Shown here piece by piece: positions 1-64,000 of a stretch of DNA of 64,000 nucleotides. The stretch comes from Meghimatium bilineatum (Eukaryota; Mollusca; Gastropoda; Stylommatophora; Philomycidae), in assembly GCA_034231615.1 (NCBI GenBank), contig CM067310.1:7610010-7674009 (forward strand), given 5' to 3'. A program made the translations under genes and the position numbers. The notes below the pieces were generated by a model, which worked only from the letters and a program-made list of their open reading frames with translations, had not been told where the DNA came from and made no database searches. Within the stretch, counting starts at the first letter, position 1. Every line of letters begins with the position of its first letter.

Positions 1-234
1 ACATTACGTCAACAATTTTGGGGCAAATGTTGACACCCCCACCCCCTGTCAACAACTGACAAAAATTATCTGCTTAATTAGATTAATGTTTTCGCCAGCT
101 TAATCGTGCACCCACGAGCCCCCAACTTTAAAAAATCTGAAAAGGACGTAACATCTACATAACTACACGATTTGTTTCACATTTATGGTAAATTGTTCTA
201 AATTCATGCAATTTAATTTGAGTATTGATTGATT

Positions 235-372
235 AGGAACCCCAGGAATTGCGAGCGAATAGCTCTTATTTCCTATATGCAATGGGGTGCTTTTTCTGAG
301 CTTTCTTTCATACTCCTGACTTCGACTTTCGGTGTAGTCTCCAATGTCTATTGAAGGACCTTCTACTCAGAG
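235..372 (+). repeat. Dispersed repeat, inverted copy at 31190-31332
   Basis: GGAATTGCGAGCGAATAGCT near 246 is the complement of AGCTAATCGCTCGCAATTCC near 31297. Unknown class. Confidence 0.5.
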
Positions 373-411
373 GCAGTAACATTTGAGTATAAAAACGGTA
401 AAAAAATCCAG

Positions 412-440
412 CGTCTCTCTCTCTCTCTCTCTCTCTCTCT
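412..440. repeat. CT microsatellite
   Basis: About 14 CT units. Confidence 0.5.
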
Positions 441-823
441 AATGATGACATTCATGTCCCTATCTGACATTGTTCAAGAAGCGCTTCAGATGTTCCTAGC
501 CAAATTATTGGTAGACATTCCGAAGACAAATTGTACGAAAGGTTTCAAAATGTATCCGTGTTATGCAGCATTCGGATAGGTAACTGTAAGAATTATAATA
601 TAAGTAAATACTATTAAGGTCTTATTATTATAGAAAAAAATCACAAGGCAGCACACATGATTTGAGCCAAGTCCGTACAGATGGCACCTATTCGTCTCGC
701 AACTTTAGTGAACACGTTGACTGTATATTCACACACTTTTTACTTCTAAGATTTACTATAATTTCTTAGATAAATAAAGAAACATAAAAATTGGTAAAAC
801 ACGTTTTTACGCCTACCAAAAAT

Positions 824-850
824 ACGTTTCGACCAAAAGGTCTTATCAAG
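824..850 (-). other. Hammerhead-like core motif
   Basis: On the minus strand: CTTGATAA, stem GACC-TTTT-GGTC, then GAAAC. Compared with the hammerhead core (CUGAUGA, stem II, GAAAC), C3 and G8 are changed, so cleavage is unlikely. Related copies at 41959-41984 (+) and 51367-51392 (-) share the CTATCTTGATA context. Confidence 0.5.
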
Positions 851-1080
851 ATAGGGACACTCATATAAACTCATATTATCTTCACTACCTTTGTTTATTA
901 TTAAATGTTATGATTTATATATATGCTTTACAATATTTGCTTCTCTTCGTATATCTTAACAGAAGTACATACTGAAACATCCAGCGTGTTTTCTTTATGC
1001 CATGTTTTTTTCATTAGCACTAGGCTTGTTATTGCAGCATGAAGCATTGCTTTTTTTTATACCGTTATTATACTCAAATA

Positions 1081-1345
1081 GAACCAATCTGAAGCAAGTC
1101 AGCATATTCAAATATTTGGGTACCTTAATATCATCAGAAAAGCAAGTGGTTCCATCACCTCATGAGAATGGAACCAACTCAACCAGTCCTTCGTAACTTC
1201 AACAGCAGAAGGATGGGCTACAAGGTACGATGAAGACCAAGAACTAGGTTGGTGGATACAATCAAAGAAAACCTAAGGAGACATTGGTTGACCATTACCA
1301 ATGCTACCCAAATGGCCAAAGAGAGACAAATCCGACCCTCTTCCA
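1081..1345 (+). pseudogene. LINE reverse-transcriptase fragment
   Basis: Contains VSIFKYLGTLISSE and a C-terminal-like stretch, with several frameshifts. A degraded remnant next to an AAT microsatellite. Confidence 0.5.
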
Positions 1346-1416
1346 AGAACCTTAATGTCACAAGTGAAAATGACAATTTACATATATACAGAATCTATAT
1401 ATAGAATATATATATC

Positions 1417-1417
<1 letters not shown>

Positions 1418-1454
<37 letters not shown>
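1418..1454. repeat. AAT microsatellite
   Basis: About 12 trinucleotide units. Confidence 0.5.
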
Positions 1455-1455
<1 letters not shown>

Positions 1456-1480
1456 TCAGATAGGATATGTATTTAAAGAA

Positions 1481-2125
1481 GTCAAATCTAGAATGTCCCA
1501 GGCAAAGGCAACATTTCATATGATGAAGAATGACCTACGCAATAAGTCTTGGTCAAGTGAAATTAGAGAGTTCTACGAAGCTATGAAGTACTAATTTTGG
1601 TGTATGGAAGTTTGTTGTTAGCGTTCATTCTCAAACTCCCACTGGATCTCTCTTGTTGCAGAACAGTGGCCCTGTTAGATTTTCGCGGGACGTAGTCCAG
1701 AGAATGGACGTGCACTGTGCTGCCGGTTGAACTGCTTTAGTATATCAGGACAGTTGGGGGTGTAGTTTTATAGAAGAATATTGGACAATATTTTAAAGAA
1801 CAACATGGACAGATAAAAAGTGTAATGAAGATGTCTTCGAAAAAGTTATTTAAAAAAAAATAGAACTGCTCACTGGAACCAGAAAGAGACAGTCCATAGT
1901 TTAGGAAAAATCACGAGAAGAGAAAAGATGGAGCGTATCGTGACAACAGGCAAATTGAAGAGCAAGAAGAGGTAGGGGAGGACCAAGAGAGAAGATGCTG
2001 GACAGCCTGGTATTGTGGCATGGGAGAATGTGGGTTTGGAAACTATTGATAGCAAACGAGATAGAAGGTTGTGGAAAGACAAGATAACCAACGCCACACG
2101 ACATGAACCATAAGAAGAAGAATGT
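1481..2125 (+). pseudogene. LINE C-terminal fragment interrupted by SINE-A
   Basis: Left part 1481-1615 (SRMSQAKATFHMMKN-like), right part 1755-2125 ending in RRLWKDKITNATRHEP-stop and an AGAAGAAGAA tail. A SINE-A in opposite orientation separates them (1617-1745). Confidence 0.5.
1617..1745 (-). mobile_element. SINE-A copy, head truncated
   Basis: GCGTTCATTCTCAAACTCCC to the degraded head region; splits a LINE fragment. Confidence 0.5.
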
Positions 2126-2134
2126 TGTTATTAG

Positions 2135-2424
2135 TGTGTTCTTTTTATTTGTTGGTTCTCATATTGTTTATTGTGGTGACTCCACTTTATCCTGTGTTCT
2201 TTTTATTTGTTGGTTCTCATATTGTTTATTGTGGTGACTCCACTTTATCCTGTGTTCTTTTTATTTGTGCGTTCTCATATTGTTTATTGTGGTGACTCCA
2301 CTTTATCCTGTGTTCTTTTTATTTGTGGGTTCTCATATTGTTTATTGTGGTGACTCCACTTTATCCTGTGTTCTTTTTATTTGTGGGTTCTCATGTTGTT
2401 TATTGTATTCACTCCACTTCATTC
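2135..2424. repeat. Minisatellite, 58-base unit, 5 copies
   Basis: Unit begins TGTGTTCTTTTTATTTG; starts at 2135, 2193, 2251, 2309 and 2367. Confidence 0.5.
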
Positions 2425-2499
2425 AGTTTGTCACCTACTTTTAGTTACTTGTAACACGACTCATTACATTGCGTCGATATCGCCACCTCACATGTGGTT

Positions 2500-2702
2500 G
2501 AAGCAGCTTTCCATTTACCATTGTCTGGTATCGAAGCACATCAGACATTTTATTTACCACTGTCTAGCATAGGATCACCTCAGATATTCCACGTACCATT
2601 GTCTGGTATCAAAGCATCTCATATATTGCCATTACCATTGTCTGGTATCGAAGCGAGACATTTCATCTACCATTGTCTGGTATCGAAGCACCTCAGACAT
2701 TT
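2500..2702. repeat. Minisatellite, about 43-base unit, 5 copies
   Basis: Unit contains ACCATTGTCTGGTATCGAAG; begins 75 bases after the 58-base array. Confidence 0.5.
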
Positions 2703-2759
2703 TAATATTTTGATCATTCAGCGCATTAAATTGGTCAAATTTATAAAACAATGTTAAAT

Positions 2760-3550
2760 TAATAACTAATTAAATATTATTTTCTTAACACAAATCTAAT
2801 TATTTTTTTTTACATATTCTAACAGATTCCCAGAACAGCAACGGAAATCAACAATTGTCACATCGCAACTAGCAAGTCATGTGATTAAGAGTAGCAAGTC
2901 ATGTGATTAATCTGACAAAATGGAGGCACGTGTCAAAGAGAATTATGTTAGAAAGATGTTCTAATTACTTAAGGATCTTTCACACATAATTTTATCTGAT
3001 ACGTTGCAATATCAACGATCACAAGCGGGGGAAGATGGCGGACATCGTGACAACATGCAGGTTGAAGAGAAAGAGAAGTAAAGAAAGACAAAGGAATTGT
3101 CATAAATTCTCCATTTAATTCAAGGTTTCTCAAAGTGAGCGAAAGCCGTGACAGATCGCTAAATAAAACATAACAACAGAATCAGAACAAAGCAGAATCA
3201 GCCTACTTACATCATTTTTTTTGACTATTGTTGTGATTTCGTTTGTCTCTATTTATATAATTTGTTTCGCCTGCCAACGTCAACTAACGACCGAAATGCA
3301 CGGGAATATAATAAAAAGATACAAGACCCAAAAGGCATTATTGAATTATATTGGTAGGTCTAATGGCGACAGCCACGATAAAAATACATCTTTAGGGGAC
3401 GATGAGATACTTCAAGGGGAGAGGGCTGATGCAGGATTGGGGGCAAAACAGTATTAGGGAACACGAAACACATCAAATTGTAGGCTACACAAACTATTTA
3501 AAGTACTAACTAATTTTCTGTACAGTAAGACCAGATGTATAACTGGTGAT
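2760..3550. other. No gene seen
   Basis: AT-rich sequence with a short duplicated segment (AGCAAGTCATGTGATTAAG at 2870 and 2894) and weak LINE-like traces at 3010-3100. Nothing else supported. Confidence 0.5.
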
Positions 3551-3552
3551 AT

Positions 3553-3835
3553 CTTCTTCTTCTTCTGCGTTCGTTCTTAAACTCCTGCAGATTAGCAGGA
3601 TGTAGTCCGGAGAACGAAATGTGTTGTGTCATGGTTTACAGCATTGCTGCAATATCTGTGCCTTTCGGCCTGACATATCCGACTTCATCATGGCTTTTGG
3701 TCACTGAATGTGATGGGACAGCCAACTCCATCCCATAACCTCCTTAGTCGCCTTTTACGACACGCGTGGAAGGCAAACAGTTTTGCTATTCTTTGCTCCC
3801 CTTTCGGGCCCCGGCAACACACGGGATGTTCTGTT
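3553..3835 (-). mobile_element. SINE-B copy, full length
   Basis: TCTTCTTCTTCTGCGTTCG tail end, to CCGGCAACACACGGGATG. Confidence 0.5.
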
Positions 3836-4021
3836 GATATTACTTGAACTCTTATCTAAAACTTGATATCAGCTAGCATAATTCAAACCAGTGACAAGAT
3901 TCTGGTGGCAAAAATACGATAAATATTAAAATAAAAATATCCTTCTTAAGTAAACATTTACCGAAGATGTATCTACTGCCCTGGTTTGGAGGGGGGGGGG
4001 TCACTCCTACCATGGCCCACA

Positions 4022-4620
4022 TCCCGTGGTGTTCCTGACAGATGCAAGGTCAGTGCTTCAAGCTCTCCGGTCTGGAAAACTAACATACCTGTAAAAATAA
4101 CTTAATGAACTGTCTTAACAGTATAGGGTAACCATGCAGTGGATACCCTCTCACTGTGGAATACCAGGGAATTAAGCAACAGACCAACTGGCTAAGGAAG
4201 GTGCTGACGAAGACCAACCAGACATACCAATCACCTACCATCAGGAAAAAAACATGATCGTCAATAAGAAAGCCACAAACACCAACACAAGATGACTATC
4301 ACATTATGAACAGATCAGAACAAGTTATAATTCTACGTCTCAGAACAGAACACAGCCGACTCCGCAGTCACATGTATACAAAGTTCAAGATTGGCAACAC
4401 GGCCATGTGTACATGTGGACAGGCAGCACAGAGTGCCAAACATATACTTCAAGAGTGTTCTGAGCATGAAACGCTGAGGCATACATATTGGCCAGAGGAA
4501 ACAACACTGGAATCAAAGCTCTATGGGACACTGTATGAACTACAAAAGACAGTGAGTTTTATTCAGGAGACAGAATTACAGATATAGACATGTTTCAAGT
4601 GAACGAAAGAAGAAGAAGAA
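4022..4620 (+). pseudogene. 5'-truncated copy of the same LINE (RNase H part)
   Basis: Matches the full-length element from LTDARS onward to the GAA tail, with stops and frameshifts in the RNase H part (around 4085-4175) and a better preserved C-terminal 93 codons. A 24-base satellite starts directly after its tail. Confidence 0.5.
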
Positions 4621-5345
4621 GCATATCCTATTGCAGATTCTATTACAGATCCTATTGTAAATTATATTACAGATCATATTGCAGATTCTATTACAGATCC
4701 TATTGCAGATTCTATTACGGATCCTATTGCAGATTCTATTACGGATCCTATTGCATATTCTATTACAGATCCTATTACAGATACTATTGCAGATTCTATT
4801 ACATATCATATTGCAGATTATATTACATATCCTATTGCAGATTATATTACAGATCCTATTGCAAATTATATTACAGATTCTATTGCAGATTCTATTACAG
4901 ATCCTATTGTAAATTATATTACAGATCATATTGCAGATTCTATTACAGATCCTATTACAGATACTATTGCAGATTCTATTACATATCATATTGCAGATTA
5001 TATTACAGATCCTATTGAAGATTCTATTACAGATCCTATTGCATATTATATTATGGATCCTATTGCAGATTCTATTACAGATCCTATTGCAGATTCTATT
5101 ACGGATCCTATTGCATATTCTATTACATATCCTATTGCAGATTATATTACAGATCCTATTGCAAATTATATTACAGATTCTATTGCAGATTCTAATACAG
5201 ATCCTATTGCAGATTCTATTACGGATCCTATTGCATACTCTATTACAGATCCTATTGCAGATTCTAATACAGATCCTATTGCAGATTCTATTACGGATCC
5301 TATTGCAGATTCTATTACGGATCCAATTGCAGATTCTATTACGAT
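4621..5345. repeat. Satellite, 12/24-base unit, about 60 units
   Basis: Unit CCTATTGCAGATTCTATTAC plus AGAT. It has no stop codon in several frames on both strands, producing long spurious open frames. Confidence 0.5.
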
Positions 5346-5867
5346 CCTATTAAAGATCACGTTACATATAATACACGTGTACAAATGTACACGTGTACAT
5401 TTTTCCATTAATTTTTATATTTTCCCTGTGTTACCCCAGCCCTCGCATTTCCATTATCGGGTTGTTTTCTGACAACGTATTTTTATCTTTTATATACGTC
5501 CGTGTGTCGTCTCAGTTACACGACGGAGTAGGACGTGTACTTTTGTTAGACTATGAGTTGTCGAGAACTACCTTCTCACAGATAAAGGGGTTATTCCATC
5601 ATCATCATGTGTCAAGAGCTACCTGCTCACAGATAAAGGAATTATTTCATTAGCATCACCATTTATCATTATATAAGTTTCAAACATTATCCCGCGTTTT
5701 CATCTTGCCATCAAACAGACCCATAGATAAGGGAGGAGTTTGGGCTGTTCCTTAGAAAATCTGAACATGATTTTTTTTAGGAAATTTACTAGAATGTCTG
5801 TAAAAACTCCTCTCTTGGCGATTTTTTCCACAAAATGGTCTTCAAATTTTCCATCAAATAGGGAAAT

Positions 5868-6018
5868 GTGCAGACGAAAACGGATAAATAGCGAAATGCA
5901 CACACGAAATCGAACAAATAGCGAAATGTACACACGAAAACGAACAAAATGCGAAATGTATACACGAAAACGGACAAATAATAAATGTACAAACGAAAAC
6001 GGACAAATAGTGAAATGT
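5868..6018. repeat. Minisatellite, about 27-base unit
   Basis: AAATAGCGAAATGCACACAC then GAAAACGG, about 5-6 copies. Confidence 0.5.
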
Positions 6019-6034
6019 ATTAACATTTTATGTC

Positions 6035-6150
6035 TGTAGTGATTTTCTAGGCAATATAAATACGTTAAGTAGTTTGTCACTGCTTTCTGAACGGTCCCGG
6101 TGCATAATTGCCTGTGGCGAGGATCTAACTCGGTAACTTAGCCGTCACAT
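6035..6150 (+). repeat. Dispersed repeat, direct copy at 63392-63502
   Basis: Shares GTGATTTTCTAGGCAATATA, GCTTTCTGAACGGTCC and AATTGCCTGTGG with the copy near the right end of the window. Confidence 0.5.
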
Positions 6151-6224
6151 GCGTGCTCTGTGCCATTCAACTACAGAGCCGGACTCTATCGCCACAACAG
6201 GTGATATTTTAACATTTTATATCA

Positions 6225-6535
6225 TCATCAGGTGCCATGCCGGGTGGAGTAGGTGGTCATGGCTCTCCACAGCTCTCTGTCCACAGTATTATGTATCACG
6301 GTCGTTGTTGTTTCCTTGCCGTGCCATGTTGTCAAACTGTCTAATATTTTCTCAAGTTATCGCCCTCTGTCTATGTTGCCTTCAATTTTGCCTGTTGTGA
6401 CTATGTTCTCTAAACCTGCCTGTCTCATGAAGTGGTCAAAAAAAGAAGATTGCCTTTTCCTTATATTGTTGATTAAGGTCCGTTTCGCATTTGACTCTTT
6501 CAACACCTCTAAATTAGTTTTTCTGCGTTTTATAT
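6225..6535 (-). pseudogene. Fragment of the 11280 LINE family
   Basis: Reverse complement matches the last 300 bases of the 11280-11945 element, including the GATGATGA 3' end near 6225. 5'-truncated, with small changes breaking the frame. Confidence 0.5.
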
Positions 6536-6721
6536 GTATTAATATTTTATGTAAACAAACTGGCTTATTCCCTTAGGACATATGCATAGTGACGTAGTGC
6601 ACAAAATTGTGTGATTCTAACCATGACATGAACAACACAAATTGCGCACCATAAATAAAATGTTCATGCGCACCGTGAAGAATATAAAACACGCACATCG
6701 TAAAGAATATAAAAAGTTAGT

Positions 6722-7610
6722 TAGTTAGTCGTCGGATCATCATCACTGCAAACTGGACACATCCATATTTGCTCCTATCTCTCCTTGAGTGAATCCGTCA
6801 TTACACTTCTTCTGACAGTACCGGTCCTATGCTGGTTGACCATCATTCTTCTGCCCTCTCCAAAATGTTCACTTCTAGCAACACCGCATTTCATTTCATG
6901 ATCTTTCATCCTGGACATTGAAAATGACTTATTATCCACATTAGTCTCATTTTATATCTCTTAAGAAGTTCAAAACGTCATCCATTGCCCCATCGTCCTG
7001 TGCCACATTCGTGCATGACGCCAGTTGATCCGCTCTTTCATTGTCTCGAACACCCACATGTCACAGCACGAAAATAAATGTAACCACTTTCAGCCTCGTC
7101 TTTCTTGATGCTTCAATCCACTGTTCGCAAACGAGACCCACTTGTACCTTCCTAATCATACTCATAGAGTCACTCAAGATGCAAACCTGCGTTACCGTCT
7201 GTGTGCATACCCACTCAAATGTCCTGGTCATCGCCATAGCCTCCATGGTCATGCTACTTGAAGTGACCGCAAAGGCACCACTCTCTTCCCTGATCGTTTT
7301 ACCTGCGCACTGAGCTGTGAAGGCCCAAGCACTGCGTACATGTCTAATCACAGATATATCAGTGTATATAATCACAACCCCCTCTATGATATTCTCACTG
7401 ACCACAGCCTGCACTTCTTTCTCCACAGCTGTGGGACACCATTCTCTGCCGTCCCTGCTAAGTGATATTACTACTCTCAAACAAGTTTCGAAATCTGTGG
7501 GTAGACTTATCCATTCTGCACCTACTGCCACATCCTGCAATCTGCACACGCTTAGTATGACATCCTCAGCACGTCCCATCCACGACCTCCATCTCTTGAG
7601 TCTTTAACTT
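6722..7610 (-). pseudogene. RNase H domain remnant of a LINE
   Basis: A 172-codon minus-strand frame (7061-7579) plus continuation: IIYTDISV (YTD motif), MEAMAMTR (E), ILSDSMSMIR (D), then, across a frame change, RDNERADQLAS (D). The C-terminal part to 6722 matches 30265-30610. Degraded. Confidence 0.5.
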
Positions 7611-7619
7611 TCTGTATTT

Positions 7620-8175
7620 TGGAATGCAACGGGTGTTCCTTATCTGCATATATTTGAAGTACGCCCGGGCACGGAAATAGTGTAATCTGTGCTCAGCTGT
7701 TGGACAGTCAAGTAGGTATCACATAGCTCTTGTCGATGCGTCTCTTGTACACCCAAGTATAATACGCCTTGCTGTATTCTGGATTATATCTAGTAATATA
7801 AAAAATGTGCACCGTGAAAGAATGTGCAATCAAATATTAGAAAATGCACGAATTCTGTGGTCACCTACGCCAGCATGCAATGATGATATCGGTCGGCGGG
7901 TGGTGATTCATATAAGGTACGTAGCTGCGGTATATTATGATGGGTTCTGTCCCTTGCAATATGGACACCCCCCCCCCCTCAGGGTTTAGATGCCCTTGTT
8001 CGCAGCGCAAACCACAATACCTGGTTATGTTTGACTTTGGTCTGGGTCAGATGAACGATCAATCATGCCATAATTACTTCTCAAAATCTCATTTCGTTTT
8101 CCCCCCAAAAGAACCAGTGATTCTCAAACTGTTTGTTTCCCTATTTCTGCATATCTTTGATTTACCTATGCTCAA
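7620..8175. other. No gene seen
   Basis: Continuation of degraded LINE-like sequence to about 7800, then unremarkable DNA with a C-run at 7967. Confidence 0.5.
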
Positions 8176-8179
8176 TAAT

Positions 8180-8260
8180 TGAACCAAACCAGTTGAATCA
8201 AACCAGTTGAATCAAACCAGTTGAATCAAACCAGTTGAATCAAACCAGTTGAATCAAACC
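8180..8260. repeat. Minisatellite, 15-base unit, 5 copies
   Basis: Unit GAATCAAACCAGTTG. Confidence 0.5.
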
Positions 8261-8736
8261 TTCTTGTAGAGAATCGACTCTTGTTTTTAATCTGCATTCT
8301 GCCCTTAAAGACACGGCATTATCAGCTTTAGAGTCGAATGTCCAGCTTGTAGCTTCCAATAGCTGCACAGCGTCAAAAAGTCATCTACGACTTGTACAAG
8401 CTATGAATTACTCCATCACAATATCTACACGAGAACAGCAACAGCTATTAATATCAGCGCTTTTTTTTCTGGGGATACGCCGTACAACCTCTTTTGTTTT
8501 ACAAGAATATTATTTTATTTAAGTTATGTTCAACAATTTGTAGTAGACAAAAGAAAAACCGCACAAAACTATTTGTTCATGGAAAGAAATATCAACACAA
8601 AAATGATAACGTGACAGACACAGTAGTCAATGTATTGGGTTTTATTTTCAACACGTATTGTCGTGAATTTTGAACTAACAATGTCAGTTGGATACCGGTA
8701 TATATATCAAGTGTAATGATCTAAAATTGACCGATA

Positions 8737-8945
8737 CCAATTAGACAGGAGGGTTTGGAGAACATAGTCACAGCAGGCAAGATTGAAAGCAACAGAGACA
8801 GAGGGCGACATTTGAGAAAATATTAGACAGTTTGACAACCTGGCACGGCAGGGAAACAACAAAGATAGTGATACATAATGGTGGAGATAGAGGGCTGTGG
8901 AGAGCCGTGATCAACTTCGCTAGCCGGCATGGAACCTGATGATTA
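8737..8945 (+). pseudogene. Fragment of the 11280 LINE family
   Basis: Last 200 bases only: a GGAGAACATAGTCACAGCAGG segment to a CCTGATGATTATG end. Diverged and inactive. Confidence 0.5.
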
Positions 8946-9179
8946 TGACCCATAAAAGTATAACAAAGGATTGATTCCCATTTTCAAACAGACCCGGGTA
9001 TCTAGTTTCTCCCTAGAGTTCACCGCTTGCGAGAAATTCACTCGCAATGTAAACTTCCAGTTGTGAACAGACGCAACCTTAATTATCGTGGATGATGCAA
9101 CAAATACTGGGTCAATTATCCCTTTTATTGCAACACAAAATGCTACCAATGTCAACACAAAAAACATCTTATACAAAAT

Positions 9180-9618
9180 ATCTTCATTCCAACCCTGTGC
9201 TACCAATGTCAAACATGGTCCTTAACAACAAAACATAAGAGACGCCTGGTTACAACAGAGATGAGATGTCTGAGAAAAGCCACAGGAGTGACCAGAAGAC
9301 ACAGAATTAGAGACGGGGTCATAAGAGAAAGAGTGGGTGTCATATCAATTCTACAATGCATACAAAACCAATAGATTCAATGGTTTGATCATCTGGAAAG
9401 AATGCTGTGTGGTTCATTAGTTTAGAAAGCATATATGAAGAGAGGAGAAGCAGAAAGAAGAGCCAAGGGTAGACCTAGAGTATGCTGGATCTACAACATT
9501 AAAGAGACATTACGCGAACACCAAATAACATTATCTGAAGCTGCCAGAAAAGCGAGAACAAGAACTCTCCCTAGACACCCGTAAAGGGTAAAAGAGGAAG
9601 GAAAGAAGAAGAAGATGC
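9180..9618 (+). pseudogene. LINE C-terminal fragment, GAA tail
   Basis: Encodes, with one stop, LCYQCQTWSLTT, EMRCLRKATGVTRRHRIRDG and a C-terminal domain ending near 9585, followed by AAGAAGAAGAAG. A near copy lies inverted at 18923-19373. Confidence 0.5.
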
Positions 9619-9744
9619 AACTTTAATCATGATTTTTTAAAAATTAACTAGCGAATCAAAGTATAACTCAAATTGAACAATGCTCAAAGGCATCAGACAA
9701 AGTAAATGACGCTATGAGGTTTGACGCTCAATTTTAATTGAGCT

Positions 9745-10155
9745 TTCCTTCTCCATAGCATGTATGCGCATGCGGTTGCGTCTGTGGGTCTCACCGATGG
9801 CTCACTAGACAAACTACAGATGCAACAGAAAACCTTAGTAGATGACATGCCGTTATATTGAGGTTATCTTTTTTGAAGACGCTTCATGGCACGTCATCTA
9901 TACAATCCCGTAGTCGTAACCTTCGATAACAGTTACCATGTTGTTCTGACAGACTGACGTTGTGCTTGAACTAGTTACGGGCACGGCGTGGGTGGGCGGA
10001 ACAACAAAGACACAAGTCGCAGGGGCCAGAGGTGTGCCCTGATGTAGACGTCTGTTTAGGCAGCTTTAGACTCGAAACACCATTGAGTCAAATGGCTGCT
10101 GGAACAGAGGGCGGAACACTTATGGGAATTCCCCCCGTGCTGTGAGGCCAGTATC
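9745..10155 (+). repeat. 400-base dispersed repeat with internal foldback
   Basis: Homologous (inverted) to 23750-24150, partly to 31060-31185. Contains GTAGATGACATGCC near 9838 facing GGCACGTCATCTATAC near 9887, an imperfect stem. No coding capacity; origin unknown, possibly a foldback or MITE element. Confidence 0.5.
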
Positions 10156-10170
10156 TAATCAAGAATATCA

Positions 10171-10715
10171 TGTATGCGGTGCCGGATTTACCTATAAGCT
10201 AAACAATCTATAGTTTAGGGCCCTCCACTTTCTTGGGGGCCTCCCATACAATTTTTAAAATTTCACTATCTATATATTCTTAATCGTTAAAGGGTCCCAT
10301 ACATCAAATAGATTAGGGCCCCATATCTCAAATAGCTTAGAGCCCTATCAAGTCTAAATCCATCCCTGCATATATGTACCGTGTACTTTCGTCAATGCCA
10401 AAGTAGAGAGTATTTACTATAACGAGTTAGCTGTGCTGAAACCTGGTGTAAACTCTGTGTAGAACCTCGATTCCAGATAACACAATTCAGAGCTTTGTAT
10501 ACACACAGATGAGCTAAGGGTAAATAAAAGAATGCTTTCTAGCCAAACAGGAACGGATTTAGAATTGATAAGGCCCTAAGCTTTTCGGACGTGCGGTATT
10601 TGGACAAATAATGCTGAAATATATTTAACTATATATGACAATTGCTCAGGAAAGTGGGGGGGCCCTGAGCTATAGCTTGTGTAGCTTATACGTAAATCCT
10701 GCGCTGTAGCCAAAC
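10171..10715. repeat. MITE-like region with inverted GGATTTA ends
   Basis: CCGGATTTACCTATAAGC (10171) and the complement of GCTTATACGTAAATCCTGCG (10684) form about 45-base imperfect inverted repeats ending in GGGCCC. Inner GGATTTAGA-type ends at 10350 and 10553 suggest two nested or paired elements. Confidence 0.5.
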
Positions 10716-10716
10716 A

Positions 10717-11062
10717 TTGAATTTTAAGGAATGTCTCGTATCAATCGATAAACCCGTAACCATTCAGGGTGGTAGGGTACACGTCCTCCAGCGAATTCTA
10801 TCCTCAGCGATGCGGGTGAGTGTGAAAATATCTTGTCCTGTCTATTCCTTGATGTTATCTGTCCATGCCTTTAATTTCCCTCCACTGCTTCCTCCCCCTT
10901 CGACAGTTCCCTGCAGTATTGTTTTTGACAAGGAATCGTGCCTGCATACATGTCCAAACCATGCTAGTTTTCGTCGTTTCACTATTGAAAGAAATGGTTC
11001 TTGTACACCTGCATACATCTCTACTTTATTTCTTACGTACACATTGGTCTTATGTTCCCTAT
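10717..11062 (-). pseudogene. LINE C-terminal fragment (family of 16905)
   Basis: Minus-strand match to the last third of the 16905-17826 element: RNKVEMYAGVQEP, RRKLAWFGHVCRHDSLSKT, WTDNIKE. Frameshifted toward its 3' end near 10740. Confidence 0.5.
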
Positions 11063-11279
11063 AGGAAATTCGTAGGATTCGTCTGTAGCATTTTTATGTC
11101 TCGTGTATCAACATTTTAATAAATATTTTTGAGGTAATGAATTGTGTTTGTGGGTGTTATTTGGTGTGTGTGTGGGTGAGGGCGCTGGAGAAGGGGGGGG
11201 AGGTGAGATGTCACTACTGAAAATATAGACATTTTTTTAACGCTAGTGTATCGTAACTAAGAGAAAGGCCTCTTAGTTA

Positions 11280-11945
11280 ATGGTTATTTCAAAGAAAGAA
11301 AATAACACACCTTGCAAGATCATAGTGAATGATATAGTATTAAAACAGGTCCACCAATTCAAATATCTAGGTACAATTATTACAGCAGATGGAAGAAGTT
11401 CAACAGAAATAAGATGCAGAATAGGACAGGCAAAAACAACATTCAGAAAAATGAAAAATATACTGTGTAATATGACCTTGTCATTAGAGGTGAGAAAGAG
11501 AGTTCTGCAGTGCTATATAACCCCTATACTAACATATGGGTGCGAGTCTTGGACAATAAACACACTGGAAAGTTGGATATTGGATGCAACAGAGATGTGG
11601 TTCTACAGAAGAATGCTGAGAATACCATGGACTGCCAGAAAAACTAATTTAGATGTGTTAAAAGAGTTAAATGCGAAACGGACCTTAATCAACAATATAA
11701 GAAAAAGGCAATCTTCTTTTTTTGGCCACTTCATGAGACAGGCAGGTTTAGAAAACATAATCACAACAGGCAAGATTGAAGGCACCAGAGACAGAGGGCG
11801 ACAACGTGAGAAAATATTAGACAGTTTGACAACCTGGCACGGCAAAGAAACAACAACGACTTTGATACATAATACTGTGGACAGAGAGCTGTGGAGAGCC
11901 ATGACCGCCTACGCCACCCGGCATGGCACCTGATGATGATGATGA
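11280..11945 (+). pseudogene. RTE/CR1-like LINE C-terminal fragment
   Basis: A 217-codon open frame beginning in the reverse-transcriptase thumb: FKYLGTIITADG, LTYGCESWT, then the usual C-terminal part (FGHFMRQ, GRQREKILDSL) ending RELWRAMTAYATRHGT-stop. It ends in a GATGATGATGATG run, probably its 3' simple repeat. The catalytic palm is missing (5' truncation). Copies occur at 6225-6535 and 8737-8945. Confidence 0.5.
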
Positions 11946-11999
11946 GTGTATCGTATACCCACCTATTTCGTACACACAAGAAAATCATTTTTTAAAAGG

Positions 12000-12377
12000 A
12001 TTGAATTAACAACACATTTTTTTTTTTTTGGAGAAAAATCTGAAAAACATTCATGCAACGTTTTCGTAATTTTACTGCAAACATTTCTTTGAACACATTT
12101 AATCACGGAAAGGGGGGGGGGGCACTGAATTCTTGAGTCTACAAGGAAGGGGAGGGTTTCACAAGTAGTTGGCAAACGTGTATGTCGACGTAAAGAATAG
12201 ACAGCATGTGTATCGTTTCTTATACATTTTGGAATCGATTTGAAAGTATTGCTTGTCCGGTACTTCATTGTGTTGAGGTTGAAGGGAGTGAAAGTGGAGC
12301 AAATAATAACGACATGGTTACCTGCTAGAATGTCGTAAGTAGTTTTGGCGTGAAATTGGCTGCTCCATCCTGTATAT
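12000..12377. other. No gene seen
   Basis: Unique-looking AT-rich DNA with T and G homopolymers. Confidence 0.5.
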
Positions 12378-12510
12378 GGTCAAAGTGACCCAAAGCCATG
12401 CTGAAGTCGGATGTTTCAGTCAGAAAGACGCTATAAACCATGACACATCCAATTTTGTTTTCCGGACCACATTCTGATGATCTGCAGCAGTTTGAGAGCG
12501 TACGCAGAAG
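12378..12510 (+). mobile_element. SINE-B copy, 5' truncated
   Basis: Begins at GTCAAAGTGACCCAAAGCC; the tail ends GCGTACGCAGAAGA. Confidence 0.5.
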
Positions 12511-12624
12511 ATTGTTTTGCCTTCAAGCTTGAGAACCGCTGATTTAGATCTAACTGATTGTCAACAATTGTTATTCTAGACACTAGATGGCGGGAGAATG
12601 AAATTACATATCGTGTCGGAACTG

Positions 12625-12775
12625 TGTTGTGTGCGTCTCCTGATGAACGTGTCATATCGTGTCCGGACTGTGCTGTGTGGTCTCCTGATGAACGTGTATG
12701 GAAGAACGTGTCATATCGTGTCCGGACTGAGCTGCGGCGGTCTCCTGATGAACGTGTATGGAAGAATGTGTCGTA
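12625..12775. repeat. Minisatellite, about 60-base unit, 3 copies
   Basis: Unit contains GTCTCCTGATGAACGTGT and TCATATCGTGTCCGGACTG. Confidence 0.5.
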
Positions 12776-13477
12776 ACAGCAGGAACATAGAGAAGCGTTC
12801 AATAAAGAGGAAGTTTTGCCAAATTAAAAAGACAATAGCTCGTTTTCGTGCATGTCCCCCTTTTTGATGAGAAATCTGGTGCCCTTTTACAGTTCCTAAA
12901 TCAATCAATCAATCAAGTGTCATGCCAAATGGCGTATGCAATGATGTTTCTTCACAATTCTCTGTCTCTTGTGTTGTTAATAAGTTTATTTGGTGACATA
13001 TTGTTGTGCCATAGTGACAACCCATCGAGAAATGTATCTCCTTGTCTTTGTCTCTTCTCCCCTTGATCTTTCCAGTGGTTGCTAAATGTTCAAGTTTTAC
13101 TTTTCTCATCACAAGTCCCCAAAGGTCTTGATTGTCTTGTTTCTCGACAGTGCTGCTGCATGTGTTGGCGCAAAGGTATCTGATATTATGTCTTTTTTTT
13201 TTGCAGTCAAATCTCTTTCCATCTTCTACCTCCACATTCGCGGACACGATCCCCATAAGTTTTAGCCAGAATCAGCACGAGCAGCTAGATTTCTGTTACC
13301 AGGGTGCACCACGAGAAGGTACTTTTCGGATCTTGATTATCTGCTAACCCTGGGTCCAGACATGCTAACCCTCGGCCGAGAGCAGTACTGTACCCTTGCA
13401 CCTCATTTATCTTATAAAGACGTCTCCTCCATTCTTAGCCACCTGTACCGATCCATCGTGTACAAATGTATCTGGGG

Positions 13478-13705
13478 ATATCCCTGGCGTAGTGGTTAAG
13501 CTGTTCGCCTTGTGTTCAAGAGGTCACGGGTTCAAATACGGCTCGTGTCTTGTTTATAAGGTGGAGATCCCTGTGATCACTTGAAGCTACGGAGTTACGT
13601 GCTATGAGTGGTACTCTCGGCAGGCGGCGTGCCGCTTCGTTGAGAGGGACGGAGTACATATGGGAAACCGAGTACAGTGAAGTCAATCTTCTACAGCTTT
13701 TAAAC
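13478..13705 (+). mobile_element. tRNA-derived SINE
   Basis: A tRNA-like head with A box TGGCGTAGTGG (13485) and B box GGGTTCAAATA (13528), then an unrelated body. Internal polymerase III promoter spacing is normal; the 3' end lies near a T-rich stretch at 13706. Confidence 0.5.
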
Positions 13706-13744
13706 CCTTTTTTTTTTTATTTGTGTGCGATCATTTCCTCTGCC

Positions 13745-14340
13745 AGAAACTTCAGCTGAGTTGGTGTCCTCTGCTGATGATCCCAGGGACTTCTTTGACA
13801 ATGGAGATGTTTTTTTGGACTTAAATTGGCTCATCAAACAATGTCTACTTTTGTTGTGAGGGAGGGAGGATACATTCCTGTTGGTTATGCACTTGTTTTG
13901 ATATGTTCATGAAGCTAGTAATCTGTTTTGTGTGTGTAATTGTTGCACTTGGGGTGCATTGGATGGTTTGGTATGAGATGCATCTTCTGTCTGTGGTAGA
14001 GTATGCTTTCTGTGTACCTGTTCTCGAGTGCTTGAATATTTATATGTTTTGCTATTGATTGAATTGGGGGTGGTCTTCATGCCCCCTGTGATTAGTCTGA
14101 GGCCTTCATTTTGGACTTTCTGTAGGCATTCTGTGCTTGTTTTGCATGCTGTGGCCCATGCTGTAATCCCATATTCTATCAGAGGTCTAACTGTTCCTGT
14201 GTATACACTTTTAAATATATTGTTATTTGTCCCCCAACATGTGCAAGCTCATTTCTTCAAGAGGGAGAGCTTTCTGCTCTACCGCAGTCAGATGTTGTTT
14301 CCAGGAAAGTCACTTGTACAATGTGACTTCAAGGTAAGTA
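13745..14340 (-). pseudogene. LINE fragment, reverse-transcriptase C-terminus
   Basis: The minus strand encodes VYTGTVRPLIEYGITAWATA then VQNEGLRLITGGMKTTP, homologous to VYQQGIRPHLEYGSAVWCPA of the full-length LINE, followed by degraded sequence. Belongs to an RNase H-bearing LINE distinct from the young family. Confidence 0.5.
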
Positions 14341-14344
14341 GGAT

Positions 14345-14935
14345 TCTCTTCTAAATGAGTGCAAGATAACTCGGACCTACCGTGACAAAATGTATAACAA
14401 AAGGAAACACTGACATTGAATCAAAAAAGTACAAAATCATACACCCTTGAAAATGAAACAAAACATTTATTTTGTTTGTTTAAAGTTTCTACTTTTCTGA
14501 CTTTTGAATGCAGTTTTGACAAATCAATTTCTCATCAAACTCTCACAGAATATCAAAATTAATCAATCAGAATTACAAAACAAACAAAATGAACACACAA
14601 ATAAACCAATGCTTAAATGACAGAAATATTGAGAAGTGTAGGGGATGTAACACGAATAAGTATAAAAATGGAGTAAAATAACAGCTATGTTATCTCCTGC
14701 GACCACAAATGGAAGTCCAGTTCACTGTTCACGGGTCTTTGCATCGAACATGTGGTTTCTTTCTGTATGTGTTTGTTAGAGATCGCGGTGTAGCCATGTC
14801 AATTTCATGTTACTACACTCAGACAGAATTAGCAAACCGTCAGTGAGAACAAAACGACTCGTAGTCAAAATGGAGGGTTTTCTGAAGACGACTACTAATA
14901 TTAAACAAAGACGGGGAAAAAGCAACATATAAAAT
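14345..14935. other. No gene seen
   Basis: AT-rich DNA, A/T runs, no recognised repeat. Confidence 0.5.
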
Positions 14936-14939
14936 TTGC

Positions 14940-15500
14940 ACAAATGCAAACTTGTGACGGCTGAAATGGCATGTTTGCGCAGAATCCTAGAGATATCACT
15001 AAGAGACAGAAAGAGGATATTAGACAAAGAACAAGATCAGAACAAGTTATAATTCTACGTCTCAGAACAGGACACAACCGACTCCGCAGTCACATGTATA
15101 CAAAGTTCAAGATTGGCAACACGGCCATGTGTACATGTGGACAGGCAGCACAGAGTGCCAAACATATACTTCAAGAGTGTTCTGAGCATGAAACGCTGAG
15201 GCAGACATATTGGCCAGAGGAAACAACACTGGAATCAAAGCTCTATGGGACACTGTTTGAACTACAAAAGACAGTGAGTTTTATTAAGGAGACAGAATTA
15301 CAGATATAGACATGTTTCAAGTGAACGAAAGAAGAAGAAGAAGACAAAGAACAGGCACCACCCCAATCTTGGAACATATTAAGAAAAAACAGTTCAAATG
15401 GTTTGCACAAATCAGCAGACTACCATCATAGACAAAGGGTTGTAACTCTCACTGAATTTCATAAAGGGGATGTAACAAATGGTCATCATCATCATGTGAT
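14940..15500 (+). pseudogene. Older LINE C-terminal fragment split by the insertion
   Basis: The sequence before 15022 (EMACLRRILEISLRDRKRIL) and after 15353 (Trp/Asn-rich, then a GGTCATCATCATCATG end) reads as the C-terminal part of a different LINE, like the fragments at 9180 and 54851. Frameshifted and inactive. Confidence 0.5.
15034..15341 (+). mobile_element. Recent 5'-truncated LINE copy with 12-base duplication
   Basis: Almost identical (about one mismatch seen) to 61064-61368 of the full-length element, including stop and GAA tail. It is flanked by AGACAAAGAACA at 15022-15033 and 15342-15353. It landed inside an older reverse-transcriptase fragment whose coding sense resumes after it. 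Confidence 0.5.
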
Positions 15501-15544
15501 GTACGAACAACAATATGGCATGTATCTCACTCTTCTATAGATCC

Positions 15545-15690
15545 ACATATCCAGTCCATTCTCACATTAGCAGGATGTAGTCTGGAGAATGCATCATAGT
15601 ATGTTATGGTTTACAGCTTGGCTGCTACATCTACACCATATGGCCTGTCACTTCAGCATGGCTTCTGGGTCACTTTGACCATCTATTAAA
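15545..15690 (-). mobile_element. SINE-B fragment
   Basis: ATTAGCAGGATGTAGTCTGG to GGGTCACTTTGACC. Confidence 0.5.
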
Positions 15691-15719
15691 TGGGATAGCC
15701 AACTCGTGGAGTTTTTGCA

Positions 15720-15875
15720 AAGGTGCAAACACTGACTGCTTGCCATCACTAGGTGCAAACACTGACTGCTTGTCATCACCAGGTACAAACACTGACTGAT
15801 TGCGATCACCAGGTACAAACACTGACTGCTTGCCATTACCAGGTGCAAACACTACCTGCCATCACCAGGTGCAAA
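15720..15875. repeat. Minisatellite, 30-base unit, 5-6 copies
   Basis: Unit AGGTGCAAACACTGACTGCT plus TGCCATCACC. Confidence 0.5.
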
Positions 15876-15884
15876 TAGGTTTAG

Positions 15885-16060
15885 GCATGTTGATTATTGT
15901 CTACGCACATCCACAGGTTCTCAGATCTCTGCTTCAGTAAATCTCTCAGGAATAACGCGTGATGGTTCTGGTACTGTCTCCTTTTTAAAATGTTATTAGG
16001 TGTTCTCTCTTGGTCACACCAAATTTTCTCACTCTTGATACTGACTTGTGCTGATTTTTA
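15885..16060 (-). pseudogene. LINE C-terminal fragment (RNase H family)
   Basis: Minus-strand similarity to 30270-30480 (the segment with AGATTTACTGAAGC and the region upstream). Short and frameshifted, just downstream of ZC3H18. Confidence 0.5.
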
Positions 16061-16214
16061 TAAACTTAGATTGTGCAGGCTTTTGTAAAGAATTGTGCAT
16101 GTTTTATCTGTGGCAGACCCCACTAACTTGTTGGCTGGCAGGTTTCCCTTCTAACTTACTGTAGATACACATTATTCATGTACTTGCAATTTCTAGTGCC
16201 ATATACTTCTATAG

Positions 16215-16345
16215 CTTTCATTCTCAAACTCCCGCTGGATCTCTCTTGTAACAGGACAGCAGTTCTACTAGATTTAATTCTCAAACTCCCGATGGATCTC
16301 TCTTGTAGCAGGACAATTATCCTACTACATTTCTAGTAAGATATA
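16215..16345 (-). mobile_element. SINE-A partial, tail part duplicated
   Basis: Two tandem tail segments (TTCTCAAACTCCCG at 16222 and again at 16281). Lies in the putative ZC3H18 3' untranslated region in sense orientation. Confidence 0.5.
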
Positions 16346-16502
16346 ATCCTGAAAATACATTGTCACCATTTTACTTGCGTAAATGGCCCACCACATACGG
16401 CTTCAGCGGGTGCTATATACAATTAAGAATATATCAACTTCCAGATTTCATGACTAGTAAACCTGTAACAAATTGATGTCAACAGGATAACTTAGTTTTC
16501 TG

Positions 16503-16807
16503 TCACTGAAGCTTCAATTTCTTCCTCGCTATAGCATCCTCTACTTCTTTGAGATGCTTCAGTAGCTCTTCCCTTTGGGAAGTTGTGATTTTCTTAGATT
16601 TAGTACCTGCTCTGGCTGCAGCAGATTTTGGTGCAGTCGTGGTCACAGTCGGCTTATTAACATGTATCTTGCCGCTGATAGCCTGCTTTCTCTGAGGTAA
16701 CACAGCAGCTTTGACTTGAGGTACACTACAAACTGATGATGGTTGAGGTATCGATGAAAGTAGAGCTTTTCCCTGGTCTGTATTAAGCTGGACTTTTGTA
16801 GCTCTCT
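16503..16807 (-). CDS. ZC3H18: ZC3H18 exon 14 (conserved C-terminus and stop)
   Basis: Encodes residues 994-1094 and the TGA stop. The last 25 residues form the conserved amphipathic helix (REELLKHLKEVEDAIARKK) that identifies the family. Acceptor ATTTCAG at 16808-16814. A SINE-A fragment in sense orientation lies about 160 bases downstream in the probable 3' untranslated region. Confidence 0.5.
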
Positions 16808-19800
16808 CTGAAATTATAACAACAGTGTTACAAAGTAATATATATATATTTTGTAGCTCGGTGAAACTACATTAATAGTGTTACAAAGTAATATATATAT
16901 ATTTCCATATATATTGTCCCCAGTACTTTTTAACATATACTTAGAGCACATCATACAAGAGACATTACATGACTACAACACGTCTATATCGATCGGAGGT
17001 CGCCCTATTTGCAACTTGCGTTTCGCTGATGATATTGATCTTATAGCTGGGTCAGAACAATCATTGCAAGAATTAACATCAAAGTTAGAAAAACTTACCA
17101 ATAAGTACGGAATGGAAATCAATTCAGATAAGAGCAAAATCTTGGTAAACAGCAGAGACACAGAAAGCCAGACTAATATGATGAATGGACACAAGCTTGA
17201 AGAGGTGAATACCTTCAAATACCTCGGATCCAGTATATGCAGCGATGGTAAATGCAAAGCAGAACTAAAAATAAGGCTGGAGATGGCTTTAGCGTCCTTG
17301 TCAAGGCTAACTGTGATTTGGAAAAGCAACATCAGTGTTGGAGTGAAAATCAAACTGTATAGGTCGCTGGTGCTTTATTTTGTGTTGTATGGTTGTGAGA
17401 GTTGGACACTCACTGCGGACATGGAGAGAAGATTACAGGCTTTCGAGTATAAATGCTACAGAAGAACTCTACGCATTTCCTATAGGGAACATAAGACCAA
17501 TGTGTACGTAAGAAATAAAGTAGAGATGTGTGCAGGTGTCCAGGAGCCATTGCTTTCAATAGTGAAATGATGAAAACTAGCGTGGTTCGGGCATGTATGC
17601 AGGCACGATTCCTTGTCAAAAACAACACTGCAGGGAACTGTCGAGGGTGGAAGAAGCAGAGGAGGGCAAATAAAGACATGGACAGACAACATCAAGGAAT
17701 GGACAGGGCTAGATATTTCCACACTCATCCGTATCGCTGAGGATAGAATTCGCTGGAGGACTCTGTGTGCTGAAGCATCCAATGTGGTACCCCTACGACC
17801 CTGAAGGGTTATGTGTTTGATTGATTGATATATATTTTGTAGCTCGGTGAAACTATATTAATAGTGTTACAAAGTAATATATATATATATTTTGTACCTC
17901 TGTGACACTATATTAATAGTGTTACAAAGGCTGCAAGCATGAAGATTATATTGAGTACAGGACAATTAAATCAATATCTAAGAAAATCATTAAAGATGCT
18001 AAAACAAAAGCTTGGCTTGAATATTTGAATATGGCAAATCATTAAATACAGAGTATAAACATGCACCAAAGAAATTATACACAAAAATAAGAATATGAGA
18101 AACGAAGAAGATAAATATGAGCCAACCGAAATGATAAATGATGAAAATGGAAAGACAATCAATGACCTGGAAAGAATCATGGAAAGGTGGCAACAGTATT
18201 TTAAAGAATTGCTAAATCTTAAAGAAGGAGGGAATGACAACATAGAACACAATGTAACGGAAGAATTAGAACCAAGCATATTGAGATCAGAAATAGAAAA
18301 TGCAATACAAACAACTCCACAAAACAAAGCCCCAGGACTGATAACATACAAGTCGAATTAATCAAAGCAGCAGCAGAGATAGGGATAAAATGGTTGCATA
18401 GGCTGTTTAACATAATATTGAATACACAAGAAACACCACACGACTGAAAAAACGCTGTAATAATACCTACTTGGAAGAAAAAAGAGATTGTATAAAATAC
18501 AGAGGTATCTCACTTCTAAGACACTGGAAAAATTTTAATAGAATTCTAGAAAGAAGATTACGAGCATTCATTGAGCCACACCTCAACAACACTCATATGG
18601 GATTTCGTAAGAATAAGAGCTGTGCAGATGCAATTTTACTATCAGACAACTGGCAGAAAAAAAAAAAAAGAAAACATCAAGAACTGTATATCGTGTTTGC
18701 AGACCAAGAACAAGCATTCAACAGAGTAGAAAGACAACAACTATGGAAAATACAATCAAAATATGGAGTCCCACAAGACCTAATCAACCTGTGCAGTAGT
18801 AGTTACTCAGGAAGTCAATGTGCGGTTAGAACGAGTGCTGGTCTTTCAGACAAATTCCACATACACTCTGGAGTACAACAAGGATGTGTCCTATCTCCCT
18901 TGTTATTCATTACACATATAAATTCTTCTTCTTTCCTTCCTCTTTGACCCTTTACGGGTGTCGAGGGAGATACAATGTTCTTGTTCTCGCTTTTCTGACA
19001 GCTTCAGATGTTATTTGGTGTTCATGTAATGTCTCTTTGGTGTTGTCGATCCAGCGTACTCTAGGTCTACCCTTGGCTCTTCTTTCTGCTTCTCCTCTCT
19101 TCATATATACTTTATAAACTATTGAATCACACGGCATTCTTTCCAGATGACCAAATCATTGTATCTGTTGGTTTTGTATGTATTGTAGAATTGATATGAT
19201 ACCCACTCTTTCTCTTATGACATCGTTTCTAATTCTGTGTCTTCTGGTCACTCCTGTGACTTTTCTCAGACATCTCATCTCTGTTGTAACCAGTTGTCTC
19301 TTATGTGTTGTTGTTAAGGACCATGTTTGACATTGGTAGCACAGGGTTGGAATGAAGATACTTGGATAAGATGTTTTATATATCAATTGCATATGTAAAA
19401 TTGCCACAACCAAAGAAGAAGACAACATTAAAAAAATCATTGAGTGAACTTCTTTTCGCAGACGATCAAACAATAATATCACTACGGGGAACAACTACAA
19501 CAACATATAAATATACTACACACAATATGTGTACACACAGATATTGGGGCAGATGTTTCCTATTTTCAAAAACAAGCATGTGAACATAAATACTAAAACT
19601 GCACTACATAAAATGATCATACCATCACTGTATTACCAATGTCAAACATGGACACTTAACAAGAAAATACAAAAGAAAGCTTGTTACAGCAGAAATTACC
19701 TGTCTATCTAAATTCTTGGAGTAACAATACAAAGCAGAACCAGAAATGAAAACCAATGAATGCCAAAAGAAATGAATGTCAATCCTGGATTACATCAGAA

Positions 19801-22800
19801 GACTAACAAACACAATGTCAATCCTGGATTACATCAGAAGACTAACAAACACAATGTCAATCCTGGATTACATCAGAAGACTAACAAACACAATGTCAAT
19901 CCTGGATTACATCAGAAGACAGCAGATTAAGTGGTTTTCACACGTTTCCAGACTACCATCAGATAGTGCCTACTGGAAGCTTCACTATCTTAACTGGTGT
20001 AAACAAACAGAAAAAAAAAACACTTCTTAAGCATGTATCTCATCAACTGATGCTAAAACTTGCCTGGAGCTAATGTCTGAGCAGGGGACTGAACCATTGG
20101 AAGCTTGACTTTCTTGACTGGTGGATCAGACTCAAATGATGAATCACTGTCCGATATTTCTTGTATGTGAGGAGGAGAATCCAGTGGATTTGGTCGATTA
20201 CCCAGCGGTGAATGCTATTGATCAAATTAAAGCAATTAAGAATAGTGTCATCACGATTGAAAAGCTTGAATAAAGTAAAAGTAGAAGAGTGTCATCTAGA
20301 ATGAAGTGTTTAAATAAGAAATAAATGTAGACAGTGTCATCTAGAATGAAGTGTTTAAATAAGAAATAAATGTAGATAGTGTCATCTAGATTGAAGAGTT
20401 TGAATAGAGTAGAGTAAATGTAGATAGTGTCATCTAGATTGAAGAGTTTGAATAGAGTAGAGTAAATGTAGATAGTGTCATCTAGATTGAAGAGTTTGAA
20501 TAGAGTAGAGTAAATGTAGATAGTGTCATCTAGATTGAAGTGTTTGAATAGAGTAGAGTAAATGTAGATAGTGTCATCTAGATTGAAGAGTTTGAATAGA
20601 GTAGAGTAAATGTAGATAGTGTCATCTAGATTGAAGAGTTTGAATAGAGTAGAGTAAATGTAGATAGTGTCATCTAGATTGAAGAGTTTGAACAAAGTAA
20701 ATGTAGATAGTGTCATCTAGATTGAAGAGTTTGAATAGAGTAGAGTAAATGTAGATAGTGTCATCTAGATTGAAGAGTTTGAACAAAGTAAATGTAGATA
20801 GTGTCATCTAGATTGAAGAGTTTGAATAGAGTAGAGTAAATGTAGATAGTGTCATCTAGATTGAAGAGTTTGAACAAAGTAAATGTAGATAGTGTCATCT
20901 AGATTGAAGTTTGAATAGAGTAGAGTAAATGTAGATAGTGTCATCTAGATTGAAGAGTTTGAATAGAGTAGAGTAAATGTAGATAGTGTCATCTAGATTG
21001 AAGGAGTTTGAATAGAGTACCGCCGAAGACGGATGTGTTGGGCCATTGGCGCAAATAAAACGGCAACACAACGCATTTCCATTCTCTGGACTACATCCAA
21101 CTGGAAATCTTGTAGGACCATTGTCCTGTTACAAGAGAAATCCAGGGGGAATTTGAGAATGAACGCTGAAGAAGAAGAAGAAGAAGAATAGAGTAGAGTA
21201 AATGTAGATAGTGTCATCTAGATTGAAGAGTTTGAACAAAGTAAATGTAAATACTTTCTGCATTTTCAAATATAGTTCTTCTTCAGATTCCATTCTCAAA
21301 CTCCCACTGGACCCTACTATATTTCCAGCAGGATGTAGTCCAGAGAAAGGAAATGCGCGGTGTCACAATTTTATTTGCACCAAAACATCCATTTCAGTTG
21401 AAAATACAGTTCAGTTTCTCTATTGTTATGAGCAATGTTTCTTCAAGCATAAATGAGCTTTTGGTGGTTGATGTAGTTCCTTTAGCTGTGCGCAGGTACT
21501 TCCCAATGATAGTCAGTTCCTTTAGCTGTAAGCAGGTACCTCACAATGATAGTCAGTTCCTTTAGCTGTAAGCAGGTACCTCACAATGATAGTCAGTTCC
21601 TTTAGCTGTAAGCAGGTACCTCACAATGATAGTCAGTTCCTTTAGCTGTAAGCAGGTACCTCACAATGATAGTCAGTTCCTTTAGCTGTAAGCAGGTACC
21701 TCACAATGATAGTCAGTTCCTTTAGCTGTAAGCAGGTACCTCACAATGATAGTCAGTTCCTTTAGCTGTAAGCAGGTACCTCACAATAATAGTTAGTTCA
21801 TTTAGCTGTGAACTGGCACCTCCCAATAGCACATAATCTTTCCGACTTGGTTTACTGTTTCAAAGACACTGTTGGGATTTTGTTGCTTACAGAAATGAGA
21901 GGAAGGTGCTTGAGAATTGTCTTCCCGCTCCACAATACAACCACTTTGCTGAGAATTTAGATAATTTGGTTGGTGACAGAAATGCCACGAGTGGTGATAC
22001 TATCAGGCATATATCCACTAGAATAGACAACATAAACATGCAATTACTAGTGTACACCCATAAAAGAGTTCACGAAACCAACATATATGAAGCACACAAA
22101 AAGGCCATCTCCAGAGAACTTTTCTACCCGTAACACTGCACGGCATAAAGGAAAATGAATGAAAAGAAGGTTGGGATGGATTGGTGCAGACCAGAGAATA
22201 TTTAATTCGCTAGGGGGTTCTGTTAACAACACCTAAAAGGATTCACCGGCTCCTCAGCCCCATTTAGCCTGTTCCTTTACAAGGACCTGTTTGAATTTGA
22301 TAGCCCTTCTAGGATATAGTTCCAACTATATCAAGATAGGCATGCACATGGAGAGTTCATTTTGTTCTACAGGGTAATTCACACAGAGTTTAGTGCTTAA
22401 TGTAATGTGTGATAACAACTAGGGTTAAAGACATCGTACTTCTGTGCTTGTTCTCATATTTCTGTGCTTGTTCTCATATTTCTGTGCTTGTTCTCATATT
22501 TCTGTGCTTTTTCTCATACTTCTGTGCTTTTTCTCATACTTCTGTGCTTTTTCTCATACTTCTGTGCTTGTTCTCATATTTCTGTGTTTGTTCTCATACT
22601 TCTGTGTTTGTTCTCATATTTCTGTGTTTGTTCTCATATTTCTGTGTTTGTTCTCATATTTCTGTGTTTGTTCTCATATTTCTGTGTTTGTTCTCATACT
22701 TCTGTGTTCTCATATTTCTGTGTTTGTTCTCATACTTCTGTGTTTGTTCTCATACTTCTGTGTTTGTTCTCATACTTCTGTGTTTGTTCTCATACTTCTG

Positions 22801-25800
22801 TGTTTGTTCTCATACTTCTGCAGATTAGCAGACCATAGTCCATTGAATAGAAAGCATTGTCATTGTTAACAGCTAAGCTGCTGTATGAGTCTTTTGGCCA
22901 GACACATCCAACGTTAGCATATATTCTAGTTCACATCGGCCTTTTATTGGTGGCCTGATATAGCCAGACTACGTTCTTAGGTTTAAAAGGGCATGCCTCT
23001 GCAAGGGGCTTTAATCCCCTACTAAACAAACCCCTATATGGGATGGGACGGCCATCAAAGCCTCCTTAGTGCTGTGTTTCCAAACGCGGATCCCATGCCC
23101 CATAAGGGAGCAATTTGATTGTTGGGGAGGGGGGGGGAAGAGAGAATTCAAAGAAAAAAAAGTTGTGTACATCAGAGTTTCAGGAAAACATGGTTTTAAA
23201 AAAAAAGTTGGGAAATACTGTATAAGTATTTACCTGCAAGTTTGTCTGTTCCCGAACATATATATTTGTTTTTTTGTTCGACATAACTGATTTGCAGTTG
23301 ATGCCTGTAGTACTTATATATAAGAAAACACAAATAATGAAAGCGTGATGCAGTATCAAGCTGCTGTGAGTATGACCAGAATGTTACAGAAACTCACATG
23401 CTTGGTATCATTGAAGAGTTCAACAACAGAAGTCAAAGTACAATGATAGAAATACAGTGGAATCCCTCTATTGAGCATCCTTTTATAACACATTTCCAGA
23501 CATAACAACACTTTACATAATCCGTAATTATATTTATTGTATATTGTTTGTGCTGTGTATAGCGAATATATGTTATTACATACATATTTTGTCAGTCCGG
23601 ACCAAGTTGTTATAATGGGTAAAAAATAACCAGACATACTTTCTGAGTGACAAATATCCATCATATTAACCAGGTTTAACTTACCTGCAGATAACTGTGT
23701 CATGTCGAGGGGTTCCACTATATATTTTCTTATAGTCTGTGTCATTGGTAATCTGGCCTCACAGCACGTCATGAAACTGGCCTCACGGCACGTGGGACAT
23801 AAGAGCTCCGCCCTCTGTTCCAGCAGCCATTTGACTCGATGGTGTTTCGAGTCTAGCTGTCGAAACAGACGTCGAAATCAGGGCACAACTCTGGCCCTTG
23901 CGACAGTTTTTGTTGTTGTTCCGCCCACCCACGCCGTGCCCGAAGCTAGTTCAAGCACAACATTGGAACAACCAGGTAACTGTTATCGAAGGTTACGAAT
24001 ACGGGATTGTATAGATGACATGCCATGAAGCTTCTATAAGAAGATAACCTCAATATAAAGGCATGTCATCTACTAAGGTTTTTTGTTGCATGGTTGGGGG
24101 TTTGTCTAGTGAGCCATTGGTGAGATCCACAGACGGAACTGCATGCGCAAGTAGTGCTAATCATCTCTGATACCAAAGTTCTCCATGCCAGGCTATCTAA
24201 CATCTCTTTGTCTTCCCCATTCCCCTCTTGCAGTTCAACTTACCTGTTGTCCTGAGAAATTCTTTTATTTAAAAAAATGTTTCAATATTTCAAAACTTCT
24301 GCTGCCTTCCTTCATCGTTCATTCTCAAACTCCCGCCGGATCTCTCTTGTAGCAAGACAATGGCCCTACTAGATTTCATTCTCAAACTCCCGCTGGATCT
24401 CTCTTGTAGCAAGACAATGACCATACTAGATTTCCAGAAGGATGCAGCCAGAGAATGGAAATGCACGGTGTCATAGTTTTATTTGAGCCAATGGTCCGAT
24501 GCATCCATCTTCTGCAGAGTTTCAATAAAAGAAAGACATTCAATGTCTTAGTTGGACATTTATAAATTACCTTTGGTTGCAACGTCAGTCTGATATTAGA
24601 TTTACGCCCAAGCACCTTCGTCTTTACTTGAGTTTGTGGTGCATTTCCATTGGTAAACTTGGACTCTGGTTTTCCTGAAGTTATGATTGGCTGGGTGGGT
24701 TTAGGATCGCTTGGGTGAGGAATCTCATCCAAATTGATATGCAGTTGAACAGTTGAATCTCGTTGCTTTTGTGTACTTAACTGTGACCCCTTCATTGGAG
24801 ACTGGTTTGCACGACTGCCGGCTGGAAGAGTAGATTAATGAAAAATAATAGTCAGTGCCACATCTCATGCAAATGGTTATCTCTTCTATGAAAAAATTTC
24901 TGAATCACCCACCTGTTACTAGGAAGTACATGGAAAAAAGAAAAACAACCAACAAAGATGATCTAACAGAGTATAAATAGATTATTAAAGAAAACAAAAT
25001 AAATTATAATATTGTGGATATTCAATTAAAAAACATGGCATCTTGTTTGAAGGCATTATTTAAAGGTAAAGTTGAGGAGTGGTGAACAAGAGGTAGGCAG
25101 AGATACAAGTGGGAGAGACACATCATGGACAGGATACAGTCTAGACGAGTACACCACCAAGATAAGAGAGAAAAGATGTTGGAGGTCTGTTGCAGCCAAC
25201 CTGCGATGTAGAGGACATCAAATGTTGTCTCCCCTGGCTGCAGGGGAAAAGTTACGTAATTTGTATTGGACGTAGTAACGGTTAAACAATCTGAGATGTC
25301 TCTGTTATCCATCGTTATCTTGGATGGCAAACCTGTTCTCAGCAAATATACATTCCATTATTCTTCTTCTTCTTCAGCGTTCATTCTCAAACTCTCCACT
25401 GGATCTCTCTTGTAGTAGGACAATAGTCCTACTAGATTTCCAGCAGGATGTAGTCCAGAAAAATGGAATTGCGCTGTGTCGTTTTATTTGCGTCAATGGC
25501 CAGACATATCCGTCTTCGGCAGCTTCCATTATTAATTGTCCCATGCTGTTATGTCCCTTTTTCTAGCCGGGGCCAGGAAAGGGGAGCAAAGAACAGTGAC
25601 ACCTTTATATGTCGAGAGATGACAAAGGAGTTCTGAGGTGGTGGAGTTGTCTGTCCCATCCCATATATGGTCAAAGTAATCCAGAAGCTGTGCTGAAGTA
25701 GGATATGTCAGGTCAAAATGTGCAGATATTGCAGCTAAGTTATAAACCATGACACAGGGCACATTGTTCTTTAGGCTACATCCTGCTGAGGAGTAGCCTC

Positions 25801-28800
25801 AGGAGTTTGAAAATGTATGCAGAAGATAATTAGAAAGAATAAATACAATTTAATGCAATACTGTTAATCAGATTACAAAACTCTGGAATGTTAATTAGCC
25901 ATATTCACAGAGGAGATTCTGACAGGACCCTAAGATTCACAGAGGAGATTCTGACAGAATCCTAAGATTCACAGAGGAGATTCTGACAGGACCCTAAGAT
26001 TCACAGAGGAGATTCTGACAGGACCCTAAGATTTACAGGAGATTATGACAGGATCCTAAGATTCACAGAGGAGATTCTGACAGAATCCTAAGATTCACAG
26101 AGGAGATTCTGACAGGACCCTAAGATTCACAGAGGAGATTCTGACAGGACCCTAAGATTCACAGAGGAGATTCTGACAGAATCCTAAGATTCACAGAGGA
26201 GATTCTGACAGGATCCTAAGATTCAGAGGAGATTCTGACAGGATCCTAAGATTTACAGGAGATTATGACAGGATCCTAAGATTCACAGAGGAGATTCTGA
26301 CAGGATCCTAAGATTTACAGGAGATTATGACAGGATCCAGATTTCAATATGTGAACCAAGGGGGTGGAGCCAATGATAAATGGGTGAAGAAATATAGAGA
26401 TGTTGAATGAGGACAAATTAGCCGTTCACTTCATATTATGGATGAGGACAAATTAGCCGTCCGCTTCATATTATGGATGAGGACAAATTAGCCGTTCGCT
26501 TCATATTATGGATGACCATAGATAAGATCAAGCAAAGGTAAGACTTATTGTTTCTTCTTCTTCAGCGTTCATTCTCAAGCTCCTGCTGGATCTCTCTTGT
26601 AGCAGGACCATGATACTTTCTAGATTTCCAGCAGGATGTAGTCCAGAGAATGTAAATGCGTTGTGTCGCCGTTTTATTTCCGCCAGTGGCCCGACACATC
26701 CGTCTTCGGCGGGAGTTTCTTGGTGCCCTAAACGTTAACATGAAAGCATGAGTTTTCTTCATCAAGAGGTGGCTGTGAGTTCAAGATGATGTTCACAAAC
26801 AATGATGTTCTGACTGCTTCATGAAGCAGTGGCCACAAGCTAAGATGTTCAGTATTTCATCAAATGTTGGCCACAAGGTAAGATGTTCACTATTTCATAA
26901 AATGGAGCCCATAAACATAGATGTTCTCCGGCTGTTTCAACAAACGGAGCCCACAAACAATTAAGTTCTTTGGCTATTTCATCAAATGGTGGCCACAAAC
27001 AATGATGTTCTGACTGTCTCATGAAGTAGTGGCACAAACTAAGATGTTCACTATTTCATCAAATGTTGGTCACAAATAAGATGTTCACTGACTATTTCAT
27101 CAAACAGCGGTCATAAATTAAGATGTTCAATTGACTGCTTACAAAAACCATACAAAACGTGTAATCTTTGCTAAAAGCAGCAAAGATGACTACGTCAAAG
27201 AAGAATTCTAACCAAAACTTAAAAATTACATTTAAACTTTTTTCCAGCTGCTGGCGCCCTAGGATGATTGGATGGACTTCCCGCTGATGAACTGGATGAA
27301 CTTCTCAACCGTGAACTTTTACGAGCAGACTTTGAATGAAACGGCTTCCTGCTAGAGCTTCTTGAACGAGATTTACTTGAATCTGAAGAACTGCTATCAC
27401 TGTCCCGTCTTGGTCTAAATGAAAAAATAATATTCTGTAATTTAAAAAATGTATGTGAAAACTGATACCCTGCAATTGATCCCACATAATTTTGAATAGG
27501 GACTACAGTATTATAAAGAACAAGAGAGAAAACTTACCGTGTGTGAAATTAGAAACCTAACAAGGTCAGCAAAAAGAACAAAAAGAGATCACGTGAGGAT
27601 AGCAGAGATTACAAGAACTGTTGGAACATCACTGTAATTAACACCACTGAAATGAAATGTGTGAGACGTATGATTGGAGTTAGCTTGAGAGACAAAATCA
27701 GGAATGAAACACTAAGGAAACAAATAGGAATCAAGTCAGCAATAGAATACATCCAGAAACAACAAGTTAAATGGTACGGCCACATAACCAGACAGAAAGA
27801 GCAAAGTATTATTTTTTTTAAAACACTTAACAAACGATACGAAAACAATCGACCTATTGGACGCCCTCGTAAAAGGTGGATTAGTGTATTAGAGACACTC
27901 GGAAATATAACAGCGGAAGAGGCAAATAGAAGGGCAAAAGACCGTACACTCACTCTCCTCTCAACACCGAAAGGTACATGAGGACAGAAAGAAGAAGTTG
28001 GAATATCTGTGGCCAATTATATTGAGAAGCAGAAACCGCAATGGTTCAGCCACTTAATGGGAATGAACCCTTACTGGCTAGAAGCAAGAACACACAACAT
28101 ACAAATTAGAAACAATGAGAGGCAGAGGAAGACCATGAAGAAGGTGGATTGAAGGAGTTACCAATGTTCAGAGGGTCACAATATTTCTGCATATTAAGCA
28201 ACAAAACGTGCCATAGCCAGAAAACCAATCATTATTCCCTCCTTTGATGCCCTACAGAAAAATCAAAGACAATAGATAGATATTATACAGACATATGTAC
28301 ACATCAGTGTATACATAAATTATGAAACCAACCTAGCATTTGGTAAATATCAAGTTAATTATAAAGGTTACTAAATAAAGCCTAACTATCAATATAAATC
28401 AATCAGACATAACAATAAAAGAAAGACAATGTTCAAAGTGTTGATCTTATTGGGACCTTTGTCAGGAAACAAAAACCAATTAAGACAATATAACTATAAA
28501 AAGAGATACTTTGCATTTCAATCTCATTATTTTTCCCAAACCCAGTTCTGTCTGTCAATATTGAACGCACCTAATTTTGCACCTAATCTCAAAGCTGCGA
28601 CAAAATGGCCACTTTGGCAATAGTTTTTGTAGGGAAACCATTGTCCAAGTCTTGACGTTGTATTTTTAAAGTTGTGTTGTCTTAATCGGTTTTTGTTTCT
28701 TGACATCCGCCGAAGACGGATGTGTCGGGCCATTGGCGCAAATAAAACGGCGACACAACGCATTTCCATTCTCTGGACTACATCCTGCTGGAAATCTAGT

Positions 28801-31800
28801 GCGGCCATTGTTCTGCTACAAGAGAGATCTGGCGGGAGTTTGAGAATGAACGCTGAAGAAGAAGTTTCTTGACAAAGGTCCCAATAGGACCGACACGTTG
28901 AAAATTGTCTTTGTTCTTTATTGTATTGTTATTTCTGATTTATTTATATTCATAGGCTATATTCAGTGACCGTTATAAATAACTTCATATTTATCTCTTA
29001 TTTGTCTGGGTAATGCGGCACTTTCCATTTTGTCGAACATCCTCCAATTTTTAGGTTACTCATATTTATACAGATGTACACATCAGTGTATACATAAAAT
29101 ATTAAACCAACCTGGCATATGGTAATGGCCTGTCGGGGGGCGACAGAGCTCTTCGCCAAGTTCTGTCTCTGCTTCTACCTCTTGAATCCCTCCCAGTGTA
29201 ACTAAAACCAGCATTAGCACTATTATAGTTGCTGCCGTGTTCCTGTCGGTAATGGTCACCAGCTTGATAACCAGCAGTATATATTCCTGGGGCGCTATAT
29301 AACACATCACCTCTTAGTTGTTCTCTGAAATATTGCCCATAATTAAGCTAAACTAGAAATCTAATAAAGTAAGATGAAAATAATAATGGTTGAGTTTGTC
29401 GCTCTAGTTCTCTATGCCAGGATTTACTGCTATAGACAAGCAGATGTTTGCCAAATTGAAAAAGCAGATATGTTTGCATTAAATGCTGACAGTGAGTTTA
29501 AAAAACAGATATGCTTGCATCAAATGCAAGTATAATCAGCAAATTTAAAAAGCAGTCTTGTATCAAATGCTTGTCTTTCTCTATGTGACGTGCCCTTTAC
29601 AGAACATTGTCCTCACTGCCACTCTGTACGCCTCTCGGTTCTGTGTTAGCTGCTCAGCTTCTTCCAGTGTCATGTTCAGGAAGTCTTCGATGTCATGTGT
29701 CCATCGTAGTCTTGGTCTTCTTCTTGTTCTCTTTCTCAGAACTTTTCCCTCCATGATTAATCTTTCTAAACCACTCTCTCTTTATATGTCAGAAATGTGT
29801 TAGTTTGCGTTTTTTTTTATAGTTTTGAGGAGCTATTCTTCCTCTATGTTCAGATTTTTGTGGACATCTGTGTTGATTCCTCTTTCTGTTCATATTCTTG
29901 GGACCTCTTTATAACATTTCATTTTGAATGCTAAAGCTTTCTTTTCCATTTCAGAAGTTATTGCCCAATTCTCACTTCCATATGTTGCCACTGAAAAGAT
30001 ACAGCTTCTTAAATAGTTATAACTTTGTTTTTTTGTTTGCCCCTTTGCCATAGATTTTTTTATCTGTGATGTTTTTGTAGGCATTACTAATCTCTTCTGA
30101 GCAACCTCATGTTGTGTTGATGGTTGACCCGAGATATTCAAAGTTGCTGACATTTTGTAGGTCTTTGTCAATGACTATTGTTGGTGTGAGTTCATCTCTG
30201 CTGATATATATTATTTTTGTCCTTTTTTTTTGCATTGAGGATAAAACAAATGCACGTATTAGGTATGTTGATTATCATCTTTGCAAACCAGACAAGTCCA
30301 TAGGTGCTCTGATCTCCGCTTCAGTAAATCTCTCAGGGTATAACGGCTGATTGTTCCAGTTCTTTGTTGGTTTACCACTCTTTTTGAAATCTTTGTCCGG
30401 AGTTCTCTTCGTGCCTCGCCCATCCTCACTCCCAATTCTTGCATTCTTGATATTGACTCATGTTTATTCATCTTAAAATCCTCCGATCGTGAGGACTCAC
30501 GAAGAGCAGCGAGTATGTCTGCTCGGTCCATAGGCTGACCATCTGTTGTGGTGGCGAGACTAGCTAATTTGTCAGCCCGTTCGTTTCCCTCCACGCAGCA
30601 AGTCAGGGGACAAAAATAAGCGTGAGTTTTCGTAGTGATGCCTGCATTTTAGCTCCCTCCAATGACTCCACCCATTCCCTATGTACATCACCTGTTTTGA
30701 CTTTCTGAATCATATTCAGTGAATTGAATGTATAGTCAATGAATTGAAAAGGCAGATAGACGCATAAAATGCACAGATAGTTATTGAAATGAAAAAGCAG
30801 ATAAAGGTATATCCCATGGCAGCAACCTGCCGTCGGAGATGAAGATAACTCTTCATCTACTATGGTAGCCAGTTCCCTTCCTTGCTGTCTTTACCGCCCA
30901 CAAGTCACGCTTCAGGTACTCATTTACAGCTGACTGGACTGGAGGAGTGGTCGTGTCAAGTGAGAAATCACAACCTGGACTTTTTATTTGTTTGGACATG
31001 GTTTTGAATCGGGCACGCTGTAACCCTGTGGTAGCAAGCAAGCTTGCAATAAACAAGACTACAGCATTCCCCATGCATGCGGTTGTTTCTGTGGGTCTAC
31101 CCATGCAACAGAAAACCTTAGTAGATGACATGTCATTATATTGAGTCTCCTATGGAAGCTTTGTAGCATGTCATCTATACAATTATAGACCCCCTCTTAG
31201 TAAAAGACTCCTTCAATAGGCATTGCACTAAGCCGAAGTCTCCTGGGTATGAAAGAAAACTCAGAAAAACCACCCCACTGCACATGGGAAGTAAGAGCTA
31301 ATCGCTCGCAATTCCTGGGATTCTCAAATCGTGCTCCCCGAAACAGCAGATAGGCATGCATCAAATGCACATGTAGTTAGTGCAATGAGAACGGATAACG
31401 GGAGCTCAAGTATTAATCTCTCCACGTCTGCAGTGAATGACAAACTCTCACAACCAAACAGCATATTAGAAAGAACAAGTGAGTTATAAATTAGGCAAAT
31501 TAAATACAAATCTAATAACAAATATATTCTATTCAGACCTACCGAGATGGGGAAATATAACGGCCAAATCTGTCTACAGCATGAGGTGCAGGTTTCGGGG
31601 ACCGTGACCTACTGAAACATTGGTAAATAAATGAAACAATATCAATAGATGGCCAAATCAGATATTAAATAAAACCACACAAAAATATAAAAGAATTGAA
31701 TAAGTTGGATATTTAGTGTTTCAGGATTTTCTTTTCACCTTCTTCTTCCTCATTCTCATGTCAGAGTCGTACGCTAATATCATCATCATCATGTGATGTC

Positions 31801-34800
31801 TCCGCAACAAAAATTGGCTGCAACTGACCTTCAACATCCCCCCGTCTTTTGCCTTAGTAGTGCACTCTGCTAGACTGCAATCTGTCTCATGATGTTTCTC
31901 ATTTGTATCTCTGCCTACCTCTTGCTCGCCTCCACACTATCTTCAAGTAAGGTCTTCAACAAAGTCTTTTAATAATACTGATTTCTTAATGAACTGTATT
32001 GTGGTAACCGGCTTCGTATAGAAGCGGTCATGGGTTCATTCCCCAGTTGAGGTGGAAATATTTTTCGTATCGCAACGGCTCACTGGTCGACCAAGCAGTA
32101 AGTGGATACTGGTTTAATCTGGGAAGTAAAGACTGCAGGGGATAGGAGATGGCTACCACCCTCATATAGCAGAGCCACTGAAATGTGAGATAGCTAACAT
32201 CTCACACCCCTACGGCATTAATAAAATGCTATGGGTTAGTTTTATTACCACTGTGATCACCAGCCCCGAGGCAAGCATCAACAAAATGGATAATGTAGCT
32301 CATTGATATGTGGTCTTCTTCTTCAGCATTCATTCTCAAACCCCAGCTGAATCTCTCTTTATCATATCACGCCAACTACCATACTAGATTTCCAGCAGGA
32401 TGTAGTCCAGAGAATGGAAATGTGTTGTATCACCGTTTTATTTTGGCCAATGGCCCAACACATTCAATTTCGGCGGAGATACCTGGTAAAAATGACTCTT
32501 ATTCAGACTTTTTAACCAGCAATAGCAATAAAACTGACTTAGAATCAGACTGATATAGAACTGGATTTGCCAAGAAATGCCAAGCTCATATTTTAATATT
32601 AGATTGTTCTACATGTCCTAGAGGTTACACGTTGAAAGGTCCATTATTAAAAAAACATAGAACTGAAACCAATTCAATAAACGATTAAGATCAATGTCTT
32701 TGGAATTCTTATTCTTGTCTAAAGTTTATGAAAAGTTTCAGAACGCTAACGTTATTGGTTGATCATTGATATTGGTTGATCATTGCTTAATCATTGGTTA
32801 TTGGTTGATCATTGATTATTGGTTGATCATTGATTATTGGTTGATCATTGATTATTGGTTGATCATTGATTATTGGTTGATCATTGATTATTTAGTGATT
32901 TCTTAAAACAAATGCTCACAAAACTCATCATGCATTAAAAAAAGTGTGGCAGTAAGAAAAACTTGGATTAAAAAGTGGTGGCAGAAAGTGTTACACAGGT
33001 AACTTATTTTTCAAGGAACAGTTGAGGGTTGAAGGAGGAGAGAGAATCAGAAAAAAAATCCTGGCTTTATAACATCAAGGAATGGACTGGGCATGATGTT
33101 TTGTTCTGATGTATCCAGTGTGGCACCCCAATGACCCTGATGGTTGGTTGGTTTTATTTTTATTATAATACTTCAATGTCTACACAATTCCTTTCAACTT
33201 TGCAAACAAAGATTTACCTTAAGCTGTTGGACGAGCTGCTGGCTGACCGTTTGCTTCGGGATGAGCTGGATGATGACCCAGAACTGGATCTATAAGTTTA
33301 AAAAAAAAAAGAAACACATTTGTTATACTGTCTTTAAATATTTAAAAAATATAGATGTTTACAGACATATAGAAACAGCATTTTGTCCATAAGATCTTTA
33401 TCAAGTAACACTAACAAAGAGAACACAATTTGAACTAATAATGATAATATTGTAAATGACCAGCATATATACTATTTGCACATATTATAAATCCATCCAT
33501 CCACTGGAAGCCACAGCAGTGTTATGTTAAGCTATTCACCTACTTCTTCTTCGTTCGTTCTCAAACTCCTGCAGATTAGCAGGATGTAGTCCGGAATGTC
33601 TTGTGTCATGGTTTACGGCATTGCTGCGATATCTGCGCCTTTCGGCCTGACACATCCGACTTCAGCATGGCTTTGGGTCACTGACATATGTGGAAGGTAA
33701 ACAGTGTTGCTATTCTTTGCTCCTCTTTCGGGCCCCAGCAACACACGGGTGATTCACCTACTGACCAGCAAACCCCGGTTTTTAAATCCACTCATTCGTG
33801 GTTTCAACTATTGATAGTGAGCAACTGAGGTGGGAGACATTAGTCAAGTAGTTTATGGTTAACCAATGACTAGGCCAGTTGAGAACTTATGGGAAACCAT
33901 ATGCTATGACACTGGTACATAACTCTGTTACTGTTACCCATCTGCAGACATTGTCACTCTTTGGCCATTTGAGGACTAAAACCTGGCCCCATGAGACAGA
34001 TCTGGAAATGAAGCTGTGGGGCAATTGTGAGAATCTACTGCTGACGAATGAATTCATAGAGGCGGCCCTCCTGCCTGTATAGTCTTCAGAGCATGGGAAA
34101 CTGATTGCAGAAGAAGAAACATCACTCACCTTGAGGAATTAGAATAATCGCTAACAGATCTATGTTTCCGTCGACCTCTTGACATACTCCTTAGCTTTTT
34201 CTTTTTGAATTGAGTTGACTTTGACCTGGGGAAACACAACAGGCAAATTATAAATAACAATACAATATGTGACCTTTGAAGAGACATGAGGCGTCACATT
34301 CGTGCCTTTATACATGCTTATCCTCGACAATACAGATGAGCGTGAAACAATCACTCTAATCATTCCCTGATGTTATCAGGCCAAGATTTTCATTTACCAC
34401 CACTTCTTCTTCCACCCTCAACTGTTATGTGCAGGATAACGAGAGTGAATGATTTTTCATTACATGACCAAATCACACAAGCTTATGTCGCTTCACCAAT
34501 ATAAATTATTACAGACTGCATAGCATATGTTAACTCGAAGTGGACCAAGCAACAACCTATTTGTTGTTTTTTTCCTATTTGCTGGTCCCTGGTCCACTAA
34601 GAGTTAATTGAGAAATATTTTGATTATCTGCCTCATAGAGTAGACCTATATTTACTCAGTCTTACCAGAATTTGCCAATGACAATGCATGATGATTCTGT
34701 AGCTTGTTGGTCAAATAACTAACCAAATGGTCGGAGGGTGTCTGACAAAGTGGAGGATGCCGCAGTAAACAATAGTAATGCAAAATAAGATGAACAGGTT

Positions 34801-37800
34801 ACAAGGAATAACTAAGAACAAATCTAGATAAAAATGTATATAAGAAATATGCAATAAAACAAAAAAGACAATTTTCCTACGTTGCGGTCCTATTGGGACT
34901 TTTTTCAAGAAACGCATACAAAAAAAAAACACCACATCATTTTTTTTATCAAGTCATTATAGCAGTTAATATATTTATGGTTTGGTGTTTTTTTTTAGTT
35001 TTTTGTGTGTGTTTCTTGAAAAAAGTCCCAATAGAACCTCAAAGTAGGAGAATTGTTCTGTTTTATATATATTTCTTATATACCTTTTTATCTAGATTTG
35101 TTCTTAGTTAGGTATTCCTTGTAACCTGTTTATCTTATTTTGCATTACTATTTGTCAAAAAAACTTGTTTCCCCATCATGACCATAATCCAATTTTTGCA
35201 ACATTTTATCTCAATATTATTAATGTGCAGACAAGATACTTCATTATTTGTACACATTACATTACACCCATAATCCTTAAGTGTCATTGGGGATAGGATG
35301 CCACTCTGAAAACAACACAAAAATTGTGTATGAGTCCGTTTTCCATTCTTTGTTTAAGTATGGAGAATCTTGTGTGTGTGTTTGAGCAAATATCTATCCA
35401 ATCTCTCTTGTAGCAGGATGTTCCTACTAGATGTCGAGCGGAATGTAGTCCCGAAAATGTGTTGTCTCGCCGTTTTATTTACACCAATGGCCCAACACAT
35501 CCAACTTCGACACTACTATCTCACAGCAAAAAAAGTATTGAAAATCTCATAAATTTCATCATATTTCACAGAGAAAAATAAAATCGATTTTCGAACAAAA
35601 GTATGGCCAATATTATGACGTGACAAAATCACTAATACGTTATCAATCTCAATAACAATTTCAATAACTTTAATCTGCATACTCCCAATTGTGATATATG
35701 GATGTGAATTTTTGACAAGTATTCACAAAGTTAAAAACAAAATTGCAGCAAGCAAATGTTCTAGAAGAATGTTCAGAATATCATAAATCAAACGCCAGGG
35801 TGTTGTCGAGACCCGAAAGGGGAGCAAAGAATAGCAACACCATTTACCTTCCATGCAGGTCGTAATAGGAGAATAAGGAGGTTATTGGATGGAGTTGGCT
35901 ATCCCATCCCATATAGGGTCAGTGACCCAAAGCCATGCTGAAGTCGGATGTGTCAGGCCGAAAGGCACTGAAATCACAGCAATGCTGTAAACCATGACAC
36001 AATGCATTCCGTTCTCTGGACTACATCCTGCAGGAGTTTGAGAACGAACGCAGAAGAAGAATAGACCAAAATGATCACCAATAAGGATACTTCAGATTTA
36101 AGCACATTCCAGGTGAACAGAAGAAGACCATTAGGGACAGTCTGAAAGGATTGAAAGTAAACTGGATAAACAACAATATTTTCTAGAATATTCTAATATT
36201 TTGACTATATCAAACAACATAACAGGTTAGAAAAAATCATAATGAAGAGGATGTGAGTGCAACAAAAAAGAGGTAGGCATTGAAGATGGACAAGATATAT
36301 AAAAAAGACCACCTGAACATGACACAGAAGCAGGAAGATTGGCCCAAGATCAGTGGGAATTTTGCGAGGCTGCGATGACCTACATCCTGTCCAGGATATC
36401 CTACCTGATGATGATTTTTAGAAAATCAGTTATAAGCCTGACCTAAATAAATATAAAGATAAGCAATTGCAATATGCCAGTAAAAATATGCTCTTTAAGA
36501 AAATTATCAATACCTTGTCCAGGGATCTGTCCATTCTTCAGGCTGTTTCAGAGGTGATGTGTATCCACGTGAAAATGGAGGTTCCCCTGGTCTATAAGGT
36601 TGTCGTAAGTCAAGTCTATCTTGCTCAAACCTAAAAGAAATTAAACACAGAATATCTTCATGTCAGTCAAGAAAGTATATAAACTTTCAGTCTCAAACCT
36701 GTGCTGGCTAGCAGGATATGATCAGGAATATGTTCCGATTTGCTGTTTCTTTGACTTCGTTATCATAGTCAGACACTATATGGATTTCTTCAATGAACTG
36801 TGTTGTGGTCACCAACCCATGACGGACAGTAGAGCTTCGATCAGTTATTTCGGATGGCCAGTTGTCTTCTTGTAGTGTCCTACAATGGGAAATTCTATCA
36901 AATATGATGTGCTGCTTTCTGCAGATTGTCCACAGGAGCAGATATCGGTGTCACTCCAAACTTCCGGTACATTTACTCTTTGTGATGATGTGGCTTGTTC
37001 TCCATCTAAAAATACCAAGCTTGTGGATCACATAATTTCTTTGGCTATATAAGAGGTGAGTTTGATTCCATTTCCATCAGCTTCTGATAGCGGACTTCAT
37101 ATCTGCAAATGATAGTGTCTTCTATAAGATGTTTGCAAGTTACTTCCAGTTTTGACTAGCTGTTGTTGGTTGCAATATCAGCAACTTTTGGCCAGATGCA
37201 TTAGGCTTCAGCCTATCATTCTGGGCTCCTGTGACTTTCAATGGGATTGGCTAATAAACCCTTCTTTATTTGCCTCTTTCAACATGCATGGTAGATTGCA
37301 ATATTAGTATTATTTTCTCCTGCTTCGGGTCAGGTAATATACAGGCAATGTATTATGATCCCAGTTCTGAAAGTAAACAACAGCACAAGTGATTGCATGG
37401 ACAGGACCGTTGTCCTGCTCAATGTCCCGCAGAACATATCAAGAATGTCCCCAGTATGCAGATCTGATAAACATGACATGGCCCACCCCAATCAGTGTTG
37501 AAGAGAAACTGTATGGCACAGTGGACACTCTAAAACAGACAGCAGCCTATATAATAGAATCCGGAGTCCCAACCTGACTGAGTATTGATCGCCGAAGAAG
37601 AAGAAGCTCAATGTCCAGACCAATCTTAGTTTTCAATCTCTGTTATCTGGACTAAGCCCCATCTCCACTTCACGGAGTTGGCGGCGATGAGGAGAAAAGA
37701 ATTTTTTTTTAAACATTCATTACTGTTATAATTTTCCTGTTAATAACACATCCATATTTAGTGATGAGAAGGATGCAGAATAAGAAAAAAAGTCAGAGGA

Positions 37801-40800
37801 AATAATTGAGCACAGCTAATATTGGTTACTGGGAACAATGTAGCAGCTAGAGGATTGTGGGAAGAGGAAGTGCACTGCGAAAAAATACAACACGTATGAA
37901 AGAAAGACATACATATTTCTAGGAGTAGGAGTCTTTTCTGTCTTTCTGATGGTAGTAGTTATAAGGAATATCTCAAATCCATGACAATTAAGAATCTTCG
38001 TCTTCTGCGTTCATTCTCAAACTCCTGCAGATTAGCAGAATGGCTTGAGAACGCAATGCTTTGTGTCATGGTTTACAGCACTACTGTGATATCTGCGCCT
38101 TTTGGCCTGACACATCCGACTTCAGCATGGCACTGGGCCACTATGATCCTATATGGAATACCCAGCCCCCAACCCATAACCGCTATTGTGGCCTCTTACA
38201 ACATGGGAGGTAAACATTACTGCTATGCTTTGGTCCCCCTGTTGGACCTTGGCAACGCACTGCAGCGATTAAGGATGTGACTAACAAGAACAATCTGGCA
38301 CATAGAGTCTTCCGCAGTATATACAAGGAAACCCCCATTCCTGGGGGTGGCGTAGCGCAGGGGTTAGTGCACTGGCTTCGCATATGAGTGGTCCTGGGTT
38401 CATTCCCCAGTTGAGGCGGAAATGTTTTCAGATCGCAACAGCTCCCAGGTCGATCCAGCCTTAAATGGGTACCGGATTTATCCGGGAAGTAAAGACTGCG
38501 AGGGAAAGGAGATGGCTACTGCCCTCATTTGCAGAGGCTCTGAAATGTGAGATCGCTAACATCTCACACCCATGGTATTAATAAATGCTATGGGTTACTT
38601 TACTTTTACATATACCATTCCTAATCTTTCCTCTTCATCGCATCTTGTTTCTATATCAATGCCTGTATCATGCAAATCACTCTTAGCATGGCTTTTTGCC
38701 AATGTAGAGGTTGACCTTGATATTAATTCCCAGATGCTAATTTGTTAATTTATGGAGATAAAGTAGATTCTTCTGTATTCTGTCAATCTTCCATAATTCT
38801 AGTCTGTCCCAACATCTGAGTATGCACAGACTGAGCAAATACTGTGGTATTGTTGTTGTTTTTTTCAATACATCTGTGTTAGTGACTTTGTCCTGCCATC
38901 TTTTTCTTCTTCTGCGCTCGTTTTCAAACTCCTGCAGATTAGCAAGATGTAGCCTTGAGAATAGAATACATTGCTCCCTGATTCACAAGACAACTATTTG
39001 ATTGTATCAATGTTGGTCACTTTTGACCACACAGTCCATTAAACTGCATGACTTCAGCACGGCCAATCAACTGAAAGATAATTATGAATAAATGATGAAT
39101 TCACGTGGGGGAAAAACATCATTAGACAGGTTACAGTCTAGCAGTATACCATCAAGGCAAGAGACGGAGACAGGTTACAGTCTAGCAGTATACCATCAAG
39201 GCAAGAGACGGAGACAGGTTACAGTCTAGCAGTATACCATCAAGGCAAGAGACGGAGACAGGTTACAGTCTAGCAGTATACCATCAAGGCAAGAGACGGA
39301 GACAGGTTACAGTCTAGCAGTATACCATCAAGGCAAGAGACGGAGACAGGTTACAGTCTAGCAGTATACCATCAAGGCAAGAGACAATGTTGGAGGTCTG
39401 TTGCAGCCAACCTTTGTTGCTAGACGGTACTTGATGATGATGAATTGTTACATGAAAACAGTTCTAGAGAAAATATATTCAGTTTTCAGCATTACTATAC
39501 AATTTTAATAACATTTACCTTTCTTCTAGTGGACCGTATAGGGAAGAGTATCGAGCTGGTGGAATAGCTTTGTCCTGGTGATATGAGAAACAAAAGTACA
39601 ACTTGATGTCATAGAAGAAGATTGATATTTCAACATAAGAAATTACCAACACTGTACGATGAGATAAATTACCAACATTGTATGATGAGATAAATTACCA
39701 ACACTGCATGATGAGATAAATTACCAACATTGCATGATGAGATAAATTACCAACTTTGCATGATGAGATAAATTACCAACATTCTATGATGAGATAAACT
39801 ACCAACATTCTATGATGAGATAAATTACCAACATTCTATGATGAGATAAATTACCAACATTCTATGATGAGATAAATTACCAACATTGTATGATGAGATA
39901 AATTACCAACATTCTATGATGAGACAGAAGGCCAATATTATAAGCTTAGACAAGAAAGCAACATTGCATGCTAGAAGAAAAGCAATGTCAGACTCTAGCA
40001 TTGACCCTACAAGTACAGATGTTCTGTCCTAGGTGCAGCAACGTTTGACTCTTCTACAAGTATATGTCTCAGATACAGCAATGTTTGACTCTTCTACAAG
40101 TATGGATGTTATGTCTCAGATACAGCAATGTCTGACTACCATTAATTCCTACAAATATACATGTTCTGTCCATGATCCGCCAACATTTATTCTGTCTAAC
40201 AAAGAACTGTGAGGCAAGACATGATCACACTGGACAGAACAGAGGCAAAAGTTTTAGGGCAGTCCCTCTGACATGAAATAGACTGGAAGCTTTGTCCTGA
40301 AGATCAAGCAAGGCTAAAAGAATACTGAATGAAGAAGTAGATACTCTGGCTACTTGTACACAATCCTTGAGAACATTAAACATACATCTCGACCAATAAC
40401 TACGATGACCACACCAACACAAGATGGCAAATTATACAAACCTCTGGCCATGAACCTGGGGCACCCAGTCTAGCTCTTGCTCCCACTGGCATGAATCCAG
40501 GAACTTCGATCATTCGGTAATTGCCTGTTAAAGACATGTATGATTAGTATAAACATAAACAGTGGTTGAAGGAAGCAATATAATCACATTCAGGATGTCT
40601 CGAAAATATTCCACCTTTGTCAGCAGTACAAAATATTCCACCTTTTTCAGCATTACAAAATATCCCACCTCTTTCAGCAGTACAAAATTTAGCTCTGATC
40701 TGCCATTGTGAAATGGCTAACTTTGTTCCATTGTTAAAATAAAAAAAATTAATAAACAGGGGCAAATGACGTCAACTTCTGATTCAACCTTTTTTTATTA

Positions 40801-43800
40801 TAAAAAAAGACGTCTGTCGTCTCACAATGCAAGATACAGTAATAGATTTCAGCTGTCGAGAGCATTGAAACTAGAAATTTTTATGCAATGGGCAAACTCT
40901 GGCTCCGATCCCCCCTTTTAAACTAAATTCATTGTGGAACACCATCTTTGTCCTTTTCAGATATAAAGCTACAACATTTGATCTCCAACAATTTATGTGA
41001 TGTCAGAGCCCCTTCTTTTTCCTTGGATAGTCTTCTTCAGTTTATTCAATCTCCTGCCCGATCTCTCTTGTAGCAGGACAATGATCTTACTAGATTTCCA
41101 GAAGGATGTAGTCCAGAGAATGGGAATGCTATGCACCGCCATATTATTTGCGGAAATGGCTCGACACATCTGTCTTTAGCAGCCTTGTAGGATATAACAC
41201 TTCAACTGTTGATCTACAACAATTTCTGTGCTGTGCTAGTAGTGGCCCACTTCAATGACCTGTCACAGTGGGCTCGTGACATCTCAGTCATGGCTATTCC
41301 GTCATGCACATTGGACCACAGAAAACCATCTTATCAATACCATGGGAGTGTGGAACATGCAGTCATTAACCCTCTGACTGCGTATTTATTTCCGGAAGTT
41401 CTATTTAAAAAAATGTATTGGCAGGCACGTAATCGCTATCATCATCAGATTCCCCTTCAATTTCATTACTGTCCTACAAATACATATATAGCAACTTTGT
41501 TCTTACCTCAAAGCAAAATTCTGAATAATACCAGTATTTTAAATTGTTAGATAGGAATACAAAGAAACATAAATAATTGCTAGCACGCGGAAATCACGGG
41601 ATGCGTAAAATTAACCCAGTAGGTGGAGCACGCGAAAATCGCTGGATACCCAGTCGGAGGGTTAACGCCACTTCTATTCCTGTCCTACTTCTGACTTCAG
41701 CTAGCACGCACTCAATAGTGTGTACCTTATCTAGAACAATTTTTATTATACTATTATTGTTTATAACTATGTTTTCTATTTGGCATTTTCTTTGTGCACT
41801 TTCTGTACATGTAATCTCTCACACTGTTGCCATTCTCAACTCTCTTTGTCTTTTTTTATTGTATGCCTATACAATGTAGACCTATCGGTTCCAACATGGC
41901 TGACATATAGTCTGCGCTCGATTTGACAAGTTCCATTCTGTGTCTGTTTGCCTGTATCTTGATAAAGACCTTTTTGGTCAAAACATTGAATCTATGCATT
42001 GTTCCTTGTAAACTTTTCCTTTTATATTTTTGATATAATTACTTCCCTGTGGATTTCAGAGTTGCACCACTCGGAATTGCATTCTCCGCAATTGGGATAA
42101 TTGTCCCTGTCTGATATACTATATCAGTGGAAATAATTGTAGAAGAGAAAGTACGACGTAACAGATTTTGGTAATCCAAGTTTGGTAATCATTGTATCCA
42201 AGTTACACATAATTTGCCAAATAAAAAATGCACCCAGCCATAAGGAAAATGGATGATAATGCCACATCGCTACAATATTTTGGAGGCGAAACTAGTCATG
42301 CAGTTTCTTTCTCTCCCATGAATGACTAGGCAACTGAGCACTTATGGAAAAATTATGTGCTATGAGGCTTATTCCCAGCTCAACTTACTTTTACCAGAAT
42401 TAATTTAACATCACTTCATGTTAACAGAATTTACATTAAAATCTACACAATTTAACAGCACATGTTTTGTTAACAGAATTTACATTACAATCTACATAAT
42501 TTAACAGTGCATGATTTGTTAACAGAATTCACATTACAATATACATAACGGAACATAATTTGTTAACATAATTCACATTACAATCTACCTTTATCATTAA
42601 CACCAGGATGCAGGAAGCTACAGCTAATCCCCCATGTACAAGCACCCTTCTGAAAAAATTGACACACAGTCTTGACAAAGGATTTCTTGTCTCCAGGTTC
42701 CTTGATCTCACCTTCTTCAACATCATCATCCTGTTGATAAATTTAAGGGTCAGCATTATAAAAAAGGGGTAGACCAAAAGAAATACTCAGAAGAACAATA
42801 CTTAGAGAAAGTAAAACAACCAATATTCATACTATTCAAGAACTGCACAGAATAGCTTTGAACAGACAGAATTGGAGAGATCTGACCTCTGTCCTATGCG
42901 CTAACTTCAGCGCAAAAGGAAAATGAATGAATGAATTATAAAAAAGGACAAATAACAGTCAGTTAGCTCTTTTGCCAAGTTTGGCACATAGGGCAGATGT
43001 CAATGTTCTCCATGCCTGTCGATCAGTTGCTAGGGATTGCAGGTCTTGTGTATTTATGCCTGTTGATTTTAATTCATTCATAAATGTCCTTCTGAGTGTT
43101 GTTTTTGGTCTTCCCTGTTTTCTTTCCCGTCTGGTGTTCACCACATAACTACAGAAATTAAAAGGTGTAAACAAATCTAACACATATCATACACAGACCA
43201 TGTTCTACGTATCTATGTTTATTCAGCCATGAATATGGTGCATAGGGCAGACACCAGAGCTCTCCAGTTTGAGAGATGTGATGTTACTATGTGTCGTTCT
43301 TGTATGCTGTTGCGACCCATAGTCATATCATTGTTCTGTGAAGTTTCTTTTGGTCTTCCTCTTTTTCTTTTGACATCTGGCACACATTTTAAGAACACAG
43401 TAACCTATTTGATAGTGAGCTTGCTTACTAACACTGGGTTACAGCGCGCCAGGTTTGAAATCCCTCCTGGACAAAAATCCAGGTTGTGATTTCTTGTTTA
43501 ACACATCCGCTCCTCCAGTTGACCCAGCTGTAAATGGGTATTTAATGCATGAATTAGGGAAGATAAATACAGCAAGTAAGGGGGCTGGCCACTCTACCTA
43601 ATAGTTGCTGCAGTGTAGTATATGAAGAGTTATCTTCATCCCCAATGGCAGGTTGCTGCCATGGGACCTACCTTTACCGTACACATTTTAATGCATGTAA
43701 TGGCAGTCCATTTTCATTAATTCTAAGTTTCTGTCTGATAAAGAGATCCTGCTACAACCAAAGAAATAGTATAAGAAAATCTTACATATACCACACAGAG

Positions 43801-46800
43801 ACCTGGTTACAAACATATAACCAATGTTTAATTAACATCTTCCGCTGAAGACGGATGTTTCGGGCCATTGGCACAAATAAAACGGCGACACAACGCATTC
43901 CCATTCTCTGGACAACATCCTGCTTGAGATCTAGTAGGACGATGGTCCTGCTACAAGGAAGGTCCAGCGGGAGTTTGAGAATGAACACTGAAGAATGAAC
44001 ATAAGAGTATGGAAAGATAAACACATTATAACATTGCAAGGATGCAACAAAAACTGTACAAGATCAAAATACCTTATGATGTAAAACAGAATGCAGCAGA
44101 AATATACCACCGCAAGAGGACACAAGTTTCTTGCTAGGAGGCCAAAAGCGATGATGGCCCATGCTCCTATTGGAGCAAACAAAGTGTATAGGGTTAAAGT
44201 AGCTACCACGGCTCTATTGTATAATGTATCTATTTTACCAAGTTAAAACAAAAAATGAGCCATCCAGCACAAGTGATGGAGACAACTGTTCCATTTACTC
44301 GATGCCAACAAATTCTTGGTTTTTTTATTTTTCTTATCTGGCTGTGATATCTGCACCTTTCAGCTTGACACATACAACTTCATCATTTCATTATTCATTA
44401 ACTTCTGCGTTCGTTCTCAAACTCCTACAGATTAGCAGAATGTAGTTGAAATATACGAACAAAGAAAATTGGATGAACAATGGGCCATGGGAAACACTTG
44501 GGAGGGAAATCTATAAATATATGACCAGCCCAAATCCTAAAGACAACATCAACCTCCTGGGAAGGAAAGACCAGAGTATCATATTCAGACTGCGCACACA
44601 TGTACAGCTTAACAATCACCTGAACAGAATAAAACCACAACACAGTTCAAGGTGCCGTATGTGCACTTATCCCTATGAAACTGTTGACCACCACCTTTTT
44701 GAATGCCCAGCGCTGGATGACATCAGGAAAATGCTTCTCCCTCCAGAGCCAGATAAATGAAACATTATATATGGAACAAAACAACAGCTCACAAACACAT
44801 GCATATATCACACAATGGCATTGGGTCAAAGGGCATGAGCCCATGGACCGCTGGATCAGCATCCAACCAACCAGCAGAATAGAATGCGTTGTGTCATGGT
44901 TTACAGCATTGCTGCACCTTTCATCCGGCTTCAGCATTGCTTTGGATCACTGACCCTATATGGGATCGGACAGCCAACTTCATCACATAATCTCCTTAGT
45001 CGCTTCTTATGACATGCATGGAAGGTAAACAGTGTTGTTATTCTTTGCTCCCCCCTCTGGTGGCAACACATGGGCGATTCAGTATCTTTAATCTTCTATG
45101 CAATTTGGTAACCAACCCTAGGATGAAATTAATGTGGCTAACGTGAAAATCTTCCCTCAAATATAGATCTGTCCATGGGGGCCCCCCCCAAAGAGGAGCA
45201 TAGAATAACACTATTACTACTATGCGTGTCATATATGGTGACTAAGGAGGTTTTAGGGTGGAATTGACTGTTCAATCCCATAGAGGTTGAAAGTGACTCA
45301 GAAGTCGTACTGAAGTGAGGAAATTAACATGGAAAAGATGGGAAGTTTTGCTACTTCCAGTCTACAACATCAATATATCTCAATGTGACTTTAATTTGTT
45401 TGGACTCTTAAAGAAATCTAAAAAGGGACAATGATTTCACTCCAATGAAGATGTTATGACAGCTGTGACCAAATGGTTTAGTGAGCATACTATGGGTAAG
45501 TCCTGTGATGGAATTCACTGTCTGCCCAAACAGTGGGATGGATGTTTGAATGCGTAAGGTGGGATGCAAAGAGTTCCGCATTGCTCTCATGTGGACCCAG
45601 GGTTAGATTCCGGATCATTGCTCTCATGTGGACCCAAGGTTAGAAGATAAAGTTAAAAGCACCTACTTGTCGTGCACCCCAGAAACCGACTGTTTCGAAG
45701 CTCATTCAAAGTAAAGCCAACGCTGTATGGATCATGTCCAGACAGTATAGATTGAGAAGGAATGAGATTTGTTTGCATATGACAACAAGATCTTTGAATG
45801 ACATCACTTGGTCCCCACAGCCAAAATATGCAGCAGAGCAAGATAGCGTCTAGCCTGAACTTGCAGGGCTGTTGCAAGCTCACGGACATCTAGAATCATG
45901 AGTAAGTCTCCGGAGCAGTAAGACTAACATATTGAGTACAATGAGAGGGAACTACAGCATTAGAGGGAGTGTCGTGCAAATATAATGGAGAAAATGCATG
46001 GAAATTGTGACTGAAGCATTATTCAGCACGACAACAAGCTTCCAGTTACATCTAAGCAGAATCATGGAAACGAAGCAACAAATTCCCAACTGGTGCTCCT
46101 AAATATGTGTAGTGACTCAGACTTGGACAAAGTGTTCACGATGTCGGTGAATGATACCTCAGCTAAGACATTGAATGAACCGGAGCCCAGCTTTACTGTA
46201 GAGTGTTTCTTATAGTGGAATCATGCTCACAGACAAGAAAAGATTCAGTACCCGGGGGGGAGGCACAGGGACAATGCATTTAATTATGTGAGACAAGTTC
46301 ACTGGTGTCAACACCTCGTGCGAGATAGACGTAGTTGGCCCAAGTTTAAATCTCAGATTCTCGCCTTCTCAGAGAATGCCACCAAGAGATATTTTTTGGC
46401 CTGTAAAATCCAAGAGCATGGTGGGTGATAAACCGTTATGGTGGAGAGTTGACACACATTCGCCACCTAGTGACAGATAGGAAGGCTGCCACAGGCTACG
46501 GAAGCTCACATAAATTAAAAGCATGCTGAAAACTGATGTTCTGGGCCAGAAGACAAAAAAAACTGCTGTGAATCCAGCAGCACAACATACTTCATACTCA
46601 CCGATGGAAATCACATGGATTGTTGTGTTGGTTATCAGATAGTGAACCGCAGAAGAGGAAAAATGCATGACTTCTGATGACTCCAGGTGCAAACAAGTTC
46701 CCTAATAAATGCTTTACTAAATTATAACACAACTCGCTCGGATGTTGCCAGGGCCCGAAAGGGGAGCAAAGAATAGCAACACTATTTACCTTCCACGCAT

Positions 46801-49800
46801 GTCGTAAAAGGCGACTAAGGAGGTTATGGGGTGGAGTTGGCTGTCCCATCCCATATAGGGTCAGTGACCCAAAGCTATGCTGAAGTCGGAAGTGTCAGGC
46901 CAAAAGGCACAGATATCGCAGCAATGCTGTAAACCATGAGACAACGCATTCCATTCTCCGGACTACATCCTACTAATCTGCAGGAGTTTTAGAACGAACC
47001 CAGAAGAAGATAACACAACTACTGATGTACCTCTCCTATTCGTGTAATGAACGGCACATGGCCAGGCTTCATCTGAAACCGCTTCGCACAAAACATGTTA
47101 CAGTTACCAGAATTCCAACAACATATAAAGTGCTTCTACACAAAGTTATGTCTAACTGGGATCGACAAAATGATTGGAAACAGAACAGGATGTAAAGATA
47201 TGTGCATTTTGTGATAATTTACTTACGCTCAGTTCTCCCTCGTCTTTGTTCAACATTTCAACCTGAAATATTCCAAGAAATATGAAATATCAGTTTTTAA
47301 AACAACGTGATATGGAATTAATTTCTGAAAAATAATAATACTAATAAAGGAGTTAATTTCTGAAAAATAATAATAATAAAGGAGTTAATTTCTGAACAAT
47401 AATAATAATAACAATTGTATTCCTCCACTGAACATCATAGTCGCCCATCTGTTACTGAGGTGCAAAAGAATGCCACCAACAGACATATTTTGGCCTGTAG
47501 AATAGCAACACTTTACTTTCCATGTACGCCGTAAGAGGTGACTAAGAAAGTTATGGGGTGGAGTTGGCTGTCCCATCCTATATAGGGTAAAAGTGACCTA
47601 GAAGTCATATGTGTCGGGCCAAAAAGTGTAGATCTCAAGATGAGCACCCGAGCCTTCATTTTTTCCACTGAACACAGATCTCACAATACTATGTCGTAAG
47701 ATTAAAAGGCAAGGTTCTCTTTCCGAACGTACCGGGTAGTCTTCCTTATGATCTCCTGAAATTCCATGGGTCTCTGGCAAGTTGTCCTGCTTCCTCTAGA
47801 GACGTGTATGCATTCCTGAATATCTCTTGTCCAACAATGTCTTGGTCATTCTCTGCCTCCTATACTCCCCTTCAACAACACTCTTTCCATGCTGTTTTGT
47901 CTCTTCACATAGCCAAAAACACGCAACTTTCTTCTTAATTAGGCATTTAAAAGCCAGCATTCTTAAACGTTAATTTTTTTTTAGCACTTCTTGGTTAGTC
48001 TTTCTTGCAGTCCATCGTATTCTTGGTATTCAATAATACATGTTAAAGAAAAACTTCATTTTGAAGGCCTCTATTCTCTTCGCTGTAATTTATTTATTGT
48101 CCATGTTACTCAGATGTAGGTCGACACACACATACATGTATGTAACTAGAATACCGAAAATTTCAACATCACATGGCATGAACTATAAGATGAAATGATT
48201 GACAGCACATGAAATAGACGACTGGAAAAATATGATAGCCAATACCACACGGTATAGACTATAAGAAATGAATGACAGTAAAAAAAATAGAAGAATGGAA
48301 AGATATGATAATCAACGTCACATGGCATGGACTATAAGAAAAAGTTAATGACAGCACATGAAATAGATGGCTGTGGAAAGACATGACAACTAAGGCCACA
48401 CGGCACGGACTATAAAGAGACGAAGTAAAGTTGTAGTCTTGTTTGTTTGTATCCATCTTGCAATACATTTGTTTTTTATGTTTGCCCCTTGCAATAGACA
48501 TTACATTTGGGCAGGCAGCAGAAACTACAGAGTGTATACTTCACGAATCTCTGAAACATGATATGCCGAGTCACATACTGGCTGATAGAAACGACACTAG
48601 AATCAAATCTCTGTGGATATCAAAGGTGAGCTACAAAAGACAGAATTACAATCAATTGTGGACACATTTCAAGTGAATGATAGAAAAAGATAAAAGTTAG
48701 GCCATTACTAATCTCTACTGATCAATCTCCAATGGTGTTACTGGTTGATCTGAGATATTCAAAGTTGTTGATGTTACGAGATAGAGACTAAATGCATTTC
48801 ATAAATTTTGGGTGCAGAACTAAATAAATAATAAAAAAATTTGTATTTACCTGCTCTTGACTGCCATCTTCTTTTCCCTGCACCTCAGAAACAACCGTAA
48901 TATTAATTGATTTGTTATTATCGTTCCCTTCGATGTGAGATGAAAAATCTTTTTCCGTCTTTGCATCCACACTCAAATTTGTATTTACAATATTAGATTT
49001 TTCAAATAAATTCTCACTAGATGGATTCTCTGATAAACTGTCACCAAAAGTGACAAAATCTAGATTAGTTCCTTCGTGTTCCTCGCCAATCTTTTTTATA
49101 AATCCGGAAGAAGTTATCAGTGTGTTTGATGATGTGTTCTTACTAGACAAGTTCATTTTAAAATCACCTTCTTTATCAGATTCTATGATATTTATAGATT
49201 TCAGACTCTCATCTTCAAAACTTGTCAACTGATTAATGTTGCCACTCTTATAATCTGACACGGCTTTTTTATCTCCTAAGAGGCCATCAATCTTCTTTAC
49301 AACTAAATGATGAGTGCTTACATTGACAAGGTTATGAATTCCACAATTTTCTTCACTTTTCTCATAATTCGATTCAACTTGCTCCACATTACCCTTATTA
49401 AATAATGATTCTGTCGTTACAGTTGTCAGTGGCATTGTCAAGGATCCAAGCGGTTTTTCAAGTAGATATGCGGGCAAACCATATCCAGCATTGGTTGTTT
49501 TAATAGGTACATCAGATGAGACATTGCTGCAACAAAAATCACTGGTTTCACATATAACAGATGCAAGTGAATTGTCTGGTGCCATTTCAGATTTAAGGAC
49601 TTTGCAAAAGAAGCTTTGAGCATCATTTTCAGAGGTCTTCATGTGCTCCCTATCTTGTAATAAAATTTGAACATTCTCTGAAGCAGTATCCACATTAACG
49701 ACGTCAGATAACTTCGCATCTGAAAGACCAGCTATACCTTTGCTATAAGCTTCATTCTGTTGATCACCAGTATTCTCTAGGCTGCCGTTATTTGTGGAAA

Positions 49801-50359
49801 TATCGAATAATATTGTCCTATTGTTATTTGACTCTTCTGTGTAAATGGGTGACACAGCCGCCCCATTTAGTTGTTGCCGCAACCAATGGGCATCAGTGTT
49901 GTCTGGTGCTGCTTTAGAAGTGTCATTAAAATGAGTTGATTCAAAACTAACAGACGACCTATGCAACGATGCATTTTCCAGTGACTGAAGAGCAATAGTC
50001 CCTCTATAAGAGTCAGACTCCACTTCATCATCACTTTGATTTTCTCTATCACCGCATGAGTCTATCGCTTCTCTACTAACAGAAGAACGTTTGTAATCTA
50101 TCAATGATTTTGTGGTTTCATTCTGTGGAATTTCAGAGATTGAATAAGCTGAATCAGTCACTTGGATTAATTCCTCTGATTTAAGTGGATTCTGTATGAT
50201 TTCCTTCTCTGAGAACTCACTCTCTCTTCTAGAAAATAGAGATAATGCAGTCTTACAGTCATTTCCTTCCAGAATACACTGGTTCTGACTGATTTTATCT
50301 GTCGCAGTCTCCTGAACTTGATCAATCTCAGACTCCAAGGAGGCACTTCGTTTTACCAT
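16503..50359 (-). CDS. ZC3H18: ZC3H18-like CCCH zinc finger protein, 14 coding exons
   Basis: Spliced gene; exons 48851-50359, 47227-47262, 42589-42730, 40442-40524, 39519-39574, 36514-36630, 34130-34225, 33218-33289, 31543-31611, 29112-29324, 27230-27414, 24571-24821, 20064-20214 and 16503-16807 total 3285 bases, 1094 residues plus stop, all phases agreeing. Residues 1-503 are acidic and Ser-rich; a CCCH finger lies at C538, C546, C552, H556 (C-X7-C-X5-C-X3-H), followed by HPGVNDKGNY as in vertebrate ZC3H18. Residues about 640-860 are RS-rich, and the C-terminus carries REELLKHLKEVEDAIARKK, the family signature. In vertebrates ZC3H18 is nuclear and links the cap-binding/ARS2 complex to the NEXT-exosome RNA decay machinery; that role here is inferred. 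The human protein is about 950 residues. The charged block between finger and RS region in vertebrates was not found. The start at 50359 has a good Kozak context (AAAATGG). No canonical polyadenylation signal was seen. Confidence 0.5.
16829..17935. repeat. AT-rich 58-base tandem repeat split by a LINE
   Basis: Units with TTGTAGCTCGGTGAAACTA and AGTGTTACAAAGTAATATA lie at 16829-16905 and 17827-17935; the LINE fragment 16905-17826 lies between. Confidence 0.5.
16905..17826 (+). pseudogene. LINE reverse-transcriptase fragment in ZC3H18 intron 13
   Basis: Open from 16878 to 17570: LSPVLFNIYLEHI, LRFADDIDLIAGS (FADD catalytic motif), FKYLGSSICSDG, VLYGCESWTLT. A frameshift then moves to the 17613-17804 frame (GTVEGGRSRGGQIKTWTDN...). 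It ends in a TTGATTGATTGA simple repeat. It is antisense to ZC3H18 and interrupts an AT-rich tandem repeat. Confidence 0.5.
18923..19373 (-). mobile_element. Nested LINE 3' end inserted in another LINE
   Basis: Reverse complement of the 9180-9618 family, with a TTCTTCTTC tail at 18923. It splits the codons for THIN and YIN of the host LINE, a short imperfect duplication consistent with target duplication. Contains YQCQTWSLTTTHKRQLVTTE. Confidence 0.5.
19776..19922. repeat. Minisatellite, 39-base unit, 4 copies, LINE-derived
   Basis: The unit encodes MSILDYIRRLTNT in frame, matching ISILQYIQNQ of LINE C-termini; the array continues directly into QQIKWFSHVSRL of the same LINE. Confidence 0.5.
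20064..20214 (-). CDS. ZC3H18: ZC3H18 exon 13, non-canonical GC donor
   Basis: Encodes residues 944-993, with an acidic patch (EISDSDSSFESD) followed by a basic patch (PPVKKVKLP) resembling a nuclear localisation signal. The donor is CCAG|GCAAGT, a consensus GC-AG donor. The nearest GT would shift the next exon out of frame and hit a stop within a dozen codons. Confidence 0.5.
20240..21250. repeat. Minisatellite, about 47-base unit, about 17 copies
   Basis: Unit AGTGTCATCTAGATTGAAGA then GTTTGAATAGAGTAGAGTAA; variants with AACAAAG alternate in the right half. Interrupted by SINE-A at 21020-21185. It begins 26 bases from ZC3H18 exon 13. Confidence 0.5.
21020..21185 (+). mobile_element. SINE-A inserted in a minisatellite
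   Basis: Flanked by GAATAGAGTA at 21010-21019 and 21186-21195; the unit around it normally carries this sequence once, so the duplication is real. Tail of six GAA units. Confidence 0.5.
21285..21405 (-). mobile_element. SINE-A copy
   Basis: Contains an internal deletion in the GATCTCTCTTGTAGCAGG part. Confidence 0.5.
21476..21815. repeat. Minisatellite, 40-base unit, about 8.5 copies
   Basis: Unit TTCCTTTAGCTGTAAGCAGG then TACCTCACAATGATAGTCAG; internal copies are identical, implying recent expansion. Confidence 0.5.
21840..22135 (+). other. Unidentified open segment in ZC3H18 intron 12
   Basis: A 75-codon frame (21906-22133) with normal codon appearance: NHFAENLDNLVGDRNATSGD and YTHKRVHETNIYEAHKKAIS. 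No family recognised; likely a transposon remnant. Antisense to ZC3H18. Confidence 0.5.
22440..22822. repeat. Minisatellite, 20-base unit, about 19 copies
   Basis: Unit TTCTGTGTTTGTTCTCATAC; open in three frames by chance (Cys/Phe/Ser-rich). Confidence 0.5.
22818..22915 (-). mobile_element. SINE-B fragment
   Basis: Starts CTGCAGATTAGCAGACC, directly after the 20-base minisatellite. Confidence 0.5.
23453..23724 (+). mobile_element. MITE-like element with pogo-type ends
   Basis: Left end ACAGTGGAATCCCTCTAT and right end GAGGGGTTCCACTATA form imperfect terminal inverted repeats resembling pogo/Tigger CAGTGGAACC ends, with TA next to both. About 270 bases, no transposase. Confidence 0.5.
23750..24150 (-). 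repeat. 400-base dispersed repeat, inverted copy
   Basis: Stem GATGACATGCC / GGCATGTCATC at 24014 and 24060. Lies in the ZC3H18 intron between exons 12 and 13, next to the MITE at 23453. Confidence 0.5.
24313..24512 (-). mobile_element. SINE-A copy, tail part duplicated
   Basis: As at 16215, the tail segment is present twice (24318 and 24380). It ends about 60 bases from ZC3H18 exon 12. Confidence 0.5.
24571..24821 (-). CDS. ZC3H18: ZC3H18 exon 12
   Basis: Encodes residues 861-943, Gln/Pro/Ser/Lys-rich, ending NIRLTLQPK, which resembles the IKLTLLNK motif of vertebrate ZC3H18. Acceptor CTTCCAG, donor GTAATT, phase 0 at the 3' end. Its splice donor lies about 80 bases from a SINE-A copy. Confidence 0.5.
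25063..25245 (+). pseudogene. LINE 3' end, family H
   Basis: Encodes EVGRDTSGRDTSWTGYSLDE then REKRCWRSVAANLRCRG. Other copies: 31785-31985 (-), 36235-36415 (+), 39105-39435 (+, expanded) and 53115-53320 (-). Confidence 0.5.
25366..25525 (-). mobile_element. SINE-A copy
   Basis: Full length with a TTCTTCTTCTTCAGCG end; followed closely by SINE-B at 25555. Confidence 0.5.
25555..25822 (+). mobile_element. SINE-B copy
   Basis: AGCCGGGGCCAGGAAAGGGG to TTTGAAAATGTATGCAGAAG; diverged. Confidence 0.5.
25900..26340. repeat. Minisatellite, about 32-base unit, about 14 copies
   Basis: Unit GATTCACAGAGGAGATTCTG then ACAGGACCCTAA, with shorter ATTTACAGGAGATTATG variants. Confidence 0.5.
26405..26520. 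repeat. Minisatellite, 38-base unit, 3 copies
   Basis: Unit GATGAGGACAAATTAGCCGT plus TCGCTTCATATTATG. Confidence 0.5.
26555..26716 (-). mobile_element. SINE-A copy
   Basis: Full length, close to consensus, with a TTCTTCTTCAGCG tail. Confidence 0.5.
26775..27130. repeat. Degenerate minisatellite, about 40-base unit
   Basis: Repeated GATGTTC...ATTTCATCAAATG...GCCACAAAC motifs, about nine diverged units. Confidence 0.5.
27230..27414 (-). CDS. ZC3H18: ZC3H18 exon 11 (RS repeat region)
   Basis: Encodes residues 799-859, with SSSSDSSKSRSRSSSRK and further Ser runs, ending AAGKKFK plus one base. I chose donor AAAT|GTAATT because it is the only nearby GT that keeps phase with exon 12; acceptor ATTTAG. 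Confidence 0.5.
27540..27995 (+). pseudogene. LINE C-terminal fragment, AGAAGAAG tail
   Basis: A 109-codon frame: CVRRMIGVSLRDKIRNETLR, KWYGHITRQKEQ, RPRKRWISVLE, ending STPKGT-stop then GGACAGAAAGAAGAAG. Antisense within the ZC3H18 intron between exons 10 and 11. Confidence 0.5.
28425..28915. repeat. Inverted pair of hammerhead-like elements
   Basis: Minus copy at 28434-28480 (CTGACAAAGGTCCCAATAAG on the minus strand) and plus copy at 28676-28915 (TTGACAAAGGTCCCAATAGG, ACCGACACGTTG). The plus copy is split by the SINE-A at 28706. The 3' part (GCGGCACTTTCCATTTTGTC near 29014) also occurs at 52380 and 34730. Confidence 0.5.
28706..28863 (+). mobile_element. SINE-A reference copy with 11-base target duplication
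   Basis: Starts TCCGCCGAAGACGGATGTGT and ends GAGAATGAACGCTGAAGAAG. It is flanked by GTTTCTTGACA at 28695-28705 and 28864-28874, so boundaries are certain. Its head resembles LINE 57442-57480 (GCTGAAGACGGA...GGCGCA), its middle carries an AGGACCATTGTTCT hairpin like LINE 57411-57424, and its tail matches the LINE GAA end. No RNA polymerase III boxes were recognised. Other copies are listed below. Confidence 0.5.
29112..29324 (-). CDS. ZC3H18: ZC3H18 exon 10
   Basis: Encodes residues 728-797, Tyr/Gly-rich in the first half and then RGRSRDRTWRRALSPPDRP. Acceptor TTTCAG, donor GTTGGT. About 80 bases of the intron just after the donor, with the exon end, are duplicated near 28290-28345 as a non-functional copy. 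Confidence 0.5.
29570..30235 (-). pseudogene. LINE reverse-transcriptase thumb remnant
   Basis: The minus strand encodes LRSCIFSVATYGSENWAITS and EMEKKALAFKMKCYKEVPRI, then a degraded C-terminus toward 29570. Lies in the ZC3H18 intron between exons 9 and 10. Confidence 0.5.
30259..30610 (-). pseudogene. LINE RNase H C-terminal fragment in ZC3H18 intron
   Basis: Open for 111 codons: VEGNERADKLASLATTTDG (RNase H His/Asp region) followed by a basic segment and CLVCKDD. Sense to ZC3H18. Not part of the host gene because no splice signal joins it in frame. Confidence 0.5.
30805..31035 (-). mobile_element. SINE, third family
   Basis: CCATGGCAGCAACCTGCCG to GGGCACGCTGTAACCCTG. An open frame over it (30853-31131) is incidental. 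Confidence 0.5.
31190..31332 (-). repeat. Dispersed repeat, partner of 235-372
   Basis: Same family, opposite orientation; TTCAATAGGCATTGCACTAA matches the TCCAATGTCTATTGAAGG side. Confidence 0.5.
31390..31525 (-). pseudogene. LINE thumb fragment
   Basis: Minus-strand YNSLVLSNMLFGCESLSFTA, similar to the GCESWTLTA region at 17395. Very short. Confidence 0.5.
31543..31611 (-). CDS. ZC3H18: ZC3H18 exon 9
   Basis: Encodes RSRSPKPAPHAVDRFGRYIS then PS. The acceptor is a tandem CAGTAG: use of the second AG (exon start 31608) removes one residue but keeps the frame. Donor GTAGGT. Confidence 0.5.
31785..31985 (-). pseudogene. LINE 3' end, family H
   Basis: Inverted copy of 25063-25245 (shared TGTATCTCTGCCTACCTCTT core). 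Inactive. Confidence 0.5.
32005..32248 (+). mobile_element. tRNA-derived SINE, 5' truncated
   Basis: Begins in the B-box region (CATGGGTTCATTCCCCAG) and matches 38385-38612 to the ATGCTATGGGTTAG end. Confidence 0.5.
32313..32478 (-). mobile_element. SINE-A copy
   Basis: Full length but diverged in the CTCTCTTTATCATATCACG part. Confidence 0.5.
32755..32890. repeat. Minisatellite, 19-base unit, 7-8 copies
   Basis: Unit GATTATTGGTTGATCATT. Confidence 0.5.
33218..33289 (-). CDS. ZC3H18: ZC3H18 exon 8 (Ser-rich)
   Basis: Encodes 23 residues, 14 of them serine, with Arg/Lys interspersed (RSKRSAS). Low complexity, typical of RS domains. Acceptor CTTATAG, donor GTAAAT. Confidence 0.5.
33543..33752 (-). 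mobile_element. SINE-B copy with internal deletion
   Basis: Lacks the ATGGGATGGGACAGCC part between the GGGTCACTGAC and GTGGAAGGTAAACAG segments. Confidence 0.5.
33905..34110 (+). pseudogene. C-terminal tail of a related LINE, GAA tail
   Basis: KTWPHETDLEMKLWGNCENL resembles the YWPEETTLESKLYGTLYELQ end of the young LINE but is clearly diverged; it ends in GCAGAAGAAGAAA. It abuts exon 7 of ZC3H18 on the opposite strand. Confidence 0.5.
34130..34225 (-). CDS. ZC3H18: ZC3H18 exon 7 (basic, start of RS region)
   Basis: Encodes SKSTQFKKKKLRSMSRGRRK followed by HRSVSDYSNSS, a basic stretch like the SKSPKKKLG segment in vertebrates and probably a nuclear localisation signal. Acceptor CCCCAG, donor GTGAGT; phase 1-2 split Arg codons on both sides. 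Confidence 0.5.
34715..35156. repeat. Long inverted repeat (palindrome) in ZC3H18 intron
   Basis: Arms 34768-34916 and 35008-35156, about 149 bases each and highly complementary, with a loop of about 91 bases. Each arm carries the hammerhead-like motif (AAAGTCCCAATAG). The left arm has an extra end (ACCAAATGGTCGGAGGGTGT) matching 52370-52430 inverted. Confidence 0.5.
35392..35515 (-). mobile_element. SINE-A copy, tail truncated
   Basis: CCAATCTCTCTTGTAGCAGG to CCAACTTCGACAC; the GAA tail is absent. Confidence 0.5.
35640..35797 (+). pseudogene. LINE thumb fragment
   Basis: Encodes ILPIVIYGCEFLTS and SRRMFRIS-stop, followed immediately by SINE-B at 35798. Confidence 0.5.
35798..36061 (+). mobile_element. 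SINE-B copy, full length
   Basis: GTGTTGTCGAGACCCGAAAG to GAACGCAGAAGAAGA; near consensus. Confidence 0.5.
36235..36415 (+). pseudogene. LINE 3' end, family H
   Basis: Diverged copy with a GTAGGCATTGAAGATGGACA segment and a CTACCTGATGATGA end. Confidence 0.5.
36514..36630 (-). CDS. ZC3H18: ZC3H18 exon 6
   Basis: Encodes residues 609-647, ending in LKQPEEWTDPWT plus two bases of Arg648. The EEWTDPW motif matches the DEWKDPW motif that opens the RS region of vertebrate ZC3H18. Acceptor TTTTAG, donor GTATTG. Confidence 0.5.
37380..37607 (+). pseudogene. C-terminal tail of a second related LINE, GAA tail
   Basis: YQECPQYADLINMTWPTPIS then EEKLYGTVDTLKQTAAYI, followed by GCCGAAGAAGAAGAAG. Third relative sharing the same tail type. 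Confidence 0.5.
37998..38275 (-). mobile_element. SINE-B copy
   Basis: TCTTCTGCGTTCATTCTCAA to TTGGACCTTGGCAACGCAC. Confidence 0.5.
38346..38612 (+). mobile_element. tRNA-derived SINE, second family
   Basis: A box GTGGCGTAGCGCAGGGGTTA, B box GGGTTCATTCCCC (38397), a central TTAAATGGGTACCGG domain and a 3' end CTATGGGTTACTTTAC. A 5'-truncated copy lies at 32005-32248. Confidence 0.5.
38905..39070 (-). mobile_element. SINE-B diverged copy
   Basis: TTCTTCTTCTGCGCTCG tail; the remainder is only weakly similar. Confidence 0.5.
39115..39385. repeat. Minisatellite, 44-base unit, 6 copies, LINE-derived
   Basis: Unit GACAGGTTACAGTCTAGCAG then TATACCATCAAGGCAAGAGA; the single-copy equivalent is 25130-25172 in a family H LINE, and the array runs on into the rest of that LINE end (GTTGGAGGTCTGTTGCAGCC). 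Confidence 0.5.
39519..39574 (-). CDS. ZC3H18: ZC3H18 exon 5
   Basis: Encodes DKAIPPARYSSLYGPLEE plus two bases of Arg609. Acceptor CACCAG, donor GTAAAT. It is preceded by a phase-0 boundary, so a skipped or undetected exon of length divisible by three could lie in the intron before it. Confidence 0.5.
39640..39925. repeat. Minisatellite, 26-base unit, about 11 copies
   Basis: Unit GATGAGATAAATTACCAACA then TTCTAT; starts 66 bases from ZC3H18 exon 5. Confidence 0.5.
40442..40524 (-). CDS. ZC3H18: ZC3H18 exon 4
   Basis: Completes Gly563 and encodes NYRMIEVPGFMPVGARARLG then APGSWPE, ending in phase 0. It corresponds to the Pro/Gly-rich stretch after the finger in vertebrates. Acceptor TAACAG, donor GTTTGT. 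Confidence 0.5.
40590..40690. repeat. Minisatellite, about 30-base unit, 3 copies
   Basis: Unit AAAATATTCCACCTTTTTCA then GCAGTAC; close to exon 4. Confidence 0.5.
41033..41185 (-). mobile_element. SINE-A copy
   Basis: From TCTTCTTCAG to CTGTCTTTAGCAG; moderately diverged. Confidence 0.5.
41190..41900. other. Intron sequence, nothing recognised
   Basis: Open frames here (41209-41550, 41577-41879) have no family features, and the first runs through intron sequence antisense to ZC3H18. Confidence 0.5.
41959..41984 (+). other. Hammerhead-like core motif
   Basis: TTGATAA, stem AGACC-TTTT-TGGTC, then AAAAC. Lies in a ZC3H18 intron, antisense. Confidence 0.5.
42400..42585. repeat. Degenerate tandem repeat, about 55 bases
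   Basis: GTTAACAGAATTTACATTA and ACAATCTACATAATTTAACAG repeats; ends at the donor of ZC3H18 exon 3. Confidence 0.5.
42589..42730 (-). CDS. ZC3H18: ZC3H18 exon 3 (CCCH zinc finger)
   Basis: Encodes residues 516-562 with the whole CCCH finger (CQFFQKGACTWGISCSFLH) then PGVNDK; the last base supplies the first base of Gly563. Acceptor CAACAG, donor GTAGAT. This exon gives the strongest family identification, because spacing and flanking residues match vertebrate ZC3H18. Confidence 0.5.
42780..42940 (+). pseudogene. LINE 3' fragment with GAAT repeat tail
   Basis: Contains an Arg/Gln-rich C-terminal coding remnant ending in CGCAAAAGGAAAATGAATGAATGAAT. An inverted close copy lies at 53725-53930. 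Confidence 0.5.
42959..43190 (-). pseudogene. LINE C-terminal fragment
   Basis: A 74-codon minus frame: RRERKQGRPKTTLRRTFMNE, then ATDRQAWRTLTSALCAKLGK. It lies next to the preceding fragment in opposite orientation; a similar degraded piece follows at 43215-43390. Confidence 0.5.
43437..43680 (+). mobile_element. SINE, third family (AGCTGTAAATGGGTA core)
   Basis: Shares the GACCCAGCTGTAAATGGGTA core and the GAAGAGTTATCTTCATCCCC end with inverted copies at 30805-31035 and 62895-63115. Confidence 0.5.
43842..43996 (+). mobile_element. SINE-A copy
   Basis: Nearly full length from TTCCGCTGAAGACGGATG to GAATGAACACTGAAG. Confidence 0.5.
44310..44458 (-). mobile_element. SINE-B rearranged fragment
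   Basis: Head (GTGATATCTGCACCTTTCAG) and tail (TCTGCGTTCGTTCTCAAACT) are out of their usual order. Confidence 0.5.
44446..44760 (+). pseudogene. LINE C-terminal zinc-knuckle fragment
   Basis: A 104-codon frame with IIFRLRTHVQLNNHLNRI then CRMCTYPYETVDHHLFECP, the C-X2-C-X8-H-X4-C knuckle of LINE C-termini. Lies between SINE-B fragments. Confidence 0.5.
44880..45078 (-). mobile_element. SINE-B copy, tail missing
   Basis: ATGCGTTGTGTCATGGTTTA to GGCAACACATGGGCG. Confidence 0.5.
45175..45330 (+). mobile_element. SINE-B fragment
   Basis: 5' part only; the head is replaced by a G/C homopolymer stretch. Confidence 0.5.
45330..46730. other. Intron sequence, nothing recognised
   Basis: About 1.4 kb without identifiable elements, except a 26-base direct repeat (GATTGCTCTCATGTGGACCC-like) at 45575 and 45615. 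Confidence 0.5.
46738..47010 (+). mobile_element. SINE-B reference copy (full length)
   Basis: About 273 bases. Starts ATGTTGCCAGGGCCCGAAAG, passes a CGCATGTCGTAAAAGGCGAC segment, then GCTGAAGTCGGAAGTGTCAG (like LINE 57442), and ends in a tail shared with SINE-A and the LINE (GAACGAACCCAGAAGAAG). Its 3' 90 bases are homologous to SINE-A. No A/B boxes recognised. Confidence 0.5.
47227..47262 (-). CDS. ZC3H18: ZC3H18 exon 2 (36-base microexon)
   Basis: Encodes VEMLNKDEGELS, phase 0 at both ends, between acceptor TTTCAG and donor GTAAGT. It leads into the DDDVEEGEI acidic stretch of exon 3, as in the vertebrate protein where an Asp/Glu/Gly run precedes the zinc finger. Too short to be noticed as an open frame. 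Confidence 0.5.
47325..47415. repeat. AT-rich tandem repeat
   Basis: Three units of AGGAGTTAATTTCTGAAAAA with AATAATAAT runs. Confidence 0.5.
47480..47640 (+). mobile_element. SINE-B fragment
   Basis: AGAATAGCAACACTTTAC to a AAAAAGTGTAGATCTC end; close to exon 2 of ZC3H18. Confidence 0.5.
47780..48060 (-). pseudogene. Degraded LINE fragment
   Basis: Minus-strand thumb-like remnants with many stops, adjacent to the tandem LINE-tail repeat at 48160. Confidence 0.5.
48160..48425. repeat. Tandem repeat of a LINE 3' end, about 4 units
   Basis: About 65-base units with AAATAGA, GACATGAC, CACACGGCACGGACTATAA; each is the terminal ATRH-coding segment seen once at 2068-2115. Confidence 0.5.
48495..48690 (+). 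pseudogene. Old copy of the young LINE's C-terminus
   Basis: Diverged match to GQAAQSAKHILQECSEH through ESKLYG and the AAGTGAACGAAAGAAG tail (here AAGTGAATGATAGAAAAAG). Lies in ZC3H18 intron 1. Confidence 0.5.
48851..50359 (-). CDS. ZC3H18: ZC3H18 exon 1 (acidic N-terminal region)
   Basis: Encodes residues 1-503, rich in Ser, Glu, Asp and Asn, with no recognisable domain and probably disordered. The frame is open from 50407, but the ATG at 50359 has the better context and the upstream 16 codons lie in sequence next to a LINE remnant. It ends at AGCAG followed by donor GTAAAT, phase 0. The vertebrate protein also has a long acidic, poorly conserved N-terminus. Further 5' untranslated exons may exist upstream but were not identified. 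Confidence 0.5.
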
Positions 50360-50388
50360 TTTCACTATCACAAATGAAGCATATTTTA

Positions 50389-50640
50389 GGACTACTTCTT
50401 GATTCACTTAAAATATGTCTATGTGTCTTTGTTTCAATAAACTTCACTGTCTTGTGCAGCGCATACTGCAGGGATCCATAAAGCTTCGACTCTAGTATTC
50501 CTATGGCCAGCACATTTTTCTAGCAAAGTACTATTGTGCTTTTGGTTTAGACATCTGGCACAACAATTATTGCCTTCAATAACAGAGAACTCTGGCAATT
50601 CTTCCATAAGGTATGAAGTATTTCTTGGTCTTTTCACATT
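50389..50640 (-). pseudogene. Old LINE C-terminus immediately upstream of the ZC3H18 start
   Basis: The minus strand reads CARCLN...HRNTRVEALW, then ESKLYGSLQYALHKTVKFIE, then a degenerate AAGTGAATCAAGAAG tail ending about 30 bases before the ATG at 50359. Same strand as the gene, so it would form part of the 5' untranslated region or proximal promoter. Confidence 0.5.
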
Positions 50641-51097
50641 CCATGTAGATTCAGGTAGACTTGATTTGCCAAACCATCCAGTTGCAAATTGGTACCAGAA
50701 TGTTTAAGTTAAAAACAAAGCAATAAGTCATTGGAGACACTGTTAAAGTCTTCTGATGTTTCCTTAATTTCAAAATGATTGGACAAGAAGTTTCCTTGCA
50801 TTCATGATATCAACATGTAACTAGACTCCTGAAATCTTGCACTCAGTGATATCACCATGTAACTAGACTCCTGAAAAAAAGATAAATAAAAGTAATTATT
50901 TCATTTGCAAACAGAAAATTTTCACATACAATCAGATAAATTAACATGAAATAGCGCAATGGTGATCACTCACTCGCTGTATGGATTGCTAAATCAAATT
51001 GTGTCCTGTAAGTAAATATTGAAAACAGAAATATAAAAAGGGTTAGTTTTACATTGAAAACTAGGGATTACTAAAACAGACATTACTAGACATTTTG

Positions 51098-51362
51098 GCC
51101 TTCTGCGTTCATTCTCAAACTCCTGCAGAGAAGCAAAATGTAGTTTGGAGAATGGAACGTGTTGTCATGGTTTACAGCTTGACTGTGATATCTGTACCTT
51201 TCTGACTGATACGTCCGACTTCAGCATGGTTTCTTTAATAATATATGGGATGGGACAACCAATTCCATTGTATAACCTCTTAGTTGTCTTTTACGATATG
51301 CGTGAAAGATAAACAGTGTTGCTATTCATTTCTCCCCTTTCAGGCCCTAACAACGCACGTGC
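51098..51362 (-). mobile_element. SINE-B copy, diverged
   Basis: CTTCTGCGTTCATTCTCAAA to CCCTAACAACGCACG. Confidence 0.5.
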
Positions 51363-51366
51363 GGAT

Positions 51367-51392
51367 GTTTTGACCAAAGGGTATGTATCAAG
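51367..51392 (-). other. Hammerhead-like core motif, degraded
   Basis: Same flank (GTCCCTATCTTGATAC) with a weakened stem and CAAAAC. Confidence 0.5.
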
Positions 51393-51869
51393 ATAGGGAC
51401 AGACAAACACAGAATGGAACAACAAACTCAAATGGATAGGTTCTATGTGCAAACAATGTAGTAAAACTGATAGTTCTGGAATTTTTTTCCTTTTCCAATG
51501 ATTTGTACTGTGCGCTCATTATTTCTACACACTGAGAGGGAGCCAGCGATTGACCAGCTAAGATAAAATTTGTCTTAATTGTAAATACTATTTGTAGTTA
51601 TCCTAACCTTAGCATACCTAAAGGTTAGGTAATACCTCGAAACTAGAACAAAGGTCGTGAAGACTTAAACCATAGTTGCACTAAAACAATAAACAAATAG
51701 GCCTACGGCTACTGCTTATTTTCCCTCACCCCGACAACAGACTCTGCTGTACACTGTGAAGTACAAAAAAGCTCTTTTCAACCTAACAAGCCAAGCAGTT
51801 TTGGAGAAAAATAAATCCAAATGAGTAACATGAATTATGGAACATTACAAACTATAATAGGCCCTAGAG

Positions 51870-51918
51870 TAAAAGTGCCTAATATAATAATTATTATTAT
51901 TATTATAATTATTATAAA
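51870..51918. repeat. AT-rich ATT/AAT microsatellite
   Basis: Short ATT run with self-complementary flanks. Confidence 0.5.
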
Positions 51919-52159
51919 CATGGGGACATCCGAACTAGTGGGAGAAAAGACACGATTAACCTTTAGCAAGCTATGTTTACAATTACGTAATTTCTCTCCT
52001 GCCATCGAATTATTTTTGAAAATGTGTGTGTCATGTGTTATTGTAGGTGGCTGTTTTGAAAACGCAATGGCAATAACGTTTTTGTTGTTAAAGATTGGAT
52101 TGGTAATCGGTATTTCTTGCTTTCTGGCGTCAAGTGTGCTATAAATAACAAAATAGTCT

Positions 52160-52440
52160 ATTTTGTAGATGACTAGATTTCATCTATTTTGTTTTGTTGT
52201 TTTCTGTTGTTTGCCTCTTGAAAAAGGTTCTATTTGAGCTGATACGTGGAGAATTGTCGTGTTTAGTTTTATTGTATGTTTTTATATATATACTTTTTTA
52301 TATATAGTATATAGGCAAGGTAAGTGTTTTAGTAACCTGTTTAATTCATTTTGCTTGACTGTTCATTAGGAGGTTACTGCGGCACCATCCACTTTGTCGG
52401 ACACCCTCTGACCATTTGGTTATTTATATCTGCCAATGAT
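52160..52440 (+). repeat. Single copy of the hammerhead-like element
   Basis: CTTGAAAAAGGTTCTATTTG, GCTGATACGTGG, then a TACTGCGGCACCATCCACTT end. Upstream of ZC3H18, unpaired. Confidence 0.5.
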
Positions 52441-52444
52441 ATGC

Positions 52445-53110
52445 CGTGCACAGTGAGTCAAGCGACTGTATGCGCGGCGGACATTAAAAAAATATTTGAT
52501 CGATTTGACCAGTGGTTTTAGTAATACATCATTATAATTATACATCACGTCATACTCGAGCATTTTCTGAAATTGCATCTGGTCTGGAGGCAAATCAATT
52601 GAATAACAATTCCGCGCCTAGCCTAACAATCAATAGGACACGATGATAATCATGATGAAAGATATTGAGATAATCGTGTTATGTAGTAATTTAAAAAGTT
52701 AGTACTTAATGCTTAATCCTAATCATTAGGCAGGTTAATTAATTAGTGTAGTGTAAATACTAAATAAAAAATATCTAAAACTGAGGCGTGTTTTGGTTGT
52801 AGCACACGACGAGTGTCTACTGTCTATTTACTCTACTTTCCCTACATAAAAATCCTAAACTATAATTTTCATGCTGCATCAAAAGTTAAGATAAAATTGT
52901 CATACTTCTAACTTTACCCTAAAGTAGTAGGTCTACTTGATAATTGTTACAGTTTCAATAGGTAACGATTTATATTCCTTGTGAAACACAACAATCAAGT
53001 GCACGAAAGCGATCAGTACAGCACACACTTCACCGAGATGCCATTACGTTGTTCTGAATGGTTTATGCGTATCATGTGACTTCTGTGTTATTTCTGCCAG
53101 TTTGTCTTTA
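52445..53110. other. Upstream region of ZC3H18, no gene seen
   Basis: Comparatively repeat-poor, AT-rich DNA; could hold promoter sequence, but no motif is supportable. Confidence 0.5.
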
Positions 53111-53114
53111 TATT

Positions 53115-53320
53115 TAGTCATCATCGAGGTCTCCGCAAGAGATGGTTAGGCGGACCTCCTACATTTTTTTCGATCTCCTGCTTTGGTGGTGCACTTTGCT
53201 AGATTTTAAACTTGATAATCTCGTGATGTTTGCTTCCCACTTGTATCTCTGCCTACCTCTTGCTCGCCTCCCCTCAACTCGATCATCAAGTAAGGTCATA
53301 AACAAGGTGTCATGCCTTCT
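53115..53320 (-). pseudogene. LINE 3' end, family H
   Basis: Inverted copy upstream of ZC3H18; its GATCATCAAG segment and CTGCCTACCTCTTGCTCGCC core match 31785-31985. Confidence 0.5.
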
Positions 53321-53724
53321 TAATATGCCAAAAATACTTCATTTGTTTGATGTATAGGGCCCTATGATATTCCTTTAATACTTCTTTTCTTAAAATACGA
53401 AGTGTTATTAGCACTTCTTTGCTCGTTGTCTTATCTTTCCATGAAGTTCTTCCGATTCTTCAATATGTATATCATAATTTCCAGGGTACTACTGTAACTA
53501 GTGGTGAGAGAAATACGACCCATGTACTAAATCCGGCCCGCCAAGCGTTTCTTTCTTGTCCGCTAGGCTGACCCAAAAGTACTACGTGCACTGGCCACAT
53601 AACCCAGAAAACACTACTTGAAGTTCTAAAGTTCTTTTTTTTTTTTTTTAAACCCAACGTTTGACCCATTATCACTTGGCTAAATTCCTCACGTCGATCC
53701 AAAAAGGTGCCACACCTCTGGTGT

Positions 53725-53930
53725 ATACAATTCATTCATTCATTTTCCTTTTGCGCTGAAGTTAGGGCAGAGGTCAGATCTCTCCAATTCTGTCTGTTCA
53801 AAGCTATTCTGTGCAGTTCTGGGATAGTATGGATATTGATTGTTTTACTTTCTCTAAGTATTGTTCTTCTGAGTGTTTCTTTTGGTCTACCCCTGGCTCT
53901 TTTGCCTGTAGGTATCCTGGTGTATACAAT
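53725..53930 (-). pseudogene. LINE 3' fragment with GAAT repeat tail
   Basis: Inverted copy of 42780-42940, with ATTCATTCATTCATTTTCC at its tail end. No intact frame. Confidence 0.5.
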
Positions 53931-54224
53931 GCTATCTCCATATTAACAATTCTCACAGATGAGTGCATCTGAGTTGTGTTATAGGCAGCCTTCAAGTCAA
54001 TCGCCACTGCACATATCTCTCTCCATAAGTGAATTACAACTGAAAATCTCATAAATATCAAAGATAGCTATATTACACCATATCTTTCTGTTTAAACTGC
54101 AGGCATACCCCTAAAAGTGTAGATATATCTACTGTTTTCAAAATGTGTGTTAGAATCATAGTCGTTGGATAACATCAAGTGTGTTTTTTAAGAACAGACT
54201 AGTTAAAGCTGTCAAATGGATATA

Positions 54225-54500
54225 TATCGTGACATATTCTTTCCAGAACGTTTTCTTCATCGTTGGTGCTCTGAACGCCTCTCTGATACGGGCAATCAGG
54301 GCTGAATTGGTTCATCGTCTTCTTGGTCTTCCTCTTCTTCTCTTTTCCGGCACTCTGCCCTCTAGAATCAGCCTTTCGATACCATCATGCGCTTTAAGTG
54401 TCCAAAATACTGTAGCTTCCTTCTTATGATGGTATTTAGAAGCAATCCTTCGTTTAGTTCTAGTAATTTCAAAACTTCAATGTTCTTCTTTTTCTCTGTC
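54225..54500 (-). pseudogene. LINE C-terminal fragment
   Basis: The minus strand gives a basic RKRRRPRRR-type segment and thumb-like remnants, similar to the 29570 fragment. Degraded. Confidence 0.5.
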
Positions 54501-54839
54501 CATGATGTTCGTATGATATATCTATTCGATTATAAAAGAATGATTCCATACAGTAATTTTTGAAGTTTATGTGAAGACCCTAATTTACTTCAGCATCAAC
54601 AACACATTGAATCGTTTACTATGTAGGTACAATAGGCCTAATGTGTCGTGTCACCAGTGGACTGCATGAGATGTGTTCTGGCTTCACGCTCGACTGACAG
54701 CCTGTTAGGCAGTCATAAAGTAGGTGATGTCATGCTGAGACTGTCTAAAAAAGCATGCCGGTCTTGTCTAACCATCTATACGTAAAGTCTGATGTTCGTC
54801 GAATAGTTTATCTGCCTACTGGGTAATGTAGGCAAACTC

Positions 54840-55270
54840 CAGCACCGGGCATGGTGAGACACACAGAAAACCATGATCATCCACTGCATCATACTTCACT
54901 TCCAGTCATCTCGATTCGCCTTGCTATTGGTTGTTTCAAATTAGGTCGACAAGAAAGTGAGGTCGACGCAAGCACAACTACTCTTCACTTTAATCAAAAT
55001 CCCCAGTACAAGTCATTTTTACACCCACGAAAATTCACCCGAAGAGAAAAGGTTTTCTCACTGACTCAGGAGCATAAAATGTACGCACACTCCTCGACAA
55101 TGACTCTAACAAATCCGTCTACAGTGGTCATTCCATGCCCGAACTGTCTAAGGATATTTACAGCTCGAATAGGGCTCATTAGTAATGCACGAACTATTAG
55201 GCATGACCATAACTTTAATCAATTTTCAAAAGTGGATGTAACAAATGGTCATCATCACTTGTGATGGACA
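54840..55270 (+). pseudogene. LINE 3' end with C2H2-like motif
   Basis: A 137-codon frame whose end reads PCPNCLRIFTARIGLISNAR then TIRHD, resembling the C2H2-type finger found at the end of some invertebrate LINE ORFs, then NGHHHL-stop. The ATGGTCATCATCA end is shared with 15480. The upstream half is not recognised. Confidence 0.5.
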
Positions 55271-55579
55271 AACCAACCACAGATATCTATATATATTGTA
55301 TTTTCTCTGCTTAGGCCTATGCTGTGAGGCGTTGCAGGATTGAATGACGATCGGTTTTCGGGCTATTGTATATTTCGTCGCTTGATAGGCCTATGCAGTA
55401 ATAACTGTCAGAATGTTGGTAACTACTCCTTCAATCTACCTTCTTCTTGGTTTTCCTCTGTATCTTGCGGTTACCATTTTCATGCTGTATCCTCTTGCGA
55501 CTGGCCAATAAGGGTTAATTCTCATTAGGCGAACCTTTTCAATCTCTGTTTAAAAAAAATATATTTTACCACTGATGTT

Positions 55580-55925
55580 GTTCCAACAGTTTGTATTCTT
55601 CTAATTTCTCACATGATCTCTTCTTGTTCTGCTTGCTGCTTTTCTTGGACATTTCACTTCACACGTAGTAAGCTTTCTTTCTTGTTCTTTAGTGTCCATG
55701 ACTGACATTGAAAACATAATGTTAGGATGAATGTATAATTTATGATTTGCCTTTTGGTTTCCATCGGGATAGATGTGGGTTTCAAAATTGGTTAAGTTCA
55801 TAATTTACCTAGGTGGCTTTTTAAATTCTTGTCTCGAACTCTCTGTCCATTCTTCCATCCACTGTGAAAATGCTCCCTAAATTGTTAAATTCCTACGCTT
55901 ATTTCAGTAGTTGACCATTAATTTT
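55580..55925 (-). pseudogene. LINE thumb/C-terminal remnant
   Basis: The minus strand reads NMMFSMSVMDTKEQERKLTT (partial) then EVKCPRKAASRTRRDHVRN, matching the MRCLRKVTGVTRRHRIRND segment of the 18923 family. Degraded. Confidence 0.5.
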
Positions 55926-56019
55926 TATGTTGATTGTATTTCGTTAAAGTGTAGATGGAAGATGAAAATACAAAATTATGCTAAGTCGGAGGTATCAATC
56001 TAATACATACATCACAGCC

Positions 56020-56108
56020 AAACTGTAAATACAATTACAGAACGTATTCTGCTCTTTGGACTACACCCTCAAACCTAAATGAGTTTGAGAATGAAGGCAG
56101 AATAACAT
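56020..56108 (+). mobile_element. SINE-B 3' fragment
   Basis: ACTGTAAATACAATTACAG to TTTGAGAATGAAGGCAGAA. Confidence 0.5.
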
Positions 56109-56109
56109 G

Positions 56110-57050
56110 TTAATGAAGTTTAGCTTTTGGTCTAAACGTCATTTTGGTTGTGTTTTCATACCATGTAGGGCCACAAAAAGACAATGACTAAAAATCTGGT
56201 AAACATCTGAACGTTTGCAAACATGGATGTCGGAGAGTTACTTTCGTTTAAGGTAAATTATTATATTTGTTCAAATGACTCCCAACTCCTGAATATAATT
56301 ATATTTCATTTATTTTTAACTTGTATATGACACTTATTTATTGCAGCAGCTATTGTATTAAGAATACAATAAAGGTGGTTTTATTTTTGGGTAAAAATAC
56401 AATTATAATTCCTACGATGTCTCACGACTGGAGGCTGGACCTGAATTCAGATTGAGAATGAAAATTGAATGAATGGGCCTACCCTACTACACTACACATA
56501 ACACACTAGTACAGTGCACACACTTTATTTTATTGATTTATAATACACAATTGAACAATCATTCAATAAGTATAAGTTAAATCATTCAACTTATTGTGAT
56601 GGTTAGTGATTTACATTTTATTGTCCAGTCAGTCACAGTAAAGTAATTATAAAATAAATTTATTATAAATAAATGGAAAGAACTGAAGATTTTGTCAAAT
56701 GAGAGGATGTGTAATGAAGAGGAGAACACTACACTAGTAGCATTAGTATAGTACTCAAAATACTTATCTGATACTGTTACTGAAGTGTACGTACTTAGTA
56801 CACTGTACTCTGCAGGGAGTTGAAAACTCTTCTACTAGTTGTAGTAGGCCCCTGTATGATTTATCATTATATTAGAGCACTAGGACTAGGGCCTAAATAA
56901 ACATGTTGGCAGCAACAGAGGATGGGACAGATTCATTGGGCAATAATCTAGTAAAATAATCTAGGCTAGATGTACCCAATGTATACTAACTATAGTGTAC
57001 ACCATACAATATACTGTACATTGCCACCTGCCCCATCATGGCAACCTTCT
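56110..57050. other. No gene seen
   Basis: AT-rich, repeat-poor DNA left of the LINE. Confidence 0.5.
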
Positions 57051-57055
57051 TGAAG

Positions 57056-57205
57056 TGGAGACGGATTTAGTTCAGCCAACAGAGGCAGGAAACTAAGACT
57101 GGTCGGGCCATCTCTTACATAGAGCAGGACCACAGTCCTGACCAAGCAAGTACAGGTGCTGAAGTTGGAGATACCAGGCCGAGACGTGCACTGTATAAAT
57201 AGTGG
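57056..57205 (+). repeat. Extra 5'-end module of the same LINE family
   Basis: Resembles 57338-57480 (TTAGTTCAGCCA, GGAAACTAAGACTGGTCGGG, GAGCAGGACCA, GTCCTG, GTGCTGAAG) but lies outside the target duplication and is not followed by coding sequence. It is either a solo 5' fragment or a short non-autonomous relative. Confidence 0.5.
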
Positions 57206-57304
57206 TTATGAGGTTTTGTTCTCACGTTTACTTTCCAATGTCACTCATCATGTGCCACATGCTCACAAGTTAAGACACATGGGTGACATCAAATTTTATT
57301 GATC

Positions 57305-57317
57305 ACTATGAAATACT
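57305..57317 (+). repeat. Target-site duplication, left copy
   Basis: ACTATGAAATACT, identical to 61369-61381. It defines the 5' terminus of the element as 57318. Confidence 0.5.
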
Positions 57318-57326
57318 CTCCATCGA

Positions 57327-57445
57327 GACCAGCACCGTGCAGAGGTGATGGGGCTTAGTTCAGCCATCAGGGGCTGGAAACTAAGACTGGTCGGGCAGTC
57401 CCACTCGAGCAGGACCATAGTCCTGCCCTAGTAAGCAGAGTGCTG
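57327..57445 (+). other. Structured 5' end of LINE RNA
   Basis: The following pairings are visible. GACCAG (57327) pairs with CTGGTC (57387) and encloses CTTAGTT (57354) pairing with AACTAAG (57379), with a further CAGCC/GGCTG helix inside. A separate perfect hairpin GCAGGAC-CATA-GTCCTGC lies at 57409-57426. GCAC (57332) could pair with GTGC (57440). The order resembles HDV-like/Pr77 ribozyme-promoter ends of trypanosome LINEs, but the junctions are not canonical, so function is speculative. Confidence 0.5.
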
Positions 57446-57486
57446 AAGACGGAGGCATCCAGCCAAAAGGCGCACAGATAATCAGG

Positions 57487-60400
57487 ATGCCACGCACAAA
57501 ACACAATGGAAACATGTCTACATCTATAAAAAGTTATGGTGCCTGCCCTGTGGCGGACGTTCAGGCAGGGACGGTGCCGGGCCCTATACCTCGAAAGGGC
57601 CCAACCTCAGTTACTGGAAGTCCTTCTCAATTGCCCCGAGGAGCCAGGAGGCAAGGGAATAGAGCTACTGGCCAAACAAACAAACGACCAATAAAAATAA
57701 TGCACTGGAATGCTGAGGGTGTCAACAGTAAAAGAGATGGATACAGCAAAAAATTGGAACTTGAAAATGTCCTCAGTGAAGAACAAGTTAACATATGCTG
57801 TATCCAAGAAACACACCTCAGCAGCGACATAGCCTTCAAAATCAGAGGCTACCAGTGCTACCGATCTGACCGAAAGGACAGGCGAAAGGGTGGAATTCTG
57901 ACACTTGTTAAAAACAATATCAGCGCATGTCAGCTTGAAGTATATATGGAAGGGGCAGAATACCAGATGCTCCACCTAAAAACAGACAGTGCAGAATTCC
58001 ATCTCCTGAACTACTACTGCCCAAATGATAAACCATTGGCACTAGACACAATTCCAGACAAAGAGAGACTTATGGTGTGTGGTGACTTCAACAGCCACTC
58101 TCAGAGCTGGGGCTACGATCATATTGACAAGAGAGGTGAGGAACTTGAGAGCTGGCAGGATGAAAATAATCTCATCCTTATTAACCAGCCAGCAGACTCG
58201 CCAACCTTCTACTCGAGAGCATGGCACACCACCTCTACACCAGACCTAGCATTTCACTCACCAGGCTTGGAATGGAACATCACACGTGTCGTTGGAAAGC
58301 AGCTTGGAGGTAGTGACCACAAACCAGTATTTCTGGAAATCCACAATGAATTTACCACGGACAGCAGCACGCTCACTAGGTGGAACTATAAAAGGGCAGA
58401 CTGGAAAATGTACCAGCATTTAACCAGTGTTCTAGCTAAGGACATGAACTTGGACAAAGACATCAATAGAGCAGTGAGTGAATTTAATAGATGTATACTA
58501 CATGCTGCTAGTAAAACCATACCCAGGGGGGCACGCAAAAACTACAAACCCTACTGGAATGATGAACTGGAAAAGCTGCAAAATGAGATGGAAACATCTA
58601 GACAGCAGGCTGAGAACAGACCTAGCCAAGAACATCACAACAAATATCAGCAAACAAAGGCTAAATTTCAAAGAGCCAAGTTACAAGCCAGACGGAGCAG
58701 CTGGAAAGAAAAAACAGAGTCGCTGAACCTAGAAAGAGATACTAGGAAATTATGGAAACTTGTAAAACAACTAAATGATGAAGGTACAGGGAGAAATACC
58801 AGGATCACACTTTATAAAGATAGAAACATTTTAACAGGTAAACATGCAGCTGATTACTTTGCAGATTCCTTTGCAGAAGACAATAACGTCAAAGTCAGCC
58901 CAGACAAACAACAGGAGGTTCGAGAGAACCAGCAAAACATTGGACAAGGTGAACCTATACCTGAAGTCATGGAGGCACCAATCACAATGAGAGAACTGGA
59001 TCATGCAATATCCAAATTAAAAATGAAAAAGTCCCCTGGAGCTGATGGAGTGTCCAATGAAATGATTAGAAACCTGGGAAGTGCAGCAAGAGCAAAGCTA
59101 CTGCAGATCTTTAACACAAGCTGGTCCACAGGAAATGTACCACAGGCATGGAGAGAAGCAATAATGATACCACTCCTCAAATCAGGAAAAGATGGCAACA
59201 CAGTCTCCAACTACAGGCCCATCAGCCTCACAAGCTGTCTATGTAAAACAATGGAACGCATTATCAATCTTAGGATGCAGTGGTACCTTGAAAGTGAAAA
59301 CCTTCTGGTATCACAGCAAGCAGGTTTCAGACAGTGCTACTCTACTGAAGATCAGGCAACCTACCTCTCCCAAGAGATTGAGGATGCCTTCCAAGAAAAG
59401 AAACTGGTACTAGCAGCATGGATAGACCTCAGGAAAGCATTTGATAAGGTCTGGAAAGAAGGGCTCCTAAAGAAATTGCGAAATTGCAGGGTTAGCTCAA
59501 GAATGTACAAATGGGTAAAAGCATACCTGCATAATAGAAGAGCCAGGGTACAATTAGATGGTCGCAAGAGCAAGAAAGTTCTACTGCGTCATGGAGTCCC
59601 CCAGGGAGGAGTCCTGTCACCCACACTTTTCTTGGTTTACATCAATGACCTAGTTGCTGAACTACCACACAGGATCAAAGTGGCAATGTATGCTGACGAC
59701 CTGGTGATCTGGTGCACGGAAGAACATGCAACAGTGGCCACTAAACAAATACAAAGAGCTATCGATGCCCTAACCTTATGGGCTAATAGATGGTGCGTCA
59801 GCATTAACACAGATAAGTGCAGCACTACACTCTTTACCCTCTCACCAAAACAAAAAGCTGGTCATATCAAGATAGATGGAGAGCTCTTGAAAGAAGACAA
59901 ACAACCCACATACCTCGGAGTTACTTTTGATAATAAGCTGACATGGAAGCAGCACATAAACAAAGCAACAACAAAAGCCAGGAGGAAGCTAGCTATCCTG
60001 AGAAAACTAAGTGGAACCACATGGGGAGCCAGTGGAAATATACTCAGTAAAGTTTACCAGCAAGGCATAAGACCACACCTGGAATACGGTTCAGCTGTGT
60101 GGTGTCCTGCATCAAACACCACATTACAAGATCTAGATAAAGTGCAAAACCAGGCACTTAGAATAATGTTGGGAGCAATGAAATCAACACCCATAGCAGA
60201 GATGCAGAAAATGGGAAGAATGCAAACACTTGGCGAACGCAGAGACACAAAAGTACTAATTCAAGCAGAAAAGTTTCAGTGTATGCCAAGTCATCCAATG
60301 AAGGAAAGATTCCAAAATCTAGCAATGGGACGACTGAAAAGGAGCAGCTTTATCCATCAAGCTAAACGACTCCGTAGACAACTTACAGACCTACCTGAAG

Positions 60401-60576
60401 TTGACAGCCCCTTAAGGTCTGTACCAGAGCAAACCCCGTGGAGTGAAAGCCATGGAATGCCAATATACATTCAGACCCATGTGAAAGGAATACTAAGCGA
60501 GGACGAACAGAACAGTGTGCAGCGAATGACAGTCACCCTCAGTTTCCTGGATGAGGAATATCCACAAGATATATAG
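57487..60576 (+). CDS. LINE endonuclease-reverse transcriptase
   Basis: A 1029-residue product. An AP-like endonuclease spans about residues 68-285: HWNAEG (N75), IQETHL (E108), CGDFNSHSQSWG (D200, N202), TPDLAF (D253) and GSDHKP (H278), so the catalytic set appears complete. Reverse transcriptase spans about 510-780: NYRPISLTS, motif A AAWIDLRKAFDKVW (D647), HGVPQGGVLSP, and YADD at 735-738. The thumb region contains TYLGVTFDNKLTW. The first 67 residues are Pro/Arg/Gly-rich and lack a zinc knuckle. The ATG at 57487 is the first in frame. The frame ends in TAG, but the same frame continues into RNase H. Confidence 0.5.
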   Translation: MPRTKHNGNMSTSIKSYGACPVADVQAGTVPGPIPRKGPTSVTGSPSQLPRGARRQGNRATGQTNKRPIKIMHWNAEGVNSKRDGYSKKLELENVLSEEQVNICCIQETHLSSDIAFKIRGYQCYRSDRKDRRKGGILTLVKNNISACQLEVYMEGAEYQMLHLKTDSAEFHLLNYYCPNDKPLALDTIPDKERLMVCGDFNSHSQSWGYDHIDKRGEELESWQDENNLILINQPADSPTFYSRAWHTTSTPDLAFHSPGLEWNITRVVGKQLGGSDHKPVFLEIHNEFTTDSSTLTRWNYKRADWKMYQHLTSVLAKDMNLDKDINRAVSEFNRCILHAASKTIPRGARKNYKPYWNDELEKLQNEMETSRQQAENRPSQEHHNKYQQTKAKFQRAKLQARRSSWKEKTESLNLERDTRKLWKLVKQLNDEGTGRNTRITLYKDRNILTGKHAADYFADSFAEDNNVKVSPDKQQEVRENQQNIGQGEPIPEVMEAPITMRELDHAISKLKMKKSPGADGVSNEMIRNLGSAARAKLLQIFNTSWSTGNVPQAWREAIMIPLLKSGKDGNTVSNYRPISLTSCLCKTMERIINLRMQWYLESENLLVSQQAGFRQCYSTEDQATYLSQEIEDAFQEKKLVLAAWIDLRKAFDKVWKEGLLKKLRNCRVSSRMYKWVKAYLHNRRARVQLDGRKSKKVLLRHGVPQGGVLSPTLFLVYINDLVAELPHRIKVAMYADDLVIWCTEEHATVATKQIQRAIDALTLWANRWCVSINTDKCSTTLFTLSPKQKAGHIKIDGELLKEDKQPTYLGVTFDNKLTWKQHINKATTKARRKLAILRKLSGTTWGASGNILSKVYQQGIRPHLEYGSAVWCPASNTTLQDLDKVQNQALRIMLGAMKSTPIAEMQKMGRMQTLGERRDTKVLIQAEKFQCMPSHPMKERFQNLAMGRLKRSSFIHQAKRLRRQLTDLPEVDSPLRSVPEQTPWSESHGMPIYIQTHVKGILSEDEQNSVQRMTVTLSFLDEEYPQDI

Positions 60577-60582
60577 GTCAGA

Positions 60583-61338
60583 GTGTACACAGATGGGTCA
60601 GCACAGAATGCTGTGAGGAATGGAGGTGCAGGTGTATATATAGAATATCCACACAAGCCTAGAGATACAATCAGAACACCGACAGGAAAATTCTGCAATA
60701 ATTATGATGCAGAAATCCAGGCAATTAGTGTGGCAGCTAAAAAACTGCTGAACTCCAACTCTGACCTACAGCCTGTGGTATTCCTGACAGATGCAAGGTC
60801 AGTGCTTCAAGCTCTCCAGTCTGGAAAACTAACAGACTTAAAAAAACTACTTAGCGAATTGTCTTACCAGTATAGGGTAACCATGCAGTGGATACCCTCT
60901 CACTGTGGAATACCAGGAAATGAAAAAGCAGACCAACTGGCTAAGGAAGGTGCTGCCGAAGACCAACCAGATATACCAATCACCTACCATCAGAAAAAAC
61001 AGATGATAAAGTCAACAAGAAAGCCACAAACACCAACACAAGATGACTATCACAATATGAACAGATCAGAACAAGTTATAATTCTACGTCTCAGAACAGG
61101 ACACAACCGACTCCGCAGTCACATGTATACAAAGTTCAAGATTGGCAACACGGCCATGTGTACATGTGGACAGGCAGCACAGAGTGCCAAACATATACTT
61201 CAAGAGTGTTCTGAGCATGAAACGCTGAGGCAGACATATTGGCCAGAGGAAACAACACTGGAATCAAAGCTCTATGGGACACTGTATGAACTACAAAAGA
61301 CAGTGAGTTTTATTAAGGAGACAGAATTACAGATATAG
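60583..61338 (+). CDS. LINE RNase H and C-terminal zinc knuckle (same frame after TAG)
   Basis: Continues the upstream frame after one TAG; 60583 is a GTG, not a convincing start. RNase H catalytic residues are present: YTDGSA (D4), DAEIQA (E44), LTDARS (D70), and SHCGIPGNEKADQLA (H107, D117). A knuckle C-X-C-X8-H-X4-C follows at residues 193-209. The frame ends in ELQI-stop about 30 bases before the GAA tail. It could be made by stop readthrough, reinitiation, or not at all if the TAG is a mutation. Confidence 0.5.
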   Translation: MYTDGSAQNAVRNGGAGVYIEYPHKPRDTIRTPTGKFCNNYDAEIQAISVAAKKLLNSNSDLQPVVFLTDARSVLQALQSGKLTDLKKLLSELSYQYRVTMQWIPSHCGIPGNEKADQLAKEGAAEDQPDIPITYHQKKQMIKSTRKPQTPTQDDYHNMNRSEQVIILRLRTGHNRLRSHMYTKFKIGNTAMCTCGQAAQSAKHILQECSEHETLRQTYWPEETTLESKLYGTLYELQKTVSFIKETELQI

Positions 61339-61368
61339 ACATGTTTCAAGTGAACGAAAGAAGAAGAA

Positions 61369-61381
61369 ACTATGAAATACT
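61369..61381 (+). repeat. Target-site duplication, right copy
   Basis: Identical 13-base partner directly after the GAA tail of the LINE. Confidence 0.5.
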
Positions 61382-61384
61382 GCA

Positions 61385-62890
61385 TTTCAAGTTCACAAAT
61401 GGTACAACACTCAAAATGACTGTAATATTATAGGCTATGCTGACCGTGTGGTGCTATAGTAATTAGCAAGTCATTATTAATCAGCAAGACCCTCAGATGA
61501 TATTACTTGCTCCCAGGTGATTTGTCCAGAACTATAGTTGAGACACATCTATACTGATTCTAAAACAGAAGTGCCATACCTTATTATAACTCAGGCTTTT
61601 TTCTCCAGTGTCTATCACACAATTGTCTTTGCAAGGCCAAGCATGTCTTCATAGGTTTTGAAGTCCTGAAAAAATCTCCTGTTCTATCCACGATAGAAAG
61701 GTGCAGTTTGCTTACTTTCATACCAGATGCGATCTTGACCTTACAGACTCTACAGGTGCAATACTGCACCGAAGAATTACGCTCTTGGGGGCCTGTAGGG
61801 GCGCAATGACGCCCATTACTATGGCCCAATTCCCAAGTACGGCAGTTGACAAAGTAATGTTGCCATGACATAGAATTCCTGTAAAACCAAGCTAGGAATA
61901 TGTCACAGTGTAAAGGTAAAATTCCTTTACACATTACGATTGTAAGAGGGAGAAAGCTGGCTGATTTTTGTAAACTGATTTCTAGAACAGCAACTGCGGA
62001 TTTCCATCACCATATTTTACTATCAAATGTAGTACCCCATGTCATGGTTCATCATAATCATTGTGATAAGTAATATCTACATGTTTTAGTTGTTATATTA
62101 TTAGAATCATTTAGAATGTTCGTTTATTCATTGAAAAACAACATGTATCAGAGGCTCCACGTGTCAGCATGTGTATGTAGTCGCATACTCCATGTGTAAG
62201 TCCGGCTAGGCCTAGTCTTGAATGAACGATGATGTATGCGATTTCTTAACGCTTTATTAATTTCTTTAGTCTATATTATGTTAGTTTGGATATGAAATAA
62301 CATCTATACAACAGGAATAGGTACCGGTATATAAGAGGATTTTATCAATGTTGCCATACATTTTTCTATTAGTGCTGTCAAGAAATTATATTTGCGATTT
62401 TTTAAATGGCATTTAAAGTTTTTCCCCCAATTTTCAACTTCACAACTGTCATATCACACATACATCCCAAAAAAAACTTATTATATGCATTATTCACTCC
62501 TTTATTTACATGTACTAAAATCATTTTGATATCTTTACAAACAAAAAGTTATCACTCACCAAAAAATTATGCACATTGCAAAAAACTTCAGGCCTAGGGG
62601 AAATTGTGTAATTTTACTTAAGAATCCTAAAGTTTAAACTCACTTCTAGAACATTTTTCCCCTTGCTAAGTTTTCTTAACTCTGCCCTAAACTAGATTAC
62701 CTCTTGCCACATTACGCCTCTAAACTAAAGCTGATGACCTGTTGCTAACTTTTGGCTCCCCTACCTCAGACGCACTAAAGAATTATCCTCTGTTTTTCTC
62801 TAAACTCCCACTTCATCTTTTCTCTTACTTGACCATTGTTCTCTGAAAAGCAAAGCCTCCACAGGGAATCTTTGATCTGATTCACTGATC
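61385..62890. other. Intergenic, no certain gene
   Basis: Apart from the Cys-rich frame at 61584, no recognised feature or repeat. Confidence 0.5.
61584..61934 (-). other. Unidentified Cys-rich open frame
   Basis: 116 codons, with CTCRVCKVKIASGMKVSKLH and a later CDRHW. The C-X2-C-X2-K-I-X2-G pattern is loosely reminiscent of PARP-type fingers, but no full motif is present. It could be an exon or chance; no splice partners found. Confidence 0.5.
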
Positions 62891-62894
62891 CCAC

Positions 62895-63115
62895 ATCCAC
62901 CGTAAAGATAAAGGTAGGTCCCATGGCATCTACCGTCGGGGATGAAGATAACTCTTCATGTACTAAGCTGTAGCAACTATTTGGTGGGGTGGCCAGTTCC
63001 CTTCCTTGCTGTTTTTTTTACCTTTCCTAACTCATGCGTCAGGTACTCATTTACAGCTGAGTCGACTGGAAGAGTGGTTGTGTCAAGTGAGAAATCCCAA
63101 CCCGGATTTACACCA
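62895..63115 (-). mobile_element. SINE, third family
   Basis: Starts near CCACCGTAAAGATAAAGG; ends at AATCCCAACCCGGATTTAC. Confidence 0.5.
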
Positions 63116-63391
63116 TAGTTCATCCACCATAGTTCTTGGATATCTTTATGCAATAATGAGGCATTAGTCTTTAGAGGGATCATACCATATTTCACACTCA
63201 TGTGAGCCGTATTACATAATTCCCTACCAATTCACACAGTAACAGTAAAGCTAAGCCCTATTGTTTACATACATCGGCAGTCAACTCATTAAAACACTTC
63301 AGGTATCAAACTGCCAGCATGTTTGTAACTGAGGTAACAAAAATTGGTAGCATATCCTATCTAGGACGTAGCTATCAACCCAGCATTTGTT

Positions 63392-63502
63392 GGCTGTGGT
63401 GATTTTCTAGGCAATATAAATACGTTCAGTAGGTTGCCATTGCTTTCTGAACGGTCCGGATGCACAATTGCCTGTGGATCGAACTCGGTACCTTTGCCGT
63501 AA
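63392..63502 (+). repeat. Dispersed repeat, partner of 6035-6150
   Basis: Same orientation, about 85 percent similar by eye. Confidence 0.5.
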
Positions 63503-63769
63503 GGTAACGAAAAGGGGGCATAAATATCAATATATTCAGATTTGGTATCGCCATTACTGGTACACCCTAGCAACAGTTATACGCTAAACATTTTATTATT
63601 TGCATCCACTAGTTTGTCAGTGTTTTTTAAAATTTTTATGATGTATAACTGCATACAGTTGAAATTGAATCAGGTACCTTGGCTGTTTGAGATGTGCTCA
63701 CTACCTCTCAGTCACAGGGCAGGGCAAAAATATGAATAAAATGTTTAATTCCAATGTCATCCATGAGTT

Positions 63770-64000
63770 TCCAGCATCCAAAAGGGAAACAAGAATAGTA
63801 AAACTTGTCATGTAGGTCATAGAGGCAACTAAGGAGATTTTGGAATGAAATTGGTTGTCCCATCCCATATAGTGTCAAAGTGACCCAGAAGCCATTCTAA
63901 AGTCAATGTGTCAGGATGAAAGGCTAAGGTATCACAGCTTTACTGTAAACAATAGCACAACGCATTCTGTTCTCTGTACTACATCATGCTAATCTTCAGG
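63770..64000 (+). mobile_element. SINE-B copy cut by the window end
   Basis: Begins near CATCCAAAAGGGAAACAAG and runs to the last base; the GAA tail would lie outside. Confidence 0.5.

Follow-up and report, generated by a model that had tools for sequence, protein, structure and literature searches.

In the usual view, SINEs exploit LINEs chiefly by way of a common 3' end, and the V, CORE and Deu SINE superfamilies combine modular heads and tails around one conserved central domain. The short elements described here are likewise modular, but their common domain is also found in a LINE 5' UTR, with covariation in its stem. V-SINEs are treated in PMC6887750. The closest described LINE/SINE pairs are ingi/RIME and L1Tc/NARTc of trypanosomatids, in which, as outlined in PMC4035085, the LINE bears an HDV-like ribozyme at its 5' end and is accompanied by short truncated partners. 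This resembles the two LINEs reported below (LINE1 and LINE2) and deleted copies of LINE2; in contrast to those pairs, the SINEs A, B and D lack the LINE 5' end and instead share a second, downstream domain of the LINE leader. In Drosophila, R2 and the R2/R1 SIDEs similarly combine a 5' ribozyme with a LINE 3' end and are thought to be moved by full-length elements, but they are specific to rDNA sites, and the abstract does not describe a distinct set of SINEs with a leader domain in common (PMC3414825). The CR1 SIDE pair Persaeus/Zenon of Lepidoptera likewise joins an animal LINE to an abundant internally deleted partner; it differs in belonging to the CR1 clade, and its abstract mentions neither a ribozyme nor a domain shared with other SINEs (PMC6740152). 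Among the records listed, our literature searches showed no LINE-derived internally deleted SINEs beyond those cited here, nothing relevant on an HDV-like ribozyme together with a SINE and a mollusc or on SINE domains with a LINE UTR, and no match for the sequence strings of the elements. Many Ingi sequences are reported from some gastropods (PMC11203168).

Short elements in the window

We analysed a 64-kb stretch of DNA (the window) and refer to the short SINE at 28706-28863 as B, to a longer SINE as A and to a further SINE family as D. LINE1 is the young LINE at 57318-61368, LINE2 its sister and C1 a LINE head type. The original prediction held that two SINEs are parasites of the young LINE and share both its ends; judged by its hairpin, its SINE-A is our B. 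The shared segment was borne out, and the sharing of both ends was not.

B at 28706-28863 (forward strand) is a complete short element, flanked on both sides by the target-site duplication (TSD) GTTTCTTGACA (28695-28705 and 28864-28874), and at least 40 copies match it at 99-100%. A full-length copy of A lies at 46735-47009 (forward strand) with the TSD ATAACACAACT, and a distant (70%) relative of part of D was found by sequence match at 46122-46331 (forward strand). Matches to A and B together occupy 30 places and 5,089 bases of the window, 28 of them at least 100 nt long, in agreement with the roughly 29 copies first counted. TSDs were found for 24 of 30 A copies (one just 6 nt), 7 of 8 B copies and 18 of 20 LINE1 copies, and no open reading frame of at least 150 aa lies over copies of A or B. 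A and B are thus short, non-coding, tailed and flanked by TSDs, which is one part of the strict definition of a SINE; the other part, a Pol III head derived from tRNA, 5S or 7SL, was not found (see below).

The age comparison proposed with the original prediction was also carried out. All 40 listed matches to the LINE1 head were 100% identical (38 over the full query, two over 401 of 403 nt), and among the 40 matches listed for B, 10 were at 100% and 30 at 99%. The 30 A copies that we fetched were 95.8-99.2% identical to their own consensus, with the closest pair at 99.6%; because the A query is itself about 5% diverged, the youngest A copies may be missed.

A domain shared with the LINE 5' UTR

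A segment of about 56-70 nt, which we call domain 2, is common to A, B and the LINE1 5' UTR. In LINE1 it lies at 57441-57496 (forward strand), with a stem formed by 57454-57460 and 57485-57491; the first ATG of the LINE1 open frame (57487) falls within the 3' strand of this stem, and the LINE1 start matching LINE2 is, by eye, 57514. The predicted GCYGAAG..CGGA..GGCGCA alignment with the LINE is present at 57441-57480. The local score against the LINE1 head was 21 for A (reached in 0/1000 shuffles, whose maximum was 15) and 15 for B (5/1000). Shuffles also supported A against the LINE2 head (0/1000), D against A (0/1000) and D against B (1/1000), while B against the LINE2 head (111/1000) or the C head (104/1000) and D against LINE1 (977/1000) were not significant.

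We also searched with two covariance models, R2 built from LINE-side sequences alone and R1 from five sequences including one of B. R2 listed 27 matches in the window up to E 5, and each of the best 16 (E at most 0.029) belonged to A, B, LINE1 or a single C copy. The best SINE match, at 35936-36006 in the A copy at 35793-36059 (forward strand), had E 9.3e-8; the B copies at 21021, 26657 and 28706 had E 7.2e-5 (the best for B), 8.9e-5 and 0.018, respectively. R1 matched domain 2 of B at 28708-28762 (forward strand; stem 28721-28727 with 28751-28757) with E 1.2e-8, a model whose input includes a B sequence. Judged by sequence comparison, domain 2 is a homologous RNA domain common to A, B and the LINE leader.

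The domain is internal in A (46878-46948 in the full-length copy) and D and stands at the very start of B, giving three differing 5' arrangements around it. This modularity would suit a transfer in the opposite direction, in which the domain passed from a SINE to a LINE ancestor, for example through a template jump, and was retained in the LINE leader. However, the LINE1, LINE2 and C1 heads all hold the domain at one constant position with respect to the ribozyme-like leader. It is thus also old in the LINEs, and we regard such a reverse transfer as rather unlikely.

A predicted 7-bp stem is kept while its sequence changes

Across six family sequences (LINE1, LINE2, C1, A, B and D), the 7-bp stem of domain 2 was paired in 42 of 42 cells, and both sides had changed in 6 of 7 pairs. 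Neither the number of paired cells nor the covariation score was reached by shuffles (0/500 each), although a measure of further pair types did not rise above them (297/500 and 389/500 in two runs). The six sequences are few and not independent (LINE1, LINE2 and C1 are related, as are A and B), and the stem was picked by eye with hand-trimmed loops; trimming was needed because a first MAFFT alignment of four domains misplaced A, owing to its longer loop. Folding energy by itself gave no support for domain 2 in A or B (z -0.63 and -0.40, compared with -2.48 for LINE1 and -1.77 for C1), and the lowest-energy fold of B differs from the domain 2 fold. Taken at the level of modelling, domain 2 looks like a folded RNA domain. 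A second pseudoknot within it (TGCTG/CAGCA) was rejected: it is missing in LINE1 and at chance level in LINE2 (1560/10000 shuffles) and A (3336/10000), with lower counts in D (907/10000) and B (90/10000).

The differences between families at 6 of 7 stem pairs, and the weak matches of D and B alone to LINE1 or LINE2, could also be read as independent capture, with a structured host RNA as the source from which LINE leader and SINEs separately took the domain. No Rfam family matched near its gathering score, and no host RNA gene was recognised among the matches inspected, in the sequence fetched around mobile elements; we consider this origin improbable. Among the weak Rfam matches the best, with E 0.04, lay on domain 2 of A: the Giardia snoRNA GlsR16, at 19.7 bits where its gathering score is 100.

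The LINE heads and their ribozyme-like leader

LINE1 is full length at 57318-61368 (forward strand), with the TSD ACTATGAAATACT at 57305-57317 and 61369-61381. It encodes APE, RT and RNase H domains (Pfam), with an in-frame stop between RT and RNase H in this copy. An old C-type head of a LINE1/LINE2-like element lies directly upstream (57030-57190, forward strand) and is perhaps what was at first counted into the LINE, at a guess. A second old C-type copy lies on the reverse strand at 37617-37692, parted from its continuation (37381-37417) where yet another LINE has inserted its 3' end.

From its first nucleotide, LINE1 can form an HDV-ribozyme-like double pseudoknot (57318-57392, forward strand), which we found by descriptor search and assessed with shuffles. 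The predicted fold consists of P1 (57318-57324/57347-57353), P2 (57327-57332/57387-57392), P3 (57334-57336/57344-57346) and P4 (57360-57365/57372-57377). The descriptor, written once the fold had been seen, called for a 7-bp P1 from the first base, P2, a 3-bp P3 and P4; it matched from the first nucleotide of both LINE1 and the C head, was found in 2/20000 and 1/20000 shuffles, respectively, and scored at least as well as the LINE1 leader at three other window positions. A further test gave 97/200000, and all 16 pairs were kept across six stem substitutions. HDV-like ribozymes carry their active-site C in a CNRA motif in J4/2. Here CTAA precedes P2' in both LINE1 and the C head, placing the putative active-site C at 57381, although this short motif is itself in the descriptor. 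P1.1 (L3 with J1.1/4) has, by eye, only an AG/CU two-pair option, and Rfam returned no match to the fold. With the caution due to a modelled structure, LINE1 and LINE2 appear to open at nucleotide 1 with an HDV-ribozyme-like fold, a putative ribozyme. With the same descriptor, neither A nor B showed such a fold at its start (offsets 0-2).

LINE2 was full length with a TSD at two of five places checked. By eye, three of 20 stretches (L098, L103 and L091) carry a LINE2 head and a LINE2 3' end between duplications. On their sequences, these are internally deleted LINE2 copies that fit the ingi/RIME definition, a LINE 5' end joined to a LINE 3' end with a TSD; they are RIME-like and distinct in sequence from A and B.

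3' ends and insertion sites

The original prediction gave both SINEs the GA-GAACG ending of the LINE. GAACG and the (GAA)n tail do agree among A, B and LINE1, and nothing else in their 3' ends does: the last 60 nt before the tail resemble LINE1 no more than chance (A 699/1000, B 469/1000). In the proposed comparison with shuffled sequences, the shared segment was thus upheld and the 3' ends were not. The 3' parts of A, B and D have GAACGC directly before a simple tail, with no significant match between the 3' ends of D and A (163/1000). The last 7 nt of A before the tail, GAACGCA, fit LINE4 better than LINE1, and LINE4 (one copy, L037) shares with A the ending GAACGCA(GAA)n. A T stood two bases 5' of the nick in 14 of 18 LINE1, 17 of 23 A and 5 of 7 B sites (background 0.28); the purine after the nick was not used because the purine tail partly forces it. 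We discarded tail identity as proof of the driver LINE, because a (GAA)n end is found in several of the LINE families here. Such LINEs commonly have both this tail and a T-rich nick site, so neither singles out a driver.

These ends bear on whether A and B arose from LINE1 by internal deletion, as RIME did from ingi. The domain shared at 57441-57480, the similar GAACG(n)(GAA)n ends and the lack of a tRNA head would fit, and sister LINE2 does yield RIME-like elements in the same genome. Against this, the head of A (about 140 nt) lacks any LINE match, A does not start with the shared segment, B starts inside domain 2 and not at the LINE start, and the 3' parts are unlike beyond the tail. The hairpin invoked in the original prediction is present in the LINE1 leader (AGGACCATAGTCCT at 57411-57424, forward strand), while AGGACCATTGTCCT occurs exactly once in the window, at 21114 in the B copy at 21020-21174 (forward strand), and is degenerate (GCGGCCATTGTTCTGC) in the copy at 28706-28863. 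In the LINE the hairpin precedes the shared domain, and in B it comes after, so the two are not collinear. On sequence grounds, A and B would not combine a LINE 5' end with a LINE 3' end as ingi/RIME elements do; derivation from LINE1 by internal deletion is largely refuted and very improbable, while the predicted dependence on LINEs is well supported.

Search for Pol III heads

The length, TSDs and simple tails of A and B would also suit ordinary Pol III SINEs whose tRNA, 5S or 7SL head has decayed. ARAGORN found no tRNA in the window or in five loci, no Rfam family reached its gathering score in the window, matches within the elements were all far below theirs, and Pol III A/B box pairs were no better than shuffles (head of A 214/500, whole A 346/500, B 439/500). 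The absence of tRNA boxes noted earlier was thus confirmed, and the tRNA, 5S or 7SL head named as counter-evidence did not appear: no convincing one was found in A or B by ARAGORN, Rfam or box search. We consider an ordinary Pol III origin highly implausible.

Discussion

Dependence of A and B on LINEs of the LINE1/LINE2 group is well supported by the homologous leader domain, the LINE-type tails and TSDs and the lack of a detected tRNA-type head. We consider it probable that modular SINEs here carry a LINE leader domain and are moved by LINEs of this group. A, B and D would be modular short retroposons built from the same folded domain followed by a 3' part with GAACGC before the tail. Their domain would have its homologue in the stretch of 5' UTR adjoining the coding region of the APE/RT/RNase H LINEs (LINE1 and LINE2). 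Enzymes of the LINE1/LINE2 group, which may accept GAACGnn(GAA)n ends, would copy these short elements by target-primed reverse transcription. The HDV-like leader, supported in its shape and presumed to cut, would probably trim the LINE transcript so that it begins precisely at its first base. Where the LINE body is lost, as the LINE2 sequences suggest, short elements retaining the leader would remain, the true counterpart of ingi/RIME.

Because elements without any coding capacity retain domain 2, it most likely binds a LINE protein or aids assembly of the copying particle. By analogy, a known LINE is reported to carry, close to its 5' end, structured RNA that acts on the LINE enzyme, which resembles this putative role. 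Tentatively, domain 2 might even be a 5' handle by which the LINE protein recognises its own RNA and which the parasites A, B and D hijack, rather than the 3' tail alone, with the stem free in sequence and kept in shape; we think this possible, if doubtful.

A covarying domain in a LINE 5' UTR and in three SINE families with differing 5' parts may point to a second recognition site, which is testable. One genome here would hold LINEs with a likely (predicted) 5' ribozyme alongside internally deleted LINE copies and SINEs whose heads are unrelated, so that the routes by which LINE parasites arise may be compared within a single genome.

Results

The short SINE B is represented in the window by a complete element at 28706-28863 with an 11-nt target-site duplication, and the longer SINE A by, for example, 46735-47009; together they occupy 30 places and 5,089 bases. 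Searches of the genome (1.61 Gb, 32 contigs) retrieved at least 40 matches to B at 99-100% (best 40 of 1393 first-look candidates scored) and at least 40 to A (best 40 of 4867 candidates). The young LINE, LINE1 (57318-61368, 13-nt duplication), codes for an APE, an RT and an RNase H domain, the last two separated by an in-frame stop in the window copy. Among the matches listed (best 40 of 2022 candidates), its heads were 100% identical in 40/40. The host appears to be an animal. Two B copies (24318-24434 and 16224-16356) each contain a 57-nt direct duplication of the same region, and an open frame of 539 aa lies at 48788-50407 (minus strand).

The original prediction held that A and B share both ends of LINE1, and the head segment it named is real. 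Against the LINE1 head, A scored 21 (shuffle maximum 15; 0/1000 shuffles) and B scored 15 (5/1000). Against the head of the sister family LINE2, A scored 24 (0/1000) and B was not significant (111/1000), nor was B significant against the related C head (104/1000). The claim for both ends did not hold, as the A head (~140 nt) finds no counterpart in the LINE head and similarity to LINE1 over the 60 nt preceding the tail was within chance (A 699/1000, B 469/1000). In addition, AGGACCATAGTCCT lies upstream of the shared segment in the LINE, while its counterpart in B lies downstream. Given the unmatched A head, the unlike 3' ends and this reversed order, A and B are not LINE1 with its middle removed. 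An HDV-like fold was not found at the start of A or B.

The shared segment, domain 2, reads GCYGAA(G/A)NYRGA, a 7-nt strand, R, GCC-loop-GGY and GCA, followed by a variable-length loop, the complementary 7-nt strand and AYGYA. Pairing was tested with hand-trimmed loops on a stem already seen before testing. Across LINE1, LINE2, the head type C1, A and B, standard pairs formed in 50/50 cells (0/500 shuffles). Both sides had changed in 6/10 pairs, all six within the 7-bp stem (2/500); the covariation score was matched by 0/500 shuffles, and further pair types were within chance (297/500). When a third family, SINE D, was included (six sequences), 60/60 cells paired, 42/42 in the 7-bp stem, with both-side changes in 6/7 stem pairs (7/500), a covariation score matched by 0/500 and further pair types again within chance (389/500). 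In a control with the partner strand shifted by 1-3 columns, 23-43% paired. As an independent test, we used a covariance model (R2) whose input was restricted to heads of LINE1, LINE2 and the C type. It gave 27 window matches up to E 5, and the best 16 (E up to 0.029) all fell in LINE1, one C copy, A and B; the best E was 9.3e-8 for A, 7.2e-5 for B and 0.018 for the B copy at 28706-28863.

This model also matched two genome stretches, L013 (2064-2116) and L019 (50-102), with E 6.8e-4 each. SINE D spans L013 1991-2420 on the minus strand (430 nt, duplication ACATGTCTTGGC) and L019 1-414, which carries domain 2. Its layout in L013 is its own long head, domain 2, the 3' end GAGCGAACGC and an A-rich tail. 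D aligned with A (score 23; 0/1000 shuffles), B (16; 1/1000) and LINE2 (15; 8/1000), and not significantly with LINE1 (977/1000). The 3' ends of D and A were not significantly alike (163/1000), their alignment being limited to the 11-nt GAGCGAACGCA/GAACGAACGCA. From domain 2 and, weakly, this end stretch, A, B and D look like one modular SINE group.

Target-site duplications were found for 18/20 LINE1 copies (both misses without the expected end in the stretch), 24/30 A copies (one case just 6 nt) and 7/8 B copies, with means of 12.7, 11.6 and 11.0 nt, respectively. A T stood two bases before the nick in 14/18, 17/23 (omitting one short A case) and 5/7, against a window background of 0.28. LINE4, known from one 5'-truncated copy (L037) whose C-terminus matches LINE1 at 42% across 79 aa, ends in GAACGCA(GAA)n, the same as A, with 7 nt shared. 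LINE1 ends in GAACGAAA(GAA)n, and six LINE2 ends read GAACGA (two), GAATGA (two), AAACGA and GAAGGA (one each). From the duplications, the nick-site T and the tail comparison, some LINE of this group probably drives A and B, though it need not be LINE1.

GAA tails also occur elsewhere in the window. At 37428-37606 an old LINE head is interrupted by the inserted 3' end of an additional LINE, which reads TTGATCGCC(GAA)n (duplication CTCAATGTCC by eye). A different repeat contributes two ends, CACCCGTAAAGGGT..GGAAGGAAA(GAA)n, at 9605 and 18931. A 20-mer array of 19 copies (22437-22820) has as its unit the reverse complement of the adjoining SINE A copy's 3' end and appears to be a satellite seeded by the SINE tail. 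A LINE1 3' fragment ends at 4617, and 8 nt past its tail begins a 24-nt array of about 30 copies (4625-5351).

Copies with a RIME-like internal deletion were seen in LINE2. With a 204-nt consensus of the LINE head as query, at least 41 matches were obtained (best 41 of 5470 candidates). The LINE2 head runs on into sequence matching LINE1 protein in 9/20 stretches read. Among the same 20 stretches, inspected by eye, L098, L103 and L091 had the LINE2 head fused to the LINE2 3' end, flanked by duplications (ACTATTGTTTCC, ATTGGACACTAT and ACTATAGAACA, respectively, by eye), and L092 and L100 were insertions of the head alone, also with duplications. Because the junctions are not identical, the internal deletions are recurrent. 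Several of 35 stretches hold a head-only type, C1, that terminates near ACATGTCTTCACAACAA. Where the expected 3' end was fetched for five LINE2 heads, a matching duplication was present in 2/5 (L102/L128, L097/L130) and an end of the same type in 1/5 (L086/L127); neither lay within the fetched stretch in 2/5.

An HDV-like double pseudoknot, with P1 starting at the element's first nucleotide, can be fitted to LINE1 nt 1-75 and to the C/LINE2 head. A descriptor composed after the fold was seen fits 2/20000 and 1/20000 dinucleotide shuffles (LINE1 and C/LINE2 head, respectively) and 79/127730 window positions. The LINE1 score of 22 is equalled or beaten at 23844 (23), 37104 (22) and 42582 (22), so the HDV-like case draws its weight from where exactly the fold starts and from covariation. 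LINE1 and LINE2 differ at six stem positions, yet 16/16 P1-P3 pairs are kept, as in 97/200000 trials of six random stem substitutions. All 16 pairs are kept in 18/38 heads read, the others having scattered changes; a deletion in the L088 head upsets the ungapped pair count. In a set of 16 heads chosen from the 38, pairing held in 94% of cells (2/500 shuffles), both sides had changed in three pairs (35/500), and the covariation score and further pair types gave 3/500 and 101/500. No HDV match for the LINE leader was found in Rfam. Judged by its shape, the leader may be capable of cutting.

Discussion

LINEs that carry an HDV-like ribozyme at the 5' end and have truncated partners (PMC4035085, PMC3414825) are already known, as are animal SIDEs (PMC6740152). 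In the open literature searched, we found no SINE group that has a covarying domain in common with a LINE 5' UTR.

SINE B, one of the youngest elements, consists of domain 2 and a 3' part and lacks a long open frame. A role in translation alone would not account for the retention of domain 2 in such an element. As reported in PMC12222951, a structured element near the 5' end of R2Bm RNA promotes top-strand cleavage, and the 5' UTR of R2Tg is dispensable for cutting. Among the sources consulted, the R2Bm structured RNA would be the nearest precedent for the role that we propose: domain 2 may bind the LINE protein or help particle assembly, which would explain its retention in B.
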